Made by a program: the position numbers and the translations under genes. A stretch of DNA of 64,000 bases, taken from positions 39,096,406 through 39,160,405 of the forward strand of contig OY735231.1 of assembly GCA_963457665.1 (NCBI GenBank), given 5' to 3'. Shown here piece after piece: positions 1 through 64,000 of the stretch. The notes beneath the pieces are model-generated. The model saw only the letters and a program-made list of their open reading frames with translations. It searched no databases and was not told where the DNA came from. This DNA is from Thysanoteuthis rhombus. Its lineage: Eukaryota > Mollusca > Cephalopoda > Oegopsida > Thysanoteuthidae. Positions within the stretch are counted from its first letter, which is position 1. The number at the start of each line of letters is the position of its first letter.

Positions 1-274
1 CTGATGAGACCTATGTTGGCAGTATTGGTTGACAGTCTCTAATTATCTTCTACCTTCTACAGGTATTCAGTCATGAATCTAAGATCACAAATACTAAAGT
101 TGAAATAATTTCAATCGTGTGATTGTTCAGAATCATTGATGGAGAAATAGCCTTAAAAGTGATATTATGTAAAGTGAAAAATTGCATTATATACAATAAA
201 TAAATAAAATATATCAAATCACTTTAGTTCCACAAATGGCCTGACCAAGTTGCCAAGTGAGCTACAGACTCTTC

Positions 275-550
275 CTTTTGAGTGTGTGTGTCTCCGGGTG
301 CTCCTGGTTATATTTTTGGGGCTTGACAATTTGCAAGAGTACACCACTAAGCATCTAAAATCTTTTGTATCTGTTTTGTTTTGTTTTTTCAAAAAACTGC
401 TTTTTGGGGTCTCGATGGTCATTTTGGACCAGCAATGCCCAAATATTGCGCTGGGATATTTTAGATAATTTTAGATAAAAGATCTAATCTCTTTTAAATA
501 ATTAGTCCTGGTACCCGCACAGGCTATGATTCACTTATGTGAAGTACGGC
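275..550 (+). repeat. Dispersed repeat family B, copy 1
   Basis: Shares order and wording with 11650-11960: a TCTC-GGG-GCTCCT start, GTTCACCACT/ACACCACT, a GGTC-TC-ATGGTCATTTTGGA block, AATTAGT-CTGGTAC and CACAGGCTATG near the end. Partial copies are at 15345-15465 (+) and 16065-16320 (-). No coding content. Confidence 0.65.
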
Positions 551-1539
551 AATTCAAAACTCTTTTTACTTACAGAAATAGAGGATGAATATTGTGACTA
601 CTAAATTATATAAATAAGAGCAAGTTTTGATTGTGACTGTTTCACATAGCTTGGTGAGAAGTAATGATGGCTAATTTAAAAGCATATCCACTAAATTAAG
701 GTTATTAAAAGTCCTTTTGATTACAGCCCAAGTAGCAAATTTAAGCCTTTTCTATGACATGGTCAGCTGTTGGCTAATAATACCATCTGATCAGAAAATT
801 ATAGCTCTAAAATGTTTGAAGAGCTTGTTGAACTCTTAAATGAAAAACTGTGTTGGGAAAAGACCACCTCCTTCTGAAGTATTCAACCTAGGCTCAAGAG
901 TGATGTGTGATGTGACAGGTTAGAGACTTAGTCCACTTGAGTCGTTGGACACTGGCTGGAATTATTTGTTGACCCAGTGGCCTTAATACTTGATGACAAC
1001 TTAATGCATGTAACGTCAGTGAAGCCTTGCAGCTGTATAAATAAAAGTAACTTGACATGGCCACATTTCATACTTCACTTGGCACTTGGATGATGACCTC
1101 CAATTATAGAACAACAATGAATGATTGCAGTGCTTTCATCAAATAATATTGAGTTGTGTACACAGTGAGTTTGGCTACCACATGACATAATTTGCCCTAG
1201 AACTACATGACTGCTGCAAACCTATACAAGTTGAGGTTAATTCATTGTATGCAAGGAATATTTGAAACCTTTCATTGCCATCATTATTAGATTTTGACTT
1301 CCATCTTATTTTTATTTACACCCAGTAGTAAATGCAGTTTTAGAAGATGTCTGAATTTCTTAGATGAAGCATTGATAATCACCGCTACCCACAACAGACT
1401 GGTTTAAACATTGTTGCTGGGTTTAGGTTATTCATGCGTTTTGACACTTATATGTATATCTATTTATCTATGTCTCTTGACTTTGCTCAGCCCCAACAGT
1501 CCGGAGTAGAAATTTGCATGCAACGAAAACATTTTTTTG
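551..1539. other. No feature recognised
   Basis: About 1 kb of AT-rich sequence without a supported gene, repeat or RNA. Confidence 0.5.
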
Positions 1540-1842
1540 GTATCTGAAAAATACCCTCCTGCATAGGTTTTTAGTTAGGAGTTTGATTTGTAAGATTATT
1601 TGTAAATGTATGTTTATCCTAAATTGACCCCTTACTTTGTGTCTAGGAGCATTTACACTTATTATTTTTAAATTCAGACATTTTGCATGAGAAGTAAATT
1701 ACCCACTGCTTTTTTTCTTTGATCATGAATTTATGTTTCAAACCATACTGGTAATTAATTTTACCACCACTACTACTTAAAAGCATGTATGGGTGGTGGT
1801 GATTCATAATTTCCCTTGGAATGCTAGTTATTATTATTATTA
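1540..1842 (+). repeat. Dispersed repeat family A, copy 1 (internally deleted)
   Basis: Begins in the CATAGGTTTTTAGT block, passes CTTTGTGTCTAGGAGCATTT, and ends with the 3' tail GGTAATTAATTTTACCACCA and TTCCCTTGGAATGCTAGT. The same tail lies at the end of the minus-strand copy 19297-19850 and, in part, in 40686-41148. Confidence 0.6.
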
Positions 1843-2373
1843 ATTTTATACTGGTTTGTCTATTATCTTTTTTTTTACACCCTATAGACATTATATGTAA
1901 AGAGTATAATGAGGTAGCAATCCTTTATTTAAATACATCTCGTTAAAAATAACAGATGAACTCTATTCAATTTTTTTGTTAATTTTTTTAAGTTGACAAA
2001 AAAAATTGTGTAAAGTTTGTCTGTTATTATTACTAAATTGAATCAAAACATCTTCATTCCTGTATATTGTGTGTCTTAAACCATGAACTCGTTTCGGGAT
2101 GATTATTACATCAAACGTAGATTTTTGGCAGATTGTCACTAATTGCACAATGCATCTTTGTAATTCAAGAATAGAAAACAAAAGTTGTAAAATTCAGGAA
2201 GAAAGGAAGAAATCTTTCAGATAATGAGTTATTCATTCATGGCTTCATTCATATTTGATGAAAAAAACACAATTATCTTTAATTATCCTGAGTGTTAGTG
2301 TAGGAGGAAACCCAAGTGCTTCATGTACATAGCAGAGTTGTGGTAAGTTTATATATATTTTTTATTATTAGTC

Positions 2374-2436
2374 CTACACATCTGTTGAGTACTCAGTGGG
2401 ATTGAGATCTGTGGATTTTAGTGGCCAGGGCAACAC
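2374..2436 (-). pseudogene. Tc1-like transposase fragment
   Basis: The minus strand reads [20 protein letters not shown], matching the WPxxSPDLNPIE signature at the catalytic end of Tc1-family transposases. The rest is missing: an AT microsatellite abuts it and the frame stops. A degenerate DNA-transposon relic. Confidence 0.6.
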
Positions 2437-2453
2437 ACACAAACACACACACA

Positions 2454-2492
<39 letters not shown>

Positions 2493-2663
2493 GTATATAT
2501 ATATATATATATATACATATGTATATATATATATATATATACATATGTATATATATATATACATATGTATATATATATGTATACATATGTATATATATAT
2601 GTGTATATATATATGTATATATATATATGTATATATATATATATACATATGTATATATATATG

Positions 2664-2699
<36 letters not shown>

Positions 2700-2703
2700 T
2701 ATG

Positions 2704-2755
<52 letters not shown>
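2437..2755. repeat. CA then AT/ATAC compound microsatellite
   Basis: A short CA run followed by about 310 bp of AT repeats interspersed with ACATATGT. It generates spurious open frames of Tyr-Ile repeats on both strands. Confidence 0.95.
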
Positions 2756-2757
<2 letters not shown>

Positions 2758-3077
2758 CATATTATATTTAACAGAATGTGATAATTATGAAGACATTTAA
2801 TTAGGAACTAATTCTCAGCAGCCATTTTACTCGTTAACCAATCGAGCAGCTTCAATCAAAGAAATGAGTGCGTGTAGTGTTTGGATATGTATCATCTGAC
2901 AGGATGGTGTTAACAATGACAATGTGGAGAGCAAAATTTGTGTTAATCAAATTGTTTATTACATTGACATGTTTTATCGGGTTACCAATTTCTTCTGCAT
3001 TCTGAAACAGTTGATAACCTGATGAAACGTGTCTATGTAATAAAAGATTTCATTTTTGACAAGGAATTTTGCTTTAT

Positions 3078-3200
3078 ACATTTATATATGAATTATGAAT
3101 TGCATTGTATTATACGGAAACTTATTTGAAATGATCTCCTGTCATTGCATGTTTAGTGTATCAATCACCCTAGATGCTCTTACCATTGAGCAAAAAATTT
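3078..3200 (-). mobile_element. tRNA-derived SINE copy, internally deleted
   Basis: The reverse complement has the A box GCTCAATGGTAAGAGCA followed by TCTAGGGTGATTGATACA and a body matching GGAAACTTATTTGAAATGAT. It is the same family as 3303-3530 in opposite orientation, but about 80 bp including the B box is missing. Confidence 0.7.
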
Positions 3201-3302
3201 CTTGATACATTACTGTCGTATTGGAAGAAGCGAAGAGACCGAGAATAAACAAGATGAGATTTTGGTGTGAAAGCAGTCATTTGAGCCTTTGCATCATTGA
3301 CG

Positions 3303-3530
3303 ACTGTTTAGCTCAATGGTAAGAGCATCGCTGCATTGAAGTGGCTACTCTATCGGTGGCAAGTTTGATTCCTGCAGCAGACTCATTTTCTCTAGTTGTT
3401 TATTCTATTTACGTTGTCTAGGTTGAGTGGTACATCAACCATATAATGAGGGGAAATCATTTCGAATAAGTTTCCATATACTATAACGCAATTTATAATT
3501 CATTCTTTTGGATCACATATATCTATTTCT
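3303..3530 (+). mobile_element. tRNA-derived SINE
   Basis: A tRNA-like head with an A box (TAGCTCAATGGTAAGAGCA) and a B box (AGTTTGATTCCTGC) about 50 bp apart, then a body and an AT-rich tail ending in TATATATA. It forms an inverted pair with the copy at 3078-3200. Confidence 0.75.
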
Positions 3531-3795
3531 TGATACACATATATATATATATATTCATGCGAGAGAGAAATGTTCAGCAAACTAGTCTTGTGCACCAATA
3601 CTACTGCAATGAATTTAGTCCTAACTGGGTGCTTGTTCCTTGTGCAAGACTATACTAAGTTTAGTCAATGCAGGCACACACACACACACACACGCACACA
3701 CCACATACACACGTATGTATATAGATATACAATAAGAAAAATAGGTAATATTTTTTTAGCATTTACAGTACAGGATGATACTTTGACTTTCCTTT

Positions 3796-4135
3796 AGCTT
3801 GTTTTAAGAGCAATAACTTGTCTTTGCATAGAATTAATAATTACTGAAATGGTAGTTTGAGGTAATTCAGATCATACTTGATGTTAGAGATCAAGTAAAT
3901 CTGAACATGTTGCTGGATCTTTAGACTCCTTACTCAAGTCCTTATCTTATATTCCGTACATGAGTTCAATAGCATTCATATAAGAGTAATGATTAAAAGA
4001 GCTTCGTTCTGGCTGCTGGTCCATAATAACCAAGTTGTTGGTGATACATTTGTGCTGGTCTAGAGCTAATTTAGAATTTTTCTGTTTCTCCTGAAGCTTT
4101 TAAATAAGTGTTGTTTTCGAAAGGGGGACGCAAAA
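3796..4135 (-). pseudogene. Tc1-like transposon relic
   Basis: Aligns along its length with the clearer Tc1 relic at 30010-30520: AAGAGCAATAACTTGTCTT, then TCCTCATCTT-like and AGAGCTTCGTTCTGGCTGCT blocks, and TTCTCCTGAAGCTTTTAAA at the 5' end of the element. The minus strand shows broken helix-turn-helix text including QLGYYGPAAR. No open frame remains. Confidence 0.55.
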
Positions 4136-4549
4136 AGCAGTTTAGGTGAGATCCTTCTGGAAGTCCATGAACATTAGCAGAGGCCTTGTTGGCTGCAGAC
4201 ACATGAGTTTCGTTTACAAACTATGTTACATTCTGATGCCCAGGGAATTGTGACCAACTGATCTAATCTGATCTGGGGACATTGATCTGTCATAATACAC
4301 ATTGTATTAGCTGTTAGTTTATCCATATGAGCTTTTGTGTTTGCGGTAATGTGGCCCTGACTCAGAGATATTGATCAAATGCAGCGCATGCTAAATGACG
4401 TCTGGGAGACAAATATGTGAAGGGGTTAGCGTTCAAAGACTGACGATGACAGACAAGGAATTTTTTTTTTCAACTTTTTAGTTAGATTTTCTCCTTTATG
4501 TATGAAAGAACATATATCTGGATCTATTGCATGCAAATATTAGAAATTG

Positions 4550-4965
4550 TCAGCAAAAAAAAACTATCACGAAAAGTATCAACATGGCTTTTTACAGTTT
4601 TCAAGTTAGTCAAGGTGGCTGTATCATATATATCTCATGTACAGGCCACATCAATGGAGCTAAAGGGACGAAAATTTCAACATTTACTCCTTATATCTAT
4701 CTTTTGAAAATTACTTTCATATAGGTTTTTAGTGCAAGTTCAATTAGCAATGTAAGTTTATGCTAAATCAATCACATAGTTTGTGTCCATCAGCATTCAC
4801 ACTTGCTTTTTAAAAAAAAATTCAGATGTTTTTAGTGAAGGCGAGTGAAGTAACTTGATAATTAATAACCTTTCTCCAATTTTTAAATTGATCACCCCTA
4901 ACATAGCATGCTGCCTAAAGATATTGGTTATGTGATGATTTCTTTGACTAACTGGCCCTGTTATC
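4550..4965 (+). repeat. Dispersed repeat family A, copy 2
   Basis: Near full-length copy of the roughly 430 bp core: TTTTTACAGTTTTCAAG, ACAGGCCACATCAATGGAGC, TTTCAACATTTACTCCTTAT, AATGTAAGTTTATGCTAAAT, ATCACCCCTAACATAGCATG and an ending near GACTAACTGGCCCTGTT. No coding capacity. Confidence 0.75.
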
Positions 4966-5490
4966 CAAATCTTTATGTCCATCTTGAAGACTGGGGAAAA
5001 CGTTTGATGTTATTAATTTTTTAGATTTTAAATACTGGTAAACTTGGCGTTTGCCTTTGTTGCATTACGTTGATATCATGAAGAGGGGGTTTGGAAGGCA
5101 AGAAGGGAATTCTTCACCCTGCTAAATGTATCTATCATTTGTTAAACACATTTAAAATCCTAGTTCTCAAACTGAAGATCTTTTAAAGTTTTGTGAAAGG
5201 TCATTAACATCCTGAAGAGTTTTTGGACAATGGAACCCTTTCTTGCAGTTAGTAATATTAACACAACATTTGGGTCGGGAAGAACAGCAAAAGAAGCAAA
5301 TCCTAGTGTTTCTCTGAATTTTTGAGATGAGGTATTATTATCATTTCTATTATTGTTCGGACTGTCCTCATAGAGTACTACGGCCAAAACGTTGTATGAA
5401 AACCAACCAAGATGAAGATAGTTCGAATAATAATAGAAATAACCAAATCCTACATTATGAGCTTTGCTACCAGAAGAAAGAAGGAAAAAA
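4966..5490. other. No feature recognised
   Basis: Contains a short GGCCAAAACGTTGTATG string near 5380 of the sort found beside family C repeats, but nothing firm. Confidence 0.4.
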
Positions 5491-5494
5491 TTTC

Positions 5495-5640
5495 TGTTCA
5501 CCAACGCTACCATATCAGGATAGTATACCTGAAGAAGGCCATAGAATGGATTGGCTGAAACATCATGTTAATAACACAAACAACAAGGACTTCAATTGTC
5601 TGAAAAACTCTTTGAATGAAAATCTCGTTTAGTTTTGAAT
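5495..5640 (+). repeat. Dispersed repeat family C, copy 1
   Basis: Contains ACCTGAAGAAGGCCATAGAA followed by TGGATTGGCTGAAA and ACACAAACAACAAGGA. The minus strand of 21010-21170 and of 9290-9400 carries the same GAAGAAGGCTGTAGAAT core. The parent element was not identified. Confidence 0.6.
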
Positions 5641-5939
5641 TTCTTGGTTTTATGATAAAGGCTTCAAGAATCTGAAACCTTTTTATTTTTTCAGTTAATA
5701 TTGTGTAGTATATACGCGTATCTGTTATGAGTATGTGTTTGCTGTTTGCTGCTGGAAATATCAAGGCCTAACACACACACACACAATAACACGTGTGATC
5801 TACCCAGGAGAATAGACAACTTTGATGTAAGTATACATCAAATACTGCCCAGGAGATAGAAAGAAAAAGTTGATTTGAGCCAGTTAGTTGTTATCATACT
5901 ATTTGGCAGGTGTTACAGATTTTCATTCCTACCAACTCC

Positions 5940-6260
5940 TTCCAACGCTTAGTCCAGTTTCTTGTCTGCTGCCAGTCCATTCCTTCCCTCACCAACAAGT
6001 CATTCATGTCTGCCCGTTTCCTTTTTAGTTTTCATTCAATTCCCTCTGTTGCTGTTTGATCGCTCTCAGAGGCTTTTCTCCTTTTTTTTTCTCAATCTTC
6101 TTCTCTTTCATCTTTCTGATAACTTTAATTTCTTTCCTTCTTTCATTACATTGCCTACAGTTATTCCACCTTCTACCCCCCCTCTTTGTTCTTTCAGTTT
6201 TCACTTTGTTCATTTACCTCTCTTTCTTATCGCTTTCTTTATCTACTTCTTTCTAGTATT
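5940..6260. repeat. Pyrimidine-rich low-complexity tract
   Basis: Long C/T-rich strand with CTTT and TTCC motifs. It explains the Phe/Ser/Leu-rich open frames here. A second such tract is at 6630-6725. Confidence 0.8.
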
Positions 6261-6269
6261 CATTTGAAT

Positions 6270-6635
6270 GACCATAGCCACCAGAGGTAGTGAAGGGTTC
6301 TATCTCTTTTTATATGTGCTTGTGTTTGTGTATTTCAGCGCTCCTGGCCATACCATTTTGTCTACAGACTTGAAAATTGGCATCAGTATCCCACTAGAAA
6401 AAAAACAACTTTTTTAACCCTTTCGGGCCTTATTTCCACGCGTTTATCAATAACATCCACATTTTTCTAGATGTTTTTACCTTATTTCAGATGTTTTACC
6501 GTGGAAAATACCAGTGATATCATAAATAGAATTTATTCTGACCATTTTCATTCTTCAATGGAATTTTTTTACATGATGTCAAATTTTGACGCTATGGTTG
6601 TTCAAATATTGACTGCCATGATGAGTCTTTTTCTT
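6270..6635 (+). repeat. Dispersed repeat family D, copy 1
   Basis: Matches 18880-19295 in order: CTCCTGGCCATACCATTTTG, TCTACAGACTTGAAAATTGG, CATCAGTA, GTGGAAAATACCAGTGAT, CATAAATAGAATTTATTCT, TTTACATGA and TCAAATTTTGA-GC. Non-coding. Confidence 0.75.
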
Positions 6636-6729
6636 CATTATTTTTTGCCTTTCCTTCCTTCTTCCTTCCCTTTCTTTTCCCTACCCCTTCCCTTCCATTT
6701 CTTTTCTCCTTCCTTTCCCTTTCCAGGGG

Positions 6730-7670
6730 ATTTGTTTTCAATTGAGTTAATGCATTAGATTGGCTCGGGGTATGCACTCTCTCAGTGCTTTCTAATTTCA
6801 CTAATAATATCCCTGACGGCTTTCTTTGAGAAACCTGACTCTAAAATTCTGCTGATGATTTCCTAGCAGATTATTTTACAAGGGTTAGAAAGCTTTGCTT
6901 ATAGGCAGGGGGAAGATCCAGACTATTGAACAGACTGTATTCCATAATTTGAAAATAGAAAAATTCAATGGAACTGCTGTTAATTAATGAACTTTTGCTG
7001 GCGATCATTTTTGCTAATTACACTATCTTAATGAAGATCTTTAATTTTCAAAGTCACAAATACATTGTTTTGTCATCTAACTGTATAATCAGCTTATATG
7101 CTATTTTTTTTTTATATGTTTGTTGCTGATGCATCTTATTGGTCAGAATTGAGACAGTATTATCAAATATCATAGCACACCGATTATATTTGGTCAGAAT
7201 TAAAAATGACCAAGAGGGTCAAGTGACAGGTGGTTCCTGCGAGAGATGTCTATCACTTCCTCAATATTGATATCCATTCTCTAATCAGGAAACAGTATAC
7301 ATGAAAATTCTTGGAAGATTCTGGCCAACTCCTGGAAGAGAGTTGTCTGAATCTGCCCCTGTATAGGTTACAGCTGGCTATATTACCTATGGCTATTATT
7401 AAATGTATTATCATTAAAAGTATCATCCCTGTTTCTCTAATTTCTTGCTTCTTCTTTCTATTCTATTTATAAGAAATATCTGGCATCAACATTTCTCTTC
7501 TTTCCCAACAAATATTCATGTACTTGAATCTATTTGAAAGAACTTATCGTGATAGAAAGAGACAATTTTCAGATTATCTCTGAAGCATAAAAGAGCTTGT
7601 CTGTTTCTCACTCTCATTTTCTCCCTCTTTCTCTCTTTTTTTTCCGTCTCTGTCTGCTGATCCTCTTATC
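6730..7670. other. No feature recognised
   Basis: AT-rich, without supported genes or repeats. Confidence 0.4.
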
Positions 7671-7671
7671 A

Positions 7672-8110
7672 AAAACTGTCAACCACAACTGTCAACATAG
7701 GTTTCTTCAGTTTTTAAGTTTGTCTGGTTGTCCGTTTGTATCAAGCATACAGACTATGCCAGATAGAAAACTGAAAATTTCAACATTTACTACTTATTAG
7801 TCGAAAAGAGAACATTTTTTTTGTTTTTTGAAATCTTCCTTCCCAATTGGTTTTTAGTGGAGGAAGGTTTCAATTTGCAATGTCAGTTTATGATAAATTG
7901 GCTCCCAGTTTGTATCTGGTGGCATTCGCACTTGTATTTTTGAAAATTCAGACTTTTTAATGATCACTGCTCAAGAAAAGGTGAGAGAGGTAACTTATTT
8001 ATTGACCACTTTTTTGGCAAATTTATCAATTAATCATCCCCAACATGGCATGCTGCCAAGAGAAATTGATCACATGATGGTTTCTATTGAGTGACTAATC
8101 AGACCTGTCT
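7672..8110 (+). repeat. Dispersed repeat family A, copy 3
   Basis: Starts AACTGTCAACCACAACTGTC, has TTTCTTCAGTTTTTAAGTT, the long T-rich centre, CCCCAACATGGCATGCTGCC, and ends near GACTAATCAGACCTGT. One of the best-preserved copies. Confidence 0.8.
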
Positions 8111-8295
8111 TATTTTTTCTTTAATGAAGTATCGATCCTTAAATTGCATGCTTCAGGAACCAATAAAATATGTTATGACGTGTCCAAATGATTTTTTTTT
8201 CTCAAGTGTTTTTTTTTTTTTAATATTTAAGTTCTGAATATTTCTCTGTGTTTTCGCCATTTACTTCAGCTTACTTCAGCAATATTGGTAATTAG

Positions 8296-9200
8296 AAATT
8301 GTTAACCAAAACTGTCAACGTAAGGTTTTTTCAGTTTTTATGTTGGTCTGGCTGGCTGGCTGGCTATGTATGTACGGGGTGTTTATTCTCTGTCGCACAG
8401 CAGCAAAATATGACACAAGGTCGAGCTTAACGTGGGAAGAATAGGAATGTATGTATGGACTAGAGTTCTGAACATTCATTGTGAATAGTCCTGAAAAGAA
8501 GAGTATACAACCGATGCATCCTCATGATAGTCACCTATGGAGCTGAAACATGGAACCTATCCAAGACACTAAACCTCAAACTGAGAAGCATGCAACGAGC
8601 ACATGAAAGAATCATGCCCAACCTCACATGGAGAGTTCACAAGACAGCACAGTATATCAGGGAAAAAAACAGGAGTCTGAGACATCATAGAATCAATTAG
8701 AAACCTCAAATGGCAATGGGCTGGTCATGTTGCAAAAATGGCTGACAACCACTGCACATCATGACTCACAACATGGATCCCCGGAGATCACATGCGTAAT
8801 TGAGGCTGGCAGAATATAGAATGGAGAAACGATCTAGATAAGTTCGAAAAGTACAGGCTCCAGCAGGCCCATGATTAACAAATCTTGGGGAAGGTCTATG
8901 TTCAAAGACAAATGATAAAAGACTGATGATGATGATGATGATGTCTAAAAAAAAAGGATTTTGTTTTTTGAAAATTCACCCTCAAATTAATTTTTTAGTG
9001 GGAGTTTAATTTGCAATTAAAGTTTTTGCTAAATTGGTCCTAGTTTGCGCCCGGCTTTTTTAGTGATCCAACAGAAGGCAAGAGAAGTGACTTACTCATT
9101 GATAACACATTTTTCAATTGATCATCCCCAACATGGCATACTGCCGAAAGAAATTGGTCATGTGACAGTTTCTATTTAGTGAATAACCAGACCTGTTTTT
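8296..9200 (+). repeat. Family A, copy 4, split by a nested insertion
   Basis: The 5' part (8296-8374) runs from GTTAACCAAAACTGTCAACG to CTGGCTATGTATGTAC. The 3' part (8944-9200) resumes with AAGGATTTTGTTTTTTGAAA and ends AATAACCAGACCTGTTTT. Between them lie about 570 bp with an RTE LINE 3' end, so the LINE entered an existing family A copy. Confidence 0.7.
8475..8943 (+). mobile_element. RTE-type LINE 3' fragment, copy 1
   Basis: Encodes, with frame breaks, the C-terminal region after the RT: a RRVYNQCI-like segment, KTAQYI, the GHVAKMADNHCTS stretch and IPGDHMRN, then LGKVYVQ-like text and a terminal (TGATGA)n tail at 8926-8943. A short tandem tail is typical of the RTE clade. It sits inside family A copy 4. 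Confidence 0.75.
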
Positions 9201-9289
9201 CAGTGCTTTATTCTGCAATATTGGTAATCTATTAATGTTTCTGTCTGGAGACATTTGATTTTTGTCCTCTATAATTCCCCCATGATTTT

Positions 9290-9400
9290 TTATCTTTCCA
9301 AGAGTTGTTCGGATTATTGTTCTAGTTATTTTTGTCGCTTTCGTAATGGTAGTTGTAAATTTTTGGATGGTCTATTCTACAGCCTTCTTCATGTGTTCAA
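9290..9400 (-). repeat. Dispersed repeat family C, copy 2
   Basis: The reverse complement has CATGAAGAAGGCTGTAGAAT and flanking similarity to 21010-21170. Confidence 0.5.
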
Positions 9401-9755
9401 TACCTTCAGGAAGCATGGGTGTCTGCTTCCACTTTTCCAAGAAGGTGGGGGGGAGGATACATTTTTTTTTTAGGTTTGATCATAAGGATATATTCGGAAT
9501 ATATGCTAGTAAATGAGTGTTCGATCAACATCTTCAGATGGAATTTCGACTTCGACAAAGAAAAATTAAATATGCTTGGAAGTACTTGATTATTTTGGCA
9601 ATTTCAAGCCATTTTTAGCGTCTTTTTGGAGATTTTTGATGCTTTGATGGCTAATATGTACATAGCATTTTTAGTACTTTTCGGAAATCAAACTAGTGTG
9701 AAAATATTTTTTGAGTTTGCAATACTAAGTTTCAGTCTTTGCAATTTTTTTCTAC
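9401..9755. other. No feature recognised
   Basis: Short G- and T-runs but no gene or named repeat. Confidence 0.4.
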
Positions 9756-9759
9756 CAAC

Positions 9760-9885
9760 ACTCATGCTAGTAGCAACCTGCAACTGTTACCAGTTATAAA
9801 TAATCTTTTTATATAGGTACATTAGGTTATGATTGTAAAAAACAAATTATACTGTGCCTTATCCTTTATTGATTATAGGGTTCCA
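9760..9885 (+). repeat. Dispersed repeat family E, copy 1
   Basis: Shares TAGTAGCAACCTGCAACTG, ATAATCTTTTTATATAGG and ATCCTTTATTGATTATAG with 16765-16885. A weaker third match lies at about 49830-50025. Confidence 0.55.
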
Positions 9886-10149
9886 ACTTTCACCCCCCCC
9901 CCTCAGAAGAGCCTGATCCTCTTGGTCCCCCCCAGCAGATGACCATGTCAGTAAGGTGATTATTTCAGCCTGCCTTGTGGCTGAAATAGTCATATATTTC
10001 TAACTGGTGCCCAAGGTCAATTTTTGAGTCACCGCAAATTTTCTAGGCAAGCATTAGAACATAGTGGTCCCAGCCTTTCCTTCCCAAACTGGTCTTGTCC
10101 CACATTAATCTAAGCTAGGTATATGCACACTCATATATATATATATATA

Positions 10150-10340
10150 TACATATATTGATGAAAATGATGATTGGAAGGTAAACAGATAAACTCAAGA
10201 TTTTCAAAATTTTCAATCATACCATGGGTATGTTTTGATGCATTCCAACAGGAGCTAGCCATCCTCTTCAGAGAAAATTTCTGCTGCAATTCACAGAAAA
10301 TGAACGACTGAAAGGACAAACGCCCTGGTCTAATATATAG
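10150..10340 (+). repeat. Dispersed repeat family F, copy 1
   Basis: TGATGAAAATGATGATTGGA, ACTCAAGATTTTCAAAATTT, ACCATGGGTATGTTTTGATG and GAAAATTTCTGCTGCAATTC match the minus strand of 10940-11145 and the + strand of 37440-37680. Confidence 0.6.
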
Positions 10341-10935
10341 AAACATACACAACCACAACTTCAACTCATCTCATCTTTGATACGTAGTTGTATCAAAGCA
10401 GTCCTTATATCCCAATGCAATATTACAACACAAACGTATGGTCACTTTCAGATTGTCAGCCCTCTAAATGAATTGATTTTAAAACAGAATCACATAGATG
10501 CAATACATTATGACACCAAGATACATGGTATTGGCTAACAGCCAACTGTCCATTTAAGAAACGGTACTTGCACACATACACCAACCCTATCAACCAAAAA
10601 GATTAAATAATAACAACACCCTACTTCCTACCTGCCCCACATATACAAACACCTATCAATTAAATGCTAGAGACCACCTCTCCATCCTATGATAAAAAAT
10701 AGAAAATAAAAACACACTCTTCCTGAGAAATTACCATTTCATCCCCTCTCCTCTCTTCTCATCTAAGACAAGCCAAACACACTCAGAGACTGAAAACAAA
10801 CATTGTCTGACCCTACCTCTCACCAACCTATCCCATTTCAAATCAAATATTACTCTCATCTACACAGATATAAACACCTCCCATCCTACTCCTACTATAC
10901 AATCAAATAATACAGAAATCCCACCATTTCTCTCC
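10341..10935. other. No feature recognised (A/C-rich strand)
   Basis: Rich in A and C on the + strand, with many short CA/CAC words. No coding frame or repeat recognised. Confidence 0.4.
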
Positions 10936-10939
10936 TTAG

Positions 10940-11145
10940 CATGTAAATAGCAAAATTTTTTATGAACTGTAGTGAATATTTTCTCAGATAAAGATGGCTG
11001 GCTCCCAACAAAATGCATTGAAACATGCCCATGGAATAATAAAAAAATTTGAAATGTTACTCCTATCTCTTGAGTTTTCCTTTTCACCTTCCAATTGTCA
11101 TTTTCATCAACATTCTGTTGGATCACTTCACATCCACAACAGAAA
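10940..11145 (-). repeat. Dispersed repeat family F, copy 2
   Basis: The reverse complement reads GTGGATGTGAAGTGATCCAA, GATGAAAATGACAATTGGAA, CCATGGGCATGTTTCAATGC and CACTACAGTTCATAAAAAAT, the same order as the other family F copies. Confidence 0.6.
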
Positions 11146-11269
11146 CACACACACATATGTATGTATATAGTAAGCTTATGCAATGCTCTTCCATAGGAAT
11201 AGTGCACTCTCGTGGATGGGGAATTTCTGTGTTATTAAATATATCACTTAAATTCAGCCCTACTGACTG

Positions 11270-11430
11270 CCCAATTCCGTAGCCCAGAGGTAGGATATCG
11301 GTCTCCAGGTCTGAAGCGAAGGTTTCAATCCTGCTTCGTGGTACTGGATGGGATAATGGAAAGTCTATAGCCACACTGAAGAGATGTAATACATCGAAAC
11401 AGCTTTCTGTGGATGACACAATATATATAT
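11270..11430 (+). mobile_element. tRNA-derived SINE head
   Basis: A box TAGCCCAGAGGTAGGATAT and B box GGTTTCAATCCTGC, 38 bp apart, followed by a non-tRNA body and an AT microsatellite (11423-11467). The cloverleaf is imperfect, so this is more likely a SINE than a functional tRNA. Confidence 0.6.
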
Positions 11431-11432
11431 AA

Positions 11433-11472
<40 letters not shown>

Positions 11473-11577
11473 CTGTGTATTCATTCATTCTCAAATTTTC
11501 AAAAAAGACTGCTGGTAAGAAGACATTGAAGGAATTTTTCAAACTGTGACAAGTCTAATAATAAATGTATAAAAAAT

Positions 11578-11584
<7 letters not shown>

Positions 11585-11620
<36 letters not shown>
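11585..11620. repeat. AT microsatellite
   Basis: Uninterrupted AT dinucleotide run. Similar runs lie at 11423-11467 and 14375-14416. Confidence 0.9.
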
Positions 11621-11622
<2 letters not shown>

Positions 11623-11649
11623 CAAATCATAGATTATTCTCTCTTTGTT

Positions 11650-11960
11650 CATCTGTATGTCTGTCTGTGTATGTCTCTGGGCACTCCTTGTCACATTTTG
11701 AGGGCTAAAACCACTAGATATTGCATGAGTTCACCACTTAGTACCATCTGAAAATGTTTTTGGAGGGTCTTTATGATCATTTTGGATCAACAGAGCCCAA
11801 ATCTGATGTCAGTATTTTTTTTAGGGTAATTTTAGAAAAAAAGCACCATTTTTTGTGAGATAACTTTGGAAATACTTTTTTTATAATTAGTTCTGGTACA
11901 TGCACAGGCTATGGTGGTTCATTTATGCGAGGTACAGATTGTATATTTTCATTCATCTTT
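11650..11960 (+). repeat. Dispersed repeat family B, copy 2
   Basis: Longest family B copy: GGGCACTCCTTGTCACATTT, TGAGTTCACCACTTAG, TATGATCATTTTGGATCAAC, TAATTAGTTCTGGTACATGC and ACAGGCTATGG in order. Confidence 0.7.
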
Positions 11961-12014
11961 ACTATTCGTAAGTGTTGCTTTTATCTATGAGGATTGTGCT
12001 CAATTTTCAGAAAT

Positions 12015-12284
12015 AGATTGTGATTAAAACTCAATTGGCAATGGGCAGGCCATGTTGTTAGAATGAAAGACAACCGATGGACGTCACGTCTCACAATGTG
12101 GATCCCGGGAGATCACATAAGAAACCGAGGCCGACAGAACACAAGATGGAGAGATGAACTGGACAGATTCAGGAAATACTGGCTCCGCGACGCCCATGAT
12201 AGAGAATTGTAGCGAATCTTGGGGAAGGTCTATGTCCAACGATGGACATTAAAAGACTGATGATGATGATGATGATGATGATGA
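12015..12284 (+). mobile_element. RTE-type LINE 3' fragment, copy 2
   Basis: Nearly open C-terminal frame: LNWQWAGHVVRMKDNRWTS, then RLTMWIPGDHIRNRG and RWRDELDRFRKYWLRDAHDR, ending LGKVYVQRWTLKD and a (TGATGA)n tail at 12258-12284. The GHVxRMxDNRW and W-x-x-A-x-D-R motifs are typical of the tail of RTE polyproteins. It is 5'-truncated. Confidence 0.85.
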
Positions 12285-12378
12285 GATTGGTAGATATTTG
12301 CAATTTTGTTGTTACTGATCAGTTTCACGTAACCATTGCGATCGATCGACAACTTTTAAAAAAATTTCCACTTGCTCA

Positions 12379-12648
12379 ATGGAGTCTTTTCGTGGTGTTT
12401 ATAAAAGATTGTTACTTTTGTTGAGTTGGTGCCAGTTTGGCTTGTTATTTCAAAATACCCACTTCCACTTCCTAAGAGATTCTGTTGATGGTGAGCTGTC
12501 TGACTTCGATAAAGATAGCCTTGAGAATTCAATGTATTTTTTTATTGTTAGGAACGTGCAATATTTTCACGTTATCAACGAGGATCTCACAGATATTGGA
12601 AGAGGGGCAATGGTTCTTTTTGATATGATGATAGATCCTTGTCGATAA
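12379..12648 (+). other. Unrecognised 89-codon open frame
   Basis: Contains a non-repetitive acidic stretch (SVDGELSDFDKDSLENS) and a possible acceptor (TTTATTGTTAG at 12551). It has no recognised family, no matching splice partner and no conserved motif. It could be a decayed transposon or an exon fragment. Confidence 0.15.
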
Positions 12649-12849
12649 CAGAAAAAATATTGCACAATTGGACAGCTCCTTTGCTCTTGTGATCCTGCGA
12701 TAAAAACAGCTTGTTAGCAAACGAGAAAAACTATTAAAAAACTTGACTCAACAAAATTTATCCATTGAAACAGTTGGGAGTCTCAAGCACCATCTTTTCT
12801 GCAATGTTAGGGAATGCAAACAAATAAATAATGAATTAAAACACATTTA

Positions 12850-13155
12850 ATTGAATTTTTGATTAGATTAGCTTCAATGATTTTATTGAGACCCATCTTT
12901 AATGATATGCAAGAAGATTAATAGAATTTCAATATTTTTATATCAGAGTTTTTCTTGCAAAATCCTATCTGTTTCAACTGAATTTGTGTGTGTGTTTATG
13001 TGGATTCTTAATACATACAGGTAAATAATCCATGAAAACTAATCAAATTTTTGATTAGATCACCTCAAATGATTTTATTCAAAACTGTTATTAATGATCC
13101 ACATGGAGATGAATAGAATTTTAATGTTTCTATTCTAATTACAAAAGATTATCTG
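12850..13155. repeat. Diverged tandem duplication, period about 198 bp
   Basis: AATTTTTGATTAGATTAGCT-CAATGATTTTATT at 12855 recurs as AATTTTTGATTAGATCACCT-CAAATGATTTTATT at about 13046. Both are followed by TTAATGAT and GAT-AATAGAATTT. Confidence 0.75.
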
Positions 13156-13171
13156 CTGTGCATAAACAATA

Positions 13172-14165
13172 GACTTCATCAACATCATCATCATCATCAG
13201 CCTTTTAGTGTTGAACATAGACCTTCACCAGGATTCACCAGACCTCTCTAACATGGGTGTTGTGGAGCCAATACTTTTTGAACTTGTTTAGTTCGTCATG
13301 CCATCTTTTTTTGCCGGTCATAGTTTTGCATTTGATCTATGGGGATCCACATTGTAAGTCATGGTGTCCGTCAGTTGTCCGCCATTCTTGTAACATGACC
13401 AGTTCATAACCATTCGAGTTTTTCTATGGATTCTATGATAGCTTAGATTCCTGTTTTTTCTCTAATATACTGTGCTGTTTTGGGATCTCTCAATGTGATG
13501 TTAGACATGATTCTTTCATGTGAACATTGCATGGTTCTAAGTCTTTTGGTTATTTTCCAAATTTCAGCTCCATAAGGGACTATCAGGAGGATGCATTGGT
13601 TGTAAATCCTTCTTTTTAAAACTAATAGGATTTTCTTGTTCTTAAAAGTTGAGCTTGCTTTTTTTCAGGTCTGCGTTTTTTATTAGAATTTTTGTATCCT
13701 GGTCCACAACATGTTTGTTGTACATGACATTTGTCTTAATGGAGTTCATTTGAAAACCAACTATCTTTCTCTCTTCGTTCAGTTTGTCTAGCATTACTTG
13801 GACATCATGAAGGTTCTTTGAAAAAAGGACGATGTGGTCAGCAAGTCTAAGGTTACTTAGTTATTCACTTTATTTTTCCAGTCTAGATTTTGGAAGATCA
13901 TCTCGAAACAGGCTGTGAAATGATTAGGTAGGCTGGTATCACCTTGTCCCATTCCCTTTTCAAGCTGAAAGGGTTTCAACGTAATCTAATAAATGAAATG
14001 CTGTGTTGGTATATATGTTGCAAGACTCTGACATATACTGGGACTACACCTTGTTGTATGATAGCATCAATGACTTAAGGGATTTCCCTGAGTTTAGGTC
14101 CTTCCTAAAGTTGACAAATGCTACAGCAGTGACATTTTGTATTCTGTTATTATTTCTCAATTTTT
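13172..14165 (-). mobile_element. RTE-type LINE, RT plus C-terminus, degenerate
   Basis: Reads leftwards on the minus strand: remnants of the AF-DSV palm region near 14130, GVRQGDT-ISPKLF-like text near 13930, LADHIVLFSKNLHD-like text near 13830 (degraded FADD box), the DKLNEE and NSN segment, then the GHV tail, ending in an ATC-repeat tail at 13180-13199. It is the longest RTE copy here, with many frame breaks, so it is inactive. Confidence 0.75.
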
Positions 14166-14374
14166 AGGTTGGCTTTATTCTGACATCAAATGTTTGATGG
14201 CCAAATGCGAATGTGAATCAATTGCTAAATTCAATCTATTTTAACTTGGCATAAATCTTTGTATGCAACATTATTCTTCTATAATGCAAGTACTAGATAA
14301 GGTGAAAAATAGGTATAAAATTGTAACCCCTTGTATAACACAGGTACTTGATTTGGCACTATAATTTGGCAGTC

Positions 14375-14378
14375 TCAA

Positions 14379-14416
<38 letters not shown>
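14375..14416. repeat. AT microsatellite
   Basis: Uninterrupted AT run just beyond the minus-strand LINE. Confidence 0.95.
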
Positions 14417-14424
<8 letters not shown>

Positions 14425-14539
14425 AACTATAGTAAGTGAGACAGACTCAAGAGGAAAAGTGTATGGAAACCAAGCTTATTAATCCATAAATGTTTTCATT
14501 GATGAGATAGACATATTTTGGAAGGTATTCCAATCCTCA

Positions 14540-15351
14540 ATAGTGTATGCTGTGTGCGTGTGTGTATATGTACCATTTAGTGGTTATAAGTTTACCATGG
14601 AACATAAATCCACCATCAAATGCTATGCTAGTGAAGGTGTTGGTGTACTTAAGGTGGTTGCAACACAGACTATTTCTTTTGTCGTATGGTTGACAGAATT
14701 TACTGGTTTTAGGGATGTTGTTGTTTGAGACTTTACTGTTTATTATATTGTTGCTGCTAATCATGTCTTTGATGTTTTGGGATCTGAGGTAAGTGATGAC
14801 ACACGGATATATGAATATTTCTTTGAGATTTATTTCAAGAGTGAGGATGTTCTATCTCATATTGATAATGTGTGCTAAGGTGGGAGTGTGTTGTTGAAGG
14901 TGGTTACACGTGGTATGCAGTCAGGTTTATTATTGTTAGAGAGCATTAGTGTTTCATCTCTGGGTATTGTAGTTGTCTTTTTATTTGGTTATTTGTATCA
15001 TGTAGTGAATATCATTGTTTGTGAAATATTGTAATAAGCTATGGTTGTGACTGTTGAGTTCACTATCGGTGGAACAAATTCTTCTAATTCTAAGAGCTTG
15101 TGAAAATGGTAGGCTTCTTTTTTACAGTTGGGGTGGGCTGATTTAGAGTGGAGGTAATTATGAGTGTCTGTGGGTTTAGTGTAGAGGGTAGTTTGGAGGT
15201 TTCTATAACTATCTATGTATATGCAGGTGTCTTGGAAGGTTATGGAGCCAGTGGATGTCACGAAATCAAATTTGATTGAATCGTGTGCAGAGTTTACATG
15301 TGCAAAGAAATTCTCTACTTTGGCTTTATCTCCTGTGTATATGATATTCAA
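14540..15351 (-). pseudogene. Penelope-like element reverse transcriptase fragment
   Basis: The minus strand 15351-14998 is open for 117 codons and reads FFAHVNSAHDSIKFDFV, then ITFQDTCIYIDSYRNLQTTL and YTKPTDTHNYLHSKSAHP. The FF-x2-hN-x2-H-x-x-IKF and LYxKPTDxHxYL-x3-SxHP motifs are characteristic of Penelope-like RTs. Further left, frame-shifted text (RSQNIKDMISSNNI and a Cys-rich stretch) continues the C-terminus. No GIY-YIG domain is visible and the 5' part is absent. Confidence 0.75.
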
Positions 15352-15465
15352 GATAAAAGATCTATTTTTTTAGATAATTTAAGGAAAATTTTCTAATAAC
15401 TAGTTCTTGTTCAAAGATGAGCTAAAGTGATCCATACATGCAAGGTACGGATGTAGACTTTTCTC
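15345..15465 (+). repeat. Dispersed repeat family B, partial copy 3
   Basis: GATAAAAGATCTATTTTTTT, TAACTAGTTCTTGTTC and TCCATACATGCAAGGTACGG correspond to the 3' half of family B. Confidence 0.5.
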
Positions 15466-15469
15466 ATCC

Positions 15470-16060
15470 TTGATGGTTCTATCATTACATTTCAGACATT
15501 GTGTTCTTTGGCCTTACTCAAGTATATCATTTTTCTGTCAGGAAAGAATATCTTACTGTGGATAGTTCGAGAACAGCGCATCAAAGATTCCTCTTGGCAG
15601 TGTCATATTCTAATTCCAATACAATTGTTTCTTTGTGCATTGCTCTGTTATCTACCAGCACCATCTTGTTCCTCTAATGAGAAGAAACAGAGGCAAGGGA
15701 GATAAGCCATAAATGAATAAAAAGGCAAGCATTTTTAGTTTGATTAAAAGAAACATGTATTTACATAATGAGTTGATCAACATCTTATCTTCTTAGTACA
15801 CATGTGAAACATAGGAGATGAGATTTTTTTCAATCGTTTGGGTCCCTGTGCCATTATTTTTCTTTCCTGAGCAAGGGTACCCATATCATGTTGAAGCCTA
15901 TTAGTTTACATTGCTTTCTATCAACTTGATGTCGTTTACAAACCTAAAACATGATTAAGAATCTAGGAAAATATTTTACGTAACCCCTCTTTCATAATAT
16001 AGGTACTATCGAGACTACATATAATTTGTCTTTAGCTGCAATCTAATAGTTACTAAACAT
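15470..16060. other. No feature recognised; one AAGGGAGATAA word
   Basis: AT-rich. Contains CAAGGGAGATAA at 15694-15705, one of several related words in the window. Confidence 0.4.
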
Positions 16061-16064
16061 AGAA

Positions 16065-16320
16065 ACAAACATCCATACCTCACATAAGTGAACCACACTA
16101 GACTGTATGTGAACTAATCTAAGAAAATCATCTAAAATTATCTAAAAAAATAGATCTTTTATGTAAAAGTATCTTAAGAAAGAAAAATTGTTTATCCAAA
16201 TTATCTAAAAAGATTTGGGCATTGTTGGTTCAAAATGACTGTAGAGAGTCAAAATAGCACTTTTTTGAAAAAAACAAAAATCAACTTCCCAACTTTTGTT
16301 TGGATAATCCAATCTCTTCT
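16065..16320 (-). repeat. Dispersed repeat family B, copy 4
   Basis: The reverse complement carries GGTTCACTTATGTGAGGTAT, the AGATCTATTTTTTTAGATAA segment and AGTCATTTTGAACCAAC, in family B order. Confidence 0.6.
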
Positions 16321-16764
16321 CTCAATCTTTGTTGTTGTCATAACATTTTGAACGACTCATTCTGCGAACTTCTTCAGGTGTAAAATGCAATAGCTGTAAG
16401 GAAAGATATCCTCCCTTTACAGTCTCTCCCTTCAGTAATTGTTACTATATTAATGACCATAATTTCCTTTTCTACTCAACTGAGAAATGAGACAGAATTC
16501 CTTGTTTAGCAAAAAAAGAAAATGAAAACTTCTCCATGTTGAAATTATCAAACAAGCTGTACCGTATGCAGTGCTAACATTGAATAATGTATTCACTAGC
16601 ATTGCGGTTAATGTCTAAATTTTCTGTGTGATATCATTTTTTTGCTTTGCACCACTGGAAAGAGAGACCAATAAAGGAGACTCTTTTTCCTTACGAATGT
16701 TGCATTTTATATTCAAAGAAAGCCATAGAATAAAAGCTGCTATTTCAAAAAGACATGATTGGTA

Positions 16765-16885
16765 TATATCTTGGTGGCAACTCTATTACCAGTCAATAAT
16801 AATAGTCTTTTTATATAGGAACGTCAAGTTGGAATTAGATAAAACAATTGTACTGCACCATTATCCTTTATTGACTATAAGTCCT
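16765..16885 (+). repeat. Dispersed repeat family E, copy 2
   Basis: GGTGGCAACTCTATTACCAG, AGTCTTTTTATATAGGAA and ATCCTTTATTGACTATAAG match 9760-9885. Confidence 0.55.
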
Positions 16886-17213
16886 TGTTGATACAGGCTT
16901 GATCTGTGGGAAGTCAAATGTCCTATTTTCCCCACCTACGAGTTGCCCATGGATTAGAAACAATAATTGTCCTCAGTTCATGACATCTTCCTTGTTTTGT
17001 TATTGATTTCAGAATCAAGGAAGTCTTAATTGTTTTCTGATTTTTAAAAAATGTTATCAGCAACTTATTCTATGAAGAAACCATATCAATTTTCTGGATA
17101 TCAGTTCATAATCTCTCTCTAACGGAAATCGGAGTAATGAGTTTAAGAGTTTTATCGAATTCCTTGAGTTTCTGTGTAAATTCAACTTGTGTTTTTTTTT
17201 TTACCACCCCCCC

Positions 17214-17216
<3 letters not shown>

Positions 17217-17254
<38 letters not shown>

Positions 17255-17270
17255 GTCATCATCATCACCA
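17217..17270. repeat. CAT trinucleotide repeat
   Basis: About 17 near-perfect CAT units followed by CTTT/CTTCC-rich sequence to 17330. It produces the poly-His and poly-Ser open frames seen here. Confidence 0.95.
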
Positions 17271-17509
17271 CCTTTCTTTCCTTCTGTCTTTCCTTCTTTC
17301 CATCTGTCTTTCCTTCTTTCTTTCTTCATTTTTTTCTCTCTTAAGATATTTCGTGCCTTTAAAGTGTTTTTGCTGATAACATTGACATATCAATAACATG
17401 AAGGCCATTTTATTTCTCATTTTTTTTTCATCTACATGGTAGATAAACATTGTCTCAGTCTTTAGCTATGAATTCCTAGAGAATCTTTTTTCTTTCTTTG
17501 GCAAATAGC

Positions 17510-18288
17510 AATTGTTTCTGAATGAAAGAATTAGTGCAGATTACACTGTCCTTTTCACTGAGAACCTACATGACCTCCAACGAATGCTAGATGAACTAAA
17601 TGAAGAAAGCAAAAAAGTAGGTCTACACATGAATTTCAGTAAAACAAAAGTCATGTGCAACGATCACATCAAGAAAGAGAACATACTGTCAAAATCAAAG
17701 ATGCAAAACTTGGGGAAGTTGACCACTATGTCTACCTAGGACAATAAATCTCCATGAGATCCTCAAAAGAAGAAAGCAAGCAAAGAATCACACTAAGATT
17801 GCAAGCCTTTGGCAGAGCAAGGTCAACATCCAAAAACAAGACAATCCCAATAATCCTAAAAAGAAGAGTATACAACCAATGCATTCTCCCGATAGTCACT
17901 TATGGAGCTGAAACATAGAACCTAACCAGAGACAGACCTGCAAACTGAGAAGCATGCAACACGTGCATAAGAGAATCATGCTCAACCTTACATGGAGAGA
18001 TCACAAGACAGTACAGTCTATCAGGGAGAAAACAGGAGTCCGAGTCATCATAGAATCTATTAAAAAACTTAAATGGTAAAGGGCAGGCCATGTTGTAAGA
18101 ATGACAGACAGCTGATGGACATCACGACTCACAACATGGATCCCCAGAGATCAAATGCAAAACTGAAGCTAACAAAATACAAGATGGAGTGATGAACAAG
18201 CCAAATTCAGAAAATGTGATTGAGAATTATTGCGGATCCTGGGGAAGGTCTATGTCCAACAACCAATGATAAAAGACTGATGATGATC
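17510..18288 (+). mobile_element. RTE-type LINE, RT end plus C-terminus, copy 4
   Basis: Starts inside the RT with a decayed FADD box (SADYTVLFTENLHDLQRM), followed by LDELNEESKKVGLHMNFSKT and KVMCNDHI, which is open for 75 codons. A frameshift leads to the YLGQ, RRVYNQCILPIVTYGA-like and GHVVRMTDS segments and LGKVYVQ, ending in a short TGATGAT tail at 18280. It is truncated and frame-broken. Confidence 0.85.
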
Positions 18289-18499
18289 ACATAAACTATA
18301 TATTCTAAATATTGTACTTGTAAAATCAGATATTGGCATTGTTTTTGTTGTGGTGTGTAGATCTTTGTTTGAATATTTCAAGAACCAATCTTATTCGCCA
18401 ATTACCTCAGTAGCTGCTTCTGCACTTTTGTTTAGATTAGGATTGTTTTTCATAGCCATTTGAAACTACCTTTTGCAAGAATCCATGTCACACACTCTC

Positions 18500-18815
18500 T
18501 AGTTTAAATATGATCTGTCATGGCTGACAATGGAATTAGCAGCTTTTTTGCTGCCAGTTCTAGGGCAGATAAGGTCATTTTGTTAAAATAGGTTGCACAT
18601 ATACTCACTCACTTTTCTGTCTATCATTGTGGAATTTCTGTGACAAGACCATTACCAAAATGAGACAGAGTAGAGAGAGAGTTTGATACATGCCTTTCTC
18701 AAGGGCATTGGTATGAAAGGGATATGAGCAATGATTTGAAATTTAAGCTCTGTCCACCATTTGTATTTTTCCAACTGAAAACCATTATGCTACCTCTGCA
18801 CACTGCTATGGTGTT
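18500..18815 (-). mobile_element. tRNA-derived SINE, family S2
   Basis: The reverse complement starts GCAGAGGTAGCATAATGGTT (A box), has a B-box-like GAGCTTAAATTTCA, then AATGCCCTTGAGAAAGGCAT and GGTCTTGTCACAGAAATTCC. The same order occurs at 55027-55380. Confidence 0.7.
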
Positions 18816-18879
18816 AATGGACTAGACGAGTGGTTTCTTAACCCACCTTGACAAGTCAAAGAAGTAGATGTTGAACAAC

Positions 18880-19295
18880 CATGCCATGAAAGGTGGTGAA
18901 GAGTTCTATCCTTTCTCATGTGTGGGTTTATATGTTCCTTCTAGCACACCTGGCCATACCGTTTTGTCTACAGACTTGAAAATTGGCATCAGTACTCAAC
19001 TCGACCCTTTCCCCCAATTTTTTTTTTTCAAATTATTTTTAGATGAAAAGCTTTTCTGATCTTTTAGGGGCTTCATTCTGATGGGTTCATTAATATCTAG
19101 ATTCTCAATAATCTGCATGTTTCTAAATGTTTTTTTTTTTTTGCTCCCTTTCAGACGTTTTCCAGTGGAAAATACCAGTGATGTCATAAATAGAATTTAT
19201 TCTTTGATGGAAGTTTTTTTACATGACTTCAAATTTTGATGCCAAGGTTGTTCAATTATTAACTGTGATGGCAAGTCTCATTTACAATGAAAAAT
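18880..19295 (+). repeat. Dispersed repeat family D, copy 2
   Basis: Co-linear with 6270-6635 over about 360 bp, including GGCCATACCGTTTTGTCTAC and GTGGAAAATACCAGTGATGT. Confidence 0.75.
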
Positions 19296-19296
19296 T

Positions 19297-19850
19297 ATTT
19301 ACTAGCATTCTAAGGGAAATTATGGACCACCACCATCACTCATATATCCTTCTTTTTACCTTGCAAATTAGGCAATGGTGGTTTTGATAAAATTAAGTTT
19401 TTTTGATGAAAATGCTACATATTCAGTTTGGAACATATACCATATATTCATGATTTGAAGAAAAAAAAAATGAAGGGGCCTAGTTAGTCACTCAATAGAA
19501 ACGATCACATCACTTATGTCTTTTGGTAGCATGCCATGTTGGGGGTGATCTATTAAAAAATTGGAAAAACAGGATGATCACTGAATAAGCCTTTTGTTGG
19601 GTGATGATCACATGAAATTCTGATTTTTCAAAAGGTGGGAATACTTGGTACAAACCAAGGATCGATAGCATAAACTTACCTTGCAAATGGAATCCCCGCC
19701 TCTAAAAATCTATTTTGAGGGTGATTTTGAAAATACAAAAAAAAACGTTTTTTCTAGAAATGATAAGGAGTAAATGTTGAAATTTTCTGCCTACTAATTC
19801 CATTAGTTATCGCTATATGCGTGATAAATACAGAGACACATATTCTTATG
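19297..19850 (-). repeat. Dispersed repeat family A, copy 5 (with 3' tail)
   Basis: On the minus strand it has the ACCTCAAAATAGATTTTTAG-like centre, AACATGGCATGCTACCAAAA, GTGACTAACTAGGCCC, then the extra tail with GATGGTGGTGGTCCATAATT and TTCCCTTAGAATGCTAGT. It shows that the full family A unit is about 550 bp, not 430. Confidence 0.7.
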
Positions 19851-19984
19851 TACATACATATAGAGCCGGCGAGAAAAACTCTGAAAAACTGATGACATTG
19901 GTAGTTATTACTATTATGTGTCAAATTTTGCAAAAAAACACTGTTATAAAGACTTTGGGGCGCTCAATAAAATTTTTGTAATTT

Positions 19985-20200
19985 CTCCATTTTGTGAAAT
20001 TAGTGACAAGAAAGCAATTTTATTATCAATTTTGACTAGTTTTGACAACTTTCAGTTGCTCTTTATGACAATTTTGGCTTGGACTGTAATTCTATAGCAA
20101 CGATCAAACAGCATAATCCGAAATATAAAGTAAGGATACTGTGAGAATTGAACTCACATCCTCACAGAAAAATCCAGTATCCGTCTGGCTGTTTAATCCT
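19985..20200 (-). mobile_element. tRNA-derived SINE, family S3
   Basis: The reverse complement has the B box GTGAGTTCAATTCTCACA, then a body ending AAAGAGCAACTGAAAGTTG and AGTCAAAATTGATAATAAA. The family matches 24238-24480. Confidence 0.65.
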
Positions 20201-20300
20201 TGCTGTAGAGTCAAAGTTTTGATAAAGAGCTACTGATAGTTAGAGTGAAGGTAAAAACTAATCAAAATTATTAATAATTTTGCAAAATCTCATCTAACTA
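20195..20300 (+). mobile_element. SINE S3, 5'-truncated, inverted partner
   Basis: GATAAAGAGCTACTGATAGT, GTGAAGGTAAAAACTAATCA and AAAATTATTAATAA form the 3' body of S3 in + orientation, directly abutting the minus-strand copy. Confidence 0.6.
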
Positions 20301-21005
20301 TTCGAAAAGAATCAACAAAAGAAATGACCTCATCATTTTTATATTTTGCATAGTTAATGAATTAAGCATTTTTTATTATAGTTTTTGTCTACAGTAAAAT
20401 TAGTAATTAATGGTTTTGTATGATTAGAAATGAATGAGTTAAACTTTTACACCTCTCAGCTATGAGCTACAGAATGCTTTTTGCTCTTTGCATCTGAATT
20501 CTGAATTGCACCCCAATGTATCCAAATTGTCCTCTTGTGGGGAAGGCACAATGATGCACTCCATGTTATGAAACACTGTGCTAACTGTTATATTTCTATG
20601 CAAGTTGTCTTAATTTGAATTGCCCCCAGGGACTTCCGCTTATAGAAAGGAGGTCTTAAAAAAAAAACAAAGGGAAAGAAATCAAAATTGCAATGTCTGC
20701 CAACTTTCAAATAAAACTCTTTTGAACAACAACATCATTTATTTCTTGTAAATCTAGAAAAAAGAGAGTAAAAAAATGTAATGTTTGTATCTGATGGGCA
20801 TTCGTCCAAGTTAACACATTGTTGTGCTGTTTGCTCAAAAGCAGAAATTATACCAATGAAGTGGTTATCGTTTGGCGTCTGGGAATCATTTGTTCAGCTT
20901 TAAAAAAAAAAGAATTGTTTGTGTTGGTTTATTTGTTTTCTGTCTTTGTAAATTCTCCCTGCGTATGTTACAATGAGATTATGAAAATTGTGAATTTGTG
21001 AAATC
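20301..21005. other. No feature recognised
   Basis: No supported gene, RNA or repeat. Confidence 0.4.
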
Positions 21006-21009
21006 ACAT

Positions 21010-21170
21010 GCAATTTCGTGAAATTCCAAAACACTTCAGTAATTTCATGGAAACTAGTTTTACAATCAGTACAATAATGCTCAGAGATTTGTCTGAACCT
21101 CTCCTTGTTGTTTGTGTTGCTAAAATAATGTTTTGGCTGATCCATTCTACAGCCTTCTTCAGGTGTACTT
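21010..21170 (-). repeat. Dispersed repeat family C, copy 3
   Basis: The reverse complement reads ACCTGAAGAAGGCTGTAGAA, TGGATCAGCCAAAAC, AACACAAACAACAAGGAGAG, co-linear with 5495-5640. Confidence 0.6.
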
Positions 21171-21900
21171 TCTGAATTTGATGGGGGATAAACAGAAATT
21201 TCTTACTCCAGCGGTAGCTATGCTTAAAACATTTTATTCGGTTGGTTTGCTTTTTCTTTCCTCATTAGGTTTAGATTTCCAAACCTTATCTCTGTTGGGT
21301 AAAAGAAGCCACCTCAAGTTGAACTCTGCACTTGTCTGACATACATTCGGCCACCATGTTGATGTATGCTGCTTCTTTGATTTCTCTCAATTTTCAACAG
21401 CATCTCCTGTCTATAATCTGACTTCTTCCCAGTGAGAATAGTGCTTGCCCTTTTGTTCAAAAAACTCTTCGAATGTTAACGACCCTTCTCAAAACCATAG
21501 ACAACACAGTAATGGTTAACAAACTAGTGAAGCTGGTCATTACTACAGTTCAATACTAACTGGATTTTCCACTGCTAAGCTAAACTTGGTAGATATATAC
21601 TGATGTAGAATATACTTGATGTTTGCCACAATATTTCTGTACGATGTTATATCAGTGAAAAATCATGTCAGCTGCTCTAGATCTATCATCGATTTCTGTG
21701 TCTTCATCGACACTGACAAATTATTTTGAATCGCTATCCAATTTAATGCTAAATCATAAATGCCCTGAGAACAGAAATTTTTCTTGTTAGCCACTCCAGC
21801 ACAAAGAAACTTTTTGCTATATACCTCATCAGCCACTCCCGTGCCTAATCAACTTTCAGCTTTGTGTTTTGAGGTGTCTTTTAGTGACAAAAGATCAGAG
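21171..21900. other. No feature recognised
   Basis: Mildly coding-like acidic text on the minus strand near 21660-21740, without a family match. Confidence 0.3.
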
Positions 21901-21914
21901 CATTAAAAATAAAA

Positions 21915-22184
21915 GTGGTTTAAAAAAACATACCGGCATCTAATTGATATTTGAATAACTGAGAAAGAAATACTGGTGGAGGTTTTTTTCTTTCTGTGCA
22001 TGACGTCCAAACATATAGCAGAGATGAAAAGTTCATTTAGAGTGCAGTAATTTTCCTCATACCATGCGGGTATTTTACCGCCAATGGTACTGAGAAGAAA
22101 ATCTGATGTCTTCAGCAAAACCTTTGAAATCTTGTCAAAATTAGATCTTTCAACAAGATAACAGCGCAAAACACTTAGAGTCAA
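21915..22184 (-). other. Possible minus-strand exon, unrecognised
   Basis: An open frame with non-repetitive composition (SNFDKISKVLLKTSDFLLS, then TIGGKIPAWYEENYCTLNEL). It is preceded on the minus strand by TTTCAATCTAG and contains a GTATGT donor-like site near 21933. No family recognised and no partner exon found. It could be transposon-derived. Confidence 0.2.
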
Positions 22185-22769
22185 GTTTACTAGATTGAAA
22201 CAAAATTAAATTTTCAGAGAGTCCATTACAGATTTCTAACTTCAATCCCATAAAAATATGTTGGAGGAATTTAAGCTCAGATTGCACTCTAGCAGTAGTG
22301 GATTAACTCATTCAGGCCGGGAGTGCACATAGGTGCACCGTACATTTTATGGCCATTTTGAATATAGCAACCATTTCAAATGAGGCTATATGACCATTAT
22401 ATTTGTATAATTTTACCATAACTAAAATCCATATCTTATAATGTTCAAATTGATATATGACTTTGCAAGAAAACTTAAATCTTTGTAACCCTTAAAAAAC
22501 CCAGGCCTGAATGAGTTATATATTTAGGAAAAGGAGCATTTGATTTGGGTACTGCAATTCCAATGGCCCTGTGCTAAATGCTTGCTAACTATCAATTCCG
22601 ATTCAGTGATTCTGCACTTGCTCTATTATAATAGTACTCAATTTGCCTCCAATTTCTATGAACAACTGGGTGTTTAAAGACAGCAATTTTAGCCAAAGTT
22701 TTTATTCAGACATGGTTATTAGTTATAGTGAAGTATCTATAAGTTATAATTTTTGGTGTGCAAACCATA

Positions 22770-23049
22770 GAGTCAGTGACATCATAGAATCCATTAAAAA
22801 TCTCAAATGGCGGTGGGCTGGCCATGTTGCAAGAATGGCAGACAACCGATGGACATCACGACTCATGACATGGATCCCAAGAGATCACATGCACAACTGA
22901 GGCCGGTAGAATATTAGATGGAGAGACAAGCTAAAGAAGTTCAGGAAGTACTGGCTCCGCGACGCCCATGATAGAGAAGTGTGGCAAATCCTGGGGAATG
23001 TCTATGTCCAACGATGGACATTAAAAGACTGATGATGATGATGATGATC
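22770..23049 (+). mobile_element. RTE-type LINE 3' fragment, copy 5
   Basis: Reads VSDIIESIKNLKWRWAGHV, ARMADNRWTSRLMTWIPRD, then RKYWLRDAHDREVW and LGNVYVQRWTLKD, ending with (TGATGA)n at 23030-23047. One stop after HMHN. 5'-truncated. Confidence 0.85.
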
Positions 23050-23755
23050 TATAAGTTATAGTCAGTGCAAAAAAGATCAAGAAGAAAACTGTAGTATATA
23101 TTTGTCATACTAATTAGCTGTATAACTGGGAAGAAAATTAATCACTTTATTAAGCTAGTAAAGAATTTATTTCTTAATATTTATGTGCTTTGTCTTAATT
23201 TAGGGCCCCTTTATATCATATGCTGCAGGCCATACACAAGTTTAATCCGGTCCTGCCACCATCTTTAAATAGTCTAATTACTTTTTTCTTAAATCATTAT
23301 GTTCAGAGTTTATCTTTTGCAGCACAAACCAAAAAATGTCTTTGCAAACCATTTGCTACAAAAACCAAATTCAATGCTGAAACTTCTAGAGAATGAAATA
23401 AAGAAAAATGCTGAAAGAAAAACAAAGCAGAAGAAAACAGATTCACCTTAAATAAAGGTCAACAGCAATAACAGTCGATATCCTTGAGAAGCAGAAAAAT
23501 ACATTATATGTATTTTTTACTTATTGATTTTCTAAAACAAATCACAGAAAAGACAAACAGAAGTCCCTTCCAGTCATACTTCCTCAAAGATAACGTGATA
23601 TTCCAGCTAATGAATATATTCATGAAAAAATTCTCACTAATTTTTCATTTTTTATTTTTTAAATCTCTGTACTTTTTAAATGCGTATTTTATTTGACCTA
23701 ACAAGCCAAAAGTTAGATGAAGGTACTTGTCAAAAAAGGTTTGAAATGATGAATA
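23050..23755. other. No feature recognised
   Basis: AT-rich, no supported feature. Confidence 0.4.
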
Positions 23756-23757
23756 TG

Positions 23758-23900
23758 CAGTAAACCCTCAAAATAACAAACCGATTGGGGGGAAAGGGTT
23801 TTTGTTGAACCCTAAAGTCGTTCATACCTGATGGTTACCCCTTGTTCGGTAAATAAGAAGTGCGTTTGGTAGTTCACCATATTTAATGATCATTATTGCG
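23758..23900 (+). mobile_element. Possible Tigger/pogo-like left end
   Basis: CAGTAAACCCTCAAAATAAC resembles the terminal inverted repeats of pogo/Tigger elements. The matching right end was not found, so this may be a solo end. Confidence 0.3.
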
Positions 23901-24237
23901 GTAAATCCAAAGGCAGTTGTGTTGCCCTCATCTAATTTTTGAAATAAGAAGAAAGTTCATCACCATAATGTTTTCTGAGAACTAAATCTCCCTGAAAGAT
24001 TTTTTTTGGTTTTCACCAATTGTGAGGATAAAATGTCACATTCTATATTCATGTTTTAACAGAGTTTTGTTTCATTTTTGTTCACAAAATAAATAAATGC
24101 AGAGTCTTAATTTAGTCAAAATTCAATTCAATCAAAACATGGATGCCCCAATCAAGAATTGGTAATCCTAAATAAGTGGCGAAAATTAGGATCCTATGCC
24201 TCCCTTATTATAGCAGCATAAATTATTTGTTCAACTA

Positions 24238-24480
24238 TTAAGTCTCTGTGACTGAATGGTTAAAAGTGGCCAGGTGTATACTGGACCCTTTCTGGCTAGA
24301 GGATGTGAGTTTGATTCTCACTGATGGTTTGCTCTTTATTTTCCGATTGTGCAGTTTAATGGTTGCCATAGGATTATGGTCTGATTTAAAGTCGTAATCA
24401 AAAGCAACTGAAAATTAGGATGAAGGTAAAAAGTCAAAATCAATGATAATGTTGCAATACTTCATCCTAGAACAAATTTG
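24238..24480 (+). mobile_element. tRNA-derived SINE, family S3
   Basis: tRNA-like head with CTGTGACTGAATGGTTAAAA and B box GTGAGTTTGATTCTCA, then body AAAAGCAACTGAAAATTAGG, ATGAAGGTAAAAAGTCAAAA and TCAATGATAA. Lies about 600 bp upstream of the armadillo-like exon. Confidence 0.75.
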
Positions 24481-25077
24481 AAAAAAATTAGAAATCTTGT
24501 TATATGAATTATTTGATCATGAAAAACTGTATGTTTGAACATCAACACAAATGCAATATAACTTTTCAAATAGTTTTCAACTGACTCATTTGTCCTAATA
24601 TTTGATCGTTTTGATACAATCTGACCGATAGTTTTAAGCAGATGACCTACTCACTTGATTTACCTATTTTAATTCCCTAAAACCTCTTAAATCAAATGAA
24701 GAATCAATAATCCTTTTTTTTGAAACTATACTTATTTCACGTTTTTTTTATCTTTATTTTCAAAGTTATTTTCATCCTTTCATCTATGTCTATTGGCAAT
24801 ATTCTTCACCTGTGTGAAAAAAAGTGTTATTTATTTACATATTTTCTTTGATTATTTAATTCCTTCTTCATTCTTTTATTTTCATTTTTCAATTTTCATT
24901 TCTTAATTGAAAAAAAAATCATTTTTATTTTTTCATTTTTTGATTTATTTTTTCATTTTAAAAATTTTTCATTATATTTTTCATTCTTCTATTTTCTATC
25001 TTTCATTTTTCTGTTTCATAAAATCATTATTTCATTCTTTTATAATTCATTCATTCTTTTTTCAAAACTTTTTCCAG

Positions 25078-25182
25078 CTTTGCAACGAGTGATCAGTCAT
25101 GGAAGTGAGGCCACAAGACATGCAGGGCGTGGCATCTTCTGGGAGCTTCAGTCAAGTAGTGTATACATTCCTTATACTCCAG
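25078..25182 (+). CDS. Exon: end of armadillo-like repeat, upstream of TIR
   Basis: The acceptor is a pyrimidine-rich tract ending TTTTTCCAG and the donor is CCAG|GTGCGA. The exon starts with two bases of a split codon and ends with one, so it is phase 1 to phase 1. Translation begins LQRVISHGSEATRHAG and continues GRGIFWELQ, an amphipathic helix pair ending in a GxxWxL-type pattern typical of the last helix of an armadillo repeat. Its last base G joins AC of the next exon to make Asp, giving a continuous TP-D-NMSVPH. Assignment to the TIR gene rests on this phase match, strand, spacing and the common ARM-TIR pairing. No alignment was run. Confidence 0.65.
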
Positions 25183-28100
25183 GTGCGACAAATTTTACTC
25201 TCAGATTTTACTCCTTCTTTTTTACCCTCATGTTTTTTTTCTTCCTGAATTTTATAAAATAATGTGTCAATTTGAAGTCCCCAGACAAAATTTATTTCCA
25301 ATGTCTGCATGTTGTCCTCTCTTCTTAGCACAGAATTCAATTCCTCCATAAATCAATATTTCTGCTTTGATTGTTCAAGTAAATGGCACACTCAGCAATT
25401 CCTCGGAACTGATAAGCTTGTAATTTTCTATCAAGCTTTGTACGTTTTCATAATCTGGAATAATGTGCATTTTACTGTTGAATGTATATTTTAAATTCCT
25501 CATAAAATCCATATTTCTGCTTTGGTTGTTCAAATAAATGACATATTGAGCCAATGTGAATTATGCCTGGAGATGCTCATACAGGCATTTCTATTTGATA
25601 AATAAATGAATTGATCATAATAGCACAAAAAGACATCAAAATGCCACACCCAATGATCAAGATAGCACACTTGGTCATCAAAATGGCACACTCAGTGATT
25701 AAAATTCTTGATTTTTCTTTATGATTCTACAGTTGGGAAATTTTGGTAATAAAATGCAGTGCATTTAGATCTATATCAGGCAACTCATCGATTTAAAACT
25801 CTAAATTTTGGTAAATTTTTAAATTGAACATAATACTATTATATCTCTTCAAATGTATGCATGTTATATTGGACTGGACAAGTCACATCTCCTTTTTGTA
25901 TATCTGGGTTGTGTTTTGGTGTCAACTTCATAGTTGAAAACAAACAGATTATCCAAGGGAAGCAACTCAGAATTTGACCCCAAAAACACAACCCTAACAT
26001 GCAGGATATATAAAAAATGGAAAAAATGAACTTACAGATGATGAAAATTGTTCATCCTCACCATATATAATGATTAGTACACCTTATCTAGCTAAATCCA
26101 ACAAGAAATACAAATCTATTCCGGGTAGTTATGTAACTATCATACACATATTTTTTACTGAAACTCAACTCCAACTTTGTGGGCACAACAAGAAGCTCCA
26201 GAAACTTATAAGAAAAATCTGTTTTTGGAACAAGGCGGTGGATGACTCAAATGCTTTGCCTTAAGCAATAATTAGATCACCTTCTCTGCTTATTTTCAAG
26301 TGGAGATGGTAGGGTTATGACGCATAAGTTATTACCTATCGATAATGATTCAATGTTTCATGATTTTCCTGACTGTGGATTGTCAAATAGCTCAGAGGGT
26401 CTCTTTTGAAAAGACTTTTGAGACAATCCAGTGCACTAACTCTACATGATGTTCTTGTGTTAACGGACAGCCAGAATGGTTTTGTGTTGAGAACAACAGT
26501 GCTAGGTGCTTTTCGTTGTCTTCCAGAGGAATGAAATTTTCTTTATTAAAAGGCTAAATAAATGTAATTGCAGGGGGGCAATATCTAGTTATAAACATAA
26601 TATGCCAAAAAATCTTACTTACGTTCTTCTATCTTCATGAGAAATCATCAACCAAAACTGTTAACACTGGTTTCTTCAGTTTTTAAGCCGGTCTGGCTGG
26701 CTCCATATTTATGTATGTATCATGTGCACAAGCTACACCAATCGAGGCAGAAGGCTGAAATTGAAACATTTACTCCCTATTATGTCTGTTTTTTAGCCCC
26801 TTCATAGAAAAAGTGTGGGGTTCAATTTGCAATGTAAGTTTATGCTAAATTAATCCTTCAGTTTGTGTCAGATAGCATTCATTCTTGACTTTTGAAATCC
26901 AGACTCTTTAGTAATCATTTACTAACAAAAGATGAGTAAATTAACTTATTCATTGATCACCCCTTTTCCGATTTCTCAATCGATCAACCCCAACATGGCA
27001 TGGTTCCAAAAGACATTGGTCATGTGATGGTTTCTATTGATTGACTAACAAGACCTGTTGGAGTTTTTTTCCCAAAAATGTACACTGATATGGCAGTGGT
27101 CACAAAACGAAAAAAAAATTTTTTTGAATGAAGTTAGTTAAAACTAAATGCTCCTAAAATCATTTTCCGGTTCCAGTTTGTGCTTTGAGTCACTACATAA
27201 CACCAACCACTACTGGTCAAATCTCTAACATTGCTTTATACCAACCATTGTAAGTCTCTATGGAGGTTTACTTACACTTAGTTGATAGTAGTTGAAAGCA
27301 AAGCATTTGGTTACCATACCTACTCTGACTTTATTCTGAGCTTAAAATATTCTCTTACCTTTTGATTGATTTCTTCTTAATTTGTTAATATGTACTTTTG
27401 AGTTGATGATTTCCCAGACAATTAATGGCATATCAAATAAATTCTGAGAAATCTTAATTAACTGAGCAGCTGAATTAGTTCAGTGTGGCAGGTAATATTA
27501 GGTCGTTACATATGAAATGTCATTTTGCTAAATCCAGCCCAAGCTGGAGTTAGCTTTGTTTTTTTTCCCATAACAAGTTCAATAATAATCCTCACCAAAT
27601 TTAGGGGAGTGAACTCTTCACTATTTGACTATCATGTCATGCTGAACCAAACTCATGCATAAAATGACCATTTCCTTACTGGGATTCGAAATCACGACAA
27701 AGTGATTGGAGGGCAGTTGTCTTACCAACTGCGCTAAACTGACAAGTCTTACATACCTATGAATTTATTTATTGCAAATACAATACAAAAGTTGCAGTAA
27801 TCATCTTCAGTTAGAATAGAAGTAGGAGTGGAGTTTGGTCGTGCAGCCTAGCTTGTTTTTGTCATCATATAGATCCTAATAATAAACCTTAAGGGAGCCC
27901 TAAACTGCTTCTTAATAATGAAGAATTATTGGCATCGATTACCAGTGACCTACAAACAATGGTCCAAGCAGTTCTGGAGATTTTAGGACTTCAATCATAT
28001 CATGTCATTTCATGGTAATAGGAAAAGCTACCAAGTTGGAAAAATGGGTCCTTCATGAACTGAATGAAATACTCTGAGGCTGCATCTGACCCCAAAGCTG

Positions 28101-31100
28101 CTTTTATCTAAGCTTAGAGAATTGGGATACGAAGTCTTGCAACATCCTCCATATTCACTTGGCATTTCTCTAATGAATTATCACCTTTTCAATTTTATAT
28201 CCATGATAAAATGTTCAATAATAGGGAAGTCATAATTCATGCTTTTATATGAATTTGTGACCACTAAACCAAAAGAATTTTATTGAGATGTCATATTATA
28301 ATTACAGGATCATTTGGGAAGGATAATTGCTTAAAATGGGTCATATTTTAATCAGATATTTACCAATTTTTGTTTTTTATATCACCCTTCATCTCGCTAT
28401 TCAAATAACAACATTTCATACATAACAATCTTGATGGATGGAGCCAGGGTTGCCAATTTAGCTCATTTAGAGCTAGATCTAACTCCTGTTTAGCACACTT
28501 AGCACTCAAAAGACTACATCTAGCTCTTAGCTCTGAATTTAGCTTCTTTTCAAATTAGCTGACTTTTTAATTTTCTTATTCAAGAAATGATTAGAAAATA
28601 TTAGATGAGTAAAATTCTTCCGAAACCTGGACTGGGAGAATAGAGGAATTGAAATAGGCAGTGAATGTCTAAGCAACCTAAGATTTGCAGATGACATCGT
28701 CCTTTCCGCAGAGAAGCTACACAACCTCCAACTAATGCTAGATGAACTAAATGAAGAAAGCTAAAGAGTTGGCCTACACATGAACTTCAGTAAAACAAAA
28801 ATCATGTGCAACGATCACATTGAGAATAAGGACATAACTGTCGAAATCAAAGATGCAAAACTGGGGAAAGTAGACCACTACATCTACCTTGGACAACAAA
28901 TCTTTATGAAGCCCTCAAAAGGAGAAGAAATCAAGCAAAGAATCACCCTGGGATAGCAAGCCAATAATCTCAATAATCCTAAAAAGAAGAGTATACAACC
29001 AATGCATCCTCCCAATAGTCACTTACGGAGCTGAAAGGTGGAACCAAACCAAGAGACAGACTCACAAACTGAGAGGTATGCAATGTGCATATGATAGAAT
29101 CATGTTCAACATCACATAGAGAGATCACAAAACAACACAGTATATAAGGAATAAAACTGGAGTCAGAGACATCATAGAATCTATTAAAAAACTTAAATGG
29201 CAAAGCGCAGGTCATCCAGACTCACAACATGGATCCCCAGAGATCACATGCGAAACCGAGGCCAACAGAATACAAGACGGAGAGATAAACTGGACAAACT
29301 TAGAAAATACTGGTTCCGCAACACCCATGATAGAGAAGTCTTGTGAATCCTGGGGATGGTCTATATCCTAGAACGGACATTAAAAGTCTGATGATGATGA
29401 TGAAATTGAAGTTATGTGAAAACACCAAATGATTATATTTCAACTGATTGTAAATTAAGAAGCATTAGGTTTTAGTCATATCAAGTGAATTTTCTTATGG
29501 AATTCTGTTTTTATTCACAGTTTTCTGAATGAGTGGACAATAACATAAGCAAAAATGTTGTGGTCCATGACCCACCCACCTCATATTGTAACGCTAAACA
29601 AACAATATTATGTCAAAGAAAATCCGTATTTAGCTCTTTTTTAGCTCCTTTTTTTTGTGGATTTAGCTCTAAAATCTATTATCAAGTTGGAAGATTTGGG
29701 TTGAGCTGAAAGCCAGTAAGTTAAGAAGATCCAAAATAACCAGGTAATTCATCCTGATGTCATATGAGTGCTGCTTAGGATTAAGAATGTAATAGACGTA
29801 GGCTGAAATAACTTTCAGATGAGCATGAAAAAATTCAAGGTGGTAGGATTGAAATAAACACAGTTTATTCATTTTAATTTTTGAACAATCACATTTTTTA
29901 AAAACATACTCATAAAATCTTTCATGGTATTAGCTGCGCTCATATACATAGACATGTAAGAAGTGAATAAATACCAACTGTTTTGCTTCAACTTTATTTG
30001 GGTATTTAAAGTACAAAATGAAGATCTGACTATTCTTTAGCCCTTTTAAAAGCAACAACTTGTCTTAGCAGAGAATCAGTAAGTTCTGAAATAGTATTTT
30101 GAGGTATTTTAGACTATGCTTGATGTTTGAGAATCAGCAAATCTGCACGTGTTGCTTTGCAACTTCTTATGCAAATTATTATCCAATATTGCCCACATCT
30201 GTTGAATGGGATTTCTGCCAGGGGACTGACTTGGCTGAGAAAGTTGTTTGATGCAGTATCTGAAAATTGAGCAAACCTAAATCTGTCTATAAAAATTAGG
30301 CTGTGCCAAAAAGCTAGGGACTTATGTTGATCTTAATTGCTCACTCAGTTCCTCATCTTGATATTAGTGGCAATGAAAAAGAGCTCCCTCCTAGCTGCTC
30401 GCCCGTAAAAACCAAGTTGATAAAGATGATTATTTGCTGTTCTTTGGCTGAGTTGAAATTTTTCTGCCGCTTCTGAAGCTTTAAAACAAGGTTTGTTCTC
30501 AGCATAAAACTACAGGTGTCTATTTACTTCTTGCATGTCTCTGTATATATATACTTGTGAAATCATTCCTGTTATTTTTTGTATTGTTACCAGTGAAAAA
30601 TTTCCTTTCATTCATTTTTTTCTTTGTGTCTATTTTCTCTCCGGCAGACAATATGTCCGTCCCACACATAATGATCAGTTACCAGTGGGATGCACAGCCG
30701 ATAATGTTAATGATCAAGGAAAAACTGGAATTGGCTGGCTACAAAGTTTGGATGGATGTGGAACATATGAGTAAGTGATGACGTCTCTGCTAAGGGGAGG
30801 GAACTCTGCAAAGCTTGAAACCCAAACGAGGCTTCAGGAGGCAAATGGATTTTAGGTGTCCATTCCACATGGTAGGCTAACAACAAGGTCAGTGTTGATA
30901 CAAAATAAAGTTCTGGGCACAGTTGTTGTATCCCTGGTTTCACTTCAGTTTAGTCAATGGTCATTTTGCTCTCTCCTGACCATCACTTCTAGTTTGCAGT
31001 CGACTCAGCAGAGAAGACAGTTGCCTCTTACTACATGGGAATGTAGTTTCCGTTGTTGTCAACACTTGATGTTGTTGTTGATATAAGCACAGGGGAATGA

Positions 31101-31649
31101 ATTCTCAGCTCACTTCGGACACACTGTCCGGTCATGTATTTTTATACTATGTAGAGTCTAAAGCAGTCGTATTCAAACTGTTCCGCAGAAACCCACTGAC
31201 ATTTTCGCAATATACTTAATAATTCTTCATTACATAAAAAGATTCCTTCATTCCTTGCTTTTACACATTTTTATTTTATTACTTTGACATGAACAGTACT
31301 TTTCATATAAGTAAAAATCCACAACATTTTAATTCGAAACATCATTATTTACATGATAAGGACGCTGTTAAGTCATCAGTTGCTCCTTAGTAAGTTTCAT
31401 TTGTACTTTGCCATTCAAGTGTGTATTTTCTTTTTAGGTTAATAGACATTCAGATAATACAAGGACAAAACCCAATAGTTACGTATTTATTTGGTGAATA
31501 CTTTTCATAGTTTGTTTTCGTTGGTCCTTACACATAGATGAGCAGAGTATCATGTGCTGAGTTATCCTAGCACCTAGCAGTCATTCACCAAGAAGTCAGT
31601 GTTCAGTTTTCAGCGCTGAGTAGACTTGCGCAGAGAAATCTGGCAACTA

Positions 31650-31686
<37 letters not shown>

Positions 31687-34600
31687 GCCTTTGTGTGTGT
31701 GTACACACTACTGGACCATTTATCTGGCAAGTAGAAACTGGTGATGTCACAAATTTCTGGAATTTGCGGTTTTCTGGACCAAGACTTGATATATACTTGA
31801 AATATAAAATGAACAGTGGAAAATAAAGTACGAAATTGTATTTAACAGATATAGATCTATACACTTCTGAAGCAGGGCCTGTTTGATCTTATCAATCTAC
31901 TTAAAATTCTTTGAATATAGAATATACATACCACAATCATGGCCAAGTAGGTAGTCTGGTATTATTCTCTGCTGATTGTGTTTCCATTCTGGAGATTTTT
32001 GTAATTCTTACAAATTAATCTACTTTAAACACTTGGTTTTTTAAATCAATATTAACCTGCTAATATTCATCTGAAGACAATTCAACATCTGGAGTGACAG
32101 ATACAAAGAGAGAAGACATACATGTATTGGAGGTCAGTCTTGAGGCTCAGGCTGGACAATTAGAAGTTTCTCAGTAATCTTTGAAAACATGTCCAGATTC
32201 TGTTGTTTCATAAACTTTGGTCTTTCCTCAATGAAAACCTCGTGAATACTTTATGCTCTGGGCTAGATTAAGGTGTTTGGGGGCCTAAGCACTGATAAGA
32301 TATGGCCTTGTATATGTAGCTCAATGATGAAGTTTTTTTGCTCCATTCCACGAATCAGTTCCTCGATCAAGCTATCCACCTATCCACAGACCAGAGATTC
32401 TCAACCTTCTTTTTTCCATATCAACTCCTTTTGGTTATTTTTTTAAAAAAATCTTTCGCATCTCTTGGCTCAATTTTTTCTTAGTTAAATATGACTATTC
32501 TGCATAATCCAAGTTTAGATACTCACATCAAATAACTTGACTGTACATCTTCTGAAAGGAATATTGCGTAAAGCCTATCGCCTACTTTTTTTAAAAGGAA
32601 TCCACTTGTATGTATCAATTAGCGTCCCTTGGGGCTATATTGCCCCCTTTGAGAATAACTGTAAGTAAATAGACACTTTTTTTCTCCTCTCAGAGCACTA
32701 TTATCACCATCATCACCATCATCATCATCATCTCTCTCATCTGGTTTGCCCACATAAACATTCATTATTATGTCTATAATTTCACTATCAGCGTGTTGGA
32801 GAATGACTGGAGCATCTCTATCGATATTTATACACTCTTTTATCACCCTTTCATTAAGATGTAATTATTTGCTAATAAAGGGAAACAACCCACTGATAAC
32901 CGTAACAGAAATTTGCACCTGATTATCAGGCAACTAGCCGACCGCACCTGCGCCTCTGTTGTTCCTTATACAATCTGTATGAATCCACCCTTAATGCCAA
33001 TATTGCTTTAAGCATTGATACACTCACAATCCAGTAACAACCTGAAACCTGACTTGGCTAATCACATGACAAATATATTGCATATTAGAAACTGTCAACT
33101 AAAACTGTCAACATCAACACTGGTCTCTTCAGTTTTTAAGTTGGTTTGGCTGACTGGCTAGCTATGAATGCGTCACATGTACAGGCAACACCAATGGAGC
33201 TACAGAGCTAAAAACTTTGATATTTATTTGTTATTTCTTCAGAAAACCCTTTTTGTGTTTTTTGAAAATTATCCATAAAGTTTAATTGATCACCCCAAAT
33301 GTGGCATGCTGCCAAAAGATGTTGGTCAAGTAACAGTTTCTACTGAGTGACTAACCAGACCTGTTCTAATAAATTCTCTATCTATTCTTCTCTATTTCTT
33401 CCTCACAAGACATGAAAACCACAAAAATCAGGTTCATCAGGAAATAAGGATGATGGCCATAGTTTATACCAGCATCCTTGGGGACATTGTCCCTGGATGT
33501 TGCCGCACTCAAAGTGCATCTTCATTATTCAATGGTTTCGGAATTTTTTTTACCCCTGTGCCGTGGTTGTAAATGTCTAGCCTTCTCTGTGGAAATACAT
33601 CCCTGTCCTTGCACCTGAACACTGACATTGCCTCATCAGAAAGCAACTTGGCTAATTCATCTAAATACGCCTCTGCAGGTTTGTGGTCTGCAGAAACATT
33701 TTGACCACAAAGATTCAGTTTGCAAATACTGTGCCTCTGTTTAAATCTATCAAATCATCCAGATGAATATCCATAAAAAGTTGTCCTTGTGGAAAAGTTT
33801 AGCTTTGGCCATTATCAAGGCTGAATTAAGGTTTTTGCAGTTCCTTGGCACTAATGAGATCTGGTTCTCCCTAATATTTCAAAATGTATATAATTTCATG
33901 ATGTTTTGATACATAGATTTTGTAATGATTTTAAATATACTTTTGGTAGGAACCCAAATTTTTTGTTTGGGCCAAGGCATTGTGCCTGGTGTGCTTAATT
34001 GATAATACAGCCTAGGCCATTACAATGAAATGACTTCGTTAGGTGGAATCTTCTCTCTATGATGCTGCCTAATCCATTCAAGCAACACTCTGTCCATGTC
34101 TACACTCTCTGATTGGTGTAAGCTTTTTCACTTGTCTCTTAATCTAGACACATCACTATCACTGTAGAATCTAAAAATCTCTTCCTTCTCTTTCTTGATA
34201 TCATAGATTACAGATGTACCAACACTCACTCGAATGCCACACTTGAGCACTTTTATTGAGTCTCATAAGTAACTGTATCTCCTTTGATATACTGAGTGCA
34301 AAATGTTTCCATTTTGGTTTTCCACCAGCAAGTTTTCTGCTGGTCTCTTAGACATGGTAATGAATGAAAACTTGATTTATACATAATTTGCTTTATACTA
34401 AATCCTTCCCTCTGATTACCTGCTTGTTATCAAAACTGTTATTTTGTATCTAATCAGTTTATATTCGGTTGATAGGTGGATCGACCCTGGAAGCAATGGC
34501 CCTTGCAGTGGAGAGATCAGCACTGATTTTGATTGGGGTCTCCCAGAACTACAAAGACAGTCCAAGTTGTCGGACAGGTAAGGATGATTTTCACTGAAAT

Positions 34601-37600
34601 AGCCTGGTTTATGTGTAAACAAGTGGCATATGTAATGTCCATGTATTTCATTTCGTTCATTCAAATGTAAATAAAGGGAATCAACTTATCAAATTGTAGC
34701 TGTTATGGCAGTTATCAGATGAAGCCTCTTTCTGGATAACTGGAGCTGGCTACTCTTGATTAGCAGCAGCCATTATGATCACACGTTTCTTCATTCTTTT
34801 CTTATTTCTGTTGCTACTAACACAGTTAAAAACAATTGTGTTTTAAGCAGCAGATATCTAACCAAACAACCAAGCAAAGATATAACTGCGCATTATCTCA
34901 TAAAGAGAATATTATAAAAATTTTTGTAGAAAATTGTTTAAAAAATCTGTATTCTGTTGACACTGAACAAAAATTTTCTTTGAATATACAAAAAAAAAAC
35001 ATTTGGATTTTAAGAAATCTTTCACTAGAAGAGGCAAGTCAGATATTTCTTGATATTATACCAATCCTTTTTATATATGGATCTTTTCCAACTGGTGTCC
35101 TCATCTGCTTGTTGTACTTGGTAACTTTCTGGAAATTTCAAACTGAACCCTTTATTCAGTTCTCATAGATGGATTGTTTTCTTCCTGTTGTCCATGTCAA
35201 ATAAATCATTGTATAATAATGATAATTGCTCTTCTCGGAAATTTTGACAGAGTGTATCAATGTTTGTTTTAGAGTTTTAAGTGGAGACATCGTCAGCATC
35301 ACCTTCATTCTGTTCTCTGTCTATCATCATGGCATACAAATGGTTGAAATGACTTAAAATAAGAGACAATATTGAAAAGGTTTAATTCATGGTTTTATTC
35401 TTATTTAGTCATGTTCCTTAGTGATGATGTAATACAATATACTGTTTATAAGTAACTAGTTACCCATGTCATAAAAAATGGCGGCAAATATGAAATATAC
35501 GGATGCATATCGCACATTATTTATGTGAATAATAGAGATTTGAATCACAGTGAGCTGAAGGAATAGCGTTGTGATGATAGAAAATGAATTCTATCATTTT
35601 TTTTGTTTTATTACTTTGTATATTTTTATTATTTTTTATTTCAGTATTTTCATTTTGTCATCAGATCAACAAATTCTATTTTACTACGTCAGTTACGCCC
35701 TTTTGAGTGACAGAAGACAAGCACACATTTCTAAAAATTGTATGAGTGGATGATGCAATATGACACACTGTTTATAAGTAATGATACAATATAATGCATT
35801 ATTCATCAATAATGATACAATATGATACACTGCTCATAAGTAATGATACAATGTAAACACACAATAAGTAATGATACAATATAAACACTTGATAAATAAT
35901 GATACATTATAATACACTGTTTATAAGTAATGGTGCAATATAAACACTTAAGTAATGATACAATGTAAATACTTACTAAGTAATGATACAATGTAAACAC
36001 TTACTAAGTAATGATACAATATAAACACACAATAAGTAATGATACAATATAAACACTTGATAAGTAATGATACATTATAATACACTGTTTATAAGTAATG
36101 GTATAATGTAAACACTTAATAAGTAATGATACAATGTAAACACTTACTAAGTAATGATACAGTGTAAACACACAATAAGTAATGATACAATATAAACACA
36201 CAATAAGTAATAATACAATATAAACACTTGTTAAGTAATGATACATTATAATACACTGTTTATAAGTAATGCTATAGTGTGATATACACCAATTAATATG
36301 ATATCACATGATATTTGACATGCTTTATGGCTTTGATTATTATTTTTCTTCATTCCAGAATCCGAATATGTTTTCCGGCTGCGAAAAGATATGATCCCAA
36401 TAATGGTTCAAAAAAATTATATTCCTGATGGTTGGCTTGGTATGCTGGTGGGCACTAAACTCTATTTTGACTTTAGTCATCCGACAGACTTTGATGCTCA
36501 AATACCACGTCTCATTAAGGAAATTGGACCGAGGGGCTTGCTGGTCCCCAATGAGGATCTCAATGTACTCAACGGTTTGTAATCCATTATTCCCTTTATA
36601 ATGCTCTATCTTCTGGGTGTCTCTTTCACAATTATTATCAGTGTGGCAATTGTTACCTTTCCTGTTTTTAAATGGCTGCTGTTTCAGCTGTACAATAACA
36701 GATGCTGATGATAAACTAACCCTAACACTTACCCTAAAAATACTAATCCTAATCATTACCCTAAAAGTACTAACTCTTACCCTAAGAATACTAACTGTAA
36801 CCTTAAACCTAGCCGTCTGGGAAATGGAAAAGGTAACAATTGCCATTAAAGCTCCATTTATTGATTAATGGATTAATTTATTTTTATATAATTGGTCTGA
36901 AGGTGCTTAACATAGAATGATTATTCACAAGTGATATTAGCTGGTAATATGCGTTTGATTCTTATGTGTCCGACTATTATAACCTTGTACAAAACTTATC
37001 TAAGCCCAGTAAATATCTGTGTAACAAATCAGAAAAATCTGGGCTATATGAAGTCTGTCAGACTACTTTGAAAAGTGGAAGGGAGGCTGGAATACGTGTA
37101 TGTGTGGTCCCAAGAGGACTACATTAAAGTGGACTAAGATGCCACTGCTCTTGGTAGGCTATTTTTTGTTAACACAGGTGTCCACTTTCATAGTGCGCAT
37201 GTTATGGTCCAAGAAAGCTAACTATGTAATGACGGAATTACATCACAGCTTGATTGTAACTACATTACAATCAAACTGCAAAATAATTCAGCCATTTTGA
37301 AACTGAGTCTAGCTATTTTGGAGCTAGAATAATAGTTAGGGGTCGAAACCATCTACCCACATTAAGACACAAACTGTGCAATAACAAACCATTTCATGAA
37401 GAGGGAGGCCTGTAGTATATGGCTGGATACTCTCTGAACAGCCGTTGTACATATATATTGTGTAGATTTGAGATGATCCAACAGAATATTAGTAATTTGA
37501 CAATTGGAAGGCAGAGAGGAGTAAGAACAGGTGTTACATCACAAGAATCTTTATTGTCATCTGAGCATGTTTTGATACATTTTGATGGTTGCCACCACCT

Positions 37601-39830
37601 TTTTCAAAAAACTTTGCTGCAGTTGCAGAGAAAGCTGTATGCAGTTTACATGTTACCTCTGAGAGTTATTATTGTATCATTATTATTTTAGCCCAACCAC
37701 ACGTGTGTTCATGTAAAACCCAGGGTACTCATCACCAGTCGTACGGATTATGGAATTCTGCTCAAGTTGCCAAATGGCTCGATAATTCTGGCCTGAAACA
37801 TGTGAAAGAGAAGTACGTTAACAATTTTGTCTCGGATTTTTTCCCTCATTTTTAAAGTTCTTTCTTTTCTTTCTTTTACTTCTCACTCCTTTTATCTTTT
37901 TTTTTAATGTTTTATACATTTAAATCTTGTTTTTTTTCTACCTTTCTCTCTTTTTACTCTTTCTCTTTATCTACGATGTTGCTTTGTAATATAATGCTAT
38001 ATTCTTGTTCATAATCAAGTGTGTAGACCAGCTACACCTTACATATGTTGCACACATAACCCCAATATATATTTAGACATGATAAAAAAGAAATTTGGAA
38101 AATTGCCTTCTCCAATAACAAAATTCACCTTCAACCCAACCTTCTTCCACCAAGTCTTATTCACAACCAATTACTCATATAAACCAAATGCTTCATTATG
38201 TAGTTAAAATGCAATTCAAATAAAAAATGCTTAGTTAATTAATTTGCATGAATTTCATTTCAAATGCTCATGATAGATTTAAAAGGAAACATTTGTGAAT
38301 TATTTCTACTCATTCAAATATTTTTGCATTACTTATCGCAGGTGTCAGACTGTTTTAGAGTCTCTGTACTCAGGATAGGTGATCAATATCATGGCCGATC
38401 AGTTTTCTATTCTTATTAAGTGATAAACTGAACACCCCAAGCATTAATAAATCTATTTATATCAACTTATATAAACATTAGTGTCTGTTGCTTTGCAAAG
38501 CTAAAATGGTCATGATGTATTTGCGTTTATATTTAAGTGTATAGACCAACTATACCTATAATATTTTTCACACAAAACCCTAAATTATATCTGAATAGAA
38601 CGATCAATTTTTTTCTTGAATTGCATGCTTAAACCAGTTTTTCTACTGTTTTAAAAATCTCTGTACATGAAAGGGGGATCAATAAAGTGGTGAATCAGCT
38701 TTCGATTGTTACCATGTGATTAACTGAACCCCCTCTTTAAAACGTCTTGATGTAAGATGTTCCAAATAATGAAATCCACACACGTCCAACCAGTTTCTAC
38801 CTGGTCTTATTCACAGCACAATTTACATATATACATATATATATACATATATATATATATATATGTATGTTTGCTGTGTGGATGTGAGGTGATCCGACTT
38901 TTTTTTCGTATGCACCCATTTCATTATACAGTGGATTCCAGTTCACAGGACCACATCGAGAATTATGATTTGGACCTAATAACCTGCTGGTCCAATTAAC
39001 CAAACATCTTCATTTTCATGCACAAAACACTAAAGATTTTTTAAATCCAAGGAGAACAACTTGCATAAAAACCAGAACAAATCAACTCCTATTAATTTTC
39101 TCACAAACTAAAAATATTTGAAAGATTGTTTTGAGAACTAAACAAATATATATTTTAGTAATTCCATCACAATTTTATCGAATTAGTTCTTACAAATTGG
39201 TCTTATTGGGTAGCTAGTCCTAAAGACTGATAGAGCTATTAAATGGAGTCCACTACATTTCGGAATATCATTTTCCACTTCCAGGATTGTGTGACTCAAA
39301 AAGTGCATTCTAGAATTTTACCTTGAAGAAAGATCGATATTCCCACAATTTAGATATGCCAATCTGTGGTCCCAACCCTGCCCCGAAATCCTAAAATTCC
39401 TGCTGGTTAATGGGGCCCTGGTTGAGAACCTCTGATATAAATGGTGAGAAGGCCTGATCCAGTTGAGGGCAAATGTCTTGATGGCACCTCTAGTAGATAC
39501 TCAAAAAACTCCACTCAGCCAGTAACTCTGTCATAAACATAACTGTAACAACCCCCAATATATTTTTATTGCTTAAGTTAAATGGAAGCTTACCTTTTTG
39601 AATGTTAGTGCAAGCAAAAATACCCCGTGTTTTCTATCAAGAAAATCAATCACTTGTATTTATTTTCCAGTTTTGCTGCTTTCGATGGGGAACTCCTTGA
39701 AGAACTGTGTCGGGTCCAAGTAACAGCACCAGAATTTTTCTACAAAATCCTTCAGACAGAATTTAAATTAAACTTAGCAGACATTCTCAAGTTATCCAAA
39801 GGCATACACCACTTGTCATCAAAACGATAA
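25078..39830 (+). CDS. ARM(partial)-TIR-SAM domain protein, 3' six exons
   Basis: Six exons joined in phase encode the last 274 residues of a protein whose 5' end was not found. Residues 1-34 look like the end of an armadillo-type helical repeat. Residues about 37-181 are a TIR domain with strand A (ISYQWD, 44-49), the BB-loop region (MDVEHMSGSTLEAMA, 70-84) and a CRTESEY segment (107-113) before the strand IPIMV. Residues about 200-266 are a SAM domain starting GLWNSAQVAKWL. All five introns (5465, 3705, 1781, 1117 and 1858 bp) have GT-AG ends. Four introns are phase 1; the last, inside the SAM domain, is phase 2. TIR domains act as adaptors or NAD-cleaving enzymes and SAM domains oligomerise, so a cytosolic signalling or NADase role is inferred. 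SARM1 has the opposite order (ARM-SAM-SAM-TIR). No signal peptide or membrane segment is seen in this part. No convincing poly(A) signal follows the stop. Confidence 0.85.
25330..25705 (+). repeat. Duplicated segment and 24-bp tandem repeat in intron
   Basis: AATATTTCTGCTTTGATTGT at 25351 recurs as CATATTTCTGCTTTGGTTGT at about 25510. Then 25614-25705 holds about four units of a roughly 24-bp repeat, ATCAAAATGGCACACTCAGT-like. Confidence 0.7.
25830..26635. other. Intron sequence, no feature recognised
   Basis: Includes AAGGGAAGCAACTCAGA at about 25957, a variant of the AAGGGAGATAAC word. Confidence 0.4.
26640..27058 (+). repeat. Dispersed repeat family A, copy 6 (intronic)
   Basis: Near full-length core: AACCAAAACTGTTAACACTG, TTCTTCAGTTTTTAAGCCGG, CCCCAACATGGCATGGTTCC and an end at ACTAACAAGACCTGTT. 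Confidence 0.8.
27640..27752 (-). mobile_element. tRNA-like sequence, probably SINE head
   Basis: The reverse complement has TTTAGCGCAGTTGGTAAGAC (A box) and GATTTCGAATCCCA (B box) 34 bp apart. The stems do not pair well and unrelated sequence continues 3', so a SINE or tRNA pseudogene is more likely than a working tRNA. Confidence 0.55.
28440..28600. repeat. TTAGCTC-rich repeat, left part
   Basis: Dense AGCTC/TTAGC words (ATTTAGCTCATTTAGAGC, CATCTAGCTCTTAGCTC). The same words resume at 29625-29675, after the LINE at 28605-29405, suggesting one element split by insertion. Confidence 0.5.
28605..29405 (+). mobile_element. RTE-type LINE, RT end plus C-terminus, copy 6 (intronic)
   Basis: Contains the intact RT catalytic box in LSNLRFADDIVLSAEKLHNL, then LMLDELNEES, a stop, RVGLHMNFSKTK, MCNDHI, KVDHYIYLGQQIF, and the RLTTWIPRDHMRNRG and KYWFRNTHDREV segments. 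It ends TGATGATGATGA at about 29388-29402. It lies inside the 5465-bp intron of the TIR-SAM gene in the sense orientation. Confidence 0.88.
30010..30520 (-). pseudogene. Collapsed Tc1-like transposon (intronic)
   Basis: On the minus strand, the N-terminal DNA-binding text ASEAAEKFQLSQRTANNHLY then QLGFYGRAARRELFFIATNI is followed within about 250 bp by the C-terminal catalytic text QPSQSPGRNPIQQMWAILD. Most of the catalytic domain is missing, so this is an internally deleted relic. It ends about 130 bp before the TIR exon acceptor. Confidence 0.75.
30648..30770 (+). CDS. Exon: N-terminal half of TIR domain
   Basis: The acceptor is a strong pyrimidine tract ending CTCTCCGGCAG and the donor is ATGA|GTAAGT. 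The exon encodes TIR strand A (VPHIMISYQWD), helix A (QPIMLMIKEKLELAGY), strand B (KVWMDVE) and the start of the BB loop. The in-frame ATG at 30653 could be taken as a start, but the good acceptor just upstream and the matching phase of the 25078-25182 exon argue that it is internal. A downstream start would give a short TIR-SAM isoform. Confidence 0.9.
31085..31645. other. Intron sequence, no feature recognised
   Basis: No repeat or RNA recognised. Confidence 0.4.
31651..31683. repeat. AT microsatellite
   Basis: Uninterrupted TA run in an intron. Confidence 0.95.
31690..32390. other. Intron sequence, no feature recognised
   Basis: No supported feature. Confidence 0.4.
32392..32661. mobile_element. 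Possible degenerate hAT-like MITE
   Basis: The left end CAGAGATTCTCAACCTTC resembles hAT termini. The right end CTTTGAGAATAACTG is a poor inverted match and no clear 8-bp duplication flanks it. Confidence 0.3.
32699..32732. repeat. CAT/ATC trinucleotide repeat
   Basis: Imperfect ATCACC/ATC run in an intron. Confidence 0.85.
33088..33365 (+). repeat. Dispersed repeat family A, copy 7 (internally deleted, intronic)
   Basis: AACTAAAACTGTCAACATCA, TTCAGTTTTTAAGTTGGTTT, TGTGGCATGCTGCCAAAAGA and an end at ACTAACCAGACCTGTT. About 130 bp of the centre is missing. Confidence 0.75.
33370..34470. other. Intron sequence, no feature recognised
   Basis: Some weakly coding-like text near 33480-33720, without a recognised family. 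Confidence 0.35.
34476..34577 (+). CDS. Exon: BB loop to helix C of TIR domain
   Basis: The acceptor is GTTGATAG|GTGG and the donor is GACAG|GTAAGG. It completes Ser across the previous intron and then reads GSTLEAMALAVERSALILIG and VSQNYKDSPSCRT. The G-x-x-L-E-A-M-A pattern after the BB loop and the hydrophobic strand before VSQNYK are standard TIR landmarks. It ends with the first base of a split Glu codon that is one candidate for the catalytic glutamate. Confidence 0.9.
34680..35750. other. Intron sequence, no feature recognised
   Basis: An open frame at 34836-35168 has no homology I recognise. It is AT-rich and probably random. Confidence 0.35.
35755..36278. repeat. Minisatellite, about 28-bp unit with higher-order period
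   Basis: Roughly 18 units of TAAGTAATGATACAATATAA plus ACACTT/ACACACA. A variant unit, ACACTGTTTATAAGTAATG, occurs at 35764, 35914, 36082 and 36253, giving a higher-order period of about 150-171 bp. It ends about 80 bp before the exon at 36359. The minus strand reads as repetitive Tyr/Ile/Val open frames. Confidence 0.92.
36359..36574 (+). CDS. Exon: C-terminal half of TIR domain
   Basis: The acceptor is TTCTTCATTCCAG|AA and the donor is AACG|GTTTGT. It completes Glu and reads SEYVFRLRKDMIPIMVQKNY, then PDGWLGMLVGTKLYFDF, and ends LLVPNEDLNVLN. The WLG-x4-G-x-K-L-x-F-D-F block and the strand IPIMV are typical of the invertebrate multidomain TIR class that begins with ISYQWD. A second GT four bases downstream (36579) is an alternative donor but would break phase with the SAM exon. 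Confidence 0.9.
36644..36845. mobile_element. Small inverted-repeat element with CTAACC-like array
   Basis: TGGCAATTGTTACCTTTCC at the left end is matched by GGAAAAGGTAACAATTGCCA at the right end. Between them, 36716-36814 holds about four units of roughly 21-27 bp built from CTAACCCTAA/TTACCCTAA words. No target duplication is obvious. It lies 70 bp past the donor of the last TIR exon. Confidence 0.7.
37440..37690 (+). repeat. Dispersed repeat family F, copy 3
   Basis: TTGAGATGATCCAACAGAAT, GACAATTGGAAGGCAGAGAG, CATGTTTTGATACATTTTGA and AAACTTTGCTGCAGTTGCAG match the other copies. A further 5' piece (GGATGTGAGGTGATCCGACT) is at 38878. Confidence 0.6.
37692..37812 (+). CDS. Exon: linker and first half of SAM domain
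   Basis: The acceptor is TTATTATTTTAG|CC and the donor is GAGAA|GTACGT. The reading is AQPHVCSCKTQGTHHQSYG, a short Cys/His-containing linker, then LWNSAQVAKWLDNSGLKHVK. The W-x4-V-x-x-WL pattern is the canonical first helix of a SAM domain. The exon follows immediately after a dispersed repeat (family F, 37440-37690), so its acceptor lies at the edge of repeat DNA. Confidence 0.88.
38010..38760 (+). repeat. Diverged segmental duplication within last intron
   Basis: AAGTGTGTAGACCAGCTACACC near 38017 recurs as AAGTGTATAGACCAACTATACC near 38534. GACTGTTTTAGAGTCTCTGTAC at 38348 recurs as TACTGTTTTAAAAATCTCTGTAC at about 38645. Both pairs keep the same order. Confidence 0.65.
38830..38866. repeat. 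AT/ACAT microsatellite
   Basis: TATATACATATATATA-type run in the last intron. Confidence 0.9.
39671..39830 (+). CDS. Terminal exon: second half of SAM domain and stop
   Basis: The acceptor is TTTATTTTCCAG|T. The first base completes Asn, then FAAFDGELLEELCRVQVTAP follows. The F-x-x-x-x-D-G-x-x-L-L motif is the SAM mid-loop and helix signature. The end is DILKLSKGIHHLSSKR and a TAA stop at 39828-39830. The stop is followed by a T-rich then A-rich stretch (39841-39930) and no clear AATAAA. Confidence 0.9.
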
Positions 39831-39973
39831 TAATCAGCCATTTTTTTTTTTATTTCTCTTTTTTTTTAAAATTCTTAATCTATTTTATTTTTTATTTAAA
39901 AAAAAAAAAAGAAAAGAAAGGAAAAAGAATTGTGTGAATGAAGTAAAAGGTGCAGCTACATTTGCAAGTACTA

Positions 39974-40181
39974 CTGTATATGCCGGACTATAAGACAAAT
40001 ATTTTACAAGGATATTTGGAGGACTATCGCTCACTGCAACACATCTAAGCCCCATAACTGTCCATATCAAGCTTCGGTAGATGACCCATTAGTCATGAGA
40101 CCAGCATATTGGACGCAGTGTAATATTTGAATGATTTTTAAAAAAAAATTGAATGTCTGTCTTATATAATGGCATATACAG
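39974..40181. mobile_element. Tigger/pogo-like MITE
   Basis: The left end (TA)CTGTATATGCCGGACTATAAG is matched by the right end CTTATATAATGGCATATACAG. The internal part is non-coding. TA flanks the left end, while the right flank is TTA. It sits 143 bp past the stop codon of the TIR-SAM gene, so it may lie in the 3' UTR. Confidence 0.75.
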
Positions 40182-40685
40182 TTATCACTCTTTACTGCTA
40201 TTACAGATCTGTGTTACCCTTTCAGATTATATTTGTACAAAGAAGATTTGAGTCAGTAAATCTCTTGGATAAGGTGCTGCTCAAAGTTTTGGGGAACCTA
40301 AGGTACAAAATGGCTTCCTCAAGAAATGAAAAAAAATTGATATAAAATGAGGTTGTTTATCTCCTGGTGGAGTGAATTTGAGGGATGTGTCCATCGAGAC
40401 ACAGGAAACCCTGGGTAACTCGACAGATGAACAGATTGATCCAGCAGTTCAAATTCCCCCAAATACCCTTTCGGGGTAGCACATCGTAAATAATCACCTT
40501 GCCATCGAGCAGCGATTAGCAAGCTCATCTCAAAGACCATTAATAGTTTATTAATTTCGATATTCATTGGGTTGTCCACATTTATGGTTTTGTGTCACAC
40601 TAAATGAGGTTATTGGATATCTAGTATACTTGGAATCTAAATATAAGTTTTGCTGTGATTGTGGAATGAACAAGCTTGTGTGTTA

Positions 40686-41148
40686 AAAACCGTCAACTAA
40701 AACTGTCTACTCATCATCATAGTCATCATCGACATAGGTTTCTTCAGTTTTAAAGTGGGTTTAGATGGTTGGCTATCTATGTATGTACCATGCATACAAA
40801 CTGCACCAATGAAGCTAGAGTGCTTAAAATTTAAACGTTTACAACTTATTATGTCTACAAAGAACGTTTTTTTTGTTTTGTTGAAATTCAAACTCAAAAT
40901 AAGTTTTCAGTGAGGGATTCAATTTACTATGTAAATTTAAACTGGTCCCTTGGTTTGTGTCTGGCAGCATTCACGCTTGTATTTTGATAATTTAGACTAT
41001 TTTAGTGATCACTGTCCTACAAAAGGCAAGAGAAGTAAATTATTCATGTTTTTTTTTTCAATCATGAATTTATGGTTCAAACCATATTGGTAATTAATTT
41101 TACCACCAGCTCTGCTTAATTTAAATTGGTCACTTGACCAGACTCTTT
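40686..41148 (+). repeat. Dispersed repeat family A, copy 8
   Basis: AACTAAAACTGTCTACTCAT, TTCTTCAGTTTTAAAGTGGG, TCAATTTACTATGTAAATTT, AAAGGCAAGAGAAGTAAATT, then the tail GGTAATTAATTTTACCACCA shared with copy 1. Confidence 0.7.
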
Positions 41149-41299
41149 TTTTCCTTTTTTTCTATTGGAAAAAATTTCATTTGAATCAGACATTTCAAAG
41201 ATAATTATTTAGTCAAATATGTCCCATAAACTTATCAGCTTGTAACAGTAAAATACAAATGATTATTTAATCTTTAGCACTCTGTAGATGACTAAAGGT

Positions 41300-41702
41300 G
41301 CTATCACGTCACATGACCTCATGCAAGCTCACAAGGCCTCAAAACCATCAAAATCAGCCGTAGGATTCATACTTGTGTCACGTCATGTCACCTAAGGTGA
41401 CTTAAATTTGAAATTTTGATTAGATTTAAATTTATAAAGATCTTTGTTTTCTGTCATTTCCAATCAGAAATTCTTTTATTTGTTGATAAGAAAAAATGCT
41501 ATCTCACACTATTAAGCATCCTACAAAAATGAGCAGACACAGAAAATGTGAGTCATGAAGTCACATAACCATCAAGGACTTGTGATATCACATGACTTGA
41601 CAGCACAGCAGTGTTTCTTTTAGCTATTCAAATAAGTGTTACACTGGCCTATGCCCTGCTAACGCTCATCTGAACTCACGTGAATTCATATGGTGTGATA
41701 GC
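41300..41702. mobile_element. Possible MITE with imperfect inverted ends
   Basis: The left end GCTATCACGTCACATGAC and the right end (reverse complement) GCTATCACACCATATGAATT pair over the first 8 bases and more loosely after. The interior has repeated CACATGACTT/TCACATGACC words. Confidence 0.45.
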
Positions 41703-42329
41703 AATCTGTTCCCACCGCTAGTCCAGCAAACAAAAATTTTGTTATGCCACTGCAGGTGACTCTGATTGCCAAATGATAGTGTGTTTGAATTTTGTAGATG
41801 TGTTGTCATATCAATTTCATTTCAATTCAAGTCATACATAAGCAGACATACAAGTTGAAGGCTTTCAGTTACCAAGTGCACAAAATCTTGGCACCCTTGA
41901 AAAAGAATACAGAGTGCTAAAGGTCAAGAATTTTGCTATTATCTTTTAGAAAATACATGAGAAGAACTGAAATAATATAATTAAGAAGCAGCCGGTGTTG
42001 TTTTGAATGAATTGTGTAAAAGTTGAAAACAATGACTAACACTACAGCATCTGTTGGAATTCATCAATGAAAATATTTTTATATATGATTGCAGATCACT
42101 GTGCTTACAGATTACAACTGAGGTATTTTATATGATGCTTCTTGAATATTGGAATTATAGCCATCACAGCAGTGTGTCTCCCCATCGACAGTTATAATTG
42201 ATTTTGTTTATGAGTTTCAGAAGAGTCATTAATATTTCAGATTTTAATTTTAAATTTTAATTTATTCTTATTATTTATTGGATGAAATATCATAACTCAA
42301 TATTTTTAATATTTTTTCTTTTTATAATC

Positions 42330-42440
42330 TTGACTTGTTTTTTGTGATAATAAAAGCAACTTAAAACTAAGATGAAAGTAAAAACTGATCAAAATTAATG
42401 AAAATATTTCAAATTCTGTTTGGACGATATAACTTCGTTT
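42330..42440 (+). mobile_element. SINE S3 3' remnant
   Basis: ATAAAAGCAACTTAAAACTA and AGATGAAAGTAAAAACTGAT match the 3' body of family S3. The tRNA-like head is absent. Confidence 0.5.
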
Positions 42441-43060
42441 TTTTTGTGTCGATTTTCCTGAGAAATCAGTTTCATTTTCCTTTTTTCTTGCGAATTTACC
42501 CGATGAAGGCTGAAGAATATTGAGCTCCTTCAATTATCTTCCAGAGTTGTCAGGTTAAACCAAGAAGGGACATAATCCAAGCTTCATATTGGAGATTTTG
42601 ACTGAGATGAAGCTCGGATTACCTCCCCTCCTAGCAAAATCCAGTAACCCTGTCTCTTACCATTCATCTGGCATCTAGAATTTGATGAAAAAAAAAAGGT
42701 TTTTCTGCTTTGAAATTTTTTTTGTGAAATTCTGTTTGTTTTTCTTTGTTTTTTTTTCAATTTTTTTTTTTGCCAGGGGTGGGGCAATGAATTCTCTGAC
42801 CTCATCAAATCTGATAATGTTCCAACCATTTTGGACAAAACCTTTAATTTGGCTCAATATCTAAGAATGATCAGGCAAACCACATTTTGTTCCTGAGCAA
42901 ATTCAAAGTAAGGTTAGCAAGTTGAATGTCATGACTGGCAAACTAGAGGAATGATAAAGCAAGCAAATTGAAAGATAAGGTATGCAAATAAGGTATGCAA
43001 ATTAAAAAATATGCCATGCAAATTATAAAAAACAAGCAGTCTGAATCGAAGCACAAAAGT
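42441..43060. other. No feature recognised
   Basis: T-rich low complexity at 42690-42775. No gene. Confidence 0.4.
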
Positions 43061-43065
43061 CACAC

Positions 43066-43270
43066 ATATGTTACGCTGAATTGGCAAAATTGCCTCATTG
43101 GAGAAGTTTAACAAATAATGAATGAATACTTAATTTTAATTTAATGAAAAGTTTATTCAACCAAAACAAGCATAAAACCGTTTTTTGCAATCAAAAGTTA
43201 ATGTAATCTAACATCTTTTATAAAATAATGAATTTTACCAATGAGGCAATTTTGCCAATTGGGCATATCA
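43066..43270. mobile_element. Short inverted-repeat element
   Basis: GAATTGGCAAAATTGCCTCA near 43077 is matched by TGAGGCAATTTTGCCAATTG near 43242, about 150 bp apart, with ATATGT/GGCATATC further out. Probably a MITE. Confidence 0.55.
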
Positions 43271-43850
43271 TACATACTAACTGTGACAATCGATGCAAAT
43301 TTTGATTTTTCTTGTCAAATTATTTGAAATTTATTTTTTCATATATTTTGTTTGAATAATAATTTATTCTTTTATTCTTATATACTTTTGTTCATCGATT
43401 GAGTTGGCTTTTCCTTTCAATTTGTATGTCATTTTTTTAATTTGTGTGTTGTAATTTGAATGCTGTATTTTTGAATTTGTTTGCCATTTTTTTCAAATTT
43501 GTTTAGGAAGTGGTGTAGTTCGAACAGGATTTTGGTTTTCAATTTGTTGGCTTTAAAAAATATCTGGTTTAAAACATTTTGTTCTCATTTCTGTAGCTGA
43601 TTAGATGTTTTATACTCCTGTTGTAAGTTGGAGAGATTACCTGCTGACACGTGAGGTAAATAATTTGGATGTTAGTCTGGGAAGATCATTTGAACTTGTT
43701 TCTTTTCTTTTATTCTTTATTGCACTTGATGTTGATTTGTGAACCCTATAGATCCAGTCCAATTCTTTGAACAAAGAGTTCTCACTTGGTATTGCTGAAT
43801 GAAGACTGGTTCACATCTTTTATTACAATGCTTTTTTCAATTGTCTATAA

Positions 43851-44298
43851 CAGTGGTTCCCAACCTTTTCAAGGTCATTACCCGCTTTTGTCTAAAAGAT
43901 TACTAGTTTTCCCCCTTCCATTCAAGTAGGTACAACTAAGAATGATTGCAAATAATTATTTCATTTTGCGTATAATTATACAGATTTATAATGAGAATCA
44001 GTTCAGTTTTATAACTGTAGATTCTAGGAAGCAAATATCACAGTCTTTTATGAAAATTAGATTTTTTTTTTTTCTGACAGAATGACGAAAAGCTAATACT
44101 ATCACCCAATTACTGGTGAGGAAAATCCAGACTTTTGTTTGCACAGTTAATGCTTCTTCTTGCATCACACAACCCCAGTACCTTTAAAACCCAAGCATTA
44201 ACCATAACTTACATTTTTATCCAACGGCCTTATTCCTCATTTGGACTACTTAAATCCTCACTCCTTGGCCCTATCCTTCTCCTGGTTGGGAACCACTG
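43851..44298. mobile_element. hAT-type MITE with perfect 8-bp target duplication
   Basis: The ends are CAGTGGTTCCCAACCTTTTC and, inverted, CAGTGGTTCCCAACCAGGAG. The direct repeat GTCTATAA (43843-43850 and 44299-44306) flanks the element exactly. The 448-bp interior has no transposase, so it is non-autonomous. The CAGTGGTTCCCAACC terminus and the 8-bp duplication define hAT superfamily membership. Confidence 0.93.
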
Positions 44299-44306
44299 GT
44301 CTATAA

Positions 44307-46360
44307 CATTCCATTGTCTATACAATTGCAAATTTTGTTTGGATATTGAATTTATTATTTGCATCAAACCAACCATCTATTCAATCCATTTTATTTGACA
44401 GCACTGGGGCAGAAAAAATGAACAAAGGTTTGTTTTTCTCCTCAGGTTATGCATCAGATGAAGGCTGAAGAATAGATCATCCAAGATGTTGTGTCAACAA
44501 CATCAAGGATGCAAAGAAGAAATTCAATTATCCCAGCAAAATTGATAATGATTTTTTTCCTTCCTCAAGGCAAAATGAAAATGTTTTCTTTTAAAACAAT
44601 GCAGCTATTATTGTGTTAGAAAGGTGAAAATGTTTTCTTAAATTTTTCTTTTATTGCTGGACGGTGATCTTCAATATGGTTGATGCAAACCCCTAGGGCC
44701 AAAGAAAACTTTTAATTAAGGCTCAGCCTTTGATAAATATCAAGGGTCAAGCAAGTTGTATGTAGAATCTTAAGGATCAGAAGTGTTCAAATAATCAATG
44801 AAATTGTAAGTGCTGAATTGACTGGTTATAAAATGGAAAAAAATAGACTCAATGATTACTTGTTAAAAAATTTCATCCCTATTTTCAAAATATACGTACT
44901 GACTATAATACAAAAGAATGCTTTTGATGAAGCATTTTCACTATTATTATGATCATTATTATTATTATTATCATTTTTATGACTAGTTATATTCAATCTT
45001 TTTATTTTTTGCTTTATATCACAACATGACCCTAATTTCATCTCTACATAATCCTATTTTCAAAATTCACATAATGACTATAATTTTAAAAATACTTTTG
45101 ATAAAGCATTTTCATCCACTCATTCTCAATATTTTATTACTTATTTTATTCAATCTTATTATTGTTACTTTCCATCACAACACACAGCATCAATACACAC
45201 TAATCTTATTCCCATATAATCTAATATTTTGTTTTTAAAATCTTTAACATTTCACTTGTTCCACCATCACCAAAGACAATCATATTTCTACCAAATCTAT
45301 TTTGTTATTATTGATATAATACACTCTATAGATTTTATATTTCATCTACAAAAAGGTGCAAGTAGCAAACCCAAGATGCATCAAAAGCATTTTAATATTG
45401 CTGAATCTTGCCAGACCTCAGAGTCAAGATTGGGTTGATGCTATATTTTGCATAATGGATGAAGACTTATTCAACCACCAAGGCACTTATACTGACTTCT
45501 CTACATTGTGTGAACATTGATTATGAAGATGGCATTTCACAAAAGCCAGGTCTTAATTAGGCCTGGTTGATATTTTTCAAAAGATAATAATAGTATTATG
45601 TATATCTTTTCCAGACTGTAGCCTTCATCTTGTTTAAAGAAGACAACATTTCAGCCGTTGTACCTTATGGTCATCTTCAGGTGGTAAAAGAGTATTTGTC
45701 TGATTACTTAGATGAGAAGCCATCATAATAATCAGCCAGGATGTGCTCATTCCACTAATTTTGAGACGGTGGGATGGGTAATTGCTAGGTTCAAACAATG
45801 TACTTATCTGTAGTTGTCAAAAAACCTGTCATTACCTAGACCTGGTACCTTTTATAAGAGGAAATTTGCATCTCTGTAAAAAAAATGCTGTTAGTAAACA
45901 CCACCATATTGGTTTGAAAGAAGGACAATTAACACTTGCCTTTTCTCTAAAGAAATGGTAAAAATGACCAAAACATTGTATTCAAGAAATGAACCAAGAT
46001 GAGCTCAACAGTCCCAAGAAAAAAAACTATACATAATGAAAATCCATCATCTGAAAATTCACTGAGAGGTAATGATAGTGTATCATTGTGTACTCTGGCC
46101 TCAGTTTCAATGCTGCAATAACTAAGGTTATTATCTATTGTACACTAAGTAAAATATGAAAATATTTTGAAAGCTTTTTATCTCTCTTCATATTCCTGTG
46201 TGAACTTATGTTTGGGGGCAGATTTTCAATTGTTTTCATTTAATTCATGATCTTATGATATATACTCTTCGCAAACTTGAACAGTAGTATTTATTTCTTT
46301 ATTCAACATCTTATAAAACCTATGAAGTCTAGGATTGTTATGTCAGAACATTCAAAAAGT
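44307..46360. other. No gene recognised
   Basis: AT-rich, with ATT repeats near 44940-44975. A short ATGGTCATCTTCAGGTGG string at about 45668 resembles family C context. Confidence 0.4.
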
Positions 46361-46361
46361 G

Positions 46362-46452
46362 GACGTTCCCTGTGACTGTCATTCAAATAAAAAGACTTCC
46401 CCATTCACTGTCATTCAAAAAAGGGGACGTTCCCAATGACTGTCATTGGAAA
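46362..46452. repeat. Short tandem repeat, about 32-35 bp unit
   Basis: TGACTGTCATTCAAA, TCACTGTCATTCAAA and TGACTGTCATTGGAA occur in three successive units, two of them preceded by GGACGTTCCC. Confidence 0.75.
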
Positions 46453-46767
46453 GAAAATTTTCTCCCATGATCAAGAGCAAAAATAGTTATCTCCCTTCCG
46501 TGCTTTTCGGAATACAGAGGTACCTCTCATAGAAAAGAACTCCAATATCGAAAGCTCACTCAGCGAAAGGTCCCTATAACTTATAAAAATATCTCTTATT
46601 GAAATATTTTCAATTTACAAAAAATAACAATGACAACATTTCATGAAATCATCAAATTACTGAAATCCCATTCGTTTAATATTCTCTGACCGAATTTTCA
46701 TCTAACAAGAGGCTTTGTGGAACGCTTTGTAATAAAAAAAAAAAAAAGACGTAGCAGAGTATTAGCA

Positions 46768-46856
46768 GTGTAAGGGAGATAACTTATAAAAGACTATTCG
46801 CAATGTAAGGGAGGTAACCTGAAACTGATATCCCTAATGTAAGGGCGGTAATTCAT
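46768..46856. repeat. Tandem AAGGGAGGTAA units
   Basis: AGTGTAAGGGAGATAACTTA, AATGTAAGGGAGGTAACCTG and AATGTAAGGGCGGTAATTCA at about 35-bp spacing. Confidence 0.75.
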
Positions 46857-47109
46857 AACTAATTCGTATTGAAGCTTCTGTATTTAAAAACCTTATGTAA
46901 ATACGAAAGAAGTTGCACACCCTTCCTCTTCTCTCTAATTAGTTTAGACAACTGTTTTCGAAGAAATTCCATGAATAGTTTTGCAGAATTAACATTCTAT
47001 TTAGGTTTAAAATTTGAATGAAATTCCAAAGAGCTATGAAAGTACAACCAGGCTCTCATTAAGTTGACACTGCATCTAACTATAAGGCCGATTTGTTAAC
47101 AGTGCAGGA

Positions 47110-47345
47110 AATAAAACCAAGTTCAAACTCTGACTGAGACTGGCGCTAATGATTAAGGCATGAATCCGTTTTCCCCCTGCTATAGATAAAATAGCGTATG
47201 ATGAAGTGAGTGATGCCATGTAGATTTATGCCTCTCCCAAGAGTGTTTTTGCAGTGTGCATAAACAGCTCTAGCCAGAATTTAAACTTGTTCCGCTGATT
47301 CTATCTTCCGTGACTGTAACCATTACACCACTCTGCACCTCAGTG
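47110..47345 (-). mobile_element. tRNA-derived SINE
   Basis: The reverse complement has GCAGAGTGGTGTAATGGTTA (A box) and ACAAGTTTAAATTCTGGCT (B box), then a body with ACTCTTGGGAGAGGCATAAA. Related to family S2. Confidence 0.65.
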
Positions 47346-47349
47346 TATT

Positions 47350-47985
47350 ATTACTGATGTGGTTTTGTAAACAGTGAGTAACAAGTTGATCATTCTTTAT
47401 TTTGATTTCTATCCTTCACGTATGCATTAAGATACTGTTTTGACCATCAAGTTCATGAAACACTTGAACCACATGTATTTAATAGTGGAACTCTTCAATG
47501 AATATCATGAAGATAGTGGAACTCTTCTGTGAATTAAAAAGAAAAGAAATTAAAAACACTCTGAATGGTCAAAAAGAGATAATTCCAGTCAGAAGTTGGT
47601 TCCCATGAAATTCTATTTTCTTTGTATGAATTCAAGAGTTTATATAGTTCCTGTGATTAACAGATGCATATAAAACAGAAATCACGACATATATCTGTAT
47701 ATATAAACAACATTTATCTAGGACACTAAATGAAATAGTTTGGACGTAGAGTTATTTATATAACTGAGAAAAAAGTTGTTTGAAATGATCGTTTAATACA
47801 TTTGATCTAATGTACATTTTCTTATAATGTATATGAAATTTCAAAGCTCAATAATATTATGGGGATGAAATTGGGCTAGTTACATACATATGTATACACA
47901 GACATTTACTTATGCACACAGAATGATGTTAATACTTGGTTACAGCAGTCCCACTTGTAGACTTTAGACATCATTACTACATTTA
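47350..47985. other. No feature recognised
   Basis: No supported gene or repeat. Confidence 0.4.
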
Positions 47986-47991
47986 TATTAG

Positions 47992-48432
47992 AAATGGTTC
48001 ACCAAATCTGTCACAAAAACTGTCAGCATAGGTTTCTTCAGTTTTTAAGAAGGTCTGGCTGGCTATCTATCTATCTGTTCATGAGGTAGATAGATATCTA
48101 TCTCACATGCAGGCTGCACCATTGGAGCTAGTAGGCTGAAAATTTCAACATATACCTCTTATTATGTTAAGAAAAAAATTTTGTTTTGTTTTTTGACAAT
48201 TACTCCTCTGAATAGGTTTTTAGTGGAGCTTTTAATTTGCAATGTAAGTGTATGCTAAATTGATCCCTTAGTTTGTGTCTGGCAGCAAGCACGCTTGTTT
48301 TTTAGTGATTCAATAAAAGGTGACAGATGTAACTTATTCATTGATCAGAATTTTCCCAAATTTTTAATTGATCACCCCCAACACAGCATGCACCAAAAAA
48401 GTGTGCTTCTATTGAATGACTAACCAGACTGA
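47992..48432 (+). repeat. Dispersed repeat family A, copy 9
   Basis: CACAAAAACTGTCAGCATAG, TTCTTCAGTTTTTAAGAAGG, a TATC microsatellite insertion, CCCCCAACACAGCATGCACC and an end at GACTAACCAGACTGAG. Confidence 0.75.
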
Positions 48433-48477
48433 GTTTATTTATTTTCCACTGCATAATTTATGCCTGTACCCTTTTTT

Positions 48478-48590
48478 TGACGGAGTACCCACACCTCTTA
48501 TCTGAGTACCCATACTCCTTACCTAACTGAGTACTTGCTGTCCTTATCTGACTGAGTACCTATACATTTCATTTGATTGAGTACCTTTTC
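48478..48590. repeat. Minisatellite, about 25-30 bp unit (GAGTACC)
   Basis: Five imperfect units containing CTGAGTACCCATACTCCTTA, starting immediately after family A copy 9. Confidence 0.75.
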
Positions 48591-49400
48591 AAATCACCTA
48601 CAACCCTTCATTTATTCGGATATCAAAACAATATCTACCTGTTATAATGGCAATTCCATTATAACTATATTCTGAAAAACCTGAAGTTGCTATAAATAAC
48701 TTGAGTCTATTGCATTGAATAATGTGATCAAAAATCAGTCTTCTCAAAGATTCTATTTACTTGCTACTGAGTCATTATCAAGTTTATATAAGGAGACTTT
48801 TAATTCTTAAGAAATTCTTTATGTACATGACACTTGTGTTTGGAATTTCTTGGGGGTTTGTGAACCGAGAATTAGTAACCACTTTTTTAGATATTTGTTT
48901 TTTTAAAAGTATTTTTTGTCTCAGTCTGATGTCTTCTTTTCTTGTTGAGTAAGCATTTCTTTCAACTTTATTTTTCAAAATGACATGCAATACATAAAAA
49001 AAAAGGCCCCTTCAAGATCTTTTGAAATTTAATGTAAACATATCAAAAACACCAAGAAAAAGACCTGCTGATTATAAAAAATTCATATCAATTTTTATAT
49101 TTTGGATTTTTTCATATTTTTTTGTGTTTTGTGTGTGATAGATTTGATCTGATTGTGAGCTTTTATCTCATTGACTGTTAATTGTTTCTTTTACATCATA
49201 AAAGAACCTTATCACAAATATTTAAATTATCGTTTGATTCAGTATTTTTTTTTTAATTTAAGAACTCCAAGCTTCAACTGATGCAGTTGGGTGTGGTAAA
49301 TAAGTGTTTTTTTTTTTTTGGTGCACATTCTTTACTTGACTTTCTCCCTGACAGAAAGTTAAAAAAGACATAATTTTGAAAACAGAACAATTTATACTCC
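48591..49400. other. No feature recognised
   Basis: AT-rich, with poly-T runs at 49245 and 49308. Confidence 0.4.
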
Positions 49401-49401
<1 letters not shown>

Positions 49402-49440
<39 letters not shown>

Positions 49441-49630
49441 CACACATGCACAAAAAAAAACACACACACAGAAACACACACACACAAACACACGCGCGCA
49501 CATACGCACACACAAACACACACACACACAAACACACACATACACAAAAATACACACACACAAGCATACACATACACACACACACACACTCACACACACA
49601 CACACACATACAAACACACACTCACACATA
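49402..49630. repeat. CA microsatellite, imperfect
   Basis: About 230 bp of CACA with AAA and TA interruptions. It gives Thr/His and Cys/Val open frames on the two strands. Confidence 0.97.
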
Positions 49631-50055
49631 TCTCTATAGTCATAATAGAGATCAATAACAATGGTCTATAATACAAATGTTTGTATTTATTCAAGATGAA
49701 TAAGAACTATGAAAATTCCTTGCTTTCAAGAGCGTCCACTGTCACTTTTCCCGGCTGGGGTAGGTGGGCAGAGCATACACTTCTGGGGTTGGGCAAAAGG
49801 GTATGTTCAGAATATATCTTAGCAGCAACCCTGTTGCATTCCTCCCACCACTTTTAGTGTAAGCAAGAATGACCCCCTGTAGGACCCGGATGTCAAAGAG
49901 TGCTCTTGACCATTGATAGCAAGATCTGACCCCAGGTGACACCAGCAAAAGAAACAGTCTTTTCATTTGAGATCTCCAAGTAGGAGTTACATAAAAGAAT
50001 TGTCCTGCACCATAATCGTTGGAGGTTACAACTTTCAAAAGGCCTGTTCCTAGGG

Positions 50056-50335
50056 ATGGGGGGATGCCACATTCATCACCCCCTAGCGGACACTCATGCT
50101 TGCTATGGAACAACTTTGCAGACCACAAACTACTGTTGTGAATTCAAGAAAACAAAGGCAGTAATTGTACCCATCATTATTGGCATGCTTGGAACAATGT
50201 TGAAGAGCCTTACAAAATTTTTAGAAGATTTGAACAAAGAATTGAAACCATCCAGATGACAGCATCACTAAAACTGACATGTGTACTGTGAAGACTTGCT
50301 ATCACTTGATCTCCAGTAAAAGCCACTAATTACTG
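50056..50335 (+). pseudogene. REL-endonuclease LINE 3' end fragment
   Basis: Reads AVIVPIIIGMLGTMLKSLTK, the VVPIIIGALGTVSK-like C-terminal signature, then DLLSLDLQ-stop-KPLI. The same ending occurs at about 61050-61085, linking it to the LINE graveyard at 59-63 kb. Confidence 0.65.
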
Positions 50336-51060
50336 CTGGCTTGAGAATGCAATGAATGAAAAATAATTATAACACATAAAACTTCTTGAAATATCTATTC
50401 CCTAGATTTAATGTTATAAAACAAATTTAGAAAATAGAACTGTTTTCTTTAGCCAACCCCTAATCCCACAAGTGAAAGAAGTTTCCATTTACAATAGAAA
50501 AGTACATTATGACTCTTCTAAAATGATTTCAGTTTTATGTATTCTATTCGTATTTTTTGAATAATCAATTTATGACAAAAATCATGATCTGAAGTATTCC
50601 TTAATTGTTGGTTTTGTATCAGGAATTACATAAAGTAGTTCAAAATAATCCCATTAAGTTATCACTTAGATTACAGCAAGGATTTCCAAACATAATTAAA
50701 ACTTTTCAGAACATCCTCAGGGTCTTCAATTCATAAGAATGAATTAGTGTATCTCTGTGATTTCATAACTTATATAATGTTTATACAGGTATCCACCCGA
50801 CTTTGCCAAAGTATGCTCTGTGCAACTTTTTTTTGCTTTTATGAAAAAGAAATCCCAAATAGCGTTCAGTGTTTGTTTTGCTGTGAGCTGTTATAGAGCT
50901 AGTTTGCACCCTCCTTCTCTCTCTCTCCTATACCCTTCTCCTATCCCTCCAACAACCCCAACAACATTTTTTGGGATCTGGGAATGCTCAAATTGCTTCT
51001 TCGCTTTAAGCAATCTTGGTTTACGAAAGATTTTTATTGGAACGCTCTAATTTTGGATAA
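50336..51060. other. No feature recognised
   Basis: AT-rich, no gene. Confidence 0.4.
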
Positions 51061-51071
51061 CGGGAGGAAAC

Positions 51072-51420
51072 CTGTATATGTGTATGTGTATATCTGTATT
51101 TATATACAGTTGTGTATATGTATGTTTCTATATGCCTGTGTGTATATGTATATAAAAAGTGTGTGCGTACCTCTCTATATATGTACATATATAGTGTGTG
51201 AGTATGTGCAATGTAAAAAAAATGTGTATATATATGTATATACTTGTGTGTGTGCTTTTATGTACATACATGTATATATACATATGATTGTGTGTCTATG
51301 TGCATATACACACATGTACATATTTATATATAAATATGCGTGTGTGCGTGTGTGTGCGTGTGTGTGTGTGTGTGTGCATGTGTATATGTGTGTTTGAATC
51401 TGTATGTGTATAAGAATCAT
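51072..51420. repeat. GT/TA-rich compound microsatellite
   Basis: Mixed TGTG, TATG and TATA runs over 350 bp, explaining the Tyr/Cys/Val-rich open frames. Confidence 0.95.
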
Positions 51421-51452
51421 ATTCAAATTACTATTTCTTCACTCATATCCCA

Positions 51453-51475
51453 TCCTATATATATATATATATATA
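51453..51475. repeat. AT microsatellite
   Basis: Short AT run. Confidence 0.95.
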
Positions 51476-51479
51476 CTGG

Positions 51480-52190
51480 TTATCCGTGCTTATTCTGTAC
51501 TAAAATCGGCTCTCATGAGATTGCAAAAAGTTATCCCCCTTGATAACTAAAAATGGCTAGATTTTTCCACTTGTACATGTACAAATTACTTTATAGCTAA
51601 AAATGTTAAATTCATACGAAGGCTCCAAAAATGTAGAGAACGCTTGATTATTCGCATAAAGGCTTTAAAAAGAATAGTTATACAATGTATTGATAAAAAT
51701 TTTGTTTTTAGGGTAGAGAATTATTGTGGGGTGTAAAACATTGATTGATTTCAAAGTATTGAATTTTATTTCAATGAATTAATTAATAGGGTACTTATCA
51801 TTTTTGAAGCCTTTGTATGAATCTTTAAGCATTTATGTATATATCTTAGTCCACCCTAAAGAATTGCTGTAGAAAATATACTTATGAAAGAAAATAGATC
51901 AAATTACATATGGAAACTCTCAAGATGACAGCAAATATACTTTCTATTTTTTTTAGAAAATAAACTTGCACTACCATGCTAATATATTTTCATTTTACTC
52001 AATATTTCTAATTGTTCCTAAATTGGTTGATAAATTTGACTAAAGCAATACATTAGTTAACTTCTTTAGCTGTAAAGTTAGCTGGAAATGAAAAAAAATC
52101 TAGCCATTTTTAGCAATTGCAGGGGATAACTTTTTGCCAACTTAATGCTTGTCAGTTTTAGTTGTGAATAAGTTATCATTACTAATATAT
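51480..52190. mobile_element. Element with long imperfect terminal inverted repeats
   Basis: GCAAAAAGTTATCCCCC near 51520 and GGGGATAACTTTTTGCC near 52122 are inverted. So are AAAAATGGCTAGATTTTT (51549) and AAAATCTAGCCATTTTT (52096), TTACTTTATAGCTAAAAATG and its partner near 52070, and an outer ACTAAAA block. The inverted arms total roughly 100-120 bp each. A further end-like piece, AAAATCTAGCCACTTTAG, is at about 52724. No transposase. Confidence 0.7.
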
Positions 52191-52194
52191 ACCT

Positions 52195-53480
52195 ATTGGT
52201 ATTTATCATATTGTCAGTCTTGTATGAGAGTGTGTGTCTGATAGTATGTACCTATGTACAATAGATATGAGTGATAACTGGTTATCAACTTTTCATGTTT
52301 TAAATTCATTTAGTTCTCTACTATCAAGGGAGGTAATAAAAATCAAGTCAATCTATGCAATAACAGAAGAGAAAAGATGTTTTTAAATTGGCCGTTTCAA
52401 CTGGTTAAAAAGGCTACATTTTTTTTAATGGTAAAAATTGGATAGATTTAATGTCTAGGTAACTGAATATGATCCAAAAACTCATACAAAAACTCTGTAT
52501 AAATAAATATATGTAAATATTCCAACATGAAAATAAATAACAGTATCTTTAGATTACGTTATTTGAACATTTGAATCCTTAAGATTGAGAATCGTATTAT
52601 TTGAACTTTGGTATCTGATAAATACGTTGGATATTTACACTTTTTGGAGTCTTTGTATGAGTGTTTGAGCATGTACAGTTACCTAGAAATCAAATCTACT
52701 CAATTTTAGCCAGTCTTTTTAAAAAATCTAGCCACTTTAGTTATTAAAAATCGGGCATTATTGCAATGATTGCCAAAATCAAAACCAAAATTATAAGTTT
52801 CTTCAAAAGAAAAAACAATCAAACTTGGTGCGATGTAGGAATGGTGGTCTCAATTTCAAATTATAAAGTTTCACGCACTCACTCACTCAATATTAAGAAT
52901 GGCATCCAAATTTTTAGAAAATGAGAGAATTATTGAAAGAAAAAAGAGTAAATACATTGATTGTGTTATTATTGATCCGATCAAAATTTTTTGACTGTTT
53001 CATTTGTTCGCCATTTTAAACATTGAGTGAGTAAGGGTGTTAACCTTTATGATTGGAACCACTTTCCCAACATTTTGCTCTTTTTATCACCAACACCAGC
53101 AGATAATCATTTTATATAACTCTTCGGATTATTTAAATCTCAACTTTCTCATTTGACAGTTAAGGAACAATTTAATTCAAGACGTTAAAAGTTATGATTA
53201 CCAGTTTGCTCGCCCCTGTGTGAAATTTATTTATTCATTTATTTATTTGTTAAACAAAACAATAATCTAAAAAACTATTTAATTCTTTTCTTTTCTGTTT
53301 CTTTGTTAATTTCATGAGAAATATTTTGTAAAAAAAAAAAAATATCAAAAACTTACAAAAGTAGGAAAAAAAGAAGAAAAAAACGAATTCCTTTCCAAAT
53401 CTTTATCCATTACTGCTGTTGTCTATTTTGTGATATTATTCGTGGTGGTTGTAATAGTGGGTTATCTCCCTTGCCCACTC
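52195..53480. other. No gene recognised
   Basis: Contains TTTTTGGAGTCTTTGTATGA (52640), an echo of CATTTTTGAAGCCTTTGTAT (51804), so related repeat pieces are present. Otherwise plain. Confidence 0.4.
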
Positions 53481-53489
53481 TAACTTTTG

Positions 53490-54600
<1,111 letters not shown>

Positions 54601-55020
54601 TAAATTCCAGGACTGATCTGATGATGACATGATCGTGTCTCGAATCATGAAATATTTCCTCCTCTCTGGACAATTTGCCCCAGCCCTTCCAGTCCTACGA
54701 ACTTGTAGCTGCTGTGAATAAATCATGAATTGAAACTCTTCTCTTAACTGAAGGAATTTTCATATCTTTTTATTCCATTGCTCTTTGTCACTCTAATGAA
54801 TAAATGAGTTATATATATTCCTGGACCAAAAAATGATCTGAGCCTTTTATACCAATTTTTTTGCAATTACTCTTTTATGCCAACAATCATTGGTAAAATA
54901 TTGGACAGTGTTATTCAGCAGATTTCCACTTAACCAGGTTGTCCTTAATATTCACCCATACATTCTCTATGGTGTTAAAAAATTTCATATGACAGAAAAT
55001 GCTTGGCTCATTTTTTTGCC
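54601..55020. other. No feature recognised
   Basis: No supported feature. Confidence 0.4.
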
Positions 55021-55026
55021 CAGGAT

Positions 55027-55380
55027 GAAGTGTTATATGCAAGGTAGCCTAATGGTTATTAGATTGAAAATGGATATCAGCAAACCAAGTTTAAATTCTA
55101 GCCAATACTTCTTAAATCACTTTCATATTAATGCCCTTAGGAAAGGCATGAGTCCGACTCTCTATGTGCTCTCTTTCAGCACCAGTTATCTTGACTGTGG
55201 TCTTGTCACTGGCACACCACAATGGCTGATAGAGAAAAGAGTATGTTGTCCTTCACTCTACCGTAATTGTCAAGACAGCTGTAGCCAGAATGGCTGCTAT
55301 ATCCTGTCCAGACAAATAGAGTCTAATGATATCTATGTGCATACCCCTTTTCAACCTCCTTGGGCGTGAGTCCATGCAGA
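55027..55380 (+). mobile_element. tRNA-derived SINE, family S2
   Basis: A box GGTAGCCTAATGGTTA, B box AAGTTTAAATTCTAGCC, then AATGCCCTTAGGAAAGGCAT, GGTCTTGTCACTGGCACACC and AGAATGGCTGCTATATCCTG. It shares its plan with 18500-18815. The 159-codon open frame here is only this SINE. Confidence 0.75.
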
Positions 55381-57205
55381 TGTCATGTGTGAAAATCAGG
55401 GGTTTCAATATCAATGGAGTTGGTTAACTCTGTTTGGCTTATTGAGACATGAAAATCGGGCCGTTTACATTTCATGAATAGAAGAATGATGACTTGATGA
55501 GTTTGGGACTGGCTACTGGCTTCTTAAAATTCTATCAGCGGAAAAAATCAGTCAATTGTGTTAACTGAAATGGGAAGTGGGTAATAATGCTACTTTGGGA
55601 ATAATTCCACGGTGGAATAAATTCCACAGTGAAAAGAGTTGCTGGTGAATCCATTTAATTTGGTGTCTAGGATCAAACGCAACATTATATTGCTTTTTAG
55701 TATTGTTTATCAAATGTTAAATTTCTCAATCTGCAAAAAAATTAAAATCGTATGATAATACTTTTATACCTCTATAGCAAAGAGTATACAAAAGTCTATT
55801 GGCGTTGCTGAGCACATTCTTAATTTGAATTTTAAATCTATGTAGTAATAGAATTTCAATATATTTACCATATACATATGAAAAGAATGTGTGCATATTA
55901 TATTCTCCATGATCAAGAAAATTTGGCTGTGCAATTATTTCTCCAGTGGAATAATTCCCAGGTCTCATTGAGACCCTTTCATTAAAAAAAAAATTACGGG
56001 GGGGGGGGTTGTTGAAATTTCACCAGAAGTTCTGAAAATGTGCAAATTCAATGTACTGAAGGCATATCGTGTACATTTATGACAAACAATGCTTTTAGGG
56101 GTACTGAGGAATGTCAAATCTTAATCTGCTGTATGCCCAGCTCAAAATTGATGACAGTACCTTAAAATTGAGAAATACACGTTGGACGTCGATCTAAAAA
56201 TGTGCTGAATTCCAAGTGCTGAAGGAAAATCGCGTTCATTCATTAGAAACAATGTTTTTACGGATATTCCGTTTCTTGATTGTATTTGTTTAACGAATAA
56301 TTCGCTAAATACGATAATTTCTGCAGTACATATAGCATTTAAGTAGTCTCTGTACCTTCAATCTAAAAATAGACTATAGCAATTGAGTTTCACATTTATT
56401 AAAATCTACAGAAGCACATTTCTAACCTGCCCAGTAGAAAAAATTGACATAAATACATTTAGCTCTTTGGCGGCGTCCATCTTGGATTTTTCAATTTTCA
56501 CGGTCTCTTGGTCATTTTTAAACTCTGCATGCTGCGAATTTGGATTTAGCACCCCACATACGCTTAAAAATACTGTCTGCCATAAATTCATACGATTTGC
56601 ATTTGGCGTTTTGAGTTGGTATCATAGATTAATTGAATACCTTACGTTTTTGGCATATTGGCAATTTGCTTCTCAGTATATCTCTATCTATACCAAATGC
56701 TTTCCAGTCAATCGTTATAGGTCGTCTTATTTCATTTTCGTGGACTTTCTCTGACTTTATTGCCAGACCTGGGAAAATACATAGTGCATGTTCGAGTGCA
56801 CGCCCTTGTGCACATAGAAAAAAGAGGAAAAACTGAAAGTTAATGAGAAAAATGTCTTTAATGAAGTCTTTTTACATTCCATACATCAGACGATATTTCT
56901 TCGTTTTTTTTTTCAAAAAATGAAGAGAAGAAAGAAAATATTCAGGAGAAAGGGAGGGGGTAATGATATTGAAGGAGTGGGAGAAGGATTTTTATATGCT
57001 TTTTTTGGTTAATTCTTTTAAAATTTCAATTGGAGTCTTCATATTCCAGAAGTCAATTTCAAATTTACCTTCCAGACGATTAATTTTTCTTTTTCCAATA
57101 TTGTTTTTTTTTCTCCATAACCTACTAACGTTAACAAATATCCAATTAAATAACTTCACGACAATTTGGATTTTTTTTTTCAAGTAAATTATTTAAAAAG
57201 TTTTC
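55381..57205. other. No gene recognised
   Basis: Includes a G-run at 55999-56008 and a minus-strand 61-codon frame (56406-56591) with an acidic segment, not recognised. Confidence 0.35.
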
Positions 57206-57214
57206 AAATATATA

Positions 57215-57375
57215 CTGCGTTCTATGGCTTACAAGACGCGCTTTATTTCAGCAGGGCAATATTTACAAATAATAATAAAAATAAACACTTCACACGTATA
57301 ATTATTCGAGATACCATACTTATTTCCAAAGTATGTTTTCATATGAAAGAGCGTCTTATACGCCGTAAAATACAG
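57215..57375. mobile_element. Tigger/pogo-like MITE with TA duplication
   Basis: The left end (TA)CTGCGTTCTATGGCTTACAA and the right end CTTATACGCCGTAAAATACAG(TA) are inverted. They share the ACTGTAT...TAAGACGC pattern with the element at 39974-40181. 161 bp, no coding region. Confidence 0.8.
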
Positions 57376-57456
57376 TAACACACAACTGTTGTATAATACG
57401 CCACTTAGCAAAAGGAGGTACGGGGTATTCCCTTTCGATGAAAAGCTATGTATTAC

Positions 57457-57843
57457 TGTGTTATGTCAAATCGGCGAAGTTGCCTATTCCACGAATAAAA
57501 CTACCTAATTACTTATTTTTTGTGAAAGATTTCTGATTAAATGATTGTAAAAAATGATTGTTTTCATCCTTTTTTTCGATAAGATAAACTGTTGATCAAG
57601 TTAAAACTTTGTGTTCGTTTTTGGTAAAGAGATGATAAATACGTAGTTTTAACGTATTTAAAAAAAAATTCACAAAAGGTATATTAATACGTAGTTTTAA
57701 TTTGATCAAAATAAATTTCGAAATAAGGAAAGAGGCAAATATCTTTTTAAAATCAAAAGTTGACGTAATCAAAGTGCATTCAAACCTTTTTTTTTTTTAG
57801 AAAAAATAAGTAGCAGTTCTATTCGTGAAATAAGCATAACACA
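57457..57843. mobile_element. MITE with TGTGTTATG inverted ends
   Basis: The left end TGTGTTATG is inverted as CATAACACA at the right end. CCACGAATAAAACT and AGTTCTATTCGTG pair just inside. ATACGTAGTTTTAA occurs twice in the interior. Confidence 0.65.
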
Positions 57844-57856
57844 TTCATCTGTCTCG

Positions 57857-58132
57857 CAGGGCCTCTGAGAAGTGGGTGTTTCGCACCGGGGCACGGGGGC
57901 CAAATGGCGGTCCGAGTTTTAAATTTTTAGGTAGATACAATATGTCCATTAATAAAATAGGATGACTCAATCATTTACTGGCAAGCGAGTTGAAGATGGT
58001 GTGCTGAAAGAGTTATAGCAGATAAAAACTGCGTGGCTAAAGGACGAGGGTGTTTGTGTAGCGTGTGAGGGGGGGGGGGCGGGGGCGAAAGCAGCAGTGC
58101 ACCGCCTCATAAAACTCCTCACGGAGGCCCTG
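57857..58132. mobile_element. hAT-like GC-rich MITE
   Basis: The ends CAGGGCCTCTGAGAAG and (inverted) CAGGGCCTCCGTGAGG match at 12 of 16. It is flanked by CTGTCTCG and CGGTCTCT, which match at 6 of 8, as expected of an aged hAT target duplication. The 276-bp interior is unusually GC-rich, with a run of G at 58069-58085. Confidence 0.75.
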
Positions 58133-58335
58133 CGGTCTCTCCATTATTCACTCATTAAATTCCTGTTCAGTTGTTGAAAAATAGAATTGATTTTTTTAAA
58201 TTTCTTTTTTTTTTTTTTTGAGGTTGTGGAATATTTTACGTTTATCTTTCTTTGATTTGGACAAAGAAGATTGAAAGCAAGTGATTATCATTGTTGGAAG
58301 ATTGAATCCGATCGAAGGAAAAAAAAGAAGGAGGA

Positions 58336-58372
58336 GTAGGAGAAGAAGAAGAAGAAGAAGAAGAAGACGAGA
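58336..58372. repeat. GAA trinucleotide repeat in purine-rich tract
   Basis: (GAA)n core within about 58310-58580 of almost pure purine, giving Glu/Arg/Lys or antisense Leu/Phe-rich frames. Confidence 0.9.
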
Positions 58373-58689
58373 GGAGGAGAATGACAACTTTAGAGAGAGA
58401 AGAGAAGGGAGGAATTCGAAAGAGAAGAAATTAGAAATTCGAAGAAGATAGATACAAAAAAAATGTGCGATAGAAAAACAAGATGCACAAAAAGAAGAAG
58501 AAGAACAACAACAACTGATAGAAAAAGGAAGACAGAAGAAAATACGAAGAATGGAGAAGAAGAGGAGGGAGTCAAGAAGTTGTTTGAATCCACATTAGCT
58601 GTATGACCAGTTGTGTAAAGGCATCTCTACAACATTTATCAAGATATTATTACACTTATCACAACTTATGGTTTTAAGGGAGAAACACG

Positions 58690-58812
58690 ATGATGATGAT
58701 TATTATCAATAATAATAATAATATGATAATAATAATAATGATAATAATTATAATAATAATGATGATTACAATAATAATGATTATAATAATTAATAATAAT
58801 AATAATAATGAT
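58690..58812. repeat. AAT/GAT trinucleotide repeat
   Basis: Imperfect AATAATAATGAT run with spurious Asn/Ile frames. Confidence 0.95.
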
Positions 58813-58936
58813 AACCAACAAAAACAACAAAAAACTGCAACACACGCACATATGAGACAGTGGAAAAAAATTGTGTATCACTTCAACCATCTTTTGCTTT
58901 AAGTTGGTAAAAATTCGGCAATAGATTGTGAAGGGA

Positions 58937-59077
<141 letters not shown>

Positions 59078-59106
59078 ATTCAAAAAAGAATAAATGAATA
59101 AATGTG

Positions 59107-59282
59107 AAATACGCTGACAAAGGTAGTACCAGTTGTCATAGGTGCACAAGGAACTATCAAGACAGAATTTAGTGACCATTTCGAACAGATCTCGGATATG
59201 CCATCGACAAGGGAACGGTGGAAAATTGCACTTGTAAAATCTCCAAATAACCAGAGAAAATTCCTCACGTAGAATAATAACA
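59107..59282 (+). pseudogene. LINE C-terminal fragment (VVPVVIGAQGT)
   Basis: Reads TLTKVVPVVIGAQGTIKTEF, then DHFEQISDMPSTRERWKIAL and VKSPNNQRKFLT-stop. This is the C-terminal IPVVVGALGxIK signature of a REL-type LINE, from a different subfamily than the copies at 60-63 kb. Confidence 0.6.
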
Positions 59283-60059
59283 TTTAGGCTTCTTGTTCAG
59301 ATTTGATAGCTTTGTAAAAGCCGACTGCAGCTGTGAATCGTAGGCCATGATAAATAATCGCTATTCAAATAGTAATATGATCAGTCACAATAATTATGCA
59401 GGAAAAACAGAACAAAAGAAACAGCTAACAAGCAATTTAAAAGTACTGGTTGACCATATCTTGAACCTGAGGAAGATTGAAACAATAGAAAAATATTAGG
59501 ACCTCTCCTGAGAGATCCAGAATTGTTGATTAACTGTTATTGTGCCAATAGCCATCGATACCAAATAGTAATCCAACGATTGCAAAGAAGGATATAAATA
59601 TAGACGGTGATGATATTGAGGAAGGTGCTGGGTTTTTCAAAAGATCTGGTGCCATCTGGATTTTCAATAAGACCTGCCAGAGAAGTGTGAATAATTATGA
59701 CGATAAAAAGAAGTTGAAGAGACAGAATTTTTAAAGATCTTACCCGATTCCTTGCTCTTTGAATGGTCCCCAATATTACTCTATTACGATAGCAGCAATA
59801 ACAATACAAATCGAATGATATTAGCGTAAAAAGGCATTAGAAGATAAAAATGAGTCAAGTTCTGCGGAATATCGAGGTTCAGACTGATTACCCATTCTAA
59901 TCAAGCTAGCCAATAAAGAATATCAAAGCAGGCTTAAGTCTGTAGGAGCAACGATTTACTAGGAACTGTGCTAACGACTTAGGTTCGACTATCCTAATAA
60001 ATAGTATGTCCACAAACCAGAAACTACCTAAGGAAATAAAAAAGTCAGATATTCTGGAA

Positions 60060-60640
60060 ATTTTAGATCTAGAATGACTATCAAAGTAAGAAGACCGGAC
60101 GTAGTTGTGGACAAGGAAAAGAAAGTCTGCCAATTTATGGACGTGGCTGTCCGGCAGCCAACACGGTGGAAATAAAAGATACCAACACAAAAGTAGAAAA
60201 ATACCTAGAGTTCACCAGAAAGCTGTTTGAATTGAAAGCTGGAGTCGTGCCCATTATAATAGTAGCACTGGGAACCGTCTCAAAGACACTAAAGCCGGGA
60301 TCGAAGGAATCGGAGATTCAGGAAAGCGTTCAGACTTTTCAGACGACGACAGTGCATGGATCTGTGAGAACATTCAGAGAGTCTTCAATATGTATGCAAA
60401 TGCATAAGATTGTTCCTACTACAGCAGTGCTTGGATTTTTGTGAATACAGAGGAAGGTCCTCGAGATTCAAGAAAACTTACTGTTATACTCTATCTTCAA
60501 AGACAACCAATAATTTGGAATGAACATGCAAAGGCATTAGATATCATACAGACCCCTCATTATCACACAATTCGTTATAGCATGGTTCACGATATAAAGC
60601 AGGTGGGTGGTGGACCCCAAATATTAATATAACTTTAAAA
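60060..60640 (+). pseudogene. REL-endonuclease LINE C-terminus, frameshifted
   Basis: RRPDVVVDKEKKVCQFMDVA contains the RPD...D endonuclease residues. After one frame change, VEIKDTNTKVEKYLEFTRKL and ELKAGVVPIIIVALGTVSKT follow. It ends with IVPTTAVLGFL-like and RKVLEIQENL-like text, also seen at 63155-63240. 5'-truncated and inactive. Confidence 0.75.
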
Positions 60641-60690
60641 TAGCTAGATCTAGCTCCAGGACAGCTAGATCTAGCTACGAAATTGGTTCA
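60641..60690. repeat. AGCTAGATCTAGCT direct repeat
   Basis: ATAGCTAGATCTAGCTCCAG is followed by ACAGCTAGATCTAGCTACG. The words resemble the TTAGCTC repeat at 28440-28600. Confidence 0.6.
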
Positions 60691-60789
60691 CCTGGACCCC
60701 AACACCTGCATTATTAGAGGGGGTGCCTGTAGTAATAATAAGCGATATGAAGGGTGACAAACAAGTCCATAATCACTGGAATATTGCGA

Positions 60790-61230
60790 AGACCCTTTCG
60801 AAGGGTCTGTAAGAATTAGAGATGTGGAAGAAATTGGGACGATTCAAACATCAGCACTGTTGAAGTCGGCGAGAATGCTAGGGTCTGCAAGGATACTGAG
60901 GAAGGTGCAAGAGACTTGCTGTCACTCAACCTGGCGTGAATATTCATATGTATGAAAAATATTAGTATAAAAAAGAACCGAAACCATTTAGACGACAGAG
61001 TTACTATATTTAGCTATATTGTCGAGGAGAGTTCTGGAGTATTGAGACCTCCTGTCACTTGACCTCCAATAAAAGCCACTAATTATTACTTGTGTGAAGA
61101 CTTGGTGGATATGATAATAATTAAAAAGTCAGGATGAGTAAGACAGCTTCTGAAAACAGGCAAGAATACTGAGAAGAGTACTTGAGTATTGAGGAGACTT
61201 GCAGTCAGTTTATTACTGAGGTATAACCGA
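60790..61230 (+). pseudogene. REL LINE 3' end fragments (two or more)
   Basis: ALLKSARMLGSARILRKVQE at about 60850 and LSLDLQ... at about 60890-60930, then a second DLLSLDLQ-type ending with AATAAAAGCCACTAATTATT at 61065, and an ARILRRVLEY-like stretch at about 61170. These are repeated C-terminal and 3' UTR pieces of one LINE family. Confidence 0.6.
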
Positions 61231-61239
61231 TTGAAAAAA

Positions 61240-62690
61240 TTTCAGAGATAGAACTGCTGGAAATCAGCAAGAATATAGAAAAGGAAGAACGTGACTTACC
61301 CCCAGAGGAATATCCCAGCACCGAGATACGAGTCAAAGATAAGAAGGAGACGTCGATATCCCAACAAAGAAGAAAATGTCATGATACAAACCCTAAAGAA
61401 ATAGATGGGAGAAGAATAAAGGCCGCTACTGTCCTTCAGGGGCAAGGATAGAAAGAAAATGAAAGACCCAACAGAGCATGTCAGTTGCCTTCTATAGCAT
61501 ATCTAAACTAACAACATTATGGAACGAAATAACCTCATCTACGCTGGTGCCAAAATTGTAACAGACACAAGAATGTCACAAGAAAAATCCCCAAACAACA
61601 GCAACTAAAGAAAAATCTGCGCATGTGCAGACCGCAAGTAAGACTATGAGACGCGTACAAGATAAGATTTGAAGGGATAACTACAGTACAGTAAGAAATG
61701 CACAAAATAAGACAAGCCAAAAAAGCAAGTTTAAATAGATATAAATAAAGGATTGCCCAATACACACAGAACCACACTTCCAAAAATAAATAGAGACAAT
61801 TTAACAAGACCTGAATGGAGAAAGAAGACAGAACATAAACCCAGATGCCACAGACGCAAAGAAGTCTGGAACAACATATAGGGATATCAAAGGAGGCGTG
61901 ACGAAACACCAGAATGGTTATATGATATAAAAAAGGGAACCCCAAGACATAGAAGAGGGAGAAAAATAGAATTGAATACAACCACACTTAGCATGCAGTG
62001 AAGTTATTATGAAAAGTACTCTGAGTAGTGCAATAAACAATTAAAAGGTTGCAAAAGAGTAATGAAAACAAGGAAAAAATGTGAGCAAAAACGATTGCTG
62101 ACGAAAGATGTTGGACAAGGCTATGCAAACGACACCTGAAGAGAGAAACAGAACCCCTCACCATGGCAATCCAAAACAAATACATCAGGGCGCTCTATGT
62201 CAAAGCGGAGATCGACAAAAACTAGGAAAACAGCGAATGCTGCCTCCATGGAGAAAGGGATAAGACTGTAAATCACATAACCGGCAAATGTTGCAAATTA
62301 ACCCAGAGGGAGTACAAGAAAAGGCACAGCACGGTAGCGGCATACAAACGATTATGATTCGGCGATGTAGAAAACCAGTACAAACCAGAGACTGTCCCAG
62401 GAAGTAGAAACAATAAATTACTCTTGGATTTCGATAACCAAACCGACCAGCTTATCCAAGCAAGAATACCAGACTTGGTAGTTGTACATGGACGTTGCTA
62501 TGCCCGTAGATCAGAGAGTGAACATAAAAAGGGGTGAAGAACTGGGAAAATACCAGAACTTGGCCCAGGAGTTGAAAAAGGCGTGAAACATGAAGGCAAG
62601 GGTAATGTCAATAATAGTAGGTGCACTTAGAACTCTGTCAAAGACATTGAAGTCATGATAGAGTAGATGGTGATGAGAAAGTATTGGAAC
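61240..62690 (+). pseudogene. REL-endonuclease LINE, N- and C-terminal parts, RT deleted
   Basis: 61240-61445 is open (ISEIELLEISKNIEKEERDL, then PPEEYPSTEIRVKDKKETSI). 61515-61600 has ERNNLIYAGAKIVTDTRMSQ, an N-terminal signature of these LINEs. 62150-62690 has LTMAIQNKYIRALYVKAEID, a CCLHGERDKTVNHITGKCC zinc-finger-like motif, KLTQREYKKRHSTVAAYKR, LLLDFDNQTDQLIQARIPDL and VVVH, the restriction-like endonuclease. No RT motifs lie between, so the middle is deleted. Several stops and frameshifts are present. This architecture belongs to the R4/NeSL-like group of non-LTR elements. Confidence 0.7.
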
Positions 62691-62699
62691 TATGCAGGT

Positions 62700-63385
62700 C
62701 ACAACACAACTGGAATCTGCAAGAATAATGGAGAGGACACTGGAAATTCAGAGTCGTAGGAAATGACTGAACAGTTGGAAAGAACAAGGCATAAGTGTTA
62801 GAAAAGTGAAGAAAGGTTGGGAACAACGTAAACTACTGCACTGCTGTGACAGGTGAGGACAATGAGAGGAGAACTAAGGACCTGAGAGACTCATGGTCAC
62901 TCAGCGTTCACCGAAACCAACAGACATCCTATGAGAAAATGCAAACCACAGTGCTGCTGTGGAATGCTAAGAGGAAGGCTTAGGACCTGAGTAAACTTGA
63001 TGTCACAAAGTCTACAGCGATGACTGTCAGACATTTGACGAAAACAAGTAAATGCACGAATAAGGACGATAATAATTGAGCTGCAAAAATGGGATATGAA
63101 ATAGAAAAAAAAAGTTGAAAGAAAGCAGGCGACGAAGGAGATGAAACAAGAACTTAGAAGATCGTCCCTACCACAGCAGTGCTGGGATTTGTGAGAATAC
63201 TGAGGAAGGCCCTGGAGATTCAATAAGACTTGCTGTTATACACAATCTTAAAAGACAACCAATAACTTGGAACGAGCATTCAGACACATGAGATATTACA
63301 CAGGCAATAATAATAAAACCGCAAAAATCGGATGTGAAATAAAGAAAAGTTGAAAGAAACCGGGTGACGAAAGAGATGAAACAGG
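62700..63385 (+). pseudogene. REL LINE 3' fragments with partial tandem duplication
   Basis: KIVPTTAVLGFVRILRKALE at 63155-63220 repeats the ending at about 60400. The block AATGGGATATGAAATAGAAA-GTTGAAAGAAAGCAGGCGACG (63092-63135) recurs as ATCGGATGTGAAATAAAGAAA-GTTGAAAGAAACCGGGTGACG (63327-63370), about 240 bp later. Confidence 0.65.
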
Positions 63386-63389
63386 GAAG

Positions 63390-64000
63390 CCTTAAAACTT
63401 TGGCAAAGCCTCAGAAATTAGAAAATATTAAATTAAAATTTGTGTTCATAATATAGAGAATTGGGAACGGTTCCGATGTCTCTTTTAGGAGAACTGGAAC
63501 GAGTGGAAATCCGTAAGAATTTGAAAATAAAAACTACTGTGATGCTGGAGACAGCGATGATACCGAGAAGAAAGGCTCCATTTCTGTGGACACTTGGCAT
63601 TGTTAACTTTTTGTCACTGCAGGCGAATTTACCACTTAAAGTACCTCACTATATTTGACAACAAATATGACATAAGCACGCTCTGGACGCGCCTGTGTTT
63701 TCAAACTTTTCATGATAAAAAAAATATTTTCGAATGATGTATATGCAAATACGATGCATACGTTCAAGGGCATGAATATCTTTACATTTCTAGGTACAGG
63801 TTACCCATCCACACCCCTGCGATCCGAAAGTAGAGCGTTCCTAAAAAAAAAACCTTTCGTAAGTTGGAATGGCACACTGCGAAGAAACAATTACCATTAA
63901 TTTTTATGGGACAAATTTTTGAGCATTCCCAGGCCCCGAAAATCGTGATGATGGTATGGTAGGCTAAATCGTCGGAGTTTTGGGTGGTGGAACATACTTG
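63390..64000. other. No feature recognised
   Basis: No supported gene or repeat up to the window end. Confidence 0.4.

Follow-up and report, generated by a model that had tools for sequence, protein, structure and literature searches.

The window analysed here is a stretch of 64,000 nucleotides (C36:39096406-39160405, contig OY735231.1) from the 2.73-Gb genome of Thysanoteuthis rhombus; positions below refer to it unless another contig is named. Between 25078 and 39830, on the plus strand, we have identified six exons, flanked by AG/GT splice sites and consistent in phase, which joined encode 274 amino acids in a frame that stays open up to a TAA stop. The predicted protein enters this region with the end of an ARM part, continues with a TIR and finishes with a SAM at its very C-terminus. 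Only the last ARM repeat falls inside the window, and a long ARM exon is located 6.8-7.8 kb to the left of its edge (negative positions below).

-7784 to -6756 (C36:39088621-39089649), plus strand: upstream ARM exon, matching the ARM profile and forming an in-phase junction with the exon at 25078.
25078..25182, plus strand: exon 1, last ARM repeat (LQRVISHGSEATRHAGRGIFWELQ...) and a short linker, beginning and ending in phase 1.
30648..30770, plus strand: exon 2, first part of the TIR (PHIMISYQWDAQ...GYKVWMDVEHM).
34476..34577, plus strand: exon 3, second part of the TIR (GSTLEAMALAVERSALILIGVSQNYKDSPSCRT).
G at 34577 and AA at 36359-36360, plus strand: glutamate codon interrupted by an intron, aligned with the catalytic glutamate of SARM1.
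36359..36574, plus strand: exon 4, third part of the TIR (ESEYVFRLRKDMIPIMVQ...YFDFS...) and the start of a linker.
37692..37812, plus strand: exon 5, linker and first part of the SAM (LWNSAQVAKWLDNSGLKHVKE), with the SAM_2 match.
39671..39830, plus strand: exon 6, rest of the SAM (NFAAFDGELLEELCR...ILKLSKGIHHLSSKR) and the TAA, protein C-terminus.

This structure bears out the original prediction of six in-phase exons for an ARM end, a TIR and a C-terminal SAM: splice sites, phases and the TAA all agree, with the fifth exon counted from 37692, where the preceding acceptor (ttattattttag) preserves the frame. An alternative acceptor for this exon, before 37724, was rejected because it breaks the frame. 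Splicing and expression of the gene are deduced from the genomic sequence.

The upstream exon came to light when the 80 kb left of the window were searched with a profile built from ARM repeats. Phase 1 is shared by its donor and by exon 25078, the junction reads ...KEPGCIEALQRVISHGSEATRHAGRGIFWEL... and the intron between them measures 31.8 kb. With this exon included, the model comprises seven exons and 618 amino acids, every junction is in phase and no stop occurs before the TAA. The 5' boundary of the upstream exon is uncertain, as the frame is open also from an acceptor 70 bases earlier, and the exon carrying the start codon was not found in the 144 kb made up of the window and the 80 kb to its left. 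Joining raised the ARM_PUB score from 21.6 to 28.0 bits; the match crosses the junction, and both values stay below the threshold of 33. Exon 25078 gave an HMM match at E 0.0022 with a profile which itself includes this exon; the ARM label, not decidable from it alone, becomes clearer once the upstream exon is joined. An early ARM pattern search had matched a single ORF, by eye a chance match, and missed exon 25078. In the PDB, the top matches of the ARM part were beta-catenin, plakoglobin, designed ARM proteins and APC, and SARM1 was absent among the 50 matches listed to E 1.

The domain search on the six joined exons, named beforehand as a check, recovered Pfam TIR_2 at E 7.9e-20 and SAM_2 at E 9e-4, the latter just below its cut-off. 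The relations of the TIR were taken from pairwise scores and not from small TIR trees, where a number of the bacterial entries came from incorrect or incomplete frames. The BLASTP panel consisted of the SARM1 of the same genome, a Death-TIR-like gene on contig C22, two TLRs and nine bacterial entries, of which three were in incorrect or incomplete frames. The nearest TIR was that of the Death-TIR-like gene (58 bits), and two Bacteroidales TIRs, both of which had been picked for likeness to the query, scored 37-46 bits. The genome's own SARM1 TIR gave no BLASTP match at E 10 or better to the TIR of this gene or to that of its paralogue on C22 (see below). A profile built from these two TIRs found as its best solved structure Cat1 (CRISPR-associated TIR 1; E 8.2e-6, though 28.8 bits only), an NADase and bacterial CRISPR protein, whereas SARM1 followed at E 0.05-0.095. 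In the single-sequence search of the PDB, SARM1 accounted for 13 of the 14 matches listed, at E 0.19-0.73, so some SARM1 likeness remains. Relatives were found in 2 of 171 prokaryote genome stretches, both from Bacteroidales and at 28% identity, and in none of 43 stretches of viral contigs.

Both ARM-TIR-SAM proteins fit TIR_2 far better than Pfam TIR, TIR_2 being a model too broad to distinguish subtypes (PMC13142454). The paralogue TIR passes in addition the cut-off of Pfam TIR (PF01582; 23.8 bits versus 21.3), the model described in the same source as fitting the TLR/MyD88 clade. A glutamate, the first one of CRTESEY (CRTEAEY in the paralogue), is established in the sequence of both paralogues at the catalytic place, where it aligns with the glutamates of the genome's own SARM1 and of two TLRs. 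We read this column as the putative equivalent of E642, the catalytic residue of human SARM1 (PMC7688312). The glutamate alone is no proof of activity; judged from the sequence, enzymatic activity of this TIR is plausible.

The SAM_2 match amounts to 19.8 bits against a cut-off of 20.5 in the 274-residue protein and to 17.8 bits in the 618-residue protein, and the SAM of the paralogue reaches 18.4 bits with SAM_3 against a cut-off of 22.6. The Pfam SAM matches, below cut-off in both paralogues, mostly cover the first half of the domain. A two-SAM profile searched against the PDB gave liprin-beta on top (E 0.01), with SARM1 (E 0.09-1.3) and neurabin also matched, all at values near chance. In a profile-profile comparison, both SAMs aligned to five SAM sequences (one of them from this genome) with a probability of 93% (E 2.8e-7, 61 columns), versus 0.2% for the TIR alignment that served as control. 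About ten extra residues are present around APEFFYK in the SAM of both paralogues. We accept the C-terminal domain as a SAM whose second half is divergent. An additional SAM further upstream, which would restore the order of SARM1, was looked for: among 1,894 plus-strand ORFs of at least 22 residues in the 144 kb, the best SAM-profile match beyond the gene's own two SAM exons had E 0.42. The SARM1 order is therefore not hidden in the upstream sequence searched, from which short exons could escape. A short SAM-like peptide at 47880-47957 (NDVNTWLQQSHL), 8 kb downstream of the gene, is the one with E 0.42 among these 1,894 ORFs and is probably a chance match.

A second ARM-TIR-SAM gene is present on C22 at ~23.85 Mb, in the same order and collinear from ARM to SAM (pairwise BLASTP 3e-57, 110 of 357 residues identical). 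It comprises an ARM part with one exon across the junction, a TIR in three exons, a linker and a SAM in three exons ending with TGA; three more ARM-like pieces lie upstream. Since a single exon of the paralogue (56233-56489 of the reversed stretch) covers the ARM junction, the 31.8-kb intron does not seem to hide a further exon. That the protein would place ARM, TIR and SAM in this order, with the SAM at the very C-terminus and the SARM1 order reversed, had been proposed for the window gene; the paralogue repeats the order and supports the proposal, and at the level of predicted proteins we regard it as confirmed. Identity between the paralogues amounts to 65 of 136 residues in the TIR and 22 of 70 in the SAM, and exon 36359-36574 is 55% identical over 66 residues to its C22 counterpart. 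Codon positions 1, 2 and 3 of the TIR are identical in 81, 101 and 44 of 136 cases, which is the pattern of protein-level selection; for the SAM (30, 42 and 26 of 70) the bias is weaker. No signal emerged from the ARM end when compared without gaps (21, 19 and 18 of 58), a stretch which has 4 identical residues and needs gaps. The intron within the glutamate codon, after CRT, has identical place and phase in both genes, and the ARM-to-TIR intron agrees in phase and, in the BLASTP alignment, in position to within one residue, whereas the positions of the remaining TIR intron and of the SAM introns are not shared.

Besides this gene and the C22 gene at ~23.85 Mb, whole-genome protein searches returned weak matches at C22:40.57 Mb and a single one, no better than chance, on C18. 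The number of ARM-TIR-SAM genes is thus at least two and is not a census, as eight loci were read in frame out of at least 37 TIR matches. A third candidate, at C22:40.57 Mb (C22:40572098-40573495), was rejected: its TIR exons, the nearest found in the genome to the ARM-TIR-SAM TIRs, come after a Death-like segment (by eye), and the locus was therefore not counted as ARM-TIR-SAM.

SARM1 drives axon death, and its control relies on ARM, a SAM ring and TIR arranged in one fixed chain order. Its ARM part holds an NAD+/NMN site and inhibits the TIR. According to published accounts of SARM1, ARM is inhibitory, eight subunits are joined in a ring by their SAMs, and the TIRs become active once they meet, cutting NAD+ (PMC8635717, PMC7688312). 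The genome has its own SARM1 on contig C47: a SARM1 fragment matches at C47:31539974, and upstream of it SAM_2 matches twice in the same orientation, at 31544517 and 31545771. The C47 frames read SAM, SAM, TIR, which is the ordinary SARM1 order. A normal SARM1 is thus present, and the ARM-TIR-SAM gene, with one SAM versus two in SARM1, is additional to it. The same genome-wide SAM_2 search missed the SAM of the ARM-TIR-SAM gene itself, which is split by an intron, a limit inherent to such searches.

The gene product is best seen as an invertebrate ARM-TIR protein, such as molluscs are known to have, to which a SAM is joined at the C-terminus, and not as a SARM1 with moved domains. We favour, with a probability of about 0.55, a protein (probably cytoplasmic) in which a TIR of another lineage than that of SARM1 would be restrained by ARM and assembled by SAM. 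At rest, the ARM solenoid would keep the TIRs apart, while the C-terminal SAM would gather the subunits; a signal sensed by ARM would then let the TIRs pack together and become active, whether through NAD+ cleavage or through recruitment of partners. The working would be SARM1-like, with gate, assembler and TIR, and the assembler would sit on the other side of the TIR, which may imply a different activation geometry, as originally suggested. Gating, oligomerisation, catalysis and an immune role are here suggested by analogy. With SARM1 and TIR-1 (ARM-SAM-SAM-TIR NADases) the protein shares the presence of ARM, SAM and TIR in one chain, the glutamate at the catalytic place and, likely, the logic of gate, assembler and effector; unlike them, it carries the SAM after the TIR and one SAM instead of two, and neither its TIR nor its ARM is closest to SARM1.

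A more far-reaching version, which we offer tentatively, is that animals possess a second, independently assembled gated TIR enzyme, with an ARM gate, a TIR NADase from a separate lineage and a C-terminal SAM assembler in the opposite topology, which might serve cephalopod immune defence or cell death alongside the normal SARM1. If so, ARM and SAM would hold the TIR from its two ends. A natural protein made of SARM1 parts, with the SAM across the TIR, could show which features of control depend on topology.

The same gene and order would also be compatible with a TIR that is no enzyme and serves as a scaffold or adaptor in Toll/MyD88-type signalling, with ARM and SAM docking to partners. This is possible, if doubtful. 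The company of the nearest TIR found in the genome, in a gene with a Death-like segment (seen by eye, not by HMM), is adaptor-like, and adaptor roles have been suggested for mollusc ARM and TIR proteins in two studies (PMC6836662, PMC9334734). The passing of the PF01582 cut-off by the paralogue points in the same direction, given the TLR/MyD88 clade which that model fits (PMC13142454). However, neither paralogue has lost the glutamate, the TIR profile finds its best solved relative in the NADase Cat1, and TIR_2 suits both proteins far better than TIR does, broad as TIR_2 is with respect to subtypes.

That the exons are adjoining pieces of different genes or a decayed copy is improbable: such a view would fit the long introns, of which the largest measures 31.8 kb, their LINE-like remnants, the low scores of ARM and SAM as single domains and a genomic model whose start codon was not found, but seven exons are open, in phase and stop-free until the TAA, the TIR shows the codon-position bias against its paralogue, and the domain order is repeated there. 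Least probable of all is a copy of SARM1 with its SAMs shifted behind the TIR, a reading which is disfavoured even though the three domain types are the same, SARM1 dominates the single-sequence PDB matches and the SAM profile weakly matches the SARM1 SAM (behind liprin-beta), for the genome's own SARM1 keeps the normal order, its TIR goes unmatched to E 10 where the Death-TIR-like gene scores 58 bits, the two-sequence TIR profile puts SARM1 behind Cat1, SARM1 is missing from the 50 ARM matches listed, and one SAM was found instead of two.

The combinations TIR-SAM and ARM-TIR are each already known. Oyster has ARM-TIR proteins on record (PMC4346834), and for Aplysia a table gives 11 of them, while three Aplysia genes with TIR and SAM are all named SARM (PMC9334734). 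Our protein resembles this mollusc class in having ARM-type repeats followed by a TIR and differs by the C-terminal SAM, which goes unmentioned for the class in the accessible portions of both sources (PMC4346834, PMC9334734). Relatives may sit among the Aplysia genes called SARM, for which the domain order is not given there. A natural protein of the present order also suggests that counting every TIR with SAM as SARM, the practice followed for Aplysia, can merge different genes. The ecTIR-DC family 6, ARM-Death-TIR-TIR, likewise consists of invertebrate TIR proteins with ARM repeats; it has a Death domain and two TIRs, and the available text mentions no SAM (PMC6836662). In contrast, a Pfam scan of the ARM-TIR-SAM protein (618 residues without the 5' exon) shows a single TIR stretch and, at a limit of E 0.1, no Death domain. 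Amphioxus has a TIR-SAM gene, Brafl1_131196, reported in 2008 as separate from SARM and with a cDNA recovered (PMC2575513); it also unites TIR and SAM, and the comparison is by its name TIR-SAM, apart from ARM content or exact order. In a TIR survey, many mollusc TIRs of diverse architectures fall into one group, group 18 (PMC7075850), and a 2026 preprint describes uncharacterised TIR clades, exclusively eukaryotic, with molluscs among their members (PMC13142454).

Artificial TIR-SAM fusions of plant TIRs with the SARM1 SAM are active in plants in a glutamate-dependent manner (PMC10242710), so an added SAM can drive a TIR. They share with our protein a SAM next to a TIR with its glutamate, but they are engineered, use the SARM1 SAM and have no ARM gate mentioned in the part of that article consulted (PMC10242710). 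These fusions qualify the original prediction that no functionally characterised protein of this order is known; for natural proteins it stood in the literature searched, from which Gerdol 2017 and Zhang 2011 were missing. The phrase ARM-TIR-SAM together with TIR domain was likewise absent from the literature searched; Gerdol 2017, the principal study of TIR architectures in molluscs, lay outside it and may already include this one.

Several further features were seen around these genes. Remnants resembling the C-termini of LINE reverse transcriptases occur at 22610-22900 and 28765-29371 (e.g., DIIESIKNLKWRWAGHVARM; by eye), and similar pieces recur around both ARM-TIR-SAM genes, one of them within the intron that precedes the first TIR exon. 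When ORFs of the C22 stretch were compared by BLASTP with those of the C36 stretch, the matches listed (60 of 181) were mostly LINE-like repeats. An AT-rich repeat (of the AATGATACAATATAAACAC type, by eye) occupies ~35760-36270, immediately before the third TIR exon, and the sequence at 58000-64000 is purine-rich, with positive GC and AT skews.

Elsewhere in the genome, C34:2946573-3207301 contains at least 15 TIR_2 matches of similar scores in ~260 kb, often ~15 kb apart, which constitute a tandem array of TIR genes; two of them have TPR-like repeats before the TIR (frames, by eye). A cluster of reflectin-like genes, a family characteristic of cephalopods, lies at C45:35.7-37.6 Mb and identifies the animal as one, probably squid-like: a squid reflectin query gave at least 35 matches in the genome, 32 of them on C45, the best being 88% identical.
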